Origin: Lineus longissimus
Lineage: Eukaryota; Nemertea; Pilidiophora; Heteronemertea; Lineidae
Length of the DNA stretch: 64,000 bases
Direction: 5' to 3'
Assembly: GCF_910592395.1 (NCBI RefSeq)
Contig: NC_088325.1
Span: 10,728,109-10,792,108, forward strand
The position numbers were made by a program, and so were the translations under genes. The notes under the pieces were generated by a model. The model worked only from the letters and a program-made list of their open reading frames with translations. It did no database searches and was not told the DNA's origin. Positions 1-64,000 of the stretch are shown in pieces (position 1 is the stretch's first letter; each line of letters opens with the position of its first letter).

Positions 1-70
1 TTAAGTAACGAAGTAAAATCTATCAGCGTAAAATGTCGATGAAACTATTCTTTAATAATGACATGACATA

Positions 71-205
71 AGGCACCTATTCCATAGAGCTATACCCTAT
101 ACTATACTATACGCGAACAATAGTTTCATGGTCATGCACCCTTTGTGAAGCCATTGTTCGCGTATAGTGTAGTATACCGTATACCTCTATGGGGAAGGTG
201 CCTAT
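71..205. repeat. Short foldback (inverted-repeat) element
   Basis: The arms at 71-121 and 152-205 are near-perfect reverse complements, from the outer AGGCACCT/AGGTGCC ends to the inner ACGCGAACAAT. They are separated by a loop of about 30 bp. The arms contain short ACTAT repeats like those in the element near 12.05 kb. This looks like a non-autonomous hairpin transposon or its remnant. No target-site duplication is clear. Confidence 0.7.
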
Positions 206-684
206 CAGTTGACATAACAATCACTTCCAAAATTGACTTTCCACGAAGAAGCTTACTTACCTTTCAAATGAATCAACTCATTCATAAGTTTAAAATTTCT
301 ATTGGTAATCATATTTGACCAAAACCTTCTATTTCACCGTTATAACATGTAAGCTGACTTTTGAAGAACTAAGTTGGAAATTAAAGACATTTCTGGCAGA
401 TGCTCCCACGAGCCTTGTTGCATCTTCTATGACTAGGTGATGGATCCACTTACGGGGTTCGGTGTTGCACATAAAGCATAATAAACATTGTACTTCAATC
501 ACGCTGTATTAAATATAATTTTGTTATGTTTATCTATAATAAAAAATATAACTTAAAAAAATACAAAACACGCATTTGTTTTTATTTGGTAGTTCTTCTA
601 ACATGTCCCGGATTCTCGCCTTTCTCTCGTGTCATGACCTGTTCTATTTCACTGTGGCGGTTTCCAACGGTGGCAAAAATACGA

Positions 685-855
685 CCGGTGTAACAGTAAC
701 AAATGCCCCCCTGGAAAAAGTGTCCGGCCCTATTGTATTCTGCAATATGGTGCTATAGAGACCCTGACCGTCCATAGCTCAGAGATTGAAGCGCATAATA
801 GAATCCTTTGTTTCTCGGGAATTCTATCCTAGGACATTTTAAACTTCTACACCGG
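685..855 (+). mobile_element. MITE family 1, copy A
   Basis: The element starts CCGGTGTAAC and ends CTACACCGG, so its termini are inverted. It contains the segments TGGAAAAAGTGTCCGGCC and AGAATCCTTTG, also found in copies at 16641-16812 (opposite strand), 33564-33740 and 53960-54127. Its length is about 170 bp and it has no coding capacity. It is a dispersed miniature inverted-repeat transposable element. Confidence 0.75.
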
Positions 856-1759
856 CCTCAGCGGGCTTTTGGTAATTTGAATTACCCAAAGTGTATGGTA
901 GGTTGTAGGTGGACGTTTCATCAAAAGACGTTAACCGCACCAGTGGGTAGTTTTTTATCACCAAATAACATCTTGGACCATAGTTTTGCTGCTGTTGATA
1001 TGGCAGCGGGACACTGTCACAGTGGGTGGAATCTGACAGGGAAAGACGCAGTTGAATTGGAACATGACAGTCATCACTTTGGCTATCTCGAGCAGCTGCC
1101 CTGGAATCAGTACATTCAAGGACAAGGTTAGATTTTTTTAGCCTTGAAGATCGGTGCGTTTTTATTGGACCACAAGATATATCGGGCTTTTCTGTAGCAA
1201 CGTTCCGAACCCGAAGATTGATATCACAAAGACTTACTCTAAACGCACGAAGATTTTCTGCTCAGTTTGAGAAAAGGTCAAAACAGATACGTTCGTGACA
1301 TATAAATATTAGCCGCGATGACGTCATTTCAAGAATAACAAATCCGATTTTGGGTCATTTTTTCTTAAAATACCTCATTCGTCGATCATGATAATTATAC
1401 TATACAACAAATAGTACAACATCAGTAAGATTTTAATAAAATATAGTATTACTCAATCAAATGATTGACATGCTATATGCCTTCGAGATAAGTATTCGAC
1501 GGATGAACAGAATGTTTTTTATCATTGACATTTTTGACAGGCCTTACCATTTTCTCCACAATACAAAATGTCATACACTCATGCATCCTGGTGAAGTTCA
1601 TCCCTCATCCACGGCCAAAGGTGAACCAACCTTTGAATTGTTTGCAGCATATGTGTCTACTGCTGAGACAAAATAGGGAGGTTTAGAGCAGGGTCTTAGC
1701 ACGGATCCTTATTACGTGAGATAGAAGTGTACACAAAATGCGTACTTTTTCTACAAAGT

Positions 1760-1765
1760 TTTATT
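1760..1765 (-). promoter_or_regulatory. Candidate poly(A) signal of the SLC22 gene
   Basis: TTTATT on the plus strand reads AATAAA on the minus strand, about 145 bp past the transporter stop codon. Placement is plausible but not proven. Confidence 0.4.
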
Positions 1766-1910
1766 TTCATCCGGATCCGCGATAAGTCGCCATTCTCAAC
1801 CTATCCAGAGTCTTTCAAAAAAATTTTCTGAAATACTATGCCCTAACCTTTTAAAGTTCGGAATGTATGTACTGAATAACCGCTATATTGCGCAGAATTG
1901 AGGTAATAAC

Positions 1911-4900
1911 CTAACACGGTGAATTTGAGTCCTCAGTGATGTCGATATCAGTCTTTTCGCCTTCGTTGACCCGACTCCAAGGACAGGACAGTGATAGCCT
2001 GGCAAACCTCTCTCCTTCCTCGACTGTCTCCGGTAGATGGCGTCCTCTTGTTTCCGGTAGCAGGAGCGCCATGCAGGTAGCCACTGCGCTACTGGAACAA
2101 AACACGATCACTGGCAGTACTGGCCAAATCGTAGCCTGAAAATTTGAACGTCATGATATAGGTTTTTAAAACCTAAAAAATAATGATAATATATTTTCAA
2201 AATCTATATTAATTTTATACGTCAAAATTAACAAAGTATCCTACGTATCGATGCAGCGAACGCTCAGGAATCGCATCATCATTTTGGAAGTTAATTTATT
2301 AATATATCCTTTTGGGTGAATAACTTGTTAAAAAAATATAACATGCAGTGCATCATCCGTAGTCGTTTCAATCATTTTTCAATCGGTTGGGTATGTTTTC
2401 CAATTGACTTAAATAACGTCAAAGAAAGGGGTGGGGCAATTTGGGGTCAGATAAGCTTTTTTCGGTTGGATATTATGCAAAAGAAGGGGACTGGTTAGTA
2501 TGTTATTCAGTGATTCACAGATACAATGTAACTTGTAGAAACACAGATAGGCTTATTTTCGATGTACTATGAGATTGCGTGGATTTAAGCCTGGAGTGTC
2601 CTTCATGATGCTCATGTCTAACTAAATCATCCGCTGTTGCGAGTGACGAGCATGGCAAACTTGAGTTCTGGTGCATCGTAATTCAAACGAAATATTTGTT
2701 GATATGAGACTTTTAAAAATATTCAAGGATTTAGGTAATCATTTTTGTACCTATCAATGACATAGATTCGGTTTGAAATTTCCCTTGAAACCATGTAGTA
2801 ACTGCAGGACAGTGAAGTCACTGCAGATCTTGACTTACTGTCTTTGCTATGAAAGGCGACAACAACGCTCCAACGCGTGCCCAAAGGGAACCCGTCCCAA
2901 CACCCAGGGTTCTCATGCATGTCGGGAAGCATTCAGCCGAATGGAGGTAGATGGTATCGAATGCAACAATATTGAAGAATTTCCCCACGAAGACGACACC
3001 TACAAGTGATGTTTCATACTCTGCAAAACATGATGGGAGAGACCGTTGTAGTCCAGTACTTATTTTCCGTTTGAATGGGTTTTTTTAACGCGGACTCGGA
3101 TTAAATTTTCTAAAAATTAAAAGATAAAGCAATATTTTAATCCGGTTGGACTTTTCATGAAATAAAAAAATGTCTAGATCAGAATGTGCCACACGTCCAT
3201 GCTTTACACCAAAAAACATGGATGATGAAGAACAATCAAACAATTTTTTTAAAATATTGCTTAAAATAATATTTCATGCCAAATACTTCCTCATTTAAGT
3301 GCCATCGTTGACGTCATCGTGGGATATTACATACATGTAATGCGTACATCATCATAGGGATTACACGTATTACAATTAGTTTACATTAGAAATGTTTAGG
3401 GGTGAATGCGAACCTGACTTTCACTAATATCAGTTACATAACAGAAAAATGGTCACTCCATTTTTGGGCTCACATTTTGATATGTTGGAATTTTCGATGA
3501 TGACATAACAGAGAAACGAATCTAATAATTATCTTCGGTTCCCTGTTGTGTTCATACATGAATCATCAGCGTTGTGCACTTTCAGTAACTGTACTGTGTG
3601 GATTAGAATGCAGGATTGCACTGCGATACGCAGTCTGCCGACGAGGTTTACTGCCGAGTCCACAGCAATATATTTTGCCGCCAGAGCAACCCCTGTATAG
3701 ATGTGTGCGTCTTGTTGAATTTGATCACAACGGCATACCAATATATGCATCAATATATCAAGATATTTCATATCAATATATCCATTTATCAATATCCGAT
3801 AAAAAGCGTAAATAAGGGCTATTTCGATGATGAAAATGGAATCTGAACCACCTTACCTGGTTTTCCTATCAGGAATATAGAGGCAAACAATGAGATTGTC
3901 ATTATGAACAGTGAAGAGACTCCTGTCGTCCTTCTGCCGAGGTATTTTAGGACCGGAAGTGACGCAAAGCCTCCCACAACACCACAGAGTCCAGATATGG
4001 CGGTGTTGATGTAAACATTGGCGCCCAAAGAACCGCCAATGAATATCAACCCGTAGAAAATAAAAGAGCAGGCAAACCTAGCATTATAAAAAAAGAAAAA
4101 TATTTAGTCATGGTTTGAACTTTAGACAGATAACATAGGTCACATATGTAACTTGAAGTAACTTGTCGAGTCCCGTATTTTGTAATAATGAGGAAAAGTC
4201 GGGAATAATCGCTCAGTGTTTGTAGTGAAAAGACCGAGACCACACTTGCAGTCACAAAACCGCAATTTTCCGATATTTTGAGTTGATGACTTCATCTACA
4301 CCACAACCAATCTGGTGCTGGTATTAAAATACGATTCCAAAGTCATTAAAAGTATGAATAGCATTATGACATTGTGGAACAGGCATGCACGACATGCCTT
4401 TGATAAATTGAAGGAAATTACGAATTCATGATATAAATGCTCTTTTTGACAGAAAGTATCAATTTCCTCTCAGTACAAAACGTATGCAAGTTCTACTTTA
4501 AATTTGCAAATTTAGGTAACCTACACAAAACTAAGTACAGTGAATGTCGTGAGTCTATTCGTCTTTCAGGTATTAAGCTTTTACATTGGAACGCCTTTGC
4601 CTTGGCCGTGCACCGCATGGGAACTGTTATCTACTAATATCACCTAGAAAGAGGGATCAATCTTCAAAACAAATCGTGCTTACCATTGGACATAAGAAGC
4701 CAATGTTGCCCTCCGAATGTTAGGTGTCCGAAACAGGTCAAGAACTGTATACTTCTTCTCTGGGTGTTCAGACATCATCTCCAATTCTCCATTGATGAGA
4801 GCACGATCTTGAGGAAATGCCAAAACCACATCGTCGGCGAGAGGGCGACCATTGAATTTAGCAATTTTTCTGATGTTTTTCCTGGCCTCGTCATACTGCT

Positions 4901-7900
4901 GATTCGAAACAAGCCATCGCGGAGACTCGACTAAAATACTAAAATTAAGGATATTTCGAACAGAGATTACATTTCGTTTCATCCAGCACTTGGAACAACC
5001 TGTTTAATATCAGCAACGGGTCTCTTGGTGTCGTTGCTAAAAGGCAAACAAATGGCGTAGGCCATTTTGAAGAGTCTAGGAGGGTGGAACATGCGTTGAC
5101 TATTTCCGGCACCATCTTGGTACAAAAAGTTGGTTGATTATTGTGTCACTCCGCTAAAAGTAGTCGGGTCTTATTTGGCTTATAAAAAACACTCTTTCCA
5201 TATATACTCCTACCTCTAACGTGCCTAAATCCGGGCGTCATTTAACAACTGAAGCACTGAATACAATCGGACAAGTAAACTTTTGAGGTTTTGAGAAAAT
5301 CAACAGGTACCTTTGAATCTCTCAAAAAATGTGATGTGCTGTATATAGTTCCATTTGATGAGCACAGGTTTAATTACCGACCTCATATTCTGTTGAGGCA
5401 AACTTCACATAAAATGATGCAATGCAGAAAAAGTTGTCAAAAATACTGGATTCTGACAACCACTTTTTTATAATATACATCTGTAGACTTCGTTGTTTTA
5501 GGACTGTTTGATGAACACACTGCATTTTTCCCAGTGATACTCTCTCGACTAAGTGTGCTTCGCGCAGAATCATAATTTTGCCTCCTTGCTGCCTCTATAT
5601 TTCCTTTAGCCTTCATTTTGACTCCTCTTTACCGGGGGGGAGCATTTTGTGTAGTTTTAATTTCTAAGACGATAGCCAATGTTTAACTTGATAAGGATGA
5701 CGTCTTAACTTGCTTTCGCCAGAAGTGTGACTCGTTCATTTTCAGAACTCGGTACTTAAATTGTAATTTCTTGCATTCTCGTAACAATAGCATTCCGCGA
5801 AGATGACGTCACTGCAGCTGCTGCCCTCTATTTCCCCATCGCTGAATTACAGGCAATGTCGGACAAACATGCGGTTTCGTAATGGATTCAGGCTTTCTAA
5901 CTAGGGCAGTTAGATTCAATCTGGCACATGTCCGAGTGTTGGAAATAATACATAATTGTTCTGAATATTTCTCTCTCTGACTCTATGGTATCATTCATGC
6001 TAAAAACAATGCAGGGTCAAAGATAATTGACTTTGAAATAAGCTCAAATGCGTAGAAATAATTGTCGATGTCCGACTGTCACGTGACTAAAACGTCATGA
6101 ATATCTTATTCAAATGACCTTGTGAGCTATAAATAATAACGTCGCGGAATGCTATTACATGTATGTATGATGTCCTACTTACAATTTATAGAAAATCATA
6201 CAAAAGGGCACGCATCCCAGGATGATTTGCATGGTAATATGGTTAACAGGTGCCATTGCATACGCTATCCCGCTAAGAAGCACCACAGCACCATTGAAAC
6301 CACCATGGAAAGAGATATTGGAGAGGACCCTGTGTTTCGTGCCACAGTATTCCAAAACTGCAATATAGAATACCAAGAAATTATCATACGGAAACATATT
6401 CGTACACGCCAAATTGCAAAGAGTTTGGCTAATGCCATTAAAATCACTGCCAAAGTGCCCTTACTGAAACTGTAATAGAAGAATGTACTGAAGACAACCG
6501 TGTGTTTCACGCCGCAGTAAAAAAGTCGCATAGTGAGCAGACATCAGACTCAAGCAACTGGTTTCCGGGCTGAAATAGCTAACTGCCGAATACATGCAGG
6601 TTCGGCCCTAATATTTGTTTTGAATTTCACAATGTTGCCCCAAATATAAAAATTCTTCAAATGAAATAAAAAAATCGCCTCAGGTCCAATCTATACATTA
6701 TTGTTTACTATCTGCAACGCCAGCTGCAAGCGAACACTGTGAATTTTACCAGTATCGGCTCGGCATCATCTCGAGATGGTCCCTCATTAAAGGCGACACA
6801 AGCTTGTGACTTACGTAGGACGAAGCACACCGTGTAAGATCCCCCAGTAGTAACTCCGAGGAAAAATCGAAACAGAAGGTAGGCATAATAGTTAGGAATG
6901 AAGGGCATGATCAAACCAATTACGAAAGTCATTAGGAATCCAACTGGAATCACCCTCATGCGGCCAAACCTAGAACGAAAACAAGTATGGTTATTAAATT
7001 TTGCTATTGGGGATTCATCGAACGTGACAGAATTAAAGGTCGTGACGTGACGTCTGGACGTCAGTAGGAAAACCTCGACAGGGACTTTGAGGAGAAGGTG
7101 ACTGTAGTAAAATCAGCCGAGTGTGATTTCCGAGTCAAACAAGATTGAAAAAAACATACATTTGGAAAGTTTCGGCGTATTCGGCTGGGTGCGACACAGA
7201 TGCTTGATAATCAAAGAAGTAAGAAACCTACCGATCTGCTAATGATCCGAAGACAAAGTTGCCCAAAAGCCAGCCGGCCATAATACAACTCTGAGAGACG
7301 GGTATCAGCCATTCCTTTTCACAATAAAGTTCGTACTGAAAATGTTGAAACACTTTTTAGTGATCACTTTGTTTGACAGAAGTGCAATCCATGGAGGCAA
7401 CCTCACTTCTTTTTCATTCTGATTTTAATCCTTGCACTTTTCGAACGACTTTATGGCCATAGTTAGGTGAAACTCTTGACACTTCTCCCAGCTTGGGCTG
7501 TTCAGAAATTCGAAACAAAGTAAAATAGTTCATCACTATCTCGATTTTTTTAGCAAATTGGGTGTTAACATGAAAAAAACATTTATTACTCAAAATTTCT
7601 GCAATATTTTTGATGCAAAACTCGTCAAGTGATACAGTGCTCCCTAGCAACAAATATCGGTATTATCAAATTATTTTCTTCAATGAATTCGTATTGATCC
7701 AAAGATATCAGTAATATGTCACTTTTCGACACAAGTTCATATAAAATACCCGCATCCCAAAATATGATATTCCCAAATAACAGCGGGTTGTTTCAAAATA
7801 GGGGTGTTTCGTCGCCCACGTGGAAACTTCTTTAGGAGAGTAGTAAGATAAATTCAGGTTGTAATCGTTCGAAAAGGAGCAGTGGCCCTTCATATATCGG

Positions 7901-8727
7901 CAGCATTTTTACTGGCTATATCTGCTGATACACGTGTGGAGTTTAGCTGAGGGTGAATGATTAACCAAGCAATTACTAGTACCATCAGTTGGCCTAACCG
8001 CGATCGCTGCTTGAGAAAACGTAGGAATGTTGACTGAAGTTTGAGTTAAGGAAAGCTAGACAGGAGACAAATCTGTCTCGTTGAAGATTATCATTTAGGT
8101 TTTGTTTTGATACGGGAAACAAACAAAAGAAACTTGCCTGTCACACTTTGCATAATTGTGGATCAACATTTTCTCAGCCTGGAGTAAACGGAGGATACCA
8201 CTCTCATAATATTTTTTTTCTTCAAATAATAAGAGGTCGCATACTTTGACCTAGATATATTTTCCAAATTTTTTAATTTAATTTAGACAGAGGCTGCTTA
8301 CCTGTGTCAGTATCGAGCTAGAGTATCGCCCATTATTTTCATATTCCCATTGGACACAGCGCCTCCTATCGCTTATGTTTCCTCTGACGTCACTTCCGTT
8401 GACTAAATCTCCAGAACGCAGAATATTCAAGGTGAACTTCGAAACATTCTTAATATCAAAGTCGTAAATTTCACATGAGCTAAACTTTCTTTTTCCATTT
8501 TTAATTTCACTCGGAATGAATATATCCTTTAGTTGCTCTTGTGAAGCGTTCCCAAAACTACCCGTAGGTAATGCACACCAGTAATCCTGTGTTCCTCCGC
8601 TGATGAAAATATAGGCCAGAATATGCCACCCGGCGGGTAGCGAACTCAAGACGGTCAAGAATAATGCCACGCCCTGGAACCGGCCGAAATGTCCAATATG
8701 GCGGACCAGAACATCGTCCAATGTCAT
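1911..8727 (-). CDS. SLC22-family organic ion transporter (MFS), complete, 8 exons, 580 aa
   Basis: Coding exons in transcript order: 8302-8727, 7232-7335, 6815-6969, 6183-6357, 4684-4938, 3857-4077, 2839-3020, 1911-2135. All junctions are GT-AG and in phase, and the total is 1,743 nt. The first exon gives the family N-terminus (GHFGRFQ, first helix) and a large extracellular loop with several N-glycosylation sequons. Later exons give the MFS signature GSLADRFGR, ESPRWL after helix 6, HSAECFPT before helix 11 with GVGTGSLWARVG after it, and the closing LLPETRGRHLPETVEE. Length matches SLC22 proteins (about 550-580 aa). Known members are plasma-membrane carriers of organic cations, carnitine or anions; the substrate cannot be told here. 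Intron 4 holds a 371-bp MITE. I see no frameshift or premature stop, so the gene should be functional. Confidence 0.92.
5786..6156. mobile_element. MITE family 2, copy 1 (371 bp)
   Basis: It begins AATAGCATTCCGC and ends with the exact reverse complement GCGGAATGCTATT. A second copy of identical length lies at 44326-44696, with about 95% identity by eye. It sits in intron 4 of the SLC22 gene, just downstream of the exon ending at 6183. It has no coding capacity. Confidence 0.85.
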
Positions 8728-10850
8728 TGTAGTGTCAGCAACTGATTACTAGTTGAACAGTCTAATTTTCGAATAGAAAAAGGAAAGAGAAATGCCTGAT
8801 ACAATGATCGCAATGTAACATTAAGGCTACAGTCAAACTAAGAATCGATGCCTTCCTATTGCACTTGGCCAATTAAAACTCTCCCAAAGCCAACATGTAT
8901 AGGCAACCAAAAAGTGTCGTGTAGCTGCGACCGCTCGACCCTCACAGCTTGACGAAATGTCAAAATTGGCCTAAACGAAGGTAGTTGAAAAAAGCTTGGA
9001 ATCAGTGAAACCATGTAACCAGTGATAAACCTTGGAATAGTCAGTACTAAACCGTGGAATCACTGTGCAAGTACCGCGTGAAATCGGGCGCGTTCCTTCC
9101 ACGATTTATACCCTCCCAACTGCCAATCTCGTCCCAGCTGACTTTATTGATAGCAATTTGCCAGTAGATCCAGAATCAACCTTTTTGTGGAGGATGACGT
9201 CATCATTGAATGCATTGGAAATGTGTTGTTGTCGTTAAAAAATAAACTTATTTTCATGACGGGCCGCCATTTGCAAATATCTAATTATTGCTCTTCGATG
9301 AAAGCAAAAGTAAGCTTTTGTGATTGTTTTGTATTCCATATACTAAAATAAAACGTTTTTATCAGAAGAATCATTTGTATATATAATGCTCTGAGTAGAT
9401 ATGACAAACATGCACACGGGAATCACAAAAAAATGTGTCTGTTATGAGGTGATAATGAAGTAAATTAATTTTGATGTATTTATTTTACCATCAACCAGCA
9501 TGGCAATTAGAAATACTAATAGACTCATGCTGGTTATTAATATAAAAGTTTAATTTAGAATTGTTATGAGGGATACGTCGATTAAGGGATGACTTTTTGG
9601 AAGGTCGCCACCTCCCAGTGGTCCAGAGGGCCAACATCCTGACATCCATCCAATAGGAATCGAGATGGCTGATCACATGTCATCCAATTAGTCTGCCCTT
9701 ATCAGCGTGGCCCTCCAGCCAACGCCTCAGAGACGACCCGACCTGATATGTGAGTGTACGTAAACTACAACCTGAAGTGCAACAAAGTTCAGAAAGAATA
9801 CCGGACTTCTTGTTTTTCTTGGTCACTTGATCCTGCCCTCACTCTAGCTAGTTCCCTAGGAGCCTCGTGTCCGCTTAGAACTGGTTACATCACGAAAATA
9901 TCTCTACACTATTCATAATTTCTAAACTCCCGTCAATTCCGATCTGATCATGTAAATATAAACTCCAAATATTGATTCGTAACCACCTTAGGTTCAAATT
10001 GCATTATTTCATGTTTTTATGCATTTTTAGGACTGATTCCAAGGTTTATCACTGGTTTCAAGGTTTCACTGGTTCCAAGCTTTATCACCTACCGACCCTC
10101 TCACTATGTTGCTCAACGACGAAATGTCAAAATTGGCCTAAACGAATGCATTGGTTATCAGTAGATGGTGATGTATTCATGTATAGAAATAGAATTTTGA
10201 GAAGAGCGTAATGCATATCATGAATAACATCTATCGTTGATTTCTGGCGCATTTTCATGGGTCGAAAACAGATGACTGTATAGTAATAGTTCATCTAACA
10301 ATGCATTTATGGGCGTTATGTGCCAACACCCGCTTATATACTAATGTAGGGCATGTGTAAAGTAGGCGTACATAACCCTGCACTAGTAAAAATTCTACAC
10401 CTTGTGTTGATTTCATTTGTTTAGGTAGATATTAATAGGATATCTAGATTAGAATAGCTTAGCTTGAGCTACATGCAGCTTTCTTCTGTAATTGATGGTA
10501 GGCCCTGTAGTCCAGTTAATTTAGGTTCACCCTTATTTTGACTGGACAACTGTATCTCAAGTAGTTCGTACAGTAGACTCAAGGTCCGCACAGGAGGTCA
10601 GCAAGTAGCCGCTTTTTGGGTGGATAAATGGACGCGAGACTATGCACGCACAAAAGCCAGATCCCCTGATCCTAGACGTGTGTAGCGTGCCAACTCTAGA
10701 TTTGTTCCAACTACAAAATATTTGTTCCAACTAAAGCATGACAACTCCAAAACATGATTTGTAAGAGGGTATATCGGAGATAGAATGGGAAAACTGTGAT
10801 AGAATGGGTTACCCCCCCCCCCCCCCCCATGTTACTATCACTATTATGAC
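8728..10850. other. Upstream flank of the SLC22 gene; no gene seen
   Basis: This stretch would hold the transporter promoter and 5' UTR just above 8727. Farther out I see only an inverted-repeat pair (8990-10082), unassigned AT-rich sequence and a poly(C) run at 10812-10828. I found no exon that joins a known family. Confidence 0.5.
8990..10082. repeat. Imperfect inverted repeats about 1 kb apart
   Basis: The arm at 8990-9043 (from AAGCTTGGAATCAGTGAAAC) is the reverse complement of 10030-10082 (to TTCACTGGTTCCAAGCTT). Just outside the arms a direct repeat, GACGAAATGTCAAAATTGGC, occurs at 8951 and 10117. The layout resembles a decayed transposon of about 1.1 kb. No transposase reading frame remains. 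Confidence 0.5.
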
Positions 10851-11097
10851 TAAGGGATACTTTGTGGCCACATTATTTACAGTAACCAGGGCCCATTAGT
10901 TGCCCAATCGATGTTAGAGACAAAACGCCAGCGTCAGCTATCCTTCTGCAAATTGCATTCTGTATTAATGTCATGATAGTAGCCAATAGTAGCCAAGTTA
11001 CTACCAACACCGATTGAGCAACCGGGCCCTCTTGATGAAGTTATATTTTGGTAAACTAGCTTAAGATATAAGTTTGGTGCTAGTGTCTATAACACCA

Positions 11098-11494
11098 AAT
11101 TGACCAATGAGGAACCGGCGTTAAGATAAATGCCAGTGGCGGCGCCACAATCGATCGTACCTTCTGACGCCATGACGTCATTTTCTGGTCTGTTGACGTC
11201 GCATGAGGTCAATCACGGGAAACCATTGCGTACATTTTTGCACAGGATTTCAACAACATAAAACGTGCCTAATAACTGGCATCGCGCATATTTTCCGCAA
11301 AATTATCTTAAGAAACTGATAGCTCAATAGATTTAAAACAGGAAGATGCAAACGTCGCCGAAATCGGTCGAAAATAAGCGATCGTTTTCGGGCTCAGAAA
11401 TAACATGATAATGCATTGGAAATGGAGAGTTTTGGTATGATCGATTGCAGCGCCACGCGGCGGATAAATCGCGCCGGTTCCTCATTGACAAATT
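11098..11494. mobile_element. MITE, 397 bp
   Basis: The left end AATTGACCAATGAGGAACCG is mirrored by CGGTTCCTCATTGACAAATT at the right end, giving inverted termini of about 23 bp with one mismatch. It has no coding capacity. It sits inside the larger inverted repeat and ends 17 bp before the next MITE. Confidence 0.7.
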
Positions 11495-11511
11495 TAAAGT
11501 TCCGCCCCTGT

Positions 11512-12214
11512 TAGGCTGGGTTCACATAGAACTAGACGGTATTCGGTATACGCTATTCGATATACGCTATTCGGTATTCGCTATACGCTATACGGGCACG
11601 GCGAGTCACATAGGGTAGCATGCGTGCGGTATTCGGTCTTTTGGCGCCGATCAGACAGTTCAGACGAAGAAGATTTGGCTCTTCTCCCCTTAGCCGAGGA
11701 TGAAGCTGACCAGGCACAAAGACCAAAGAAAGAAAGAACAGAATGAGTGCGGCAGACCTCTGTTGGGGGAGTACCACAGGACATTTAAAAACCTCATGGA
11801 TCATCCAGATGTTAATTAAAAGAATCATTTAGTTGATTAGTAATAAAACATGTAATGAAGGCCTGTACTTAGAAATTGCAATAAAATGAGTAAAAATGAG
11901 TACTATTGTTTCTAACTTATCCTATAGTATGCAATAAATCGTTTAATAATTGTGATAGATAACATTAAAATGCATGTTCTTACCAAGTCCTCTGGTCACT
12001 TCTGAACAGGGTGGTATACGCTGCACGAAAATCGAACGCGCACGATTACCACTATACTATACTATACTATACGCAGGTATACGACCTTTTCGAATAGTGC
12101 CCTCTTATGTGACCCGGTATTGTGAAATTTCCTTGTCAGATTTCAGGTACCCGCGTGCCCTGGCAAAACGTGCACCGAATACCCGAATAGTATAGTTCTA
12201 TGTGAACCCAGCCT
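11512..12214. mobile_element. MITE, about 703 bp
   Basis: Inverted termini: TAGGCTGGGTTCACATAGAA on the left and its exact complement ending CCCAGCCTA on the right, together 23 bp without mismatch. Subterminal sequence is rich in TATACG, TATTCG and ACTAT repeats and is partly self-complementary (CACATAGGG near 11612 against CTTATGTGAC near 12107). The ORFs inside resemble no known protein. Confidence 0.75.
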
Positions 12215-12458
12215 AGGCCTACCCGATGTATGATGATTCTATGATCCTCTTTTACTTCACTCTCTCCCTGGACGACACCCTTGGTATGTTGGCGTTCGTT
12301 CAGACCAGAGATGGTCCAACCCTACGGTGATACACTGGTGATACACTAAGTCTTCATGATCATCAGCATTCTCTAACGCTGGCGTTTGTCTCCAACAAGG
12401 ATTGGGCAACTGATGGGCCCTGGTTACTGTAAATAATGCGGCCTCAAAGTATCCCTTA

Positions 12459-13287
12459 TTTTTTTTCCAATACCATAGAGTGTGTTCGATAGTCATGACA
12501 AATGCAAATTTTTGCTGAGGATTTTTATGTTATTTTGTAATCTCTTCCATAACCTTTGATAAAGACCCCCAATCCTTCATGTATGAGCTAAGTTGGCCAT
12601 AAAGACCCTGACTGACTGCATTGCTGACTATGAGGGGTGTTCTCAAAGGCCATCAGCTGTCTGAAAAAAACAATCACCTATAACGAGCTAAAACTAATCT
12701 TCAAAATGAAAAAATTAGCAGGAATTTTCTAATAATGAAAGTTAACATTTTTTGTTGCATCATAGTTCACCCATACATTGTGAAAAAGAACTCAAATAAA
12801 ATAAAATAAAAAAGTTACTTTTTGGACATTTGAAAATTGCCTGTTATATAATGAAGATACATGATTAGCTGGGTCCAAATACAACATATACATGACCAAC
12901 TAGATATACCATTCTCTGCTGAATACCGCATTCAATTATCTTATTCTATCTCTGTGATATTTAAAAAAAAACCTGTGGATATTTACTTTCTGGAAGGACT
13001 GTATATGTATGAATAAGGATAATATTCATTTGTTCTAAATATCATGCTCAAAGGAATTTGCTGGCGCACTTAACCGGGTAACTGATCATGATATTATGAT
13101 TGCCATCCCCTTATTCTATAATGTGCATGTAGTAGCCTGTACAATAAAAAACTTCGTGAAACAGCTTTAAAAAGCGTTGGGAAAATTGGACAGGGGAGAA
13201 GCCACGCATGCACTGCAAATGAAACAATGAACCGAAAATCGAGAATAAACTATTTTTATTTAGTTTTAATTTTATTACAGGCTAAAT
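12459..13287. other. Intergenic, no gene seen
   Basis: AT-rich sequence with no splice-flanked reading frame and no recognised repeat before the 78-bp minisatellite begins. Confidence 0.5.
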
Positions 13288-14140
13288 AAGTTCATAATCA
13301 CGATACAGCGTGAGGACGGTGTGCAGTATGTGTTATGCATTATGTACAACAGTCTACACCAAGATAAGTTCATAATCATAATACGGCGTGAGGACGGTGT
13401 GCAGTATGTGTTATGCATTATGTACAACAGTCTACACCTAGATAAGTTCATAATCATAATACGGCGTGAGGACGGTGTGCAGTATGTGTTATGCATTATG
13501 TACAACAGTCTACACCTAGATAAGTTCATAATCATAATACGGCGTGAGGACGATGTACAGTACGTGTATATTAGGGCCCTATTTAACTTTTTTCTCCGGG
13601 GGGGTAGTGGGATAGATCGCCGAAGGCGATCTGCATGCGCCGCAGGCGCATCTGGGGGCCCTCCCCCCAAAAAATTTGAAAATAAAAGGTCTGAAATGGC
13701 ACTTTCCTGGCATTTGGAAGTGTGAATCAATAGTATTTTTACTCCAAAAAAGGACCACTTTTATGAAGACTAGGGTCAGGGCACTGGACTGGTCAGATTA
13801 TAAGGGTTGCACCTGAGTTGATAACATCTGCTATCCATATGCTGCTATCATGCTGGTAAAGCTATGGCTAAGATTAGTTTGTCTGAAAAATTGTTGTCAA
13901 CATTTATTGCACAGGGGGGGGGGGGCAGCTGCCCCCCTGCCTCCCCTCTAAATACGGCCCTGTATATGTTATGCATTATGTACAACAGTCTACACCTAGA
14001 TAAGTTCATAATCACAATACGGCGTGAGGACGATGTACAGTATATGTTATGCATTATGTGCAACGTGCTAGATAAGTTCATAATCGAAATACAGCGTGAG
14101 GACGATGTACAGTATATGTTATGCATTAAGTCCAACACCA
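13288..14140. repeat. 78-bp minisatellite, split by a transposon
   Basis: Units starting AAGTTCATAATC recur at 13288, 13366, 13444 and 13522, exactly 78 bp apart. The array resumes at 13962 and continues as more diverged, partly shortened units to about 14140. Because 78 is a multiple of three, frames stay open on both strands, producing spurious ORFs. The middle (13573-13961) is an inserted element. Confidence 0.85.
13573..13961. mobile_element. Inverted-repeat element inserted in the minisatellite (389 bp)
   Basis: The ends are AGGGCCCTATTTA and TAAATACGGCCCT, inverted with one mismatch. GTATAT flanks both sides and may be a target duplication. G-rich and C-rich tracts lie near each end. 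The minisatellite continues on both sides, so insertion followed array formation. The ends resemble short hAT-like elements, but the superfamily is not certain. Confidence 0.65.
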
Positions 14141-14336
14141 ACTCGTATATAATAATGTGATTATTTTATGCAAGTACCGGAAAACGTTCGTGCATTGAAA
14201 GCTACCCAATAATGCAGTCATTAGTCCGCCGGGATTAAGTTCAGCTTTGAAAGGCAAAACATAAATCTCACAAGCATTCCAAAGTACCTTTTTGGTATAA
14301 TAGCGTTAATATTTCTTCAGAATTGTAAGCTGCATC

Positions 14337-14700
14337 GTGATGGGCAGAAACACGTCTATTCAGATTCTCGATATGGTCTCGGACAATAATATATTCGAAC
14401 CAACCTCTCCCCCAGTGCTTCCTGGTACCAAGTATAAATCTATACTAATTGCTTGTATGGACGAAGGTTCCCCGAAATCTGCCGTAAAACGAACAAAGAC
14501 ACGCTGCGGGAATCGCAGTTTTTCAGTGTCCGCGGCACAGCTGTGGAACAAGTTGCCGACGGACTAGCTACGATTGAAAATCCGGACACATTTAAGAAGC
14601 GCTTGAAGTGTTGGCTATTCGAGAGACATTTTTTAATGACCATGAGTGGAGAATTAACTAATAGCGCTTTAACAGCATTGCGTACTGAGTAGCGCTTTAT
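14337..14700 (+). mobile_element. Decayed LINE: 3' end of the reverse-transcriptase ORF
   Basis: One frame reads TRCGNRSFSVSAAQLWNKLP. After a frameshift near 14567 another frame gives NPDTFKKRLKCWLFERHF. Together they match the extreme C-terminus shared by CR1/Jockey-type LINE polyproteins (pattern FS..AP.LWN.LP...F...LK..LF). The stop is followed by GCGCTTTATAAATAA, a typical 3' tail. Only the 3' end is present, as in 5'-truncated LINE insertions. Confidence 0.65.
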
Positions 14701-15016
14701 AAATAATTGATATTATCATTTTATTATAGTACGCTTTGAAATCATCATAATGCAAGGGCCTCATCGAATTGACGGAACGGAACGGAATATGATAAAATGA
14801 CGACGAGAACATTCCAAAGAAGTTTTCCTGTTGAAGGGAGGAGATAATGAAACAGTTTCCGTGGAAAGGGCGCTGTAGATTTACATCCTGTAAATATGCA
14901 CAAAGTGTTTGTACACACAATTCTTTGTTATATCATAAATGTATGCCAAATCGGAACTGCACTCTAAACATTCACTCTGTATTATGATTTAGTGTCGGTC
15001 CCACATTATTTCCCCC

Positions 15017-15190
15017 TCACTCGCTCGCTCGCTCGCTCCCTCCCTCGCTCGCTCCCTCCCTCGCTCCCTCGCTCCCTCGCTCCACTCACTCACTCACTCA
15101 CTCACTCACTCACTCACTCACTCACTCACTCACTCACTCACTCACTCACTCACTCACTCACTCACTCACTCACTCACTCACTCACTCACT
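15017..15190. repeat. (CTCG/CTCC)n to (CTCA)n microsatellite
   Basis: A tetranucleotide tract begins as CTCG/CTCC units and turns into about 30 CTCA units. It lies just beyond the 3' end of the minus-strand Ig gene and makes a low-complexity ORF that is not a gene. Confidence 0.95.
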
Positions 15191-15307
15191 TCGACAACTT
15201 GTGCACTCGTTTTTTTGTGGCCCCGGTCACTCGATGATGTATAGAAAGTACTCCGTCCGAAGTGTGACACTTTCGATATCCTCCGTACTGTGTTTTCTTT
15301 TTCGTGA

Positions 15308-18300
15308 CTACTCCTTGAAGACTGCGCCTAGAACCAGAACGAGGGCCACTGTCGCCGAGGAAACTATTGCTGCACCGCCTGTAATTAAAAGAAAATGAAA
15401 TATCATAGTCGCTTCCGCGTCATGATTGCGAGGTTCTTTTTTGTCGTTTCGTTCCTCCATCTTTACTTCGAATTTGATAATGAATTAGTTCCAACTGGAA
15501 AATTATACCTGCGCTTGAAATAGAAAGAACTTTTCATATTGATATTTTCGCTTATCAAAATGACATTTGAATTGCTCACCTCCTGCCTTCACGTTCAGGG
15601 TCTTCTCTGTCGAATTCTTACTAAATCCATCACTATTTTCTGCCCGGCATTTGTAGATTGTTCCATTGTGTGTACCTTTTGACACTTTTGCGGAATATCT
15701 GTCCATCAGTGAGCCTGTTGATGATGTTATACCAGTTGTCAGCTTTTTGCCGCTTTCATACCTGAAAATTAATTATGCCCTTTACTGAAAGCGCATTTTA
15801 TTAAGTCCATTCATGTATTGGCTTGCTCGATAGGCGGACCTTCGCGTTTCTAGCATATCATCATATTATTGGTAAGATGAAGGCTTTTGAATTGAAATGA
15901 CTGAAACCTTACCTCAAATATTAAGTAAGCTAATTCTGTGCTTCGGACAACCAATCTTAGATAGATTTATCAGCCATGGCTAGCTCCCAGCCAGGAAAAC
16001 CTTGAACCATTACTGCGGTAATCCGTTAATTAATAACTACTTTCGTTGTTACTTTTTGTATCACGGACGTCCGTTTGACATTTCTCTGGGGTCAATGAGA
16101 GTCAGCTTGTGTCTGCTCGTGTGTAATAGGTCATACAAGTTAAAAGGGAAAAGAAGTCCTGGATTTTAGTCAACAAGTTCGTTTAAAAATATTGTGAATG
16201 GAAGAAAATAATAATTGAGAATCGGGAATAAGCATCTTGACCCGCAATTTTTTTATCCACTCCGCCGACACGAACGGATTACCTCTTTGTTCAGAGTGGG
16301 AATAAGTAACAATCAAACGTACAATTCGAATTTAGTCACCACGATTTTTCCGACAATGGCGCAAGTTAAATTCAGCACATCGCCATCCACGAGGTTGTTG
16401 GTGAACGAAATAGTCGGCGGATTCGGGACCACTGAAATTCAACAGAGAAAGACGAGAGAGTTAGGGTCCTCGAAAGCGTGCATACCCATCCACCGTCTAC
16501 TGCTCAAAGTTTCAATCATACAAAATCGTAGAGAAATAAATTGGCCAAAAATGTTTAAAAGTGATGTGTTCATGATCACCAGTGATCAGTAACCGTGACA
16601 TGTGAAGAATAAAGAGTGACCACGTTACTTTTTTGTTAACCCGGTGTAGAAGTTTAAAATGTCCTAGGATAAAATGTCCGGGAACAAAGGATTCTATTAT
16701 GCGCTGAGCTAGTGACGGTCATTGCCTCTATAGAACCATATGCCATAATCTGTCAGAATACAATAGGCCCGGACACTTTTTCTAGGGGGGACACTTTTTA
16801 CTTTTACACCGGCTGTGTATAGGAGTGAAGTGATGCTGTTGAGCAGCTCGGCGAACAGATTCGGACTTGACACTCCTGACGAACCTCGACACCCGGACCA
16901 GAAATTGTGTTGACCAAGGTCTGGTTGTTTAAAACGTGTTTTGTCACCAACGCCGACGTTAACTAAACTCGGCTTAAGCCAATTAGACTTATAGCTTCAA
17001 GTAAAGTTATCGCCAGCGTTCGGAACAAAAGTTGATTATAACAGCTGGGCACTGGTTTGGTTGGTCCATTGGTGGCCGTTCCATTCCGTGGGTACGTCAA
17101 CAGTCTCTCCTCGCGTTTAATTTACAAAGGTACGGGAGCCAGCTAACATTAAGTAGGTCAGTCGTTATAATTCACTGTTCTTCGATCAGCCATAATCCAT
17201 TGTTGGTAGAATGATTCTAGCAGTTTTTTGCCTCCACATACATGTTTATACTGGATCCACTCGCCAATGAGATCCCAACCCCGACAATACCCAACTTCTA
17301 CTACCGCCTCGATGGGTAGAGCCCAAACACCCGGACATAGTAGTAGGCCTTTCGCAGTCATAAAGGGGGTGGGATATCTTGTCTTAGTTTCTTCTGATAT
17401 GAAAAGTTCAGCTGTAGAGTCATGACTATTCATGACGATTACGTTGTTAACCCTTGAATAGATATCCCAGCCCTTTTATGGCTGCGAAAGGCCTACTATT
17501 GTGTTCGGCTATTTAGACTCTACCCATCGAGGCGGTGGTACAAATCGAGTATTGTCGGGCTTCTGATCTTATTGGTGAGTGGATCCAGTAGATGTAGGAT
17601 TGTAACGTTATATCCTCGACAATTAGAAATAAAGAGTTGCAATCAAAATTATTCAGTGATTATTCATGTTTTTGAGGAAATCTGAGGATACAGGCCTTGA
17701 ATTATATGACACGCTCGCCCTCGCTCTTGAACTTACTTGTGACAGCCAGTGTAAATGTATTCGTCGAATCCTTTTTGCTACCAGTCGCATCAGCATTGTA
17801 ATGATTACATTTGATTATCTTCTTATCCCAGGCGGAGGATGCTGTCACAGTGAGCTTGAAGAAGAAGCAAAAGTTTCGTGTTTAAAATGCATTGCCGAAG
17901 TTTATAAAAGCGTTACTTGATAGCTTTATTTTGTTATCAGTGACAACCGATAGGCGTTACTAAAATGCAAACGAAGTTTTTCATCGTGTCACTGACTTAT
18001 ATTAATTAGTGAAGGGGGATGGCTCCTATCTACCGCTTGCCCAGACTCCTACAGCCCAGGCGGTGGTGATGGGTCAGCAAACTTTTCAAGCTGCTTCTTC
18101 CGCAGATAAGAGTTCCCGTATAAAATCACCACTTACCACTGCTGGCGGTCCTGCCGCGATAGCTGCGCCGGTCATGCTATCCATTATCTCGGTGCCCGTA
18201 GAGTAGAACTTGAAACTGACTGGGTTCTGCTTAGCGGTGCCAGCCTTGGTACATGTAAAATTGACGCTGAATCCATTCTTCACGGTAACCATGCCATTGG

Positions 18301-21300
18301 ATTCAGTGATATCACACGTAAGGGTCGGTGCGGATACAGCTGAAATTTAAATGCGGATGATTAGACTACTAAATGCTCGTGGCATTAGGACAATGTTTTG
18401 GAGGAGAACGAATTCAAATTCTAATTAAGCTAAGAGTCTTATCAATTGTTTTGATATTTTCTCAACTGCTACAATTTTCAAAATTTGTTTTCTTTCCTGA
18501 CCATATCTTCAGTATAGCTGATTTTTCCCGCCCTGAACGGATAAAATATTTACTTGGAGGAATACCTTTCAGGCCATACCATTCATCGTTGTTTTATTGA
18601 TTGTTCAATCCGCAGCCTTAATTGCCTGCACTATATCGGGAATAGGCAAATATTTGTCATGTTGTCCGTCTAGAAATGTATTGATGACATTTTGTACGAT
18701 ATGAATGAGTTATGGTCGCGCTTGAAAACAATGTTGTGCTATACTCTGGGAGATAAGCCACAGGTTTGGTTATTTGCCGACCAGACGGTGTTCCAGTCGT
18801 CGAATGAGCTTGGAAAACACTGGGGATCCTCTAGGTCACGGGGGGGGGGCAGGGGTCTCGGAGCGGATGACTTCGGCAGTTGGTCTGAATTGATGTTTTG
18901 TCTCCGTTTTGTCGGTAACATAATCTTTTGATTAAAAGTTATTGGCACATTCTAATAGGCCAGTGCATGCGCACATTTAGCGAGGTCATCCTTTGAATCA
19001 TAGGTTTTTGACATGTCTGCTGTGAAATAGCAAGGGTTGACGTTTTCAGATAAAAGATCATTGGTTTAGCATCAGCGTTCCTTGCCTCGGAATTTTGCTA
19101 ATTCTGGATAACTGATTTTAAGTTTTCTGAATATTTTCCAAAAGGTTTGATTTTTTTTCTTTACCTGACCGGTTTACAAGGTCCAGCCTTAAAGGCGTAC
19201 GCCGTTCGTAATTACTGATGGTCCAGGAAAACAGAAATGCAGTTATATGCAATGCCGTAGTGCAGTTATTGTGCATACGAATTTGCTGCAACTCTTTATT
19301 TACACTACTGGATCCACTCACCAATAAAATCCCAAGCCCGACAATACCCGATTTGTACCACTACCTCGATGTGTAGAGTCTAAACAGCGAACATAATAGT
19401 AGGCCTTTCGCAGCCATAAAAGGGTTAACTACGTAATCGTCATGAATAGTCATGGCTCTACAGCGGAACTTTTCATATTACAATTGAAGACTAATTGGAA
19501 GAAATGAAGACAAGATATCCAACCCCTTTTATGGCTGCAAAAGGCCTACTATTTATGCCCGGTTGTTTTGGGCTCTACCCATCGAGGTGGAAGTAGAAAT
19601 CGGGTATTGTCGGGCTTGGGATCTTATTGGTGAGTGGATCCAGTATAATTATACGATATCTATACATGTGAATATGAAGTTACAAATGATGCCTCCTCAC
19701 TCAGACTTCAGATTCAAATGCTGCCTATAAAGTATATTTACTGCAGACTCTAAAAGGGGGCTATGACTTACCAGTAATTGTGAGGTCTTTGCCCACAGAT
19801 GCAACCGAAAGGGCACCATTACTTGCTTTGCATGTGACGGTATTTCCGTTATTCCCGGTCACAGCTTCATAGGTGAACTCGGCACCATTTACACCGTTAG
19901 TTTGTCATTGAGCGTCTATGTAGAATTCCCATGATGTTGGGTTCGTGGTATCGCCGTTATTCTTTGTGCAGGTAAATACCATGCCACAGTTTATTTTAGG
20001 AGGGGTTCCTTTATGCTGTAACGTTGTTTTATGAACGTTTCAATCCGCAGCCTTACATGCACTGTATCGGGAATTTCTAAACGAATTTGTCACCGTCAAA
20101 GCTCAATGGTGTTGTCTTTCTCTAAATTTCTTTAATGATGGCTGTTTGTACGATATGAATGAGATTTGGCGTATATCAAACCATGCGTAGGCCTTTATGT
20201 AGCCGTCATTTATGAGACGTAATTTCATTATAATGTGGTGAGATATGTAGATACATGAATGAAATAAAAACATTTTTCTGATGCATCCCCAAACTTCAGA
20301 TTCAAATTGCCGACCTATTAAGTATGTCTAATACAGCTGCAACTTACCAGTAATTCCGAGGGTTTTGCCATCAGATGGATCCGAAGGTGTACTACCATAG
20401 CTCGCTGTGCATGTGACGGACTTTGAGTTGTCACCCAACACAGCAACATAGTCGAACGTGGCACCAGCTACACCGGTAGTTTGTACTGCGGTGTCTATCT
20501 TGAATGCCCATGATGTTGGGTTGCTATCAGCGGGATTTTTCGCGCAGGTAAATGTCACAGTTATGCCAGCATCCACGGTAGCGGGATTGGGGTTGACGGT
20601 AAGAGTTGGCTTGCGAGGTGATACTGAAATTCAAAGAGGAAAGATCTTGAGAAAATGCGGTGATTGATAGGCAAAGGAATAGGAAACCAGCATAAGCTTA
20701 GGTCAGTTGATCTTGGTTGCCTTTTTCAGTACAATGGTTCTCGTGCTAAAGCAGTTTTCTGCCTGCAAGTTAGATGCTACATCATCACCAATAAAAATAT
20801 AGAGTTAATGCAAAAACATTCTGTGATTATTGATGTATGAGGAAATGCTGAGGCCTTGAATTGCATGAGACACGCTCGCCCTCGCTCTTGTGACATGAGA
20901 GTTGTACATACTTGCCAGTGTAAATGTCTTAGTCGAATCCGTTTTGCTCGTTGCAGTGTTGTAGTGCTCACATTTGATTACCTTCCCGTCCCAGGTGGAA
21001 GATGCTGTCACAGTGAGCTTGAAGAAGAAGCGAAGGGTTGGTGTGTAAAATGCACTTGAATGACCACATATAGATTGGCTGATTCTAGATTCTATTCTTT
21101 TTACATGTATTTTCAAACACAGAGCAGGAGATCTTCTAAAAACATACTTTATATAACCCGTCGCTCTCTCTCCCCGATGGATGCCCTGTGGTCTGGTTTA
21201 TATATACACGTACTTCGGCAAATATGGGCCAACTCACCAGGTTGACAATAGTTACCCTGGCGAGCTATAAGAGACCCAGTACATATTGCAAGAGTCGCCA

Positions 21301-24300
21301 AGTCGAAAGTGGATGAACTACTCCTTGACGGAAGCCCAATATGTGCCATCGGATGAGCCTGGATCCTACGAGCAATATTCACCATTTTCGTTATGCAACA
21401 GAATAAAATTTCAGTTTATCTTTTGCTTTCTAGGTATGATTCCTGCACCCCTTCTAGGGAAGTATATGAGCCTTTTACCCAAGTTCAAAATCGTAACACT
21501 AATGGCAAATGATGTGGAGAAGGGGTAACCTCCTATCTTGTTACCGGTTGCCCAGAATCCTACGGTCCTGGCGATGGTGGCGGGTCGGGCAAACCTTTTC
21601 AAGCAACTTCTTCGGCAGATAAGAGTTCCCATATAAAATCGCCACTTACCACTGCTGGCGGTCCTGCCGCGATAGCTGCGCCGGCTGTGCTACTCGTTAT
21701 TTCGGTCGTCGTTCCCCCGGACGTAGAGTAGAACTTGAAACTGACTGGGTTCTGCTTAGCGGTGCCAGCCTTGGTACATGTAAATTTGACGGGGGAGCCA
21801 TTTATCACCCTAACCTTCGTATTGGTCTCGACGATATCACTGGTAAGGGTTGGTGCGGGAACAGCTGGAATTTAAATTAATTCCTGATAAAAGGTCATGA
21901 CTGCGCCATTGAAAGATTCGGATCGGTAACCCAACAGGTTCATCGAGCACCTATTTTAGGAGGGGTTCCTTTGTGCTGCAACGTTGTTTTATGAACGTTT
22001 CAATCCGCAGCCTTTCATGCGCTGTATCGGGAATTTCTAAACGAATTTGTCACCGTCAAAGCTCAATGGTGTTGTCTTTCTCTAAATTTCTTTAATGATG
22101 GCTGTTTGTACGATATGAATGAGATTTGGCGTATATCAAACCATGCGTAGGCCTTTATGCAGCCGTCATTTATGAGACGTAATTTCATTATAATGTGGTG
22201 AGATATGTAGATACATGAATAAAATAAAAACTTTTTTCTGATGCATCCCCAAACTTCAGATTCAAATTGCCGACCTAAGTATGTCTAATGCAGCTGCAAC
22301 TTACCAGTAATTCCGAGGGTTTTGCCATCAGATGGATCCGAAGGTGTACTACCATAGCTCGCTGTGCATGTGACGGACTTTGAGTTGTCACCCACCACAG
22401 TAACATAGTCGAACGTGGCACCAGCTACACCGGTAGTTTGTACTGCGGTGCCTATCTTGAATGCCCATGATGTTGGGTTGCTATCAGCGGGATTTTTCGC
22501 GCAGGTAAATTTCACAGTTATGCCAGCATCCACGGTAGCGGGATTGGGGTTGACAGTAAGAGTTGGCTTGCGAGGTGATACTTAAATTCAAAGAGGAAAG
22601 ATCTTGAGAAAATGCGGTGATTGATAGGCAAAGGAATAGGAAACCAGCATAAGCTTAGGTCAGTTGATCTTGGTTGCCTTTTTCAGTACAATGGTTCTCG
22701 TGCTAAAGCAGTTTTCTGCCTGCAAGTTAGATGCTACATCATCACCAATAAAAATATAGAGTTAATGCAAAAACATTCTGTGATTATTGATGTATGAGGA
22801 AATGCTGAGGCCTTGAATTGCATGAGACACGCTCGCCCTCGCTCTTGTGACATGAGAGTTGTACATACTTGCCAGTGTAAATGTCTTAGTCGAATCCGTT
22901 TTGCTCGTTGCAGTGTTGTAGTGCTCACATTTGATTACCTTCCCGTCCCAGGTGGAAGATGCTGTCACAGTGAGCTTGAAGAAGAAGCGAAGGGTTGGTG
23001 TGTAAAATGCACTTGAATGACCACATATAGATTGGCTGATTCTAGATTCTATTCTTTTTACATGTATTTTCAAACACAGAGCAGGAGATCTTCTAAAAAC
23101 ATACTTTATATAACCCGTCGCTCTCTCTCCCCGATGGATGCCCTGTGGTCTGGTTTATATATACTTCGGCAAATATGGGCCAACTCACCAGGTTGACAAT
23201 AGTTACCCTGGCGAGCTATAAGAGACCCAGTACATATTGCAAGAGTCGCCAAGTCGAAAGTGGATGAACTACTCCTTGACGGAAGCCCAATATGTGCCAT
23301 CGGATGAGCCTGGATCCTACGAGCAATATTCACCATTTTCGTTATGCAACAGAATAAAATTTCAGTTTATCTTTTGCTTTCTAGGTATGATTCCTGCACC
23401 CCTTCTAGGGAAGTATATGAGCCTTTTACCCAAGGTCAAAATCGTAACACTAATGGCAAATGATGTGGAGAAGGGGTAACCTCCTATCTTGTTACCGGTT
23501 GCCCAGAATCCTAAGGTCCTGGCGATGGTGGCGGGTCGGGCAAACCTTTTCAAGCAACTCCTTCGGCAGATAAGAGTTCCCATATAAAATCGCCACTTAC
23601 CACTGCTGGCGGTCCTGCCGCGATAGCTGCGCCGGCTGTGCTACTCGTTATTTCGGTAGTCGTTCCCCCGGACGTAGAGTAGAACTTGAAACTGACTGGG
23701 TTCTGCTTAGCGGTGCCAGCCTTGGTACATGTAAATTTAACGGGGGAGCCATTTATCACCCTAACCTTCGTATTGGTCTCGGCGATATCACTGGTAAGGG
23801 TTGGTGCGGGAACAGCTGGAATTTAAATTAATTCCTGATAAAAGGTCATGACTGCACCATTGAAAGATTCGGATCGGTAACTCAACAGGTTCATCGAGCA
23901 CCTATTTTAGGAGGGGTTCCTTTATGCTGCAACGTTGTTTTATGAACGTTTCAATCCGCAGCCTTTCATGCGCTGTATCGGGAATTTCTAAACGAATTTG
24001 TCACATTCAAAGCTCAATGGTGTTGTCTTTCTCGAAACTTCTTTAATGATGGCCGTTTGCCTGATATAAATGAGATATCAAACCATGCGTAGACCTTCAT
24101 GTAGCCGTCATTTATGAGACGTAATTTCATTATAATGTGGTGAGATATGTAGATACATGAATATGATAAAAACGTTTTTCTGATGCATCCCCAAACTTCA
24201 GATTCAAATTGCCGACCTAAGTATGTCTAATGCAGCTGCAACTTACCAGTAATTCCGAGGGTTTTGCCATCAGATGGATCCGAAGCTGTATTACCACTAT

Positions 24301-25577
24301 CGCTCGATGTGCATGTGACGGACTTTGAGTTGTCACCCACCACAGCAACATAGGTGAAAATTGCACCAGCTACACCGGTAGTTTGTGGTGTGCTGCCTAT
24401 CTTGAATGCCCATGATGTTGGGTCCGCGGAATCAGCGGAATTTTTCGCGCAGGTAAATGTCACAGTTATGCCAGCATCCACGGTAGCGGGATCGGGGCTG
24501 ACAGTAAGAGTTGGCTTGCCAGGTTTTACTCCTGAAATTCAAAAAGGCAAAATATGGAGAAACTGTCGTGATTGGACCTTACACTTCCGAGACTTCACAG
24601 ATATCCTCCTTCCTCCACTGAAACAAACTCCATATCATAGGTTTGCGGAAAAGTTGCTAAATTGAACCAATCACAGTAATATTTAGCGAGAAATCGCCTC
24701 TCCGATGGAAATCCCTTATGAGAGAGGTCCTAAGAAATAAAAACCCCAAGTGTTATACTCCCGTCCCAAAAAAACACAAATTGAGGAAAAGCTAGTTGTC
24801 TGGGTATAAAATATCTGTTAGTTCTGAGGTCTCCCCCCTCAATGCCCCCTGTTAGCGCAAAGATAACGTAACGTCATTGTAGTATCGGGGTCAATGACGA
24901 TATTCTTTCGCCTCGCGCAGCGCGTTATGGCATAACTTCGTTGGTCCTTTATAAAGGTGAAAAAGAAACTGACATTTTGCCGATGTCATAGACTGAGGTG
25001 TTTCCTCTTGGGCTTAAACTATGACCATCGAGATTTATGGTCCGGTTTCGTTCTTCCAGTCCAATACGTTTACAAGTGCAGCGCATATGATAATAATGGT
25101 AGTGAGGCCTCTTATATAGCGCTTTTCACTGTATTATATACTGTCTCAAAGCGTTTTATTTTCGCAAAGATTATCACCAAGTCTATCGAGAAACCTTTAT
25201 GAAGAAACAAGGGTAGCCACAATCTAGCGCACAAAGGACATTTACGACATGTAAGAGTTACACTGGCCGGTCGGATATCGAACCCGGGACCTCCCGATCA
25301 CAAGGCCGACACTCAACCGTTGTACCGTTGTGCAACGCTGATGCTTATTATGAAACCAGGAGCTTTTTTTGGCGTTGTTCGATATGGGCATGGCAGCACA
25401 TGCATGGTTTTATAATGAAAAAAAACATCTTGGGAGGAAACAGAAAATACCAGATTGAGATTTTTACGAATAAATCACAAGATGTCAATATCTTTCTTTG
25501 CAAATCACGGATTTTAAGAACTTACCTGATACAATTTGCGAAAGAGCAACGACAAAAAGTGCAACTCTAGTATCCAT
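15308..25577 (-). CDS. Multi-Ig-domain surface protein, probably GPI-anchored, 13 exons, 737 aa
   Basis: Exons in transcript order: 25526-25577, 24247-24531, 23601-23815, 22869-22974, 22305-22580, 21650-21864, 20912-21017, 20348-20623, 18137-18339, 17737-17854, 16323-16431, 15580-15761, 15308-15378. The total is 2,214 nt, all in phase. Exon 1 encodes a signal peptide (MDTRVALFVVALSQIVS). Two Ig types then alternate. Type 2 is one phase 1-1 exon (Cys, SWAF Trp, second Cys in SVTCT). Type 1 spans two exons, phases 1-0-1 (FTCTKAG, then IIKC or VIKC). Order: type 2, 1, 2, 1, 2, 1, then an I-set-like domain (NLTCAI ... YKCRAEN). The last exon ends in a hydrophobic stretch followed only by FKE, which suggests a GPI signal or a tail-less membrane anchor. 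A defective Ig exon at 19772-19990 must be skipped. The family is unrecognised; adhesion or immune recognition is inference. Confidence 0.82.
16641..16812 (-). mobile_element. MITE family 1, copy B
   Basis: This is the reverse-orientation copy, running from CCGGTGTAGAAGTTTAAAAT to TTTTACACCGG. The body shares GGACACTTTTTC and GAATACAATAGG with the other copies. It sits in the intron of the Ig gene between exons 17737-17854 and 16323-16431. Confidence 0.75.
17249..17590. mobile_element. Foldback element, copy 1 (342 bp)
   Basis: It starts TACTGGATCCACTCGCCAAT and ends in the complement GGTGAGTGGATCCAGTA. The self-complementarity extends about 140 bp inward from each end, through ACCGCCTCGATGGGTAGAG and AGTAGGCCTTTCGCAG. 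A second member lies at 19306-19645. Both are in introns of the Ig gene. Confidence 0.85.
19306..19645. mobile_element. Foldback element, copy 2 (340 bp)
   Basis: It has the same TACTGGATCCACTC and GAGTGGATCCAGTA ends and the same long inverted arms as the copy at 17249-17590, with more differences in the central loop. It lies in the Ig-gene intron next to the defective Ig exon. Confidence 0.85.
19772..19990 (-). pseudogene. Truncated, stop-containing Ig (type 2) exon
   Basis: Read on the minus strand this is a type 2 Ig exon with VFTCTKN, TSWEFYID, VTCKAS and an intact donor after LTIT. It is broken in two ways. An in-frame TGA lies at 19905-19907, where the intact copies have Val. The 5' quarter of the exon and its acceptor are missing. 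The homology stops at 19990-19992, exactly where the tandem repeat unit begins. It cannot be spliced in as a normal exon, and skipping it keeps phase 1-1. Confidence 0.8.
19992..24560. repeat. Tandem duplication inside the Ig gene (two full units plus a partial)
   Basis: The unit begins ATTTTAGGAGGGGTTCCTTT at 19992, 21952 and 23902. Units 1 (1,960 bp) and 2 (1,950 bp) are almost identical in exons and introns. Each carries one type 2 Ig exon and the two exons of a type 1 Ig. The third copy is more diverged and fades after about 24560, past its type 2 exon. The duplication adds whole Ig cassettes without breaking the reading frame. Confidence 0.9.
25262..25340 (-). mobile_element. tRNA-derived SINE head
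   Basis: The minus strand reads an A-box-like ACAACGGTTGAGTGTCGG and, about 30 bases on, the B-box-like GGGTTCGATATCC. This is an internal RNA polymerase III promoter. The downstream sequence, near 25110-25170, contains a SINE-like AAAGCGCTATATAA tail. The B box has one extra base, so an intact tRNA gene is unlikely. It lies in intron 1 of the Ig gene. Confidence 0.6.
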
Positions 25578-25706
25578 TTTAGGAAATTGATGATAAACTA
25601 TGAAATAGATCCTCTTCGTTCAACGATTTGCGTTCGACAGATTCGAGCGCACAAGATCGTCCAGAGCGGCCGAGCCCAGATGGATTTTCAACTCAAACTA
25701 TCGCAA

Positions 25707-25736
25707 TACCATGGCAACGAAAGATGTCATGGCAAC
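25707..25736 (+). promoter_or_regulatory. Two RFX X-box-like motifs upstream of the Ig gene
   Basis: TACCATGGCAAC (25707-25718) and GTCATGGCAAC (25726-25736) each resemble an RFX-factor X-box core (CCATGGCAAC). They lie about 130-160 bp upstream of the Ig start codon. Two close copies make chance less likely, but this is motif matching only. Confidence 0.3.
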
Positions 25737-26639
25737 GCATCCCACGTGACCCACCAGCCGACTTTATCGATGCTATGAATTATTGAAGTTCAATGCAGAA
25801 ATCGTTTTATCTGCGAACCAGGTGACTGCGTAGAACAATATGACAGAAGGCTCCGTGCGCAGCCAAGGGATTTCTTCTTTTACTTTTCATTCTTTACTTT
25901 CATCTTTTATTTTCCTTTTTTATTCTCAAGCGATATACCGGTAGAACATGGTGAAAACGGCACTCGTTGCCTTGGGAAGGGGTTGGTTGGTACTGCTGGG
26001 TGTCTCAGCACATTGGAGGTTCTCCAAACTGTACAACATTGTCAGATTACTCCACAGGTTCCACTTGCTCCGACTGGCTGCCTAATAGGCGGACATCATT
26101 TTGGTTTCCAAAGCCGCCACTCGGGTTCGGTTTCGAGAACCGAAATGAACATGGGTCATTTGAAAATATAGCCAGGTAATACAATCCTCTGTGTTTTCAA
26201 TTTTTTAAATCTAAAAATGGGGATTTTTCCCATATTCCTGCATGCGGGTAGGTCCTTATGCTTCGCCTGAACCTCTCTCTCTCACGGCCCTGACAGGACT
26301 CCTGGGGCATGAATGGTGTTGGGTGTCGGCCCAGTACCGATAGCTGACCGAGAATATATAACTAAGCAACCAACAGCCTTGGCTGCCTCGGAAGTCGAAG
26401 GAAAACAAAATTATAAACCGCACCATTGAGATGGCAGTGCATGAGTGGTCCCGATTCCCTGCGCAGCTTCAGCGAATCTTTACCAATCAGTCCATGAGTC
26501 ATAGCATTCCAACGTGACAAAATGTTGCTACTTTGGTAACGACAGCTAATCATTAGAATATAAATTATACTCATTCTTTCTCTTTTAACAAGCCAACACG
26601 CCGCTCGTTTTTTTTGTGTAACATGATGGTTTTAGCCAT

Positions 26640-26960
26640 CAAAAGTGCGCGGGGCCTTCGCCGTCGACATCTGTCACTGACTGGCAGCTTCCAACAAGTC
26701 TTCACCATGCAGGACCAGCTGCCGACCATCTCGTTTCACTGCATTAAGCCAAATGACGCGCGTCCTACCCAAGCTCCTCTTGCCACGCCACGGCAAACTT
26801 GTTCCGGGCACACGTTCATCAGCTACTTGGAGTGTTCTTGTTCCATGCGGACAATAATCCGTACCAGCGGAGACGTCTCATCGGGATGCTGCCAGGTTGG
26901 CTAGTTCTTCTTGTAATGTCAGTGGTCCTAACATGGAACCATCCGACCCCGAGAATGCGG
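26640..26960 (-). mobile_element. Decayed LINE: C-terminal end of reverse transcriptase
   Basis: On the minus strand the fragments RRTSQPGSIPMRRLRWYG and, after frameshifts, GRTRVIWLNAVKRD and LLEAASQ match the end of LINE polyproteins (RRLRW.GH..., GR...RW...V..D). Stops and frame changes show it is dead. Confidence 0.55.
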
Positions 26961-27712
26961 CCAAGGCAGCAGCTGTCAGTAATCAGTTTGCTTCTGGTTG
27001 GTATGTAACTGGTTTTTATAGTTTTTTTAACGGGGATGTCGCAAGACAACTTCCTAATACTATATACTACTTTTCACTACATCCAAAAAATACTGATTGG
27101 TGAAAAACACTAATCTAACTTATCATGAAAAAAAACCATGGCGCTGCTATTTACTAATGCATCACCATATTGTTATCAATGCTATCAACTGTTCACGATG
27201 GCAAATGAGTGAAAATAAAGTTCGCCACTTAGTAATGAATCGCTTCATATTTTTTTCAATAACTGCTGCAGCAGTGTTTATTTTGTGCCAGCGGTACGCT
27301 TGGAAACGCTCAGACCGGCGCTGGCTCGCCCACCCCACAATAATGTAAGCGAAGCGGATCGATGGGGCTAGGAAACGTTCGACACGCACGGGCTGCCGCG
27401 TCATTTTTCTTGTTTTATTATAATTCATATCAACGCCAGTAATATGAAATGCCTATCTTCTAGAATATTTGGATACAATGATACTTAACCCACGGACTTA
27501 AAAAGTAGGTCTCGCATTCGACTACAATCTCAACACAACTACAAATCCAATTGTGAGCCACCTACATGTCATCCTGGCACCAGTTGTTTTTGATATACTC
27601 CATCTCTCCATATTTCAAAAGGGTTAAAAAAAAGTCTGTACATGTATCGTGCAATGCAGTGACATTGCTCAGCTTCCAGACAACGTGCGAGTAAATGGGC
27701 GGAGGCCACGGA

Positions 27713-28005
27713 TATGGCTGGCGCGAGTGGACAAAATTCAGATAGGAATTGTGGTGCACCATAATCAACCAATCAAAACATCGGATCTCGTGAATTATGC
27801 AACGGCAGAATTCAGAATTATGCCACGGCATTAATAGGAATTGTGGTGTGGCATAATTAGACCAATCAGAAGGTGGCAATCGTTTATTTATGGTGCGGCA
27901 TAATTCACGAGATCCGATTTTTTGATTGGTCGATTTATGGTGCACCACAATTCCGATTTATGCCGTGGCATGATTCTGAATTCTGTCCACTCGCGCCAGC
28001 CACAC
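27713..28005. mobile_element. 293-bp inverted-repeat element with 5-bp target duplication
   Basis: The ends TATGGCTGGCGCGAGTGGAC and GTCCACTCGCGCCAGCCACAC are inverted, and complementarity runs through most of the element (CGGATCTCGTGAATTATG in both arms). ACGGA flanks it at 27708-27712 and 28006-28010. The uninterrupted target is preserved at 35156-35220, where the single site reads CTACGGAGGCAATACC. The insertion boundaries are therefore well defined. Confidence 0.85.
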
Positions 28006-28026
28006 ACGGACGCAATACCGCTAGAA

Positions 28027-29617
28027 TAGCAGCCAGTGTTGGCAGTCATAAAAAGATGCTATTACGCGATGCAACCGGGACATTTTTGATTCCGATATAT
28101 ACTGTTTGGTGTCTAGATATGTATTCGACAGGTCTGGAGTGGCATGCACGTCTACATGCTAATTAGTTAATGTTCATGATCTTTTTTATTAATTGAAAAG
28201 CAACAACAATGGCTTATTGAATTAGGTGACGATGGAAATCGATATACTAATCTCATAGCGATTATTAGGAAAAGTATACAAGAGATAATGGCGTAAACAA
28301 TGGATAATGGCGGTCGATAGCGCCGAGCTCCAGGATGCGCGACTAGAAGACATGGCACAGGCTTAAAACTGCTCAATAGTGATAGGACACGGTTGTGTTT
28401 AAGGGGTACGTCTCAAAATGTGTTTAGATTATTGGGAAAGATTGGCGTTTTTTCCGAGCTTTTACAGATCAAACATAACCCACAAAATAATTGCCAAAGA
28501 TTAAAAGGCAATATATGAGATACTTCTGATCTCGAACAGAATGATTACATGACTGATGTGTTACATGTGTATAGTATGAATTGAAGCGTAACAAAAACGC
28601 GTCCACAACACGCTAACCGCATCCGTCACTGCCTGGACGAAAGCGCGTGCATTGCGTTTTTAGTCGGACGATTGGTCCTCTCAAGTCGGCGGAGTACGCG
28701 GACTACTCGCCTACCAAAGCAAAAGTGTGGGTCGGCGAGCGAGTATAAACTGGCCTTTAGACTTGAACTAACTTGTGGTGCCCAACAGCAAATGTTATGC
28801 TAACAATTGTTGATTTTGTCCCCCTCCTTCCTCTTCAGCGTACGCTCTGCAGTTGGAGGTGTTTTTTGTAGTGGGTATTCCTCCTCCAAGAGGCTGGATT
28901 ATCGATTTTACGTGCCAATACGGTATAACAGTATGAGGCACCATTTGAATTTATTGACCGAGTGACTCCGTCGTTGGCGAGAGGTGGGTCAACAAGAGCT
29001 ACTCATGTTTCTCACTTGATGGGGCCTTTTGCCTGCTGTGGCATAGACACCAGATACGAGCAACCTCGGTTGATCTATTATTCAGAGGGCAGTGAATGGT
29101 CAGGAATTTTAGTTTCTTGAAAGCCACAGTGGTTCATCCAGAAATACAATCCTCGGTTCTCTCTGGGTCCCATTGCATAGCAGCCAGGAGTGTTAACTTC
29201 TAGGCTGTGATGCTCACTGGCCTGGAGTCAGATGCATAACATTGGTTAAGCACTGATCTGTCAATTTAAAAAAAAACAAAATTGCATTCTTCCTGATGTC
29301 TACTATATTTTGATGACTATATGAACATCATGTATTAGAAACACCACTAACAAATTGCTAAGAGCACCTTGGTTTGATTTGTTCTGCCTCGATGTGAAAA
29401 CTTTCACAGTACCTGACAAAAGGTACTGCACAATACCTATTGTGCTTCTGAGCCCTTAAAGACAGGTCTGGCATCCAAGAATAATTGGTATTATCACTTC
29501 AAAAACTGTCTGGCAAAGATTCACAGACAGATGAGTTTTTTTGGTGAGGGAACTCTTGGTTCAGAGCAACCCTATAAAAGTCATTATCTGTGTTGATTCA
29601 ATAATGGATTCCTCGAA
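28027..29617. other. Intergenic, no gene seen
   Basis: No splice-flanked coding signal. The part near 29.6 kb should be the VPS26C 3' UTR on the minus strand. The rest is unassigned sequence. Confidence 0.5.
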
Positions 29618-32600
29618 TCAAAAGCGCGTGAGTTTGATTGGGAAGTTTTCTGTGACCAGGTGATCGTCGTAAAACACTGTGACAATGTTGACCTCGAATT
29701 CTGAAAATGAATACACATGTGTTTTAAATATACATAACTTTGAATTGTCCATGCAGGCACAGCACGACACTAGTGTGAAATTGTGCGAGCAGCAAAATAA
29801 TTTAGCATACGGCATTAATATATGGGAGTTTGAATAGAAAATTATGATAATAACAATAATGATCCATGCAGGCTACATACCTATCTTAAAATTATTTGTG
29901 TACAAGGTCGGACATGTAAACAGCCTTGGAAACACCATGTATATTGGAATAGTGATCCCACGGCACACATCGCCATCTGCTATCTGGATATTCTGAATTT
30001 CTGTAGCTGAAATAACAAGACAGAAATGAGGCATGTCTACCATACAATATGTAGAATAAACCTGTACAGTTTAATATAACAATAGTAAAACAAATAAAAA
30101 GTGGCCTGGTTTGATGACGAGCAGCACAGCAAAGGAGAGTGGAACCTCCATTCACAGACATCTCTATCAAGGACATCCCTTCTATTAAGTACACTACAGT
30201 TTCGCACCAAAAGTAGTTGTTGCCATTCAATTTGACCTCTCTATTCAGGACACCTCACTAATAGGGACAGCACTTTTCAGTCCTGCGGGTGTCCATAATA
30301 GAGAGGTTCTGCTTTAGTATTTTTCAACAGGAAAGAGACAAATATCACAGTGTACAATTTCTACATTATACAAGCCCGGACAGGCATATTGAAAATATCT
30401 CTCATACCATCTTTAGCATATCCTTCTGCACAGCCACATGTCTCTACTCTCACTAACTGAAGTTCTATGGATTTGATAGGTGCTTCACTCTGGACCACAG
30501 TAAGCTAAATCACAGAAAACATAAAATGTTGTGTTAAAGGGGGACTATAGGCAGGAGCACAGGGATTATATTGGCCATTTCAGTTGACTAACATACCCTG
30601 TAAGGGCACCTGGTCATATTTGATTCAGCACTATATTCCTCGTACAAGCGTTAATAGTTTTGACTACAACTTTGAACGCAGGAGTCCTGCACAAAAATGT
30701 CAGCACTTGTGATGAATATAGAACTATAATGAGAATAGACTTCTACGGTATCCTGTGTACTTCACCACGTGTCAGTCATTTAGATAGAGTGTTAATGAAG
30801 CTAGACACACCTCTCCGGATAATGGCTTTGAAATGCAGCAAACTGTTGAGTCTAACTTCCCAGATAATTTGAAGGTTGGCACGTTGTGTTTCTGAAAGAT
30901 TGAAACCAGATATACTGTTAAGAAAAAAAAATTGTTGCAAATTTGTTACCACAAAGGATGTCCCATTTTTTTTGAAAGATCTGCCATATATACTGATATT
31001 AACATATCACAATGTTAAGTACCGGTAACAATAAACAAGTAATTTCGATTGAATGCCCTTACCTCTTTGACATTCTGTAACGTATCAGGGCTGATGGTGA
31101 AATTCATTGGTTTACATACAGCCTTTTCTTCATTTTCCTTATACTCGACAATAAATTCACACTGCTTCTGAACATCTTTGTTGAGTAATGAACGCTTCAT
31201 GTCCACTTTCAGGAGGTACTGCAAAACAAGGGGTAAAACTAGAAAACTTATTTTCAGACTTCTTTTGAAGGGGGAGGGGGGCGATTCCACGACCTAGATG
31301 CATAAGAAATTGCCTGCATACATTAGCATTCTACAGCCCACCGGGCTAGCGCATTTTTGATGAAAAATTCCAACATAATAACGGTTCTAGTGAAATTTCA
31401 AATGAGATCTCACCTGTATATTTACAAACACACCATGGTATGTCTCATATAATTTTTTTCCCTGTTTTGTCTTGAGTGGGATTTCAAAAGGGATCTCAGT
31501 CTTGCCTGACGGCAGTCGACCTGGCTTGGCAACCTCAAGCGTAACGTTCAACAGTGGAATGGGCTGAAAAAATAAAAGGAATCAAATAAAGATATTTGCT
31601 TCTGGTTAGCGGTTGAAACTTATGCTGTGGTGTCGAAATTTTTACCAAGCGCACGTCTTACTAACCTTCAATGAGTTATAAAATGCCTCGAACAGTCCCA
31701 CACTCTTTGCACTGAGTTGCAAGTTGACTGTTCCGTCCATGGTCAGTGTGACACCCTGGTGCTGAATGTCACTCTTACTCTGGATGACAACTACACCAGC
31801 CACAACCTCCTGTGAAATAGAAATGAACAACCCCAAGATTAAGTTAAAGATTGTGTCATTGGCTGGTTGGAGCGGCATGGAAAAAAGGTATAAGGGCGGA
31901 ACATAATTTGACAGTGTTTTACTCATCCTTGGTGATCCTTTGTCCGTTTACGGATTGGTAATAGACGAATTCGAAGAAGTTTGTTTTGGCGCTGACCTGA
32001 TGTGTTCTGAGTGTCAGTTGTATAGAACCCCCAGGTATATGGCACGGCTTAACCCGCCGGCCATGAGGGAATTCCTTTATGGCCCAGTGGTTGGCGCGTT
32101 GGCCCCAGAGTGGAAGTTCAGCAACGTCGAGCGCGGTCAACCTTTGGATCGGTGACCGGCGCGTACAATACATCAGTGTGCACATTAGATTTGTCTTGGC
32201 GCTGATTTGTCTTCTTTGAAAAGGTCTATGGTCCCACGTATACACGCAGTGTGAGTTTTAGTGAAGAGTGCAGATTTAGTTCTACACTACAACAGTAGGG
32301 TCCAGTCAACGAAGGATATACTGTAGTACAATAAAAGGCAAGACCACAGTGCACCGAGCACAGCTGCCTGAGCAGGCTGTCGCGTCTGGCTAAACACATC
32401 CCCCTCCCCTCCGACCCCAAGTCCATCAGATCAATCATCATTCATTCATTCAATCATTGACGACCGATAATTTTCACAACATAAAAACATCTTACACTTG
32501 GCATGTTCAGCACAAATCCTAAATATAACGACGCAGGCATAAACTTGAATATATCAAAAACCATAACACAAATATGGAAATAAATACTTGCCCCCTCATG

Positions 32601-32651
32601 GTAGATTTTGTTGACTTTTTTCAGTCGTAAATCGAGACTTGGAACTGCCAT
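29618..32651 (-). CDS. VPS26C: VPS26C (DSCR3) retriever subunit, complete, 8 exons, 298 aa
   Basis: Exons in transcript order: 32592-32651, 31666-31809, 31414-31563, 31063-31218, 30811-30891, 30408-30504, 29881-30006, 29618-29700. The total is 897 nt and all are in phase. The protein is collinear with animal VPS26C. It has an arrestin-like start (LDLRLKKVNKIYHEG), SKSDIQHQGVTLTMDGTVNL, SAKSVGLFEAFYNS, YETYHGVFVNIQ, VETCGCAEGYAKD, NIQIADGDVCRG and a C-terminal FEVNIV...TENFPIKLTRF. VPS26C forms retriever with VPS35L and VPS29 and recycles integrins and other cargo from endosomes. The start is the first ATG giving the family N-terminus. Intron 1 uses a GC donor (GGG then GCAAGT). The gene is head to head with the SAXO gene. 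Length agrees with the human protein, which is about 297 aa. Confidence 0.96.
30140..30318. repeat. Possible short inverted-repeat element in VPS26C intron 6
   Basis: GACCTCTCTATTCAGGACAC near 30233 and GTGTCCATAATAGAGAGGTT near 30289 are inverted copies. A weaker third copy lies near 30140. This is a common layout for DNA-transposon remnants, but the boundaries are vague. Confidence 0.4.
32078..32200 (+). mobile_element. tRNA-like SINE fragment in VPS26C intron 1
   Basis: TGGCCCAGTGGTTGGCGCG is a clear A-box-type tRNA sequence. The B box is only weakly recognisable around 32144 (TTGGATCGGTGACC). It is probably a decayed tRNA-derived SINE. Confidence 0.45.
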
Positions 32652-33424
32652 TTTCACTTCCGGGTATCGCGTATGACAACAACAAATGACCCCGAAAATT
32701 TCCTTCCCTCCACTAAATTTACAAAGCTATTGTGTTTACAAGCAATCAATATATCAGATATGTTTCAAAATAACACACTAAGTGTTCTTTCTGACGAAAA
32801 TTGGCGTTTCAGGGACTAAAGCATACGATTTTTGTTAATGATGTATGTATAAAGGCTCGGCTCCAGGTCAGGTGAGTACTTCCTGGAATTAGGTTGGCTG
32901 TTGTAAATTATCCACCCTCCCTTGTCACAGCATGTAAACGTTTTGTCTGTAGTTCAGTTCGAGCGAACTATTCGAAGTAATTTCTTTCATTTATTTGTAT
33001 TTATATCTATTTTTTTCCAATGCAGCAGATAAATTATTCAAAAATCATTCAATTGATAACAAAACGACATGTGGACACATGATTGACGCACGATTGTTGG
33101 AAGAGCCAATCATGGTTGTCAACGAAGCCACCATGCGTGACTCCCTGGATACACCATTAATAACATTTTAGACAAGTTTACTTTAGGTTATCACAAAGAG
33201 AAAGTCAATCAGATATACATCTGCCATCATTACAAGGCATTTAGGCCTATATTATTGATAAGTACATTGGAATATCATATCAGACGGCAGCTTTATTGTC
33301 AGTTTGATCAAATTAATGTCCTTGGTGTCCCTGGCGGTTTATTTGTAGTGTGAGGAAGTCCTACTCTCTGGGGACCGCAAAAAACACCACGGATTAAGCC
33401 AGGATTTAACGGAATATTGACAAA
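32652..33424. promoter_or_regulatory. Shared divergent promoter region of VPS26C and SAXO
   Basis: The 773 bp between the two start codons, which point away from each other, must hold both promoters and 5' UTRs. A CCAAT box is visible near 33111 (GAGCCAATCATGG). I see no obvious TATA box at either start. A bidirectional promoter is likely but not shown. Confidence 0.55.
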
Positions 33425-33746
33425 ATGACCCATGATGATGATATTGAGCTACTGAAAAAGGCATTTCCAGCCTTTACGTGCATATGCGAGCTGTGCGATT
33501 GCGGGTAGGTGAATCCAATATTTATTTTAAAATTATACGCCTTGTTCTCGTTATGTTATAGTACCGGTGTAGCAGTAGAAAATGTCACCCTGGAAAAAGT
33601 GTCCGGCCCCATTGTATTCCGACGGGTTGTAGTATATAATTTTCTGGAGGCCACCGACAATAGTTTAGAGAAAGTGCACTCACTATACAATAGAATCATT
33701 TGTTCCCGGACGTTCTATCCCCGGACTCCACTACACTCGTATGTGT

Positions 33747-33777
<31 letters not shown>

Positions 33778-36700
33778 GTTGGGGGGCATAGGATCTAAAT
33801 GAATACTAGATACATTCACGTACTCCTCTCCCTTGCATTAAATTCTATCGATCTACATAGTTGAGCAACTTACTTGATGTGCTCCAGGAGAAAGGGACAT
33901 CTTGAATGGCATATTTTGAGACAGCTGCAATACTCCAATATCACCCCTCAAAATTGCACTTATATACATGTATGTGGAATTTCTGAAAGGGTTGGATTGT
34001 ATTGAGACCCTTAAGTTCAGCTCCGAAGTTGTAACAAAGTGACACGATTGGGCACTTTAGAATGATTTGAAAGTACAGACCCGACCCCTCACGTTCACGT
34101 TCTCTGGCGAAATTACGTAGCCTACATGCTACTGTCGTCGTGGACTTGGAAAGGAAAGAGGCCACAAGCCTGCTATTTTCAGTAGAACTCTATGTCGAAA
34201 TAGTCACTCATTAGGTAAAAACCTTCTCTATGAACATAAAATATATTTGCATTAGCCTTTGGACTGCCACATTGAAAAAGCCGCATATGCTTTAGAGCAA
34301 ACACATACACAGAAGGCCCATGCTTTAACTTAAATCGCATGGTATATTTTTCAACCAATCTTTGTCGGGAGGAACGACATTGTGTGCTATTTGGTTTTGT
34401 CAACAATCCAAACATTTAATTGGTTCGTACTGTGTACATCTATGTTATTCTCCCCATTGATTGATTTAAAGAAAATATTACTTGGTCGACGACGAGTTTT
34501 TAAAAAATCCATTTGAAATAGCTATTAATTGGTTCAGTAGCTTCAAAAAGTTGTTTTATGCGCAACGAATATCAATTGTATGGGAAAAAAGAGAGGTTAT
34601 CTCATTCATTGACGTCCCATTCATCTATATACCTGTAGTAGTTAGCTTACCAAAGAAATGGTTGGCATTACTTTTTTTTGTGGTGTGGCACACCTTAAAA
34701 TAGATTGACCTCAGCCTGTTTTTTCAAGTGGAGCCCAGATCGCTCGCAGGTTTCCTCCTCTTCCTCTGTCATCCTTCTCTTGTCGAGATGCCCCCTACCC
34801 CTCCCCCACCCCTCCGTATCTCAAATAGCAAATACATGTATAATGGCTTCTTTTACATTTCTCGATTGCGTTTCCACATGGGCTGGGGTATCAACCTTCC
34901 GCACAGCCCCCAACCTGTCGGTCCACAAGTCTGATTTTTTTCTGGTGATTTCATTGCGTATGGTTGGACCTACCATGAGTCTACGCACGCCAGTATACGG
35001 CTGGTGAGATCATGGAGGTACAGTACTTACAGAAGATGATCACGGTAGCATAACAACAGAGTGACTCAATTTGGTGAGGCGTTCATTCAATATGTTTAAA
35101 CGAAAAGGGAGGGTTGCCGTGTCCATCTGGACTTCATCTTGACCCTGAATGTATTGACATTGCTCAGCTTCCAGACAACGTGCGTAGTGGGCGGCGGCTA
35201 CGGAGGCAATACCGCTGGAAGTTCAGTAAGTGGAAACTTGAAACCTTTATTTCTCACAGTGCGCAGCCCACGATTTATACGTACATGTTGGATTTATCAA
35301 AAGCCCTACTTATTTTGCCATTAACATGATTAATGTATGTGAGCATTTTATTGTAAAATCTATGTAGTCCGTTAAAACTGATCGACATGTTAATCCGGAA
35401 TGTCCGATAGTGGGTTCATGATTTTATTATAAGCCTTTAGAGCACATTATAAATGTGGAATAATAGTTTACACTTCGTATTTGCCCGAAGAATGGCTTAA
35501 AAGGCCTATAGTTTTCGTACTCACAAAGGCATGAACAGTTTAGACATGGGGCCTACTTATCTTCTTCACTAATGGGTCATGTTCCTGTATTAAACGTTTT
35601 GTAAGTATAAAAGCAGTAGGCCCAGTGTATGGTTCACATGCAAGAAATCCTGAGGAAGGATTACAGCGGGACTTGGCCTGCATTCATTCATATGATAATA
35701 TGGGACTATCTCACCCATAAACTTCTGTCTAGAAAAGTAAATCTTATTTCTAGATTGGTGTTAAAACCAACAATGTCTATTAGCTTGCAGAGATTATTAC
35801 TAACACCACACACCAACGAAGGACTCGAACTCGAAATAATTTCACTAATAATTCTCAGATCCAGAGATCACTGAACATGTGGAGAATGTTGGGCCCGCAA
35901 TAGGGTTTCCCTTCAGTACTCGTGTGTGACTTCATGATGCGTGGATTGCTTTGATACCGACTGCGGCGCCATCCTGAACCTGAGACAAGACCACAATTGA
36001 TTTTTTAAGCCTTTTAGCAGTTAAATTGTCAATGTTTGACCGCGACGCATCAAAGAATGCGTCAAGTAGTGAAACTGAAATTCGGATATGATATACGGGT
36101 TAGTCTTGCGAGTAACTGGTGCGATGGAAATTGGTGATTGACCACGGAAATTTTTTTATAATCGACAAATTAGACAGACTTTGATATTTCCAATGTTTTC
36201 AGCCAACTGGCAGAAAAAACTCAAAACACGCCCCCTATTACCCAATTAGCAAAATTCGAAATTAATTTTTTCATCAAATAATTTCTTTATATCTGTAGAC
36301 TTGCCACAGCAAATATTTTTTCAATACCTCTCCAAATATGTACTTGAGAGTAAAAAACATGCACTCGTCTAATTGATAGGCCTCGACCCTCCAACCTATG
36401 AATATTCATTAGTGGTCTTGTCTCACCTCATTGTCGATACTCCCTTTAAACGCAGCCGGAATATATATTGTCGCTGTTGCCAAGTGAAAGGCCCTGATGT
36501 TCAGGATGAATGAGTGCGCCCAGTCATAACTCACATAAATAAAACAATGACAGGAATATATGATGCAGTCATGACCCCGCTGAGATGGTCAACCAATCCG
36601 GCGCCAATTAAAGACCTATAACAGAAACTCCTCAGTTAATGGTAAATGATTAGTAATAGCTTGAATATAGATTTCTAGTAAAGAAAGTATTGAGGGGAAG

Positions 36701-39700
36701 ACAATGGTAATCATATTTTTTTCGCTAATAGCTTTGAAATAAGTGGATGATTGATCTTTCAATGGTCGAATGGAGCGTTCGGTCCCCATGGAAACGTGGG
36801 CCGGACGTTTGTTCATGCGAGAGCAATATAACTTCGTTTACAGTATGAGATTTGTTTCGGAAGTACTCGCCGGTCACAATACTTCTTGTGGTATTTAGTG
36901 TTAGCTGATTTTGTAACTAGCCTGCACGGCTGACTTGTATGGCTCGCAGTATACATGCTTCTCGAAATTGGTGGCTTGCATTGGAACTAACTTTTTCCCC
37001 CTTGTCCGTCATTAAAGGCATTCAAGTGTGTTGGTCAATCATGACTATCTCCTTTGTCCCTCCACCATAAGGCCTGGTTTTCCCTTATGACATCACTATT
37101 TCGGACACTCAGCGCCCCATTTATGGAAAGGTGTATAGTGATGGCCGGGTGATTGAACAACTTTGACGAGAAATTCACAAATCAAAAAGGCCAGGGCTAG
37201 TCTTAGACTTTGGACGTTTTCGTAGGTCAATGGAAATAATTGGGACTTCAGACTGCAGCTTGCGCTCAACCAAAAAACTATGCGGATAAAGCATTAGTTG
37301 TTTTGACTGACAAAACGACCCGGATGTCACATGCCGCGTACAACAACAAAACGCACTTTAGATCTGGATAAATTAATATTCACTTGCTTGGGCGAATAGC
37401 ATTCCATCGTAAAAAAACACTTAATTGTTTTTAGCAATAAATTGTACTATAACATGTTTTAGCACTTCGTTCAAAAAGAATTCAACATACGTACGCGTCA
37501 AATTGATATTACGCATGGATCAATCTATGATAAATTAGGACTGTTTCCTCGGTAACCGCAAACAGACGGTTCATAGTTGATGGAGGAAGCCAACCATTAA
37601 GAATCCATTAATTTTATATGCACAGTATCAAGAATACTAAAATAAAGACTAGTCGTTATGAATTCTTGCAGGGGCTACAATAACCCCATCATACCTTACT
37701 GTACACACTGCTTTGAGTTGTCCAAGTCATTATTTTTATCAAAAAAACCCACAATTTGTGACCCAGCACACCAATTTGGGTAAGTAAGTCGCATTGGTGT
37801 GGAACATATTGTATTTTACACCGAACAAATTGGTAACGGCGAGTTGTAGCCCGAAAGAATTATAACGCCTCACCACTGGCGGCGATTTGTCTAACGCCTA
37901 GTCTGGGATCCTGACTGCTCTTCATATTGGATACTCTGCCAATAGTGCCGGCACCGGCCAGATCTACCTATCTCCTTGAAACTTTCCCGATCTTTCAATA
38001 CTACGCCATGGCATCGATGGTCCTGATTGGTTGTTGCCGGGCCGAATTGGCGACAGCTGGTCTTTCGGGAATCCTTGACTGACTGCTGAAATGCCTTATG
38101 GTGCTTTACCGAGTTTACTCTCCACTTGTTTACGGCACCTTAACCATAACATATTGCTTTTATTTTTACAGAACAAGCAAGTTTCCTTCACATTGACTAT
38201 CAAAAAATGGATTTTTAAGTATTTTGTATAATAGAAAAAAATAATTATTTGCACTTTTACTAACTGTCTTTCCAGTCGCCACAAGCATCACAAAGACTGC
38301 AAAAGAAATGTCCCCAAAACACAAGCTCTCCGAGAGAAACCTCTCACTGACTACCAGGCTACATTCAAGGCGGTGCAAGACCCCAGGCCACGGTCCAATA
38401 AGAGGCCTCCACAAACACCACGTGATCCACATCCCCCAAACATGATCCTAAAGACCAATCAGAGGGAGGAGTTTCAACCGTATGACGTGGTAAAGGACGG
38501 GAGGCCGCCAGCATTTGTACAGGTATAGTTTTTTGTCTAATGTTATTTTTTACACGCAGGCCCAAGTAAGTCATCAACTTGGCTTTAAGACTAACGGGTT
38601 GAACTAAGACAAATAACGTCTAGTTAACGCTACATGCAAAATGGCCAGCTTACGAACTCCTGCTTCAGAATATACGTTGGAAATATTACCCCCAATATGT
38701 CCGTATAGTTAAGAATAAGACAATAATATACCTTTTTGTCTACGGTGTCCAGCTACTAAAGAGTAAGTTACTTTTTTGAAAAGGACTGAAAAAACCGTTA
38801 ATAAATTTTGACCCGTCCTCCAAACTCTGACTCAATACCACCAACCAGCCAGTGCTGAGAGTACAGCACGTATATCATTTATATTTCAGGACACAACCTA
38901 CGTTCCAGGGAACCAACCTTTTGATGGCATGACATATTACAAACAGACCTACACGCCAAAACCATTGGAAAATTTAGTATCACAGAGAATGCCCCCAGGG
39001 AAGGCGTAAGTATAACATGTTCGATCGCGGCTCAGAACCTCCTAAAAGTGACGAATTCCTAAAAATAATCTCTTCTGTCAAGCAATGCCAAGTAAGCCCC
39101 GACGACTTAATACAAATTAATTTACTGTAAACCTGTAACGTTCGGTGGTTTTGCGATTTGCAAATCAATTCTGAAAGAGACGAGTTCTTTCAAAATAAAT
39201 CAACATAAATCTTTTCAAAGAAAGGTTAAGTCAATGTTGATATTTTCATCCTTTTCCCAGACGAAATCCAGGTCAATTCGATAGCAGAACGACCTATAAG
39301 GAGTTTCATAAACAGTGGGTGCCGCAAGTCACAAAGTCATATGGAGAGATGCCTGTTTTTACCGGTAGGTGTCTCAGCTGATTAGAGTCGCTATTATGTG
39401 ATGAAAAAGGATGCGCCCCAGTGTCGTCCAAGTCCGACCGGCGACCAGTAACTGAAAGGTCGATCTCCACTTCTTCTGGCATAAATCGCACCAAGCCTTT
39501 TTCTATGGGGACACTTTGTCTGTGGGCATGGCAACGTAAAATAATGAAGGGCCATGGACGACAGAAAGGCCGTAATGTGCGTCAGGTCGAACGAATTTCT
39601 CCTCTCGAGGGGAGAGTTCTTCATCTTAGAGATCAGACGCGGATCGTCACTCTGAACGCTTGAATTCTTATTCCCCGTCTACGAGAACTTGATAAAGATA

Positions 39701-41531
39701 CTGATAGTTTTATAATTTGATTATACTTTACTTATCTGCGCCTTGGGGTCAAATAAAAGTGTGTTTTTTTTCATTAGGTTCGATTTTGTACCCGGATAGG
39801 ACCACGCGAGATGACATGAAGACAGTCATGAGAGACTCCTACCCTGGAGCAGTTGCCAAAAAGCAGGAACCCGCTAAGATTCCACAGGGGAATATTCTAA
39901 TCGAAGGTAGGACCAACTGACTTAATCATATTCATTCGAGAAGAGATCGGCTCTGCTCGCTGAACGGCTTAAAATGACTGTGAAAATGTAACAGTTTTCG
40001 ATGTACATCTGCTGTATTAGAGTTGTAAAACAGCTCGGACTCTTTTTGGAGAACAATAAACATAAGCTTACATTGATGCATATTTGATTCAATGGTCGTG
40101 GATGTTTCATCCAGTTAATTTCGTGGACGAAGTATAAACAACTCGTCATTGCCTTTCCCACTCCAGGTGACCAAGACCACCACACGGTACACCGGGACAC
40201 CTATAAGAACATCAGAGGAGACCACAGGGTCAAGACCATCACCTATGACCCTGAACCAACCATACAGAGAGGGAACTTCTTCGGCGAGACACAGCAAATG
40301 CGCGACTTCCCCCCTTACAAAAACGGCCGGCGACAGCCGAGACCCCCGAATATGGTCGAGCCAGCGCCTGAGACGATAAATTTGAAATTCAATAACAAGT
40401 AAGACATTGAATGAAAACTTATTCCAAAACCTGAAAGTCCTGGAATAGGAATATGACCAGAGTTCTTAATTACGATTGTGTTGGTGATTGCATCCGACTT
40501 AATAGCCAGGAGGTGGTGGGAGAGTCAGTCAAAGTGACCGACACAAGGCCACCCACACTTTAAAGACCCACAACAAACAATTGAAGAATGAGTTCAAATT
40601 ATTCATCTTTCCTTTCCAGCACATCTTTTGACACGGAACAGCGACACGAATTCAAAGGTATTGACACGAACCGATACCCAGCACCAAAGACAATGAAACA
40701 AGGAACCACGACCTATGAACCACCAACGGAGAAGTTTGCAACTATGACTGTACAAAAAGTAAGTAAATAAAAACATCCAGCGAGCGCGCCGATTGCAATT
40801 ACATTGCACAGTGTCTAGAGCTTGAGGCTTACACAATCAGTAATTTAGTTGCCTTTCGAAAGCAACATTTGCAATACAAACCAGGAGTGATAGGATTTGA
40901 TATAAATGAAATTATTACCTGGGGCGGATCCGGGATTATGAGGGGGGGGGGGGGGGGGGTGGCGCTGAGCTTAGGGTACAGTATGAACACCATCATAGAG
41001 AACCGTTTCTAAGCATTTCTCTCACTTTTCAAATTTGGTTTTGAAGGGTATGTGCGTGTGCATTGTATTCAAACTTCTACTATTCTTTTTTAGACTGATT
41101 ACGTCCCGAAAGATCTCGGCGAAGCTAACGCGCCAAAGGCACGGATGCCACGAAGGAAGGAGACTGACAAGGGGAAGTTCGACGGCCATACGACCAACAA
41201 AGAACACTACAAGAACTGGAAGCCAAATCCTAGGATCAAGCACGGAGATTTCTACGAGGCCGTGACCAACAACTACGTTCCGCCACGGATCCCCTTTGTA
41301 GCACAATCCACCACCAGAGCCACCTTTACGCCCAAAGATGGCCGCCGTCCGGCGGATTTCAAACCAGAGCAGGTGCCTTTCGACACGCAAGGCAAGCACG
41401 ATTTCAGAACCGTGAATAAGTTAACATACAAGGGTCAGAAACCGCAGATGTGCCAAGTTGATGCGTATTTATTGCAACAGAAGTTAATACATGAGCAAAA
41501 TAGGGGACCAGTTGCGGTAGGAAAGGCATAG
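33425..41531 (+). CDS. SAXO: SAXO-family stabilizer of axonemal microtubules, complete, 8 exons, 494 aa
   Basis: Exons: 33425-33504, 38276-38522, 38890-39005, 39261-39364, 39778-39906, 40167-40398, 40620-40758, 41094-41531. The total is 1,485 nt and all are in phase. The N-terminus has the cysteine signature CICELCDCGRHKHHKDC, which continues across the 4.8-kb first intron. The rest is repeated short modules with aromatic and Pro/Lys residues (TDYQATFKAV, MTYYKQTY, TTYKEFHKQW, TTYEPPTEKF, TTNKEHYKNWKP), the Mn-type microtubule-binding repeats of SAXO1/SAXO2 (FAM154). Family members coat or line the doublet microtubules of cilia, flagella and centrioles. Length is close to human SAXO1 (about 474 aa). 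I cannot assign SAXO1 versus SAXO2. Intron 1 holds MITE family 1 copy C and a TG/G tract. No defects are seen. Confidence 0.9.
33564..33740 (+). mobile_element. MITE family 1, copy C
   Basis: It has the family head CCGGTGTAGCAGTAGAAAAT, then TGGAAAAAGTGTCCGGCCCC and AGAATCATTTGTTCCCGGAC. It differs from copies A and D in the middle and its right end is worn (CTACACTCG). It lies in SAXO intron 1, next to a TG/G tract. Confidence 0.7.
33742..33778. repeat. (TG)n followed by poly(G)
   Basis: A simple TG run passes directly into 18 G residues in SAXO intron 1, abutting the right end of the MITE. Confidence 0.9.
35156..35220 (+). repeat. Intact copy of a dispersed repeat (empty site of the 293-bp element)
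   Basis: GACATTGCTCAGCTTCCAGA through CAATACCGCTGG matches 27661-27712 joined to 28006-28026, without the 293-bp insertion. The nature of the parent repeat is unknown; it has no clear protein family in any frame. It lies in SAXO intron 1. Confidence 0.75.
35221..38275. other. Rest of SAXO intron 1, no gene seen
   Basis: AT-rich intronic sequence with no recognised exon on either strand and no structured repeat that I can define. Confidence 0.5.
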
Positions 41532-42447
41532 ATGGAGCGGCGTTTGAATTTTAGCAGCTTTCATGATGCGAAAGCAACCAATACAATGAATTCGATTGGG
41601 TAACAGCGACGCTTTTATCCACAACGACCGTGCTAGATATTACGGCATTAACAAAATGGTGTTTAATCTAGCTTAGAAAGCCGTCTTGATCTATTGACAT
41701 GACAGAATCATTGCTAATTTATGACAGGAATTTCAAAGGAGAGTATCATCTTTGTATTCTTATCTTTAAGGCACCACATATCGTACTTTTCAAGTACTTT
41801 TCAGGGTTTCGTTAGTTGATCTCCAAAGCCAACGTCCTATCAAAAATGGCTTATTTCATATAACTTAAGTCCGTGCTTAACTTAACTGCTGATAAAATCT
41901 TAGCAGTATTGATCATGGTGTGTGTAAAAAAAACAACTATTTTCGAGGGTGCTATTATAGTGGTTTCAATTTTAGATCCGTCCATTCCAAGCAAACTGTG
42001 ATAAATGAATGTAAATAGAGTCTTTCACTTACACGTAACTTCAAAATATATAGGCCTAAAATTTTCAGAAGGAGAACATTGTAACAGAAAAATGTTTGAA
42101 TGCACTTTTTATTAAAAAGGTTTTTGTTCATCATCGGCCACATTATGCAATGCTAAATCTTTAACTTATCTGTGATATAAATACTGGGCTTGTGGTTTTG
42201 GGAACAAAGTTACATGTTTTTTGTTTCGTATAGACTTCATAGATGGCATGAGGAGAAATTATGTCTAATTTCAGTTGGTAGACGCCAAATCATTTCAGTT
42301 GCGGATCCGTCTATTTGGGAATTTTGGCGTTAGGTGGCTCTTTGGTGACATCAATCTGCCTAAACAAACTCGGCGACCACGTAGCAATGGGAGGAAAAGA
42401 CTAACATACTCTGTTAATGTATAATATCTTAATGTAAATATTTTGTG

Positions 42448-42453
42448 AATAAA
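42448..42453 (+). promoter_or_regulatory. Candidate poly(A) signal of the SAXO gene
   Basis: AATAAA about 920 bp past the SAXO stop codon, in AT-rich sequence. It would give a long but plausible 3' UTR. Confidence 0.4.
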
Positions 42454-42545
42454 AGATAACTCGCCTTTTGTGAATAACATTGTTTTCTTTGATGATAATA
42501 TCAGATCTCTTCCTTCGAGTCTTATTCACAAAGCGGCTGAGACAT

Positions 42546-42809
42546 TAGGCAGGTTTCGCAACCCTTAGAGCGACGAAGTACAAACTACGAACTACGAATG
42601 TCTGTTGTGTCATCAAATCCTGTGATAATTCAATTGCGCGACACTTGTAAATCATCAGTATAACCAGAGTCATTCAAATAAATTTATTTGAAAGACTCTG
42701 GCATTACTTTATAGTTGTGCGATGATTCGGGGAAATTTTCTAAAAATATCGTCAATTACTTCGTCATTCGTTCGTAGCTCAGCTTTGTAAGGGTTGCCAA
42801 ACATGCCTA
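42546..42809. mobile_element. TA-flanked MITE, about 264 bp
   Basis: GGCAGGTTTCGCAACCCTTA on the left and TAAGGGTTGCCAAACATGCC on the right are inverted ends, each bordered by TA. Inside is a perfect palindrome core CCAGAGTCATTCAAATAAAT with its complement. TA flanks suggest a Tc1/mariner-type element. Confidence 0.65.
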
Positions 42810-43743
42810 TTGTATGCTGTAGTTGTGAGCATCATTCCTACAAGCCCAGACAAGGGGCTGAGTTCTTGGAGTAAAACGATTGCCGTTAAAACCAAAGACT
42901 TGGGTTCAACTCCTGTGGGACCGCGGTGTTTTCCTTCCGCTCTATTCCGGTGACAATCAATTGAGTATCCGGAGGTGGTGCATAACCTAAATCAAAGTCA
43001 CTTGGCCAATAACCTCAGTTCCCGCATACATGACGTAGTTGCATCCGATAAAGCTCATCAACTCTTGGAGATGCAGACCGAACGCCGAAGGTCTGAAATG
43101 ATGTAGAAGCCCGTAGAAATCTACAATGTGTGATAGAGAAGGAGTATGAGAGAAAAGTACTTTCTGTTCTCGCCTGAAAATGTTGATTGACCCCAAGGAC
43201 ACACCAAAAATGCTCTGACCTCTGAGCCTGAGGGAAACGCCAAAGGGGAAAACAGATGCCACCGACCAGCATATATACTCTAACCTCGCCGATCTAAGAC
43301 TGGTACTTTTTGATATTCAACTCAATTCAAGCCAGATACTACGTAAATGGTTCTTTGATCGCTTTCAAGATGTTGAATTCGGACAGATAATTGGTTGGTG
43401 ACACAAAGTTGTTTAATGGTCATGACGTCGGGTTTGGGCTTGGCCTTTGTTTCGATTTCGTTGTGAGTAATCAACTGGTCGTGGATCGATGAAACTAAAG
43501 TATATATATGATCATGATGAAAAGATCTGATCTCTTTCATGTTGTATTGTGATAAATAGGCCATGTCGTCACCTTTTCAATGCTCAATCATGTCAGTAAT
43601 ACGTTATGTATTCCCGTGAAACCAGCCCATTGTAACACCAAAAAAGAAAATTGAGTTGGCAAATTTGGCAAAATATCCAATGCAAAGCCAACATTTTCCC
43701 GATATTATGGACTTTAGAATGTAAATAGAGTTATGGCGTGAAT

Positions 43744-46700
43744 ATGATGAAAATGAATGCCATGCTTTATTGTGTAGCATCATTTCTTGCTTCACTACCA
43801 TGGGCAGGACTTGTCTCAGGTAAGTTGCTCCGTTCCATGCATGTATCGAAACATTCCATTGTGTGACCTTGACACTGAAATTCGATTGTTCGAAAGATGT
43901 TAGTGCGAAATAAAACAAATCGCTGACGAATAAATTTGTACTGGTGCCTGTCTTGTCTGGAAGCCTGACCTCACTCCCACATCACCGTTGGTTAGCGTAA
44001 TGATCCCAATTTTCTATGTCACTTGCAAGGAAAATTTAGCGAGATATCGCACATTTTATATACATGTATGTATATGTGTGTGTAATATGCTGTACATTCG
44101 GTCACAACGTCTAGCCACACCATGGTATCTCCATGGAATAGCCAATTCGGGAAGTTGAGGGGGTTGTCGCCCGAAACGGCGTCAACTCGTCAATTGGGGA
44201 TCCTGGCTTAACTGGTTAAGTTCATACAAGAAAATATTGATACTGTCAAGCCCTACGCAGTACATACATGATGAACTACTCAAACATCAGAAACATCAGA
44301 AACGTCAGAAAGTGGCCCAGAAGTCAATAGCATTCCGCGAAAATGACGTCACTGCAGCTGCTGCCCTCTATTTCCCTATCGCTGAATTACAGGCAATGTC
44401 GGACAAACATGCGGTTTCGTAATGGATTCAGGCTTTCTAACTAGGGCAGTTAGATATAATCTGGCACATGTCTGAGTGTTGGAAATACTACATAATTGTT
44501 CTGAATATTTCTTTCTCTGACTCTATGGTATCATTCATGCTAAAAACAATGTAGGGTCAAAGATAATTAACTTTGAAATAAGCTCAAATGCGTAGAAATA
44601 AGTGTCGATGTCCGACTGTCACGAGACTAAAACGTCATCAATATCTTATGCAAATGACCTTGTGAGCTATAAATAGTAACTTTGCGGAATGCTATTTAGC
44701 CAGAGAGATGTGTGACTTGCAAAAGGAAAGAGAAAAGCGGCGACGTGTAGGCTAATACAATCTGCATGTCGTGTAGGCCCTTATCTAATCTAATCTCATC
44801 AAATCTCATCTTCCATTGCAAAATATTATCAACGTCATAACCGTTTTCAGCTAATACCAAGACAGCCTGTTATGAAGGAGTATTCTTACTGCAGGAGACC
44901 TGCACGCCAACTCAGTACATACTGATCTACTCAGTCGAAAGCCAACGAGTTAGCAGCTGCAATGATAACAGCTCGGATGCTCTGTGGTCAAGAAGCGGTC
45001 TCGCAGTCCATGTTGTCTGGGAGTGGTGTAACCTGCAAAAGGAAAGATGTTTAACTGGAAACCTATCTAACGCTACCTACTTAAGAATGAATTATACATG
45101 CGGTAAGCCCTAACGCATCCTTGCCTTCGGTTGATTGATCGAGCCTGCTGTGGCTTTGATGGCCTTCCTAAATTGTTGTCATGGTTCGATTCGATTAAGA
45201 AGACGGTATAGTAACGTACTCCACGGCATGACAGAATTTGTCCATAAACATATATATATGCGTATATACACGTATATTGAGGCATCTATGTGGCCCCGTG
45301 TTGCTTGAAGTAATGATACTACAGGGTTGCCCAGAATTATTTTCCCTTGCACAAAAAAAAATCGATTGTGTATCCTTTGTGTGAGGGAAAATATTTCTGG
45401 ACCACCCTGTAGAAACACCGTCTTGTGACTTTCATGTTTGAAGGTTTTGAAGTGCTGTTGGTATCTATTTTGGGATCTGGACGTTACAATTTCCCATATA
45501 AGGAAAAGATTTTGCATCATTTTTTAATTGAACACGTTAGCCTTATTTTCAACGTGTCCTATCATTATATCGTTAGGTAGCAATATAACTTATGATTTCA
45601 GTTAATGACTTATCTTCGATACGGCGGTTCAACATGTGCTCAGATGTAAGCGTGTTGACATCAACTCCAGTTTACCTTCAGAGCCCAGGATATCCAAACT
45701 ACACAAATTACAACAAGGCAACTAACTGCACTTGCTCTGTATCAGTGTCTCAAAACCAAACCCTCGGTGACTTCTGGTTGACACTGTATGACATGTTCAC
45801 TGGGCTGCCCGAGACACTGACTTTGAAATTGAGTAATGGTACAAATAAAAAATTAACCACTGTTGCCGATAATACGGGGTATATACTGAATCAGGAGAAA
45901 ACAAACATTTCTCCTGCTCTCTCTGTGTCGTTTGTTCCCAGGTCTCCTGGACAGGGATACTTTTGGATCGGATTAAAAAGTAGAGGTAAGTTGATGCATG
46001 TTTTTGACCATGCATGGCATTAAAAATAACATCTAGTGAAACAAAACAAAACGAACAGCAATTAATCAACGGTAGCTTCTTAGATAAAACATTTCGAATA
46101 TGGGGTATGGAATAGAAATACAAGTAAAGAATTAACAACTGTTGTTGATGATTTGTGGGGGTGTATATACTAAACCAAGAGACATCAAGCATTTCTTCGG
46201 CGCTTTTTGTGTCGTTTGTACCAAGGTTTCCTGGACAAGGATACTTCTGGATCGGATTAGAAAGCAGAGGTAAGCCATTTTCTATGCATTCCTTTAATTA
46301 TGCATGGCGCAGAACAACAGAATAAAACATTAACTACATGTACATGTACGGTAGTTTCTAAGGTCAAACATTTCGAATAGTGTTGCAGTCATATAATTGA
46401 CACAAGCAACGTCATCAGGCTGTGCATCTCCGATAACCTTTGCTCATTTAAGTTGTGATCATAATGCATAATATTATGGAAAATATATGTTGTAACAAGC
46501 TCGGGCAATGTAAGCTGACTGCAAGTTTTAAAGAAGCACTTAGCGATTCGAAGGTTAGATACGTCGCGAAGCCTTCTACCAGTGTACCGTTTTTTAATGT
46601 TTCCGTTTCGGAGTGTTTCTCCTAATCATTTGGGAGCGCTGTAGTGAAAAAGAAGATCAACACGTCTTTCACTGTTCTCCCCTATTCATGAGAAGTTATG

Positions 46701-49700
46701 GTCTTCCTAGCTATCTGTTGTACGGAAACACTAATAAATGGGAACAACGAAAATGCTACACGAACCGTGTTACGCAGGTCGTGTTCCTGATTAATAATAC
46801 CATTATTTTGGTCAAAGACTCGATAACATTTTCCATAATCAATCCGTTATTCATAGGCTAAACATTCAGTTGATGTAGCTGTAGCAATTGTTGATTTCAA
46901 ATATTCAGCTCCCGTAAACATAGCAATTACCTGCAATGAGGGGCTGGGAACTTCACCGACTTTACCACCTACCACTTCGACAACGTCGGTGACAGCAAAG
47001 AATACGACGACGACGACAGCAGCATCTACGAGCACAACAACTACGACAACTAATGAAACAAAAACATCGGCAACGGTGACGAATACGACACCGAGCGAAG
47101 TAACACCAGTATGTTTTTTTTTCATTTCTCTAAAGTGATGACATGGGTCACATGCCCGTTAAGTGATCTACAACAGATTGATCACGTTTCGAACAACGTG
47201 GCTCCTGGGTCATGCTGACTGAGAAATAGCAGATTGAACGCTTTTTGAACACTGAAATCGAGTCAACCTGGTTTATATATGCCAAAACCTGATTTCTTTA
47301 ACATTTCTTTTAGCGCGGCTGCAATTTTCATTAACTCACGTGGTATTGCCAGGTCAGAATATTTAATTGTATTTACCTTTTTAAACATATAAAGGCTATG
47401 CAACCTGACAAATATAGCAAGCGATAGAAAACGTACATGTTAGTTGAGTAAATTAAAGTCAAATCCGCGGATAGCCCAGTTCTCATATCTTTTACTCCCC
47501 AGGCTGCAGTCGGGATGACGGAAGATGACCTTAAAACCATCTACACTGTGGTACCTTTATGTATTTTGGTCATTGCGATCATTATTTTAATTGTTATCGT
47601 AGTCAGGATCATGTAAGTAGAAAATAGGATAAGATTCCATACACTCATGGAAAGTTTGAGTGATGTCAGTTTGAATTCTTGTCAGACTGATGTCAAAAAT
47701 AGGCACCAATAGGCAATTGCAAATTTAACAAACGAGTCAAGATTTGTTTCTGTGTGTGTGGACATTTGTCAACGTGGCGTCAAATTCACATTTGGCTAAA
47801 TTGGTGTCCAGTGAGGTTTGTCAGAGTTTGATGCCCTATATAATCTTCAGAATAAAGACCTTTGAGGTCATTCGAGGGTTTTCAGCTAGCAAGTGAGTGG
47901 CACCCTTTAGGGGGTTTTCAGAGAATTGAAAAACCGCGAAAGGTGATCAATATGAATGCCTACATACGATAATTCTTTTTCTCCGACTAGCTCCTAGGAT
48001 GCGCGTTGTCACTTGTCACATGACATTTGTCACTTGTCACATACCACGTGTCACATGGCACATGCCATTTGTCACTTGGCATATGCCACTTGCCACATAT
48101 CACATTCCACTTGTCTCATGGCACATGTCACTTGTATCATGGCACATGTCACTTTTCGCATGGCACATGTCACTTGTCACTTGTCACTCGTCAAAGCATG
48201 TTCGATAATTGGCTAAGAATTCAGACAATTTTATCTTATTCTTTATCTCTTCCTAAGGCGACGAAAGTATCCAAGTGAAGACGTTTATGAAACACCAATA
48301 CCGATGAGTAATACCCCTACCGTGGCAGGTAATTTTTGTTTTTATATTTGTTTTGTGATTTTAATGACCGAAATCTTCTTTTGAAAATGTACATCGTACA
48401 TGCATATGATAAAATAAAGTTTTTTAATTTTTTAATTTTTTAAAGCAACATGTAGCAAGCACGAATTGGTATACGCTTGCTTATAGTTAAATAGTATGCA
48501 TTGGGCAGATATTTTGAGGTACATTTGAAATTTTTCAAAATAAATTTTTCAAAGACAAAGTCTGTTTGGCATTCATTGTTGACATGATTGAGATATGTCA
48601 ATAGCGCCGGTTTGAACAAGAAAAACGTTCTTCAGAGAAGGAAGTTATTTTCTTAGTTATAGACTCATCGATGTGTATGATAATCTGCATTGATTTTTTA
48701 TTGACCGAATAAAGCTTTAAGGTGATCTAGTCAACTTTAGGTAATTTTTGTTTATATATTTGTTTTGTGTTTTTAAGGATCAAAATCTTTTTTTGATTAT
48801 GTACATCGCACATGCATGTGATAAAATAAAGTTTTTTAATTTTTTAAAGCAATTTGTATGTATTAAGCACGAATTGGTATACGCTTGCTTATAGTTAAAC
48901 AATATACAATGGGCAGATATTTTGAGGTACATTTGAAATTTTTCAAAATAAGTTTTTCAGAGACAAAGTCTGTTTGGTATTCATTGTTGACATGGTTCAG
49001 ATATGTCAATAGCGCCGGTTTAAAATAGAACAAAATCGTTAGACAAGGAAGTTCTTTTCTTAGTTATAGACTCATCGATGTGTGTGATAATCTGCATTGA
49101 GTTTTATTGCCCGAATAAAGCTTTAAGGTGATCTAGTCTACATTATGTGCTCAACATGTCACGCTCAGACGTAAAAGTAAAGGAATCAAAACATGTCTTA
49201 TTAATAGCCAAACACCACGAATACATGTACATGTACTGTTAGTCATTGCTATAGCTCAGCCGACTGTGAGTTACATCTTTGACAACTTTAATTCAATGAT
49301 ACGCTCTATCCGAGGACAGTTTCACTTTCTCAAAGTCCTGCCTTTTTCGACAATCTCATGACACTTATAAATTTGGTAAGCTCTCTATCTCTGAATACAC
49401 AGGCGTTCTGAACTTTCTATTTATTGATTTCAAATCATGACAGGCAATAATTTATTATTGTAAAGCCGCCCCGCAGGTAGAATCTGGTCAACTCATTAGG
49501 GATTTAGATTGTATTAAACGACGCGACGAACTTTTTCCTGCAGATCCAAATGTCTATTGTGACCTCGGCATCACGAACCCAGCCAATGATGAACGAGATT
49601 ACTACAACATGTCCCCAGCCAATGGGGCTGCTTTGTACGAAAACGTTGTGACAGGCAGACCAGTGGCGCACGAGGCGGACTACGCAATTCTCGATGCTGG

Positions 49701-49854
49701 AGTCGGAGCTATGGCAGCTCACGATGAAAGCTGCGGGCCTGATGTGACAGAGGCGAATATTGGCACGGCTGGTCAGGTGGAATACTGCTCGATTCCTCAC
49801 AGGGAGAGGAGCTCGACCGAAAACACTGACGCGGATTACGAAATTCCAGATTAA
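43744..49854 (+). CDS. Receptor R1: SUEL-like + CUB-like type I membrane receptor with multi-tyrosine tail, 7 exons, 467 aa
   Basis: Exons: 43744-43819, 44851-45102, 45602-45985, 46909-47108, 47503-47612, 48258-48328, 49544-49854. The total is 1,404 nt and all are in phase. Exon 1 is a signal peptide (SFLASLPWAGLVS; ATG 43744 or 43747). Exon 2 is a six-cysteine domain from TACYEGVF to YLRMNYTC, resembling SUEL/galactose-binding lectins. Exon 3 is CUB-like (YLQSPGYPNY, NCTCSVSVS, LTLYDMF, GYFWIGL). Exon 4 is a Thr-rich stalk with NET/NTT sequons. Exon 5 is the membrane helix (PLCILVIAIIILIVIVV). Exons 6-7 form the tail with VYETP, VYCDL, YYNM, LYENV, DYAIL, VEYCSI and DYEIP. VEYCSI fits the ITIM consensus and YYNM resembles the CD28 PI3K/Grb2 site. 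The tail is unrelated to that of R2/R3 although the ectodomains are paralogous. Signalling function is inferred. Confidence 0.85.
44326..44696. mobile_element. MITE family 2, copy 2 (371 bp)
   Basis: Same length as the copy at 5786-6156, same AATAGCATTCCGC/GCGGAATGCTATT ends and scattered point differences only. It lies in intron 1 of receptor R1. Confidence 0.85.
46107..46269 (+). pseudogene. Truncated second CUB-like exon in R1
   Basis: The 3' part of a CUB exon is repeated here: AAAGAATTAACAACTGTTG, then YILNQET, VSFVPRFPGQGYFWIGLESR and an intact GTAAGC donor after 46269. The 5' half, with its first cysteines and acceptor, is absent, and a frame change lies near 46157-46165. It is most likely a relic of a tandem exon duplication. 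Confidence 0.7.
48010..48192. repeat. 21-bp minisatellite in R1 intron 5
   Basis: About nine units of the form CATGGCACATGTCACTTGT, each 21 bp, with scattered changes. The period keeps all three frames open and produces spurious ORFs. It ends about 65 bp before the next R1 exon. Confidence 0.85.
48328..49142. repeat. Tandem duplication of about 412 bp in R1 intron 6
   Basis: GTAATTTTTGTTT starts at 48329 and again at 48741. The two units match through GCACGAATTGGTATACGCTT and TAGACTCATCGATGTGT to GGTGATCTAGTC. The first unit starts exactly at the donor of exon 48258-48328, so the donor-like sequence is duplicated, but no second coding exon accompanies it. Confidence 0.8.
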
Positions 49855-49976
49855 GTAATATGACAGTTGACGAGCATGGATGCAATTAAAGCAGAGCCGA
49901 ACTATAATTGCAGAAATCTGATGATGAAAACAGTACCAGTATCAGCTAGTACCTTAAATTATCTTATCGTCGCACG

Positions 49977-49982
49977 AATAAA
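49977..49982 (+). promoter_or_regulatory. Candidate poly(A) signal of R1
   Basis: AATAAA 123 bp past the R1 stop codon, in a suitable 3' UTR position. Confidence 0.6.
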
Positions 49983-51002
49983 GCTTGCGAAACTAGAGAT
50001 ATCAACAATTACCCTAACAATCTCCACTTCTTGACAAAACGTTTCCCACCTCTTCAGAGTCGGCCCTTTGTGGATTGGCGATACGACCATAATCAATCGC
50101 TGTTCGAAATTCCCCATTCATGATATCGGCAGACATGAAGCTATTCCCATTTCGTCAGAGAATAAGGGGTGGCCCAATTCGGGTCATGTATTCGTAGCTA
50201 GCCATGGGAAACGCCCTTAATGCTATTGATATTGAGAAGTTTCCCAGGACATAGCGTGACCGAAATGTGTGGTCGTGTCTCATGAACTCATTCAAGCATA
50301 CACAGAGTGAATCCGAAAACAATGGATGTACTTTTAGTTTCGCACAAACTATTTGAAGTTTCAAACGAAGATGACAAGACTTAAGTTTGTTTATATTGTA
50401 GTGTTAAGTCCACTGAAATTCAAAGGTCAAAATGGGATGAAACGGATCCCGGCATACGATTTTTGAACGGAATTGATAGGACTACGAATCCATTGCTTCT
50501 TCCAGGCCCTTGAAAGTGTATTGATATCCAATACATCATTGACATAGAAATACCCACATGACCATACAGTCCATTAAAAACGGTTCGGTGTTATTAGTTA
50601 AAATCGGAGTTTTAAAGTTGTCTTCCTTCTTTGGATTGTAAACAAGTTCCTTGACATTTGCTACTTCGAAGCGTGCATAAGAACATGGACTGTATCTTTG
50701 TGAGAAGTTGATTTGACCGAGGCGGTACTATATGCGTAAAAGGCTATGGAGGATGATTAAAAAGCCGATGACAGATTTGTTGATGACAAGTTTAGATCAC
50801 GATGTCATGATGGGATCATTGTATCATCAAGAGGCGAATAATAATGTACTAGCAGTACTACGCTCAAGTGAAGGCATTTGTTAATAATGAAGAGAATTCT
50901 CGACTTGGATTTCATATAATTTCCGAGCAGCACGACAGAAAGACAATACACCAGGATACTAAAGGTCAGGTCATCTTCCCATGACTACGGAGATGACCAA
51001 GC

Positions 51003-54000
51003 ATGTTGAGCACCGTCAAGATGAGGACTGCTACTGCCGCGTTCACCATTTCTTTTCTATCACTGGCAGCACTCAGCTGTGGTAAGTTAAATTACCTGAC
51101 CTAAACGAGTCGATATAGATCTGCACAATAATGGTACACTTTTTAGTGTGGTTAATCAGGAATTACTTTTGAAAGATGCCGGTTCTACTTCACAATCGAA
51201 TAACCTTCTATCGACCCATCAAATTGTATCTGACATGCTGGATTCAAAAATTATTTTACGGCTCAAAAGATATGTGCTGAGAGTTGTCTTATGAAACGAA
51301 ATATCAATTTAATTTAAATACTTTGTACTGATGTGAGTAGGCTTATACTCAGTCTTCATGGCAAGTCAGGGATAATCTAATCTTCCATTGCCAAATTTAT
51401 TTTGACATCATTAACCTTTCCAGCTAACACCACGACAGCCTGTTATGGAGGAGGATTCTTACTGCAGGAGAACTGCACGCCAACTCAGTACATACTGATC
51501 TACTCAGTCGAAAGCCAAGAAGTTAGCAGCTGCAATGAAAACAGCTCGAATACTCTGTGGTCAAGAAGTGGTCTCGCAGTCCATTTTGCCTGGGAGTTGT
51601 GTAACCTGCAAAAGGAAAGATGTACAACTGGAAACCTATCTAACGCTACCTACTTAAGAATGAATTATACATGCGGTAAGCCCTAACACACCTTCTCCTT
51701 GCGTCGATTAGGCATGATGTGGCTCGGTAGGATCCAGAAGTCAATCCAAAAGGCGCTTGGTTAATTTTAACATGAATCGTTGTCATGATTTGATTGTCTT
51801 CCATATAAAGGAGACAGGGTGTGCAGTCTCATACTCCGAGATATGATGGAAATTAGTCAAAAGATATATAGTACATGTATGAAGCGTTCCGGTGGCCCTA
51901 TGTTCCTTTACTACTAATAGTGAAACACCGTATTGTGACTTTCATGGCTGAAGGTGAACAGTTACAGTAACCGTTTTTCAATTAAACACCTTCTTTTTAC
52001 TTACAAATGTGTGATATCATTACATCGTTACATATGAATAAAACTTATGCTTTCAGTTAATGACTTATCTTCAATACGGCGGTTCAGCATGTGCTCAGAT
52101 GTAAGCGTGTTGACATCAACTCCGGTTTACCTTCAGAGCCCAGGATACCCAGGCTATTATAACTACACCAACGCAACAAACTGCACTTGCTCTATATCAG
52201 TGTCTCAAGACCTAACCCTCGGTGATGTCTGGTTGACACTGTATGACATGTTCACCCAGCTGCCAGAGACACTGACTTTGAAATGGAGTAATGGTACAGG
52301 TAAAGAATTAACCACTGTTGCCGATAATAATTCGGGATATATACTGAATCAGGAGACAACAAACATTTCTCCTGCTCTGTCTGTGTCGTTTGTTCCCAGG
52401 GCTCCTGGACTAGGATACTTTTGGATCGGATTAGAAAGTGGAGGTAAGTTGTTGCATGTTTTTGACCATGCATGGCATTAAAAATAACATCTAGTGAAAC
52501 AAAACAAAACGAACAGCAATTAATCAACGGTAGCTTTTTAGATAAAACATTTCGAATAGTGTAGTGGTAGATCAACACTACGTCATCAGGCTTATTAAAA
52601 CATCTTCGAAAACCTTAGCTCGTAAAAGTTGTGACAATGACGAATAACATAGAATAAAATAGCTGGTGTAATTAGCTCGTGTAGTAACCAAACTCACGTT
52701 TCTGAAAAAGCACGACCAATTCAAAAATTTGATACGTCGCCCTGCCTTTTACCAGTAAATGTTTTTGAGTGTTTCAGCGCGTGTGTTCTCCCTCAGCTAG
52801 ACACGTTTTCTCTCTTACCCGAACTGAAAAGCCGTTGTCTCTCTAGTTTTTTATTGTATGGAAACACTGATGAGCTATGAGAACAACCAAAAACATAACA
52901 GCAGTCATTTTACAAAGATTGTGTCGCTGATAAATGATGTCCCATTTCTCGGTCACTCAGACCCAATGACATTTCCATATCATCATCATTCCGTTAATTA
53001 TTGGCTTAACATTCACTGACTGTTGATGTAGCTGTAGCATTTGTTAATTTTAAATTTCAGCTCCTCTAAACATATCGATAGCCTGCAATGAAAGCTCGGG
53101 AACATCAACGACCTTACCACCTGCCACTCCGACAACGTCGGTGACAGCAAAGAGTACGGCAACGACAGTAACTAATGAAACAAAACCATCTGCAACGGCG
53201 ACGAATACGGACACCACAATGGCGACAGGGACTCCAAGCCCTGGAAAACCGGTACGTTTTTTTAAATGTTCCCTCTGAATGATAACAAAAGGTCATGTCG
53301 ATATATTTTGAAGTATGCAAGGTTGATGACAATTCGAACATTTCTATCGGGTCAACCTGCCTCATGCCACAAACCTATTACTTCGTTTTAACTTCCTACT
53401 GCTTCGTGATAATCGCCAGGTCAGAGTATTCATGTACCTCGGTAACGTAGAAAGTACATGTTTTTAGTTAGTTCGTGGAAGCCAAAGTCACGAATAGCTC
53501 AGTTCTCATAACTTCTTCTCCCCAGGCTGCCATCGTGATGGCGGAAGACGACCTAAAAACCATCTACATTGCAGTACCTACTGTGGTCATAGCGATCATT
53601 ATCATCATTGTTATCGTTGTCATAGTCAAGTAAGTAAAAGTAAAAATGATATCTTTGGATAGAATGTCTGGTGATGCCGATTCGACAAGTCATCTTGTCA
53701 GACTAATGCCAAAAAGGATAGACATCCCTGCAGTGTCTGGCGTAACCCAACTCTTGATCTTTTTTATAAAGTGAAGGACGAGTCTAGCTGTACAAAAAAT
53801 AAAGATATTTTTCTTCCGGCGATGTCCACTTGACCCCAAATCGATGTCGCCTATGTCGGTGGCACCCTCGGGAGGTTTTTCGGAGAATTGGAAAACCACT
53901 ATTTTGATGTGGTGAAAACCCTTAACGGACAATTCATAATTCTAGAAAAACCTCTACGGCCGGTGTAACAGTAACAAATGCCCCCCCCCCCCCCTGGAAA

Positions 54001-55574
54001 AAGTGTCCGGCCCTATTTTATTCTGCAATATGGTCCTGACCGTCAATAGCTCCGAGATTGAAGCGCATAATAGAATCCTTTGTGTCCCGGGCATTCTCTC
54101 CTAGGACATTTTAAACTTCTACACCGGCTGCTTGAGTTGGCTGAATACCCTAAAAGATATTCAAAAAAGCTTAAAACCTCTTTATTTTGTAAGAATTTGG
54201 ATATAACCAGATTTTTGTGTGGGGCGATGTCCATGCAGAGACATTTGGACTGCATTAATCCCTCAGACTAAAGCCCGCGGATACACAGGAAATTCGTTCT
54301 CAAAGTTCGATACGTAAGCTTCCACATCGCCCCAAAAGGTTGGTTGGACCGGCAGCACAGGCGTGTGGTTAACTCAGTCTGCAAATCCGATTGACTATAT
54401 CGCGATCAGTACCTGCTTGTATCTCGGTCTTCTGCTCAAAAGAACCCAAACTATTCAAATCGCTGCGATTACCTTATTACCAATTTAAATCGCATATGAC
54501 AATAACCGTTTTGCGGTGGTCATCGAAGGTCCTTGCGACAGTGATTAATCTCTCGTCAGCAGGTTCGATCAGATGATATTTAACCAAAATTCGTCATAGC
54601 AAGTTGTACTGGAATGTATTGTTAGTACTTGCCAAACTTTGCCTAGTGACACTGATGACCCACTTTTCTTCCACAGGAAGTGGCAGAAATCAAACCACGC
54701 CAAGTTTGAAGACACGGTTAGGTTTAGTGTCCCAGACTACGGGGTGGAGAGCCTGTACGCCAAGGAGAACTTCGCCATGGATATGGTTGACAATGAAATC
54801 TACGAATCACAGGATAGCTTAGGAAATGGTAGCCTATCGGGGCCCGTGTCGTCGCACGGAGTGGGTGTTGCCTTCGGTACGTTCAAAGGTGAGAAAGTTC
54901 GCCAGACGTCAAATGAGGAATTGACTGACAACGGAGAAGAGAAGGATGTACACAGGGGGATGATTCCGCTGCCAAGGTCTGTAACATTTGGTGGCGAGGA
55001 TTTATTGTTAGGGGTCGGGGCTGCAGTGCCCTCTGACGGTGGCGAAGTGATTTACGCCCAGATCAACAAACCTGAGAAAAATAAAAACCCGGAAGATGAC
55101 CGAGTTCAGGGTCAGACTTCTATCCTAAGACCTAGCCATTCAAATGAACGCCAAGATCAGCTAGTGTCCGATTCAAATCCGGTTGAAAAAGAAACAGACT
55201 ACTCATTAGCAGACGATTTTGATGACCCGAACAAGTACTTTGAATATGACGTTGGTTCAAGGTCAAATGATGGTGAAGATGCTGATGTTGACTATGCATA
55301 TGCGTACGCACGCAGAGGCAGAGGAACCTCGAAACGACGTGAGCCAGAAGAAAGTGTACGCATTTACGACGACATAGAAAGCGATGATTCTGAATTTGCT
55401 GAGTCGGATATCGATGGAGTCTTTCGGGAGGCTATTGAACCTCAACTTGAGCTCAGCAGTCATGAAACTGAGTGTGCAGACGGGATTACAGACTATGACG
55501 AGTTGGACTTGGAGGGCCAGAAGCACAAGAGGCAACTTGACGATATCGTACATGTGCAAAGAACTGATCTTTAG
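51003..55574 (+). CDS. Receptor R2: SUEL-like + CUB-like receptor with ITIM tail, 6 exons, 636 aa
   Basis: Exons: 51003-51081, 51424-51675, 52057-52443, 53061-53251, 53526-53629, 54677-55574. The total is 1,911 nt and all are in phase. Order: signal peptide (TISFLSLAALSC), six-cysteine SUEL-like domain (TACYGGGF to MNYTC), CUB-like domain (YLQSPGYPGYYNYTN to GYFWIGLESGG), short Thr/Ser-rich stalk, membrane helix (AVPTVVIAIIIIIVIVVIV), and a tail of about 300 residues in one exon. The tail is acidic and has the canonical ITIM VIYAQI (Tyr codon 55053-55055) plus YxxI/L-type sites RIYDDI and TDYDEL and a Tyr/Ala run (DYAYAYA). ITIMs recruit SH2 phosphatases in known receptors, so an inhibitory role is a reasonable inference. 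Intron 5 carries an insertion of about 545 bp, including a MITE, that R3 lacks. No lesions are seen. Confidence 0.87.
53960..54127 (+). mobile_element. MITE family 1, copy D
   Basis: CCGGTGTAACAGTAACAAAT to CTTCTACACCGG, the closest match to copy A, apart from a poly(C) expansion at 53981-53994. It lies in R2 intron 5, inside a segment missing from R3. Confidence 0.8.
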
Positions 55575-55833
55575 GTAGGAAGTCGCGGGCGTCACAAACA
55601 TGCAGCAAAGGATCATCTAAAAATAGGTCGAAACCAGAATATATAATTTTTGAAGAGAGACTAATGTAAGAACGAAATAATCTATTCAGATGTGTACAGT
55701 CTATTTCTTTATTATTCTTATGGCACATTGAATTGATATTTCAATTTTCATACAAGTATCGTTGCATTGACCTTGTATGTTTTTTATGTAACAATAATAG
55801 GCTCCGTAGCCCTTTGTGAATGTTTCCAGCCAC

Positions 55834-55839
55834 AATAAA
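55834..55839 (+). promoter_or_regulatory. Poly(A) signal of R2
   Basis: AATAAA about 260 bp past the R2 stop. The same motif is conserved after R3. Confidence 0.65.
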
Positions 55840-57434
55840 GAATTTAATCGAATTAAGCTGCTGGTCGCTGACTGAATTCAAAATTGTATTCCAGAATTCG
55901 TTCATAACGCCCCTTTGATTATCCTTTTACCATGATGACCCCCCCCCCCCCTCCAGCATAGTTTTTGTACATGACCAGGTTTCCAGACAAACGGCTCCAT
56001 CAGGAATGCATTTTTATCTATTTAGAAAATTAAATTATTATTTCAATTTTTGCACAACGTTTAAGAATGTATGTGTGTTATTATTCATTTTTTAGCTCTC
56101 ATTATGTCATCTGTCGCCAGTTCTAACCGGTTGGCAACTTGAGTTCTTCCCTCAAGAAAAATGCCTCCAAAGAAATTTGTATTCGACCTTTCAATTCGTA
56201 GTTCAATCCTGCAGGCAACTTAATTTGTATACTGTTAACCAGACAAGCTACATATAAATAAATTGATGAAGACATACCATTTTTAGCTTTTTCGTCTTCA
56301 AAATTCATTGATTGTTACAGCAACAACACTTGGAATGGATCCAGTACATGTTCATCTATATATACAGTAGATACAATGCTTAATGTTTCACTGTTGAAAC
56401 TAGCTTAAGCAACAATTACTCCGAAAATCTCAACTTGGTCATTGACAAAACTACTCCCACCTCGCCAGAGTAGGCCTATTGTGGATTGGCGATACAACCA
56501 TAATAAATCGTTGTTCGAAATTCCCTGTTCATGACATTGGCAAGCATGAAGCTATTCCCATTTCGTCAGAGAATAAGGGGTCGACCATTTCGGGTCATGT
56601 ATTCGTAGATGGTGATTGAAAACACAATTAATACTATTGATATTGAGACGTTTTCCCAGGACATAGCATGACCGAAATATGTGGTCGAGTGTCATGAACT
56701 CATTCAAGCGTGCACAGAGTGAGTCAGAGATCAATGGATGTGCTTTTGGTCTCACGCGAACTATTTGAAATTTCAAAAGAAGACGACAACACTCAACTTT
56801 GCAAGGTGTTTGTATTGTAGTGTAAAGTCAACGAAAATATCATGGTCAAGATAAGATGAAAGGGGTGGTTCTAAAGAATTCGATTTTTAAAATAAATTGA
56901 TAGGACTACGAATGCAAATGCTTAATGTAGGCATATAGGTGTATGCGTATTGATATCCAATATATCATGGACATAGAAATACCCACATGACCATACAGTC
57001 CATTAAAAACGGTTTGATGTTATTGGTAAACATCAGAGTTTCGAACTTCTCTTCCTTCTTGGGATTGTAAACAAGTTTCGTTACATTTGCTGCTTCGAAG
57101 CCTGCATACGAACGTGGACTGTATCTTTGTGAGAAGTTGATTCGACCGGGGAGGTACTATATGCATTGACGGCTATGGAGGATGATTAAAAGCCGATGAC
57201 TGATTTGTTGAAGACAAGTTTAGATCACGATGTCTTGATGGAGTCATTGTATCATCATGAGGCGAATGTTCATGTACTAGCAGTAATGCGCTCAAAGTGA
57301 AGGCATTTGTTAATAAATATGAAGAGAATTATCGACTTGGATTTCATATAAATTCCAAGTAGCACGACAGAAAGACAATACCCCAGGATACTAAAGGTCA
57401 GGTCATCTTCCCACGACTACGGAGGTGACCAAGC

Positions 57435-60400
57435 ATGTTGAGGACCGTCAAGATGAGGACTATTATTGCTGTGTTCATCATTTCTTTTCTACAACTGGCA
57501 GCACTCAGCAGTGGTAAGTCAAATTACCTGAACTAAACGATAGAGATTTAAACAATAATGGTACACTTTTTAGTGTAGTCAATCACTTACTTCTGATAAG
57601 ATGTCGGTTCTGCTTGACGATCGAATGACCTTCTATCGACCTGGCGAACTGTTTCTGACATGCTGGATTCAATGAGAAATTATTTTCAGGCGCAAAAGAT
57701 ATGTGCTGAGAGTTGTCTGATGAAACGAAAGATCAATTTAATGTAAATACTTTGTACTGATGTGAGTAGGCTTATATTCAGTCTGCATTTCAAGTAGGTC
57801 CTAATCTTATTTTCTATTACCAAATTTATTCCGACATCACTAACCTTTCCAGCTAATACCACGACAGCCTGTTATGTGGGAAGATTCTTACTGCAGGAGA
57901 ACTGCACACCAACTCAGTACATACTGATCCACTCGGTCGAAAGCCAAGAAGTTAGCAACTGCAGTGAAAACAGCTCGAATACTCTGTGGTCAAGAAGCGG
58001 TCTCGCAGTCCATTTTGCCTGGGAGTGGTGTAACCTGCAAAGGGAAAGATGTACAAATGGAACCCTGCCTAACGCTACCTACTTAAGAATGAATTATACT
58101 TGCGGTAAGCCCTGACACTCCTTCTCATTGCGTCGATTAGGCATCCTGTGGCTTCGGTAGGATCCAGAAGTCCATCCAACAGACGCTTGGTTAATTTTAG
58201 CCTGAATTGTTGTCATGATTAGAATGTCTTCCATATAAAGGAGACAGGGCGTGCAGTCTCATACTCCGAGACATGATGGAAATTAGTCAAAAGATATATA
58301 GTACATGTATGAAGCGTTCCGGTGGCCCTATGTTGCTTTACTACTAAGAGTGAAACACCGTATTGTGACTTTCATGGCTGAAGGTGAACAGTTACAGTAA
58401 CCGTTTTTCAATGAAACATCTTCCTTTTACTTACAAATGTGTGATATCATTACATCGTTACATATGAATAAAACTTATGCTTTCAGTGAATGACTTATCT
58501 TCGATACGGCGGTTCAACATGTGCCTAGACCTAAGCGAGGTGATATCAACTCCAGTGTACCTGCAAAGCCCAAGATATCCAGGCTTTTATGGCTACACCA
58601 AGGGAAGAAACTGCACTTGCTCTATATCAGTATCTCAATACCAAACCCCCGGCGACTTCTGGTTGACACTGTATGACATGTTCACCCAGCTGCCCGAGAC
58701 ACTGACTTTGAAATTGAGTAATGGTACAAGAAAAGAATTAACCACTGTTGCCGATAATGATTCGGGATATATACTGAATCAGGAGACAACAGACATTTCC
58801 TCTGCTCTCTCTGTGTCGTTTGTTCCCAGGTTTCCAGGGCAAGGACGCTTTTGGATCGGATTAGAAAGTACAGGTAAGTTATTACATGTTTGTGATCGAC
58901 CATGCACTGCATTAAAAATAACATCTAGTAAAACAAAACCAAACGAACAGTAATTAATTAACAGTAGCTTTTTAGATAAAACATTTCGAATAGTGTAGTG
59001 GTAGAACAACACTACGTCATCAGGCTTATTAAAACATCTTCGAAAACCTTAGCTCGTAAAAGTTGTGACAATGACGAATAACATAGAATAAAATAGCTGC
59101 TGTAATAAGCTCGTGCCGTAACCAAACTCACGTTTCTGAAGAAGCACGACATGTTCAAAGATTTGATACGTCGCCCTGCCTTTCACCAGTAAATGTTTTT
59201 GAGTGTTTCAGCCCGTGTGTTCTCCCTCATCGAGTGAGAATTCTGAAAGACAGATAGACATGTGTTCTCCTATTTCCCGAACTGAAAAGCCCTTGTCTCT
59301 CTAGTTTTCTACTGTTTGGAAACACTGATGAGCTATGAGATCAACCAAAAACATAACACAAGTCATTTTACAAAGATTGCGTCGCTGATAAATGATGTCC
59401 CATTTTTGTCATTCAGATCCAATGACATTTTCCATATCATCATCATTCCGTTAATTATTGGCTGAACATTCACTGACTGTTGATGTAGCTCTAGCATTTG
59501 TTAATCTTAAATTTCAGCTCCTCTTAACATATCGATAACCTGCAATGAAATTTCGGGAACATCAACGACCTCACCACCTGCCACTCCGACAACGTCGGTG
59601 ACAGCAAAGAGTACGCCAACGACGGCAACTAATGAAACAACAACACCGACCACAAAAACAACCACAACTAATGAAACAGCAACTACGGAGACAACAGCGA
59701 CGACAACTAATGAAACAACAACACCAACCACAAAAACAACCACAACTAATGAATCAGCAACTACGGAGACAACAGAGACGACAACTAATGAAACAACAGC
59801 ACCAACCACAAAAACAACCACAACTAATGAAACAGCAACTACGGAGACAACAGCGACGACAACTAATGAAACAAAAACAACTGCAACGGCGACGAATACG
59901 GACACAACAATGGTGACAGGGACTCCAAGCTCAGGAAAACCGGTTCGTTTTGTTTTTTTTAATTTTCCCTCTGAATGATACCAAAATATCATGTCGATAT
60001 ATTTTGAGATATGGAAGGTAGATGACTTTTCGAACATTTCTATCGGGTCAACCTGCCTCATGCCAAAAACCTGTTACTTCGTTTGAAACTTCCTACTGCT
60101 TCGTGATAATCCTCAGGTCAGAGTATTTATGTACCTCGGTAACGTAGAAAGTACATGTTTTAGTTAGTTCGTGGAAGCCAAAGTCACGAATAGCTCAGTT
60201 CTCATATCTTCTTCTCCCCAGGCTGCTATCGTGATGGCGGAAGACGACCTAAAAACCATCTACATTGCGGTACCTACTGTGGTCATAGCGATCATTATCA
60301 TCATAGTTATCGTTGTCATCGTCACGTGAGTAAAAGTAAAAATGATATATTTGGATAGAATACCTGGTGATGCCAATTGGACAAGTCATCTTGTCATAAG

Positions 60401-61852
60401 ACAAGTCATAATGCCAAAAAGGATAGACATCCTGCAGTGTCTGGCGTAACCCAAACTCTTGATCTTTTTTATAGCGTGAACGACGAATCTAGCTGTACAA
60501 AAAATAAAGATGATTTTTTCCGGCGATGTCCACTTGACCCCAAAGAGATGTCCATTTTATCATTGGGGTTTACGGGTCCAGAGACGCTTATCGAGAGTTG
60601 GACACTCTTCAAAAACAATGGTCTTCGAAGTTTTGGAATCATTATTAAGTATTCAGCCAATAAAAAAATGACACCCTCTGGAGGTTTTTCAGAGAATTGG
60701 AAAAACCCCAGAGTATTTTTTTTTGATGTGGTGAAAACCCTTATTACCGATTTAAATCGCATATGACAATAACTGCTCTTTGCAGTGTTCATCGAAGGTC
60801 CTTGCGACAGTGATTGATCTCTCGTCAGCGGGTTCGAGCAGATGATATTTAACCAAAATTCGTCATAGTAAGTTGTACTGGAATATATTGTCAGTACTTG
60901 CCAAACTTTGCCTAGTGCCACTGATGACCCTCTTTTCTTCTACAGGAAGCGGCAGAAATCAAACCACGCCAAGTTTGAAGACACGGTTAGGTTTAGTGTC
61001 CCAGACTACGGGGTGGAGAGTCTGTACGCCAAGGAGAACTTCGCCATGGATATGGTTGACAATGAAATCTACGAATCACAGGATAGCTTAGGAAATGGTA
61101 GCCTATCGGGGCCCGTGTCGTCGCACGGAGTGGGTGTTGCCTTCGGTACGTTCAAAGGTGAGAAAGTTCGCCAGACGTCAAATGAGGAATTGACTGACAA
61201 CGGAGAAGTGAAGGATGTACACAGGGGGATGAGTCCGCTGCCCAGGTCTGTAACATTTGGTGGGGAGGATTTATTGTTAGGGGTCGGGGCTGCAGATCCC
61301 TCTGACGGTGGCGAAGTGATTTATGCCCAGATCAGCAAACCTAAGAAAAATAAAAACCCGGAAGATGACCGAGTTCAGGGTCAGACTTCCATCCTAAGAC
61401 CTAGCCATTCAAATGAACGCCAAGATCAGCTAGTGTCCGATTCAAATCCGGTTGAAAAAGAAACAGACTACTCATTAGCAGACGATTTTGATGACCCGAA
61501 CAAGTACTTTGAATATGACGTTGGTTCAAGGTCAAATGATGGTGAAGATGCTGATGATGACTATGCATATGCGTACGCACGCAGCTGCAGACGAGGGATA
61601 GGAACCTCTAAACGACGTGAGCCACAAGAAAGTCTACGCATTTACGACGACATAGAAAGCGATGATTCTGAATTTGCTGAGTCGGATATCGATGGAGTCT
61701 TTCGGGAGGCTATTGAACCTCAAATTGAGCTCAACGGTCATGAAACTGAGTGTGCAGACGGGATTACAGACTATGACGAGCAGGACTTGGAGGGCCAGAA
61801 GCACAGGAGGGAAATTGACGATATCATACATGTGCAAAGAACTGATCTTTAG
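57435..61852 (+). CDS. Receptor R3: SUEL-like + CUB-like receptor with long mucin stalk and ITIM tail, 6 exons, 717 aa
   Basis: Exons: 57435-57513, 57853-58104, 58487-58873, 59518-59942, 60222-60325, 60946-61852. The total is 2,154 nt and all are in phase. The architecture is the same as R2: signal peptide (FIISFLQLAALSS), SUEL-like domain, CUB-like domain (YLQSPRYPGFYGYTK), stalk, membrane helix and ITIM tail (VIYAQI, Tyr codon 61322-61324). The stalk exon is 425 nt against 191 in R2 because of a 78-bp coding minisatellite. By eye the tail is about 95% identical to R2, the SUEL-like domain about 88% and the CUB-like domain about 79%. R2's TDYDEL is TDYDEQ here, so that YxxL site is lost. A few residues are inserted after YAYAYA. 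The gene is open and looks functional. Confidence 0.87.
59629..59862 (+). repeat. 78-bp coding minisatellite in the R3 stalk
   Basis: Three in-frame 78-bp units start at 59629, 59707 and 59785. Each encodes 26 residues made of two related 13-residue halves (TNETTTPTTKTTT and TNETATTETTATT). Each half has an NET N-glycosylation sequon in a Thr-rich, O-glycosylation-prone context. R2 has a single TNET at this place. Confidence 0.9.
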
Positions 61853-62112
61853 GTAGGAAGTCGCGGGCGTCACAAACATGCAGCAAAGGATCATCTAAAA
61901 ATAGGTCAAAACCAGAATATATTACTTTCTAAAGAGAGACTAATGTAAGAACGACATAATCTATTCAGATGTGTACAGTCTATTTCTTTATTATTCTCAT
62001 GGCACATTGAATTTATATTTCAATTTTCATACAAGTATCGTTGCACTGACCTTGTATGTTTTTTATGTGACAATAATAGGCTCCGTAGCCCTCCGTAGCC
62101 CTTTGCAGCCAC

Positions 62113-62118
62113 AATAAA
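62113..62118 (+). promoter_or_regulatory. Poly(A) signal of R3
   Basis: AATAAA about 260 bp past the R3 stop, in the same context as the R2 signal. Confidence 0.65.
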
Positions 62119-63710
62119 GAATTTAATCGAATTAAGCTGCTGGTCACTGACGGAATTCAAAATTGTATTCCAGAATTCGTTCATAATGCCCCTTTGATTA
62201 TCCTTTTTCCCTGATGACCCACCCCCCTCCAGCATAGTTTTTGTACATGACCAGGTTTCCAGGCAAACGGCTCCATCAGGAATGTATTTTTATTTATTTA
62301 GAAAATTAAATTATTATTTCAATTTTTGCACAACGTTTAAGAATGTATGTGTGTTATTATTCATTTTTTAGCTCTCATTATGTCATCTGTCGCCAGTTCT
62401 AACCGGTTGGCAACTTGAGTTCTTCCCTCAAGAAAAATGCCTCCAAAGAAATTTGTATTCGACTTTTCAATTCGTAGTTCACGCCTGCAGGCAACTTAAT
62501 TTGTATACTGTTAACCAGACAAGCTACATATAAATAAATTGATGAAGACATACCATTTTTAGCTTTTTCGTCTTCAAAATTCATTGATTGTTACAGCAAC
62601 AACACTTGGAATGGATCCAGTACATGTTCATTTATATATAAAGTAGATACAATGCTTAATGTTTCACAGTTGAAACTAGCTTAAGCAACAATTACTCCGA
62701 AAATCTCAAATTAGTCATTGACAAAACTACTCCCACCTCGCCAGAGTAGGCCTATTGTGGATTGGCGATACAACCATAATAAATCGTTGTTCGAAATTCT
62801 CTGTTCATGATATCGGCAGGCATGAAGCTATTCCCATTTCGTCAGAGAATAAGGGGTCGACCAATTCGGGTCATGTATTCGTAGCTGGCGATTGAAAACA
62901 CCATTAATACTATTGATATTGAGAAGTTTTCCCAGGACATAGCATGACCGAAATATGTGGTGGTGTCTCATGAACTCATTTAAGCGTGCACAGAGTTAAT
63001 CCGGGGTCAATGGATGTGCTTTTGGTATCACACAAACTATTTGAATTTTCAAACGAAGACGACAACACTCAACTTTGCAAGGTGTTTGTATTGTAGTGTA
63101 AAGTCAACGAAAATATCATGGTCAAGATAAGATGAAACGGGTGGTTCTAAAGAATTCGGTTTTTAAAATATATTGATGGGACAACGAATGCAAATGCTTA
63201 ATGTAGGCCTATGGGTGTATGCGTATTGATATCCAATATACCATGGACATAGAAATACCCACATGACCATACAGTCCATTTAGAACGGTTCGATGTTATT
63301 GGTTAACATCAGAGTTTCGAACTTCTCTTCCTTCTTGGGATTGTAAACAAGTTTCTTTACATTTGCTGCTTCGAAGCCTGCATAAGAACGTGGACTTTAT
63401 CTTTGTGAGAAGTTGATTCGACCGGGGAGGTACTATATGCGTAAAAGGCTATGGAGGATGATTAAAAGCCGATGACTGATTTGTTGAAGACAAGTTTAGA
63501 TCACGATGTCATGATGGGATCATTGTATCATCATGAGGCGAATGTTCATGTACTAGCAGTAATGCGCTCAAAGTGAAGGCATTTGTCAATAAATATGAAG
63601 AGAACTCTCGACTTGGATCTCATATAAATTCCAAGCAGCACGACAGAAAGACAATACCCCAGGATACTAAAGGTCAGGTCATCTTCCCACGACTGCGGAG
63701 GTGACCAAGC

Positions 63711-63789
63711 ATGTTGAGGACCGTCAAGATGAGGACTGCTATTGCTGTGTTCATCATTTCTTTTCTATCACTGGCAGCACTCAGCAGTG
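63711..63789 (+). CDS. Receptor R4, first (signal peptide) exon; gene continues past the window
   Basis: A 79-nt exon ending in a GTAAGT donor encodes MLRTVKMRTAIAVFIISFLS plus LAALSS, almost identical to the first exons of R2 and R3 and with the same phase. The following intron also matches up to the window edge. The remaining exons lie outside. Confidence 0.85.
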
Positions 63790-64000
63790 GTAAGTTAAAT
63801 TACCTGACCTAAACGAATCGATATAGATTTGCATAATAATGGTACACTTTTTAGTGTGGTCAATCAGCAAATACTTCTGATAAGATGTCGGTTCTGCTTG
63901 ACGATCGAATGACCTTCTATCGACCTGTGTCGAACTGTTTCTGACATGCTGGATTCACTTACAAATTATTTTCAGGCGCAAAAGATATGTGCTGAGAGTT

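Follow-up and report, generated by a model that had tools for sequence, protein, structure and literature searches.

A tandem array of five surface-receptor genes with two kinds of tail in Lineus longissimus and a gene-conversion signature in the ectodomain exons

Introduction

Siglec-11/Siglec-16 and CEACAM1/CEACAM3 are described as receptor pairs with alike ligand-binding ectodomains and unlike tails, the likeness being kept by gene conversion (PMC5701461, PMC2832619). The literature examples found for pairs with one ectodomain and two opposing tails were from vertebrates. Recognition receptors of the ITIM/ITAM type are reported from a tunicate and, as candidates, from Hydractinia (PMC12065747). 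According to the same account, the FcoR of Botryllus are type I receptors of 520-610 aa at one locus, and their long tail may carry an ITIM, a hemITAM or a single YxxI/L/V motif. Ig and sushi ectodomains, 53 loci and a locus controlling fusion and rejection are also described there (PMC12065747).

Five look-alike surface-receptor genes, R1 to R5, are arranged in tandem over 31.5 kb in the genome of Lineus longissimus. Their structure, exon exchange and possible function are described here.

Gene organisation of the array

The array units are spaced 6.3-6.6 kb apart, and the tandem repeats are plain at the DNA level. The window, the whole 64-kb stretch of DNA that was analysed, contains R1 to R3 completely and R4 by its leader exon only. 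R4 runs from 63711 to 68478, past the window end, and R5 is located outside at 71090-75216. A sixth array gene was not found in the 28.8 kb examined beyond R5. The original prediction of at least four tandem genes was thus borne out, with five counted.

The spliced models of R1 (488 aa, 7 exons), R2 (636 aa, 6 exons) and R3 (717 aa, 6 exons) have consensus splice sites and consistent phases. They encode, in this order, a signal peptide, a six-cysteine domain, a CUB-like domain, a Thr-rich stalk, a membrane helix and a tail. The R2 model equals the NCBI protein of LOC135502468 in every residue, and the R4 and R5 models are letter-perfect copies of the database proteins P0004 and P0002, respectively. 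Models and identities confirm the type I receptors in tandem that had been proposed, as well as the 1-1 phase of exons 2 and 3 in R1, R2 and R3. The domain combination had not been recognised as that of a described receptor family, and no matching described family was found. The features are as follows.

43744..43819 (+), R1 exon 1, signal peptide; a leader not shared with R2-R5 and present also in R3 isoform P0003
44851..45102 (+), R1 exon 2, six-cysteine SUEL-like domain, phase 1-1
45602..45985 (+), R1 exon 3, CUB-like domain, phase 1-1
46164..46271 (+), remnant of a CUB-like exon (its 3' half) within R1 intron 3, outside the R1 model
46909..47108 (+), R1 exon 4, Thr-rich stalk
47503..47612 (+), R1 exon 5, membrane helix; dS to R2-R5 0.54-0.81
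48258..48328 (+), R1 exon 6, start of the cytoplasmic tail
49481..49854 (+), R1 exon 7, tail rich in tyrosines, single-copy in the genome
50031..51002 (+), R2 5' flank, 86-95% to the R3 and R4 flanks
51003..51081 (+), R2 exon 1, signal peptide
51424..51675 (+), R2 exon 2, six-cysteine SUEL-like domain
52057..52443 (+), R2 exon 3, CUB-like domain
53061..53251 (+), R2 exon 4, Thr-rich stalk
53526..53629 (+), R2 exon 5, membrane helix
54677..55574 (+), R2 exon 6, long, acidic tail; a single ITIM-form motif, GEVIYAQI
57435..57513 (+), R3 exon 1, signal peptide
57853..58104 (+), R3 exon 2, six-cysteine SUEL-like domain
58487..58873 (+), R3 exon 3, CUB-like domain
59518..59942 (+), R3 exon 4, stalk with a 39/78-bp minisatellite at 59618-59879
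60222..60325 (+), R3 exon 5, membrane helix
60946..61852 (+), R3 exon 6, R2-type tail
63711..63789 (+), R4 exon 1, signal peptide; remainder of R4 beyond the window

The 5' flank is common to R2 (50031-51002), R3 (56442-57434) and R4 (62718-63711) at 86-95%. Among the repeat families listed, none places this flank before R1.

Ectodomain exons

YGR and DPC are the sugar-binding motifs of SUEL domains, whose cysteines are paired. Exon 2 resembles the SUEL/rhamnose-binding lectins (PF02140; latrophilins, CSL3) in six of the eight cysteines, present in the right order, in an I.I strand that follows cysteine 2 and in the C-terminal YL...Y.C strand. It differs by the absence of YGR, DPC and cysteines 4 and 7 in alignments to SUEL. 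In the Lineus SUEL exons read (12 of 22 genome matches), GR and both of these cysteines are kept in 12/12 and DPC in 7/12. Three native exons, their consensus and three divergent relatives yielded no match to Pfam SUEL at E up to 10; a known SUEL domain reached 76 bits in the same search as positive control. In the best-powered test of profile similarity, 0/400 and 2/400 shuffles scored as well, and four further sets gave 1/100 each. Earlier tests failed or were borderline, with at least 7/200 and at least 8/200, 10/300 and 28/300, 242-509/1000, and 3/200 and 2/200 shuffles being as good. From sequence comparison, the six-cysteine domain is probably SUEL-derived. The SUEL-like assignment made originally is favoured by the best-powered shuffle test and has no Pfam match; the label 'lectin' is not supported, because the canonical sugar-binding motifs are missing. 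A PDB sequence search with exon 2 returned WD-40 proteins only, a summed-repeat artefact.

Exon 3 was matched by Pfam CUB (PF00431) below threshold in R1 (E 0.0098) and R2 (E 0.038) and not in R3. The exon 3 consensus obtained E 0.0054 and 17.5 bits, below the cut-off of 21.4 bits, and 0/5 divergent relatives were matched. In a CUB profile comparison, an in-register alignment of 33 columns scored 22.95; the best of 200 shuffles reached 20.43. The SPGYP...NC.C start and the register of the first part are those of CUB, whereas NCTC contains an extra cysteine and the second canonical CUB cysteine pair is missing. The CUB-like character claimed for exon 3 agrees with a profile score above 200/200 shuffles but with Pfam matches under the cut-off only, and the CUB assignment is weakly supported. 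The exon gave no match in a PDB sequence search; in Pfam, a single weak match of R3 exon 3 to a bacterial Ig-like family (Big_4, E 0.14) was listed. Among the 148 CUB matches listed for the genome, none is on the chromosome of the array. Weaker CUB-like matches occur elsewhere on C19.

The AlphaFold model of full P0001 had a pLDDT of 30.0, that of exon 2 alone 42.1. Foldseek with the pLDDT-30 model gave a few CUB chains among the 50 matches listed, none with E <= 0.001. Predictions of this quality are unusable, and the fold searches were discarded as evidence. Pfam matches of stalk and membrane helix to TMEM154, DUF1180 and RIFIN were under the cut-off and probably reflect composition.

Exon exchange and selection

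In exons 2 and 3, R1 shares 78-90% protein identity with R2-R5. The dS values between R1 and R2-R5 are 0.039-0.102 in exon 2 and 0.120-0.203 in exon 3, a range also seen within R2-R5 (0.059-0.146 and 0.129-0.222, respectively). The R1 membrane exon, a short exon with ~26 synonymous sites, has a dS of 0.54-0.81 to R2-R5. Sites with R1=R2 against those with R2=R3 number 44:31 in exons 2+3 versus 36:326 in introns 2-4 and exon 5 (p = 6.6e-19). R2-R5 quartets showed no consistent grouping in exons 2+3 (8:8), in contrast to 65:5 in introns 2+3 (p = 1.9e-4); a quartet comparison of exons with tail gave no difference (p = 0.50).

The swapping of ectodomain exons, foreseen in the original prediction, is backed by these dS, site-pattern and quartet contrasts. 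A new observation is that R1, with its own leader and unique tail, carries an ectodomain as near to R2-R5 as they are to each other. Within the one genome covered, this gene-conversion signature of paired receptors is supported at sequence level. Constraint on exons and its absence in introns must explain part of the exon/intron contrast. That purifying selection alone, with no conversion, keeps R1 exons 2 and 3 like those of R2-R5 is very improbable, however: dS is also low in these exons, yet high in the membrane exon, which is coding too; R1 and R2 are identical over a 75-bp stretch of the intron directly behind exon 3; and sites uniting R1 and R2 against R3 abound in exon 3 (31/384 columns) and are rare in intron 2 (7/333).

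Pooled pN/pS of R2-R5 stayed under 1 in each of five segments examined (exon 2, 0.68; exon 3, 0.64). Exon 2 exceeded 1 in 4/10 single pairs, with few changes. Exon 3 diverged more than the tail exon in 5/6 pairs (p < 0.05). Diversifying selection on exon 3 had been suggested by R2-R3 and was dropped with R4 and R5; it was abandoned because exon 3 outpaces its flanking introns in just 1/6 pairs.

Tails, stalks and the status of R1

The R2-R5 tails are 87-94% identical to each other, and every one includes one ITIM-form motif (EVIYAQI). The tails of R1, R2 and R3 are not enriched in ITIMs, one ITIM-form motif per tail being within chance, and the ITIM-type tails originally proposed are weakly supported. 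The broader description as tyrosine-motif tails applies to R1, whose tail differs from the others, and not to R2 and R3, in which tyrosine motifs are not enriched. In the R1 tail, 7/9 tyrosines have L/I/V/M/P at +3 (p = 0.0014; ~0.02 corrected for 15 tests), and an ITAM is not present. A second copy of this tail was not found in the genome, nor a matching database protein among those of 0.55-1.75 times the length of R1.

The NCBI isoform P0003 splices the R1 leader onto the R3 exons, starting with exon 2. As an independent gene, R1 is here a sequence model only, because its tail occurs in no database protein found and P0003 joins its leader to R3. Accordingly, the R1 leader could be an alternative first exon of R3 and the other R1 exons unused or decaying, as the single-copy tail and the relic exon in intron 3 would also permit. 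This is unlikely: R1 has seven intact exons with consensus splice sites and consistent phases, its membrane exon keeps the frame (dN 0.31-0.35 at the dS given above), and its tail is rich in tyrosine motifs. P0003 itself could arise from reads mis-assigned across near-identical exons.

The Thr/Ser-rich stalks comprise 52-157 residues. Such mucin-like stalks on a small ectodomain, the minisatellite growth in the R3 stalk and the unenriched motifs of R2 and R3 would also suit tandemly duplicated adhesion or glycocalyx glycoproteins, whose tails would serve anchoring or trafficking and not a choice between activation and inhibition. Database names are mucin-like and adhesin-like, probably reflecting the stalk. 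A glycocalyx function is nonetheless fairly unlikely; it needs neither the long, conserved R2-R5 tails nor the motif-rich R1 tail, and it leaves the sharing of one ectodomain across two tail types unexplained.

Discussion

The best explanation, with about even confidence, is a tandem array of two kinds of receptor with ectodomains kept alike by exon-centred conversion and with signalling of the paired-immune type. The ectodomain would combine a six-cysteine, probably SUEL-derived domain with a divergent CUB domain, each from one phase 1-1 exon, and a variable Thr-rich stalk would hold it out from the membrane. The R1 kind has a separate leader and a tail rich in tyrosine motifs; the R2-R5 kind shares a second tail, which is long and acidic and contains a single ITIM-form motif. 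Gene conversion centred on the exons probably keeps the ectodomains of both kinds alike and shuffles variants between copies. The most likely ligands would be related molecules on foreign or self surfaces, and phosphorylated tyrosines may signal with an outcome differing by tail, as in paired immune-type receptors.

The pair of exon 2 and exon 3 occurs at three further places in the genome. The database searches found relatives in Lineus longissimus only. A family found in one species only and a tandem array with exon shuffling are compatible with gamete or self/non-self recognition (fertilisation, graft) instead of antimicrobial defence, and the similarly built FcoR of tunicates are described as acting in allorecognition (PMC12065747). 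The pooled data gave no positive selection, and this role appears improbable.

A more specific form of the paired-receptor explanation is conceivable, if rather doubtful. The array would then encode protostome paired receptors with a SUEL-derived and CUB ectodomain, an adaptor-recruiting tail in R1 and ITIM-type tails in the other four; exons would be copied continually array-wide, and leaders perhaps spliced between genes (R1 to R3). If true, leader splicing and exon copying would constitute a transcript-level and a germline source of receptor variety. The small, fully mapped five-gene locus makes ligand, tail function and exon conversion accessible to testing.

Among the described systems, the FcoR of Botryllus share with the array the type I build, several genes per locus and a long motif-bearing tail. 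They differ in the Ig and sushi ectodomains; no Pfam match to Ig or sushi was listed for the ectodomains of R1-R3. The vertebrate paired receptors are encoded by neighbouring genes with alike ectodomains on unlike tails, as in R1 versus R2-R5. Their ectodomains are of the Ig type, combined with activating versus inhibitory tails, whereas the array presents a six-cysteine and a CUB-like domain in a protostome, with putative signalling. The same genomic signature on an unrelated ectodomain would suggest that this design arose independently.

Array and gene models

Five receptor genes (R1 to R5) stand in tandem on a single strand over 31.5 kb. No array copy lies upstream of R1 within the window, and none follows R5 up to 104000 in the 40 kb examined downstream, so that the array consists of five genes where at least four had been predicted. 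Spliced models of R1, R2 and R3 comprise 7, 6 and 6 exons, respectively; their splice sites fit the consensus and their phases agree from exon to exon. The R2 model is identical in every letter to the NCBI protein P0001 (636 aa), and the R3 model equals P0003 except for the leader. Numbered past the end of the window, R4 (63711-68478) and R5 (71090-75216) are the same as P0004 and P0002, respectively. About 1 kb of 5' flank is common to R2, R3 and R4 at 86-95%; no copy of it before R1 is present among the repeat families listed (20 of 32). P0003, isoform X2 of R3, joins the R1 leader (43744-43819) to R3 exons 2-6 (57853-61852) and skips the bodies of R1 and R2. The isoform may reflect true splicing from one gene of the array to another, or reads mapped to the wrong one of two near-identical exons.

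Other features of the window are:
3819-8745, minus strand: membrane transporter exons, presumably SLC22-like; one of two tested exceeds the Pfam Sugar_tr cut-off
20328-24538, minus strand: sets of exons duplicated in tandem at a spacing of about 1.95 kb; one exon has a sub-threshold Ig-domain match
31642-31947, minus strand: exon with a sub-threshold Vps26 match

Ectodomain

Each protein begins with a signal peptide, followed by the six-cysteine exon 2, the CUB-like exon 3, a stalk, a single membrane helix and a cytoplasmic tail. The stalk measures 52 residues in R2, 55 in R1, 130 in R3, 135 in R5 and 157 in R4, with a 39/78-bp minisatellite inside that of R3. The database names 'mucin-like' and 'adhesin-like' probably reflect this stalk. 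A 21-bp minisatellite is found in R1 intron 5 (48006-48187).

Exon 2, predicted to be SUEL-like, has no SUEL match in Pfam. Two shallow profile tests failed to set it apart from shuffles: in an early one at least 7/200 and at least 8/200 scored as well, and in a second one 242-509 of 1000 did. Borderline tests yielded 10 and 28 of 300 shuffles, and 3 and 2 of 200. The deepest test compared seven exon 2 sequences (without R4) with 12 Lineus SUEL exons, drawn from 22 genome matches, and six known domains. Its score of 20.59 was equalled by 0/400 full shuffles and 2/400 cysteine-keeping shuffles (1/100 in each of four sets in the first runs), with the aligned segment in correct register. All 12 Lineus SUELs read have cysteines 4 and 7 and a GR motif, and 7/12 have a DPC motif; the exon 2 sequences lack all of these. 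The best-powered test favours SUEL although these hallmarks are missing; the domain is probably SUEL-derived, an assignment that does not imply sugar binding.

The CUB-like label of exon 3 holds at the profile level, but not at the Pfam cut-off. Pfam CUB matched R1 (E 0.0098) and R2 (E 0.038), with no match for R3 or for five divergent relatives. The exon 3 consensus covered profile positions 1-95 of 110 (E 0.0054), below cut-off. When eight exon 3 sequences were compared as a profile with six true CUB exons from the Lineus genome (seven fetched loci out of 148 matches, one with a stop dropped), the score was 22.95 over 33 columns; the best of 200 shuffles reached 20.43. This comparison supports the CUB-like assignment. 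Several dozen CUB exon matches are packed in 26 kb at C13:1755257-1780772.

Extent of the family

Four Lineus longissimus proteins are the sole relatives found at E <= 10 among about 5.8 billion proteins. The single-sequence search yielded 806 candidates, and the five-sequence profile search scored only the 7,995 candidates with most words in common. In the assembly (391,118,348 bases), where the window occupies C19:10728109-10792108, the exon 2 consensus matches 8 exons at E <= 1, five of them in the array. The others lie on C20 (42% identity) and at C19:14.10 Mb (two, 38% and 31%). The exon 3 consensus gives 22 matches: the same eight places, a relic exon within the third intron of R1, and 13 weaker ones. 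Pairs in which exon 3 comes after exon 2, with borders read by eye as phase 1, occur outside the array at:
C19:14094000-14103200 (L013, L014): six-cysteine and CUB-like pairs
C20:4495400-4499600 (L015): six-cysteine and CUB-like pair

Open frames 3' of these pairs encode a Thr-rich stalk and membrane helix in two cases and a membrane helix in the third. Since the pair also occurs at three places outside the array, it would be a building block of greater age, and the array would have expanded recently.

The relic in R1 intron 3 (46164-46271) resembles the 3' half of a CUB-like exon, followed by a donor-like gt as judged by eye. Weak exon 3 relatives cluster at C19:12.90-12.98 Mb and C19:10987513-10988689 (L017, L019-L025), with no convincing exon 2 beside them.

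Probable exon exchange between genes

Synonymous divergence (dS) of R1 from R2-R5 is 0.039-0.102 in exon 2 and 0.120-0.203 in exon 3, the same as within R2-R5. It is 0.54-0.81 in the membrane exon, which offers only about 26 synonymous sites, and the leader of R1 shares 32-36% identity with those of the other genes. Informative sites in exons 2 and 3 group R1 with R2 (44) roughly as frequently as R2 with R3 (31), whereas introns 2-4 plus exon 5 give 36 and 326, respectively (Fisher p = 6.6e-19). Exon constraint accounts for part of this contrast; it leaves unexplained the synonymous contrast and a 75-bp intron run identical in R1 and R2 (46004-46078). In a quartet test of R2-R5, exons 2 and 3 show no consistent grouping (8 vs 8), while introns 2 and 3 place R2 with R3 (65 vs 5; p = 1.9e-4 against exons); exons and tail do not differ (p = 0.50). 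R5 exon 4 starts R1-like (94% identity) and the R5 tail is R2-type (88% to R2). Exon 3 is more divergent than the tail exon in 5/6 pairs. Exon-centred similarity spans two tail types, and the pattern supports gene conversion of the ectodomain exons.

Pooled pN/pS of R2-R5 is 0.98 in the leader, 0.68 in exon 2, 0.64 in exon 3, 0.51 in the tail and 0.43 in the membrane exon, above 1 in none of the five segments. Single pairs exceed 1, with few changes, in exon 2 (4/10) and the leader (3/6). Exon 3 divergence surpasses that of the flanking introns in R2-R3 only (1/6 pairs). The pooled ratios, and an excess over the introns confined to one pair, oppose a claim stronger than exon exchange.

Cytoplasmic tails

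The predicted tyrosine-motif tails are borne out for R1, but not for R2 and R3. In the R1 tail, 7/9 tyrosines carry L/I/V/M/P at +3 (expected 2.3, p = 0.0014); R2 (3/12) and R3 (2/12) are at chance level. YxxM, YxN and one ITIM-form motif are among the R1 motifs. GEVIYAQI or DEVIYAQI is present in 4/4 R2-type tails, a conservation that adds little because these tails are 87-94% identical. The receptors may signal through their tails. No relative of the R1 tail was found elsewhere in the Lineus genome, and no database protein among those 0.55-1.75 times as long as R1 carries it. The lack of such a protein and the P0003 isoform, with the R1 leader on R3, are a caveat on reading the array as paired receptors.

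Comparison with known receptor systems

A literature search, mostly outside subscription journals, found no paper on a Lineus six-cysteine/CUB receptor family. The words CUB, rhamnose and SUEL are absent from the main text of a Lineus ruber immunity paper (PMC9835746). An immune or self-recognition role of the array is conceivable. Tunicate FcoR receptors are reported to be type I proteins bearing ITIM or single YxxI/L/V motifs (PMC12065747). The vertebrate paired receptors Siglec-11/16 and CEACAM are reported to combine like ectodomains, unlike tails and gene conversion (PMC5701461, PMC2832619). By analogy, R1 and the R2-R5 kind might function as a pair: like Siglec-11/16 and CEACAM, the array has neighbouring genes with similar ectodomains, two unlike tails and apparent exon conversion.
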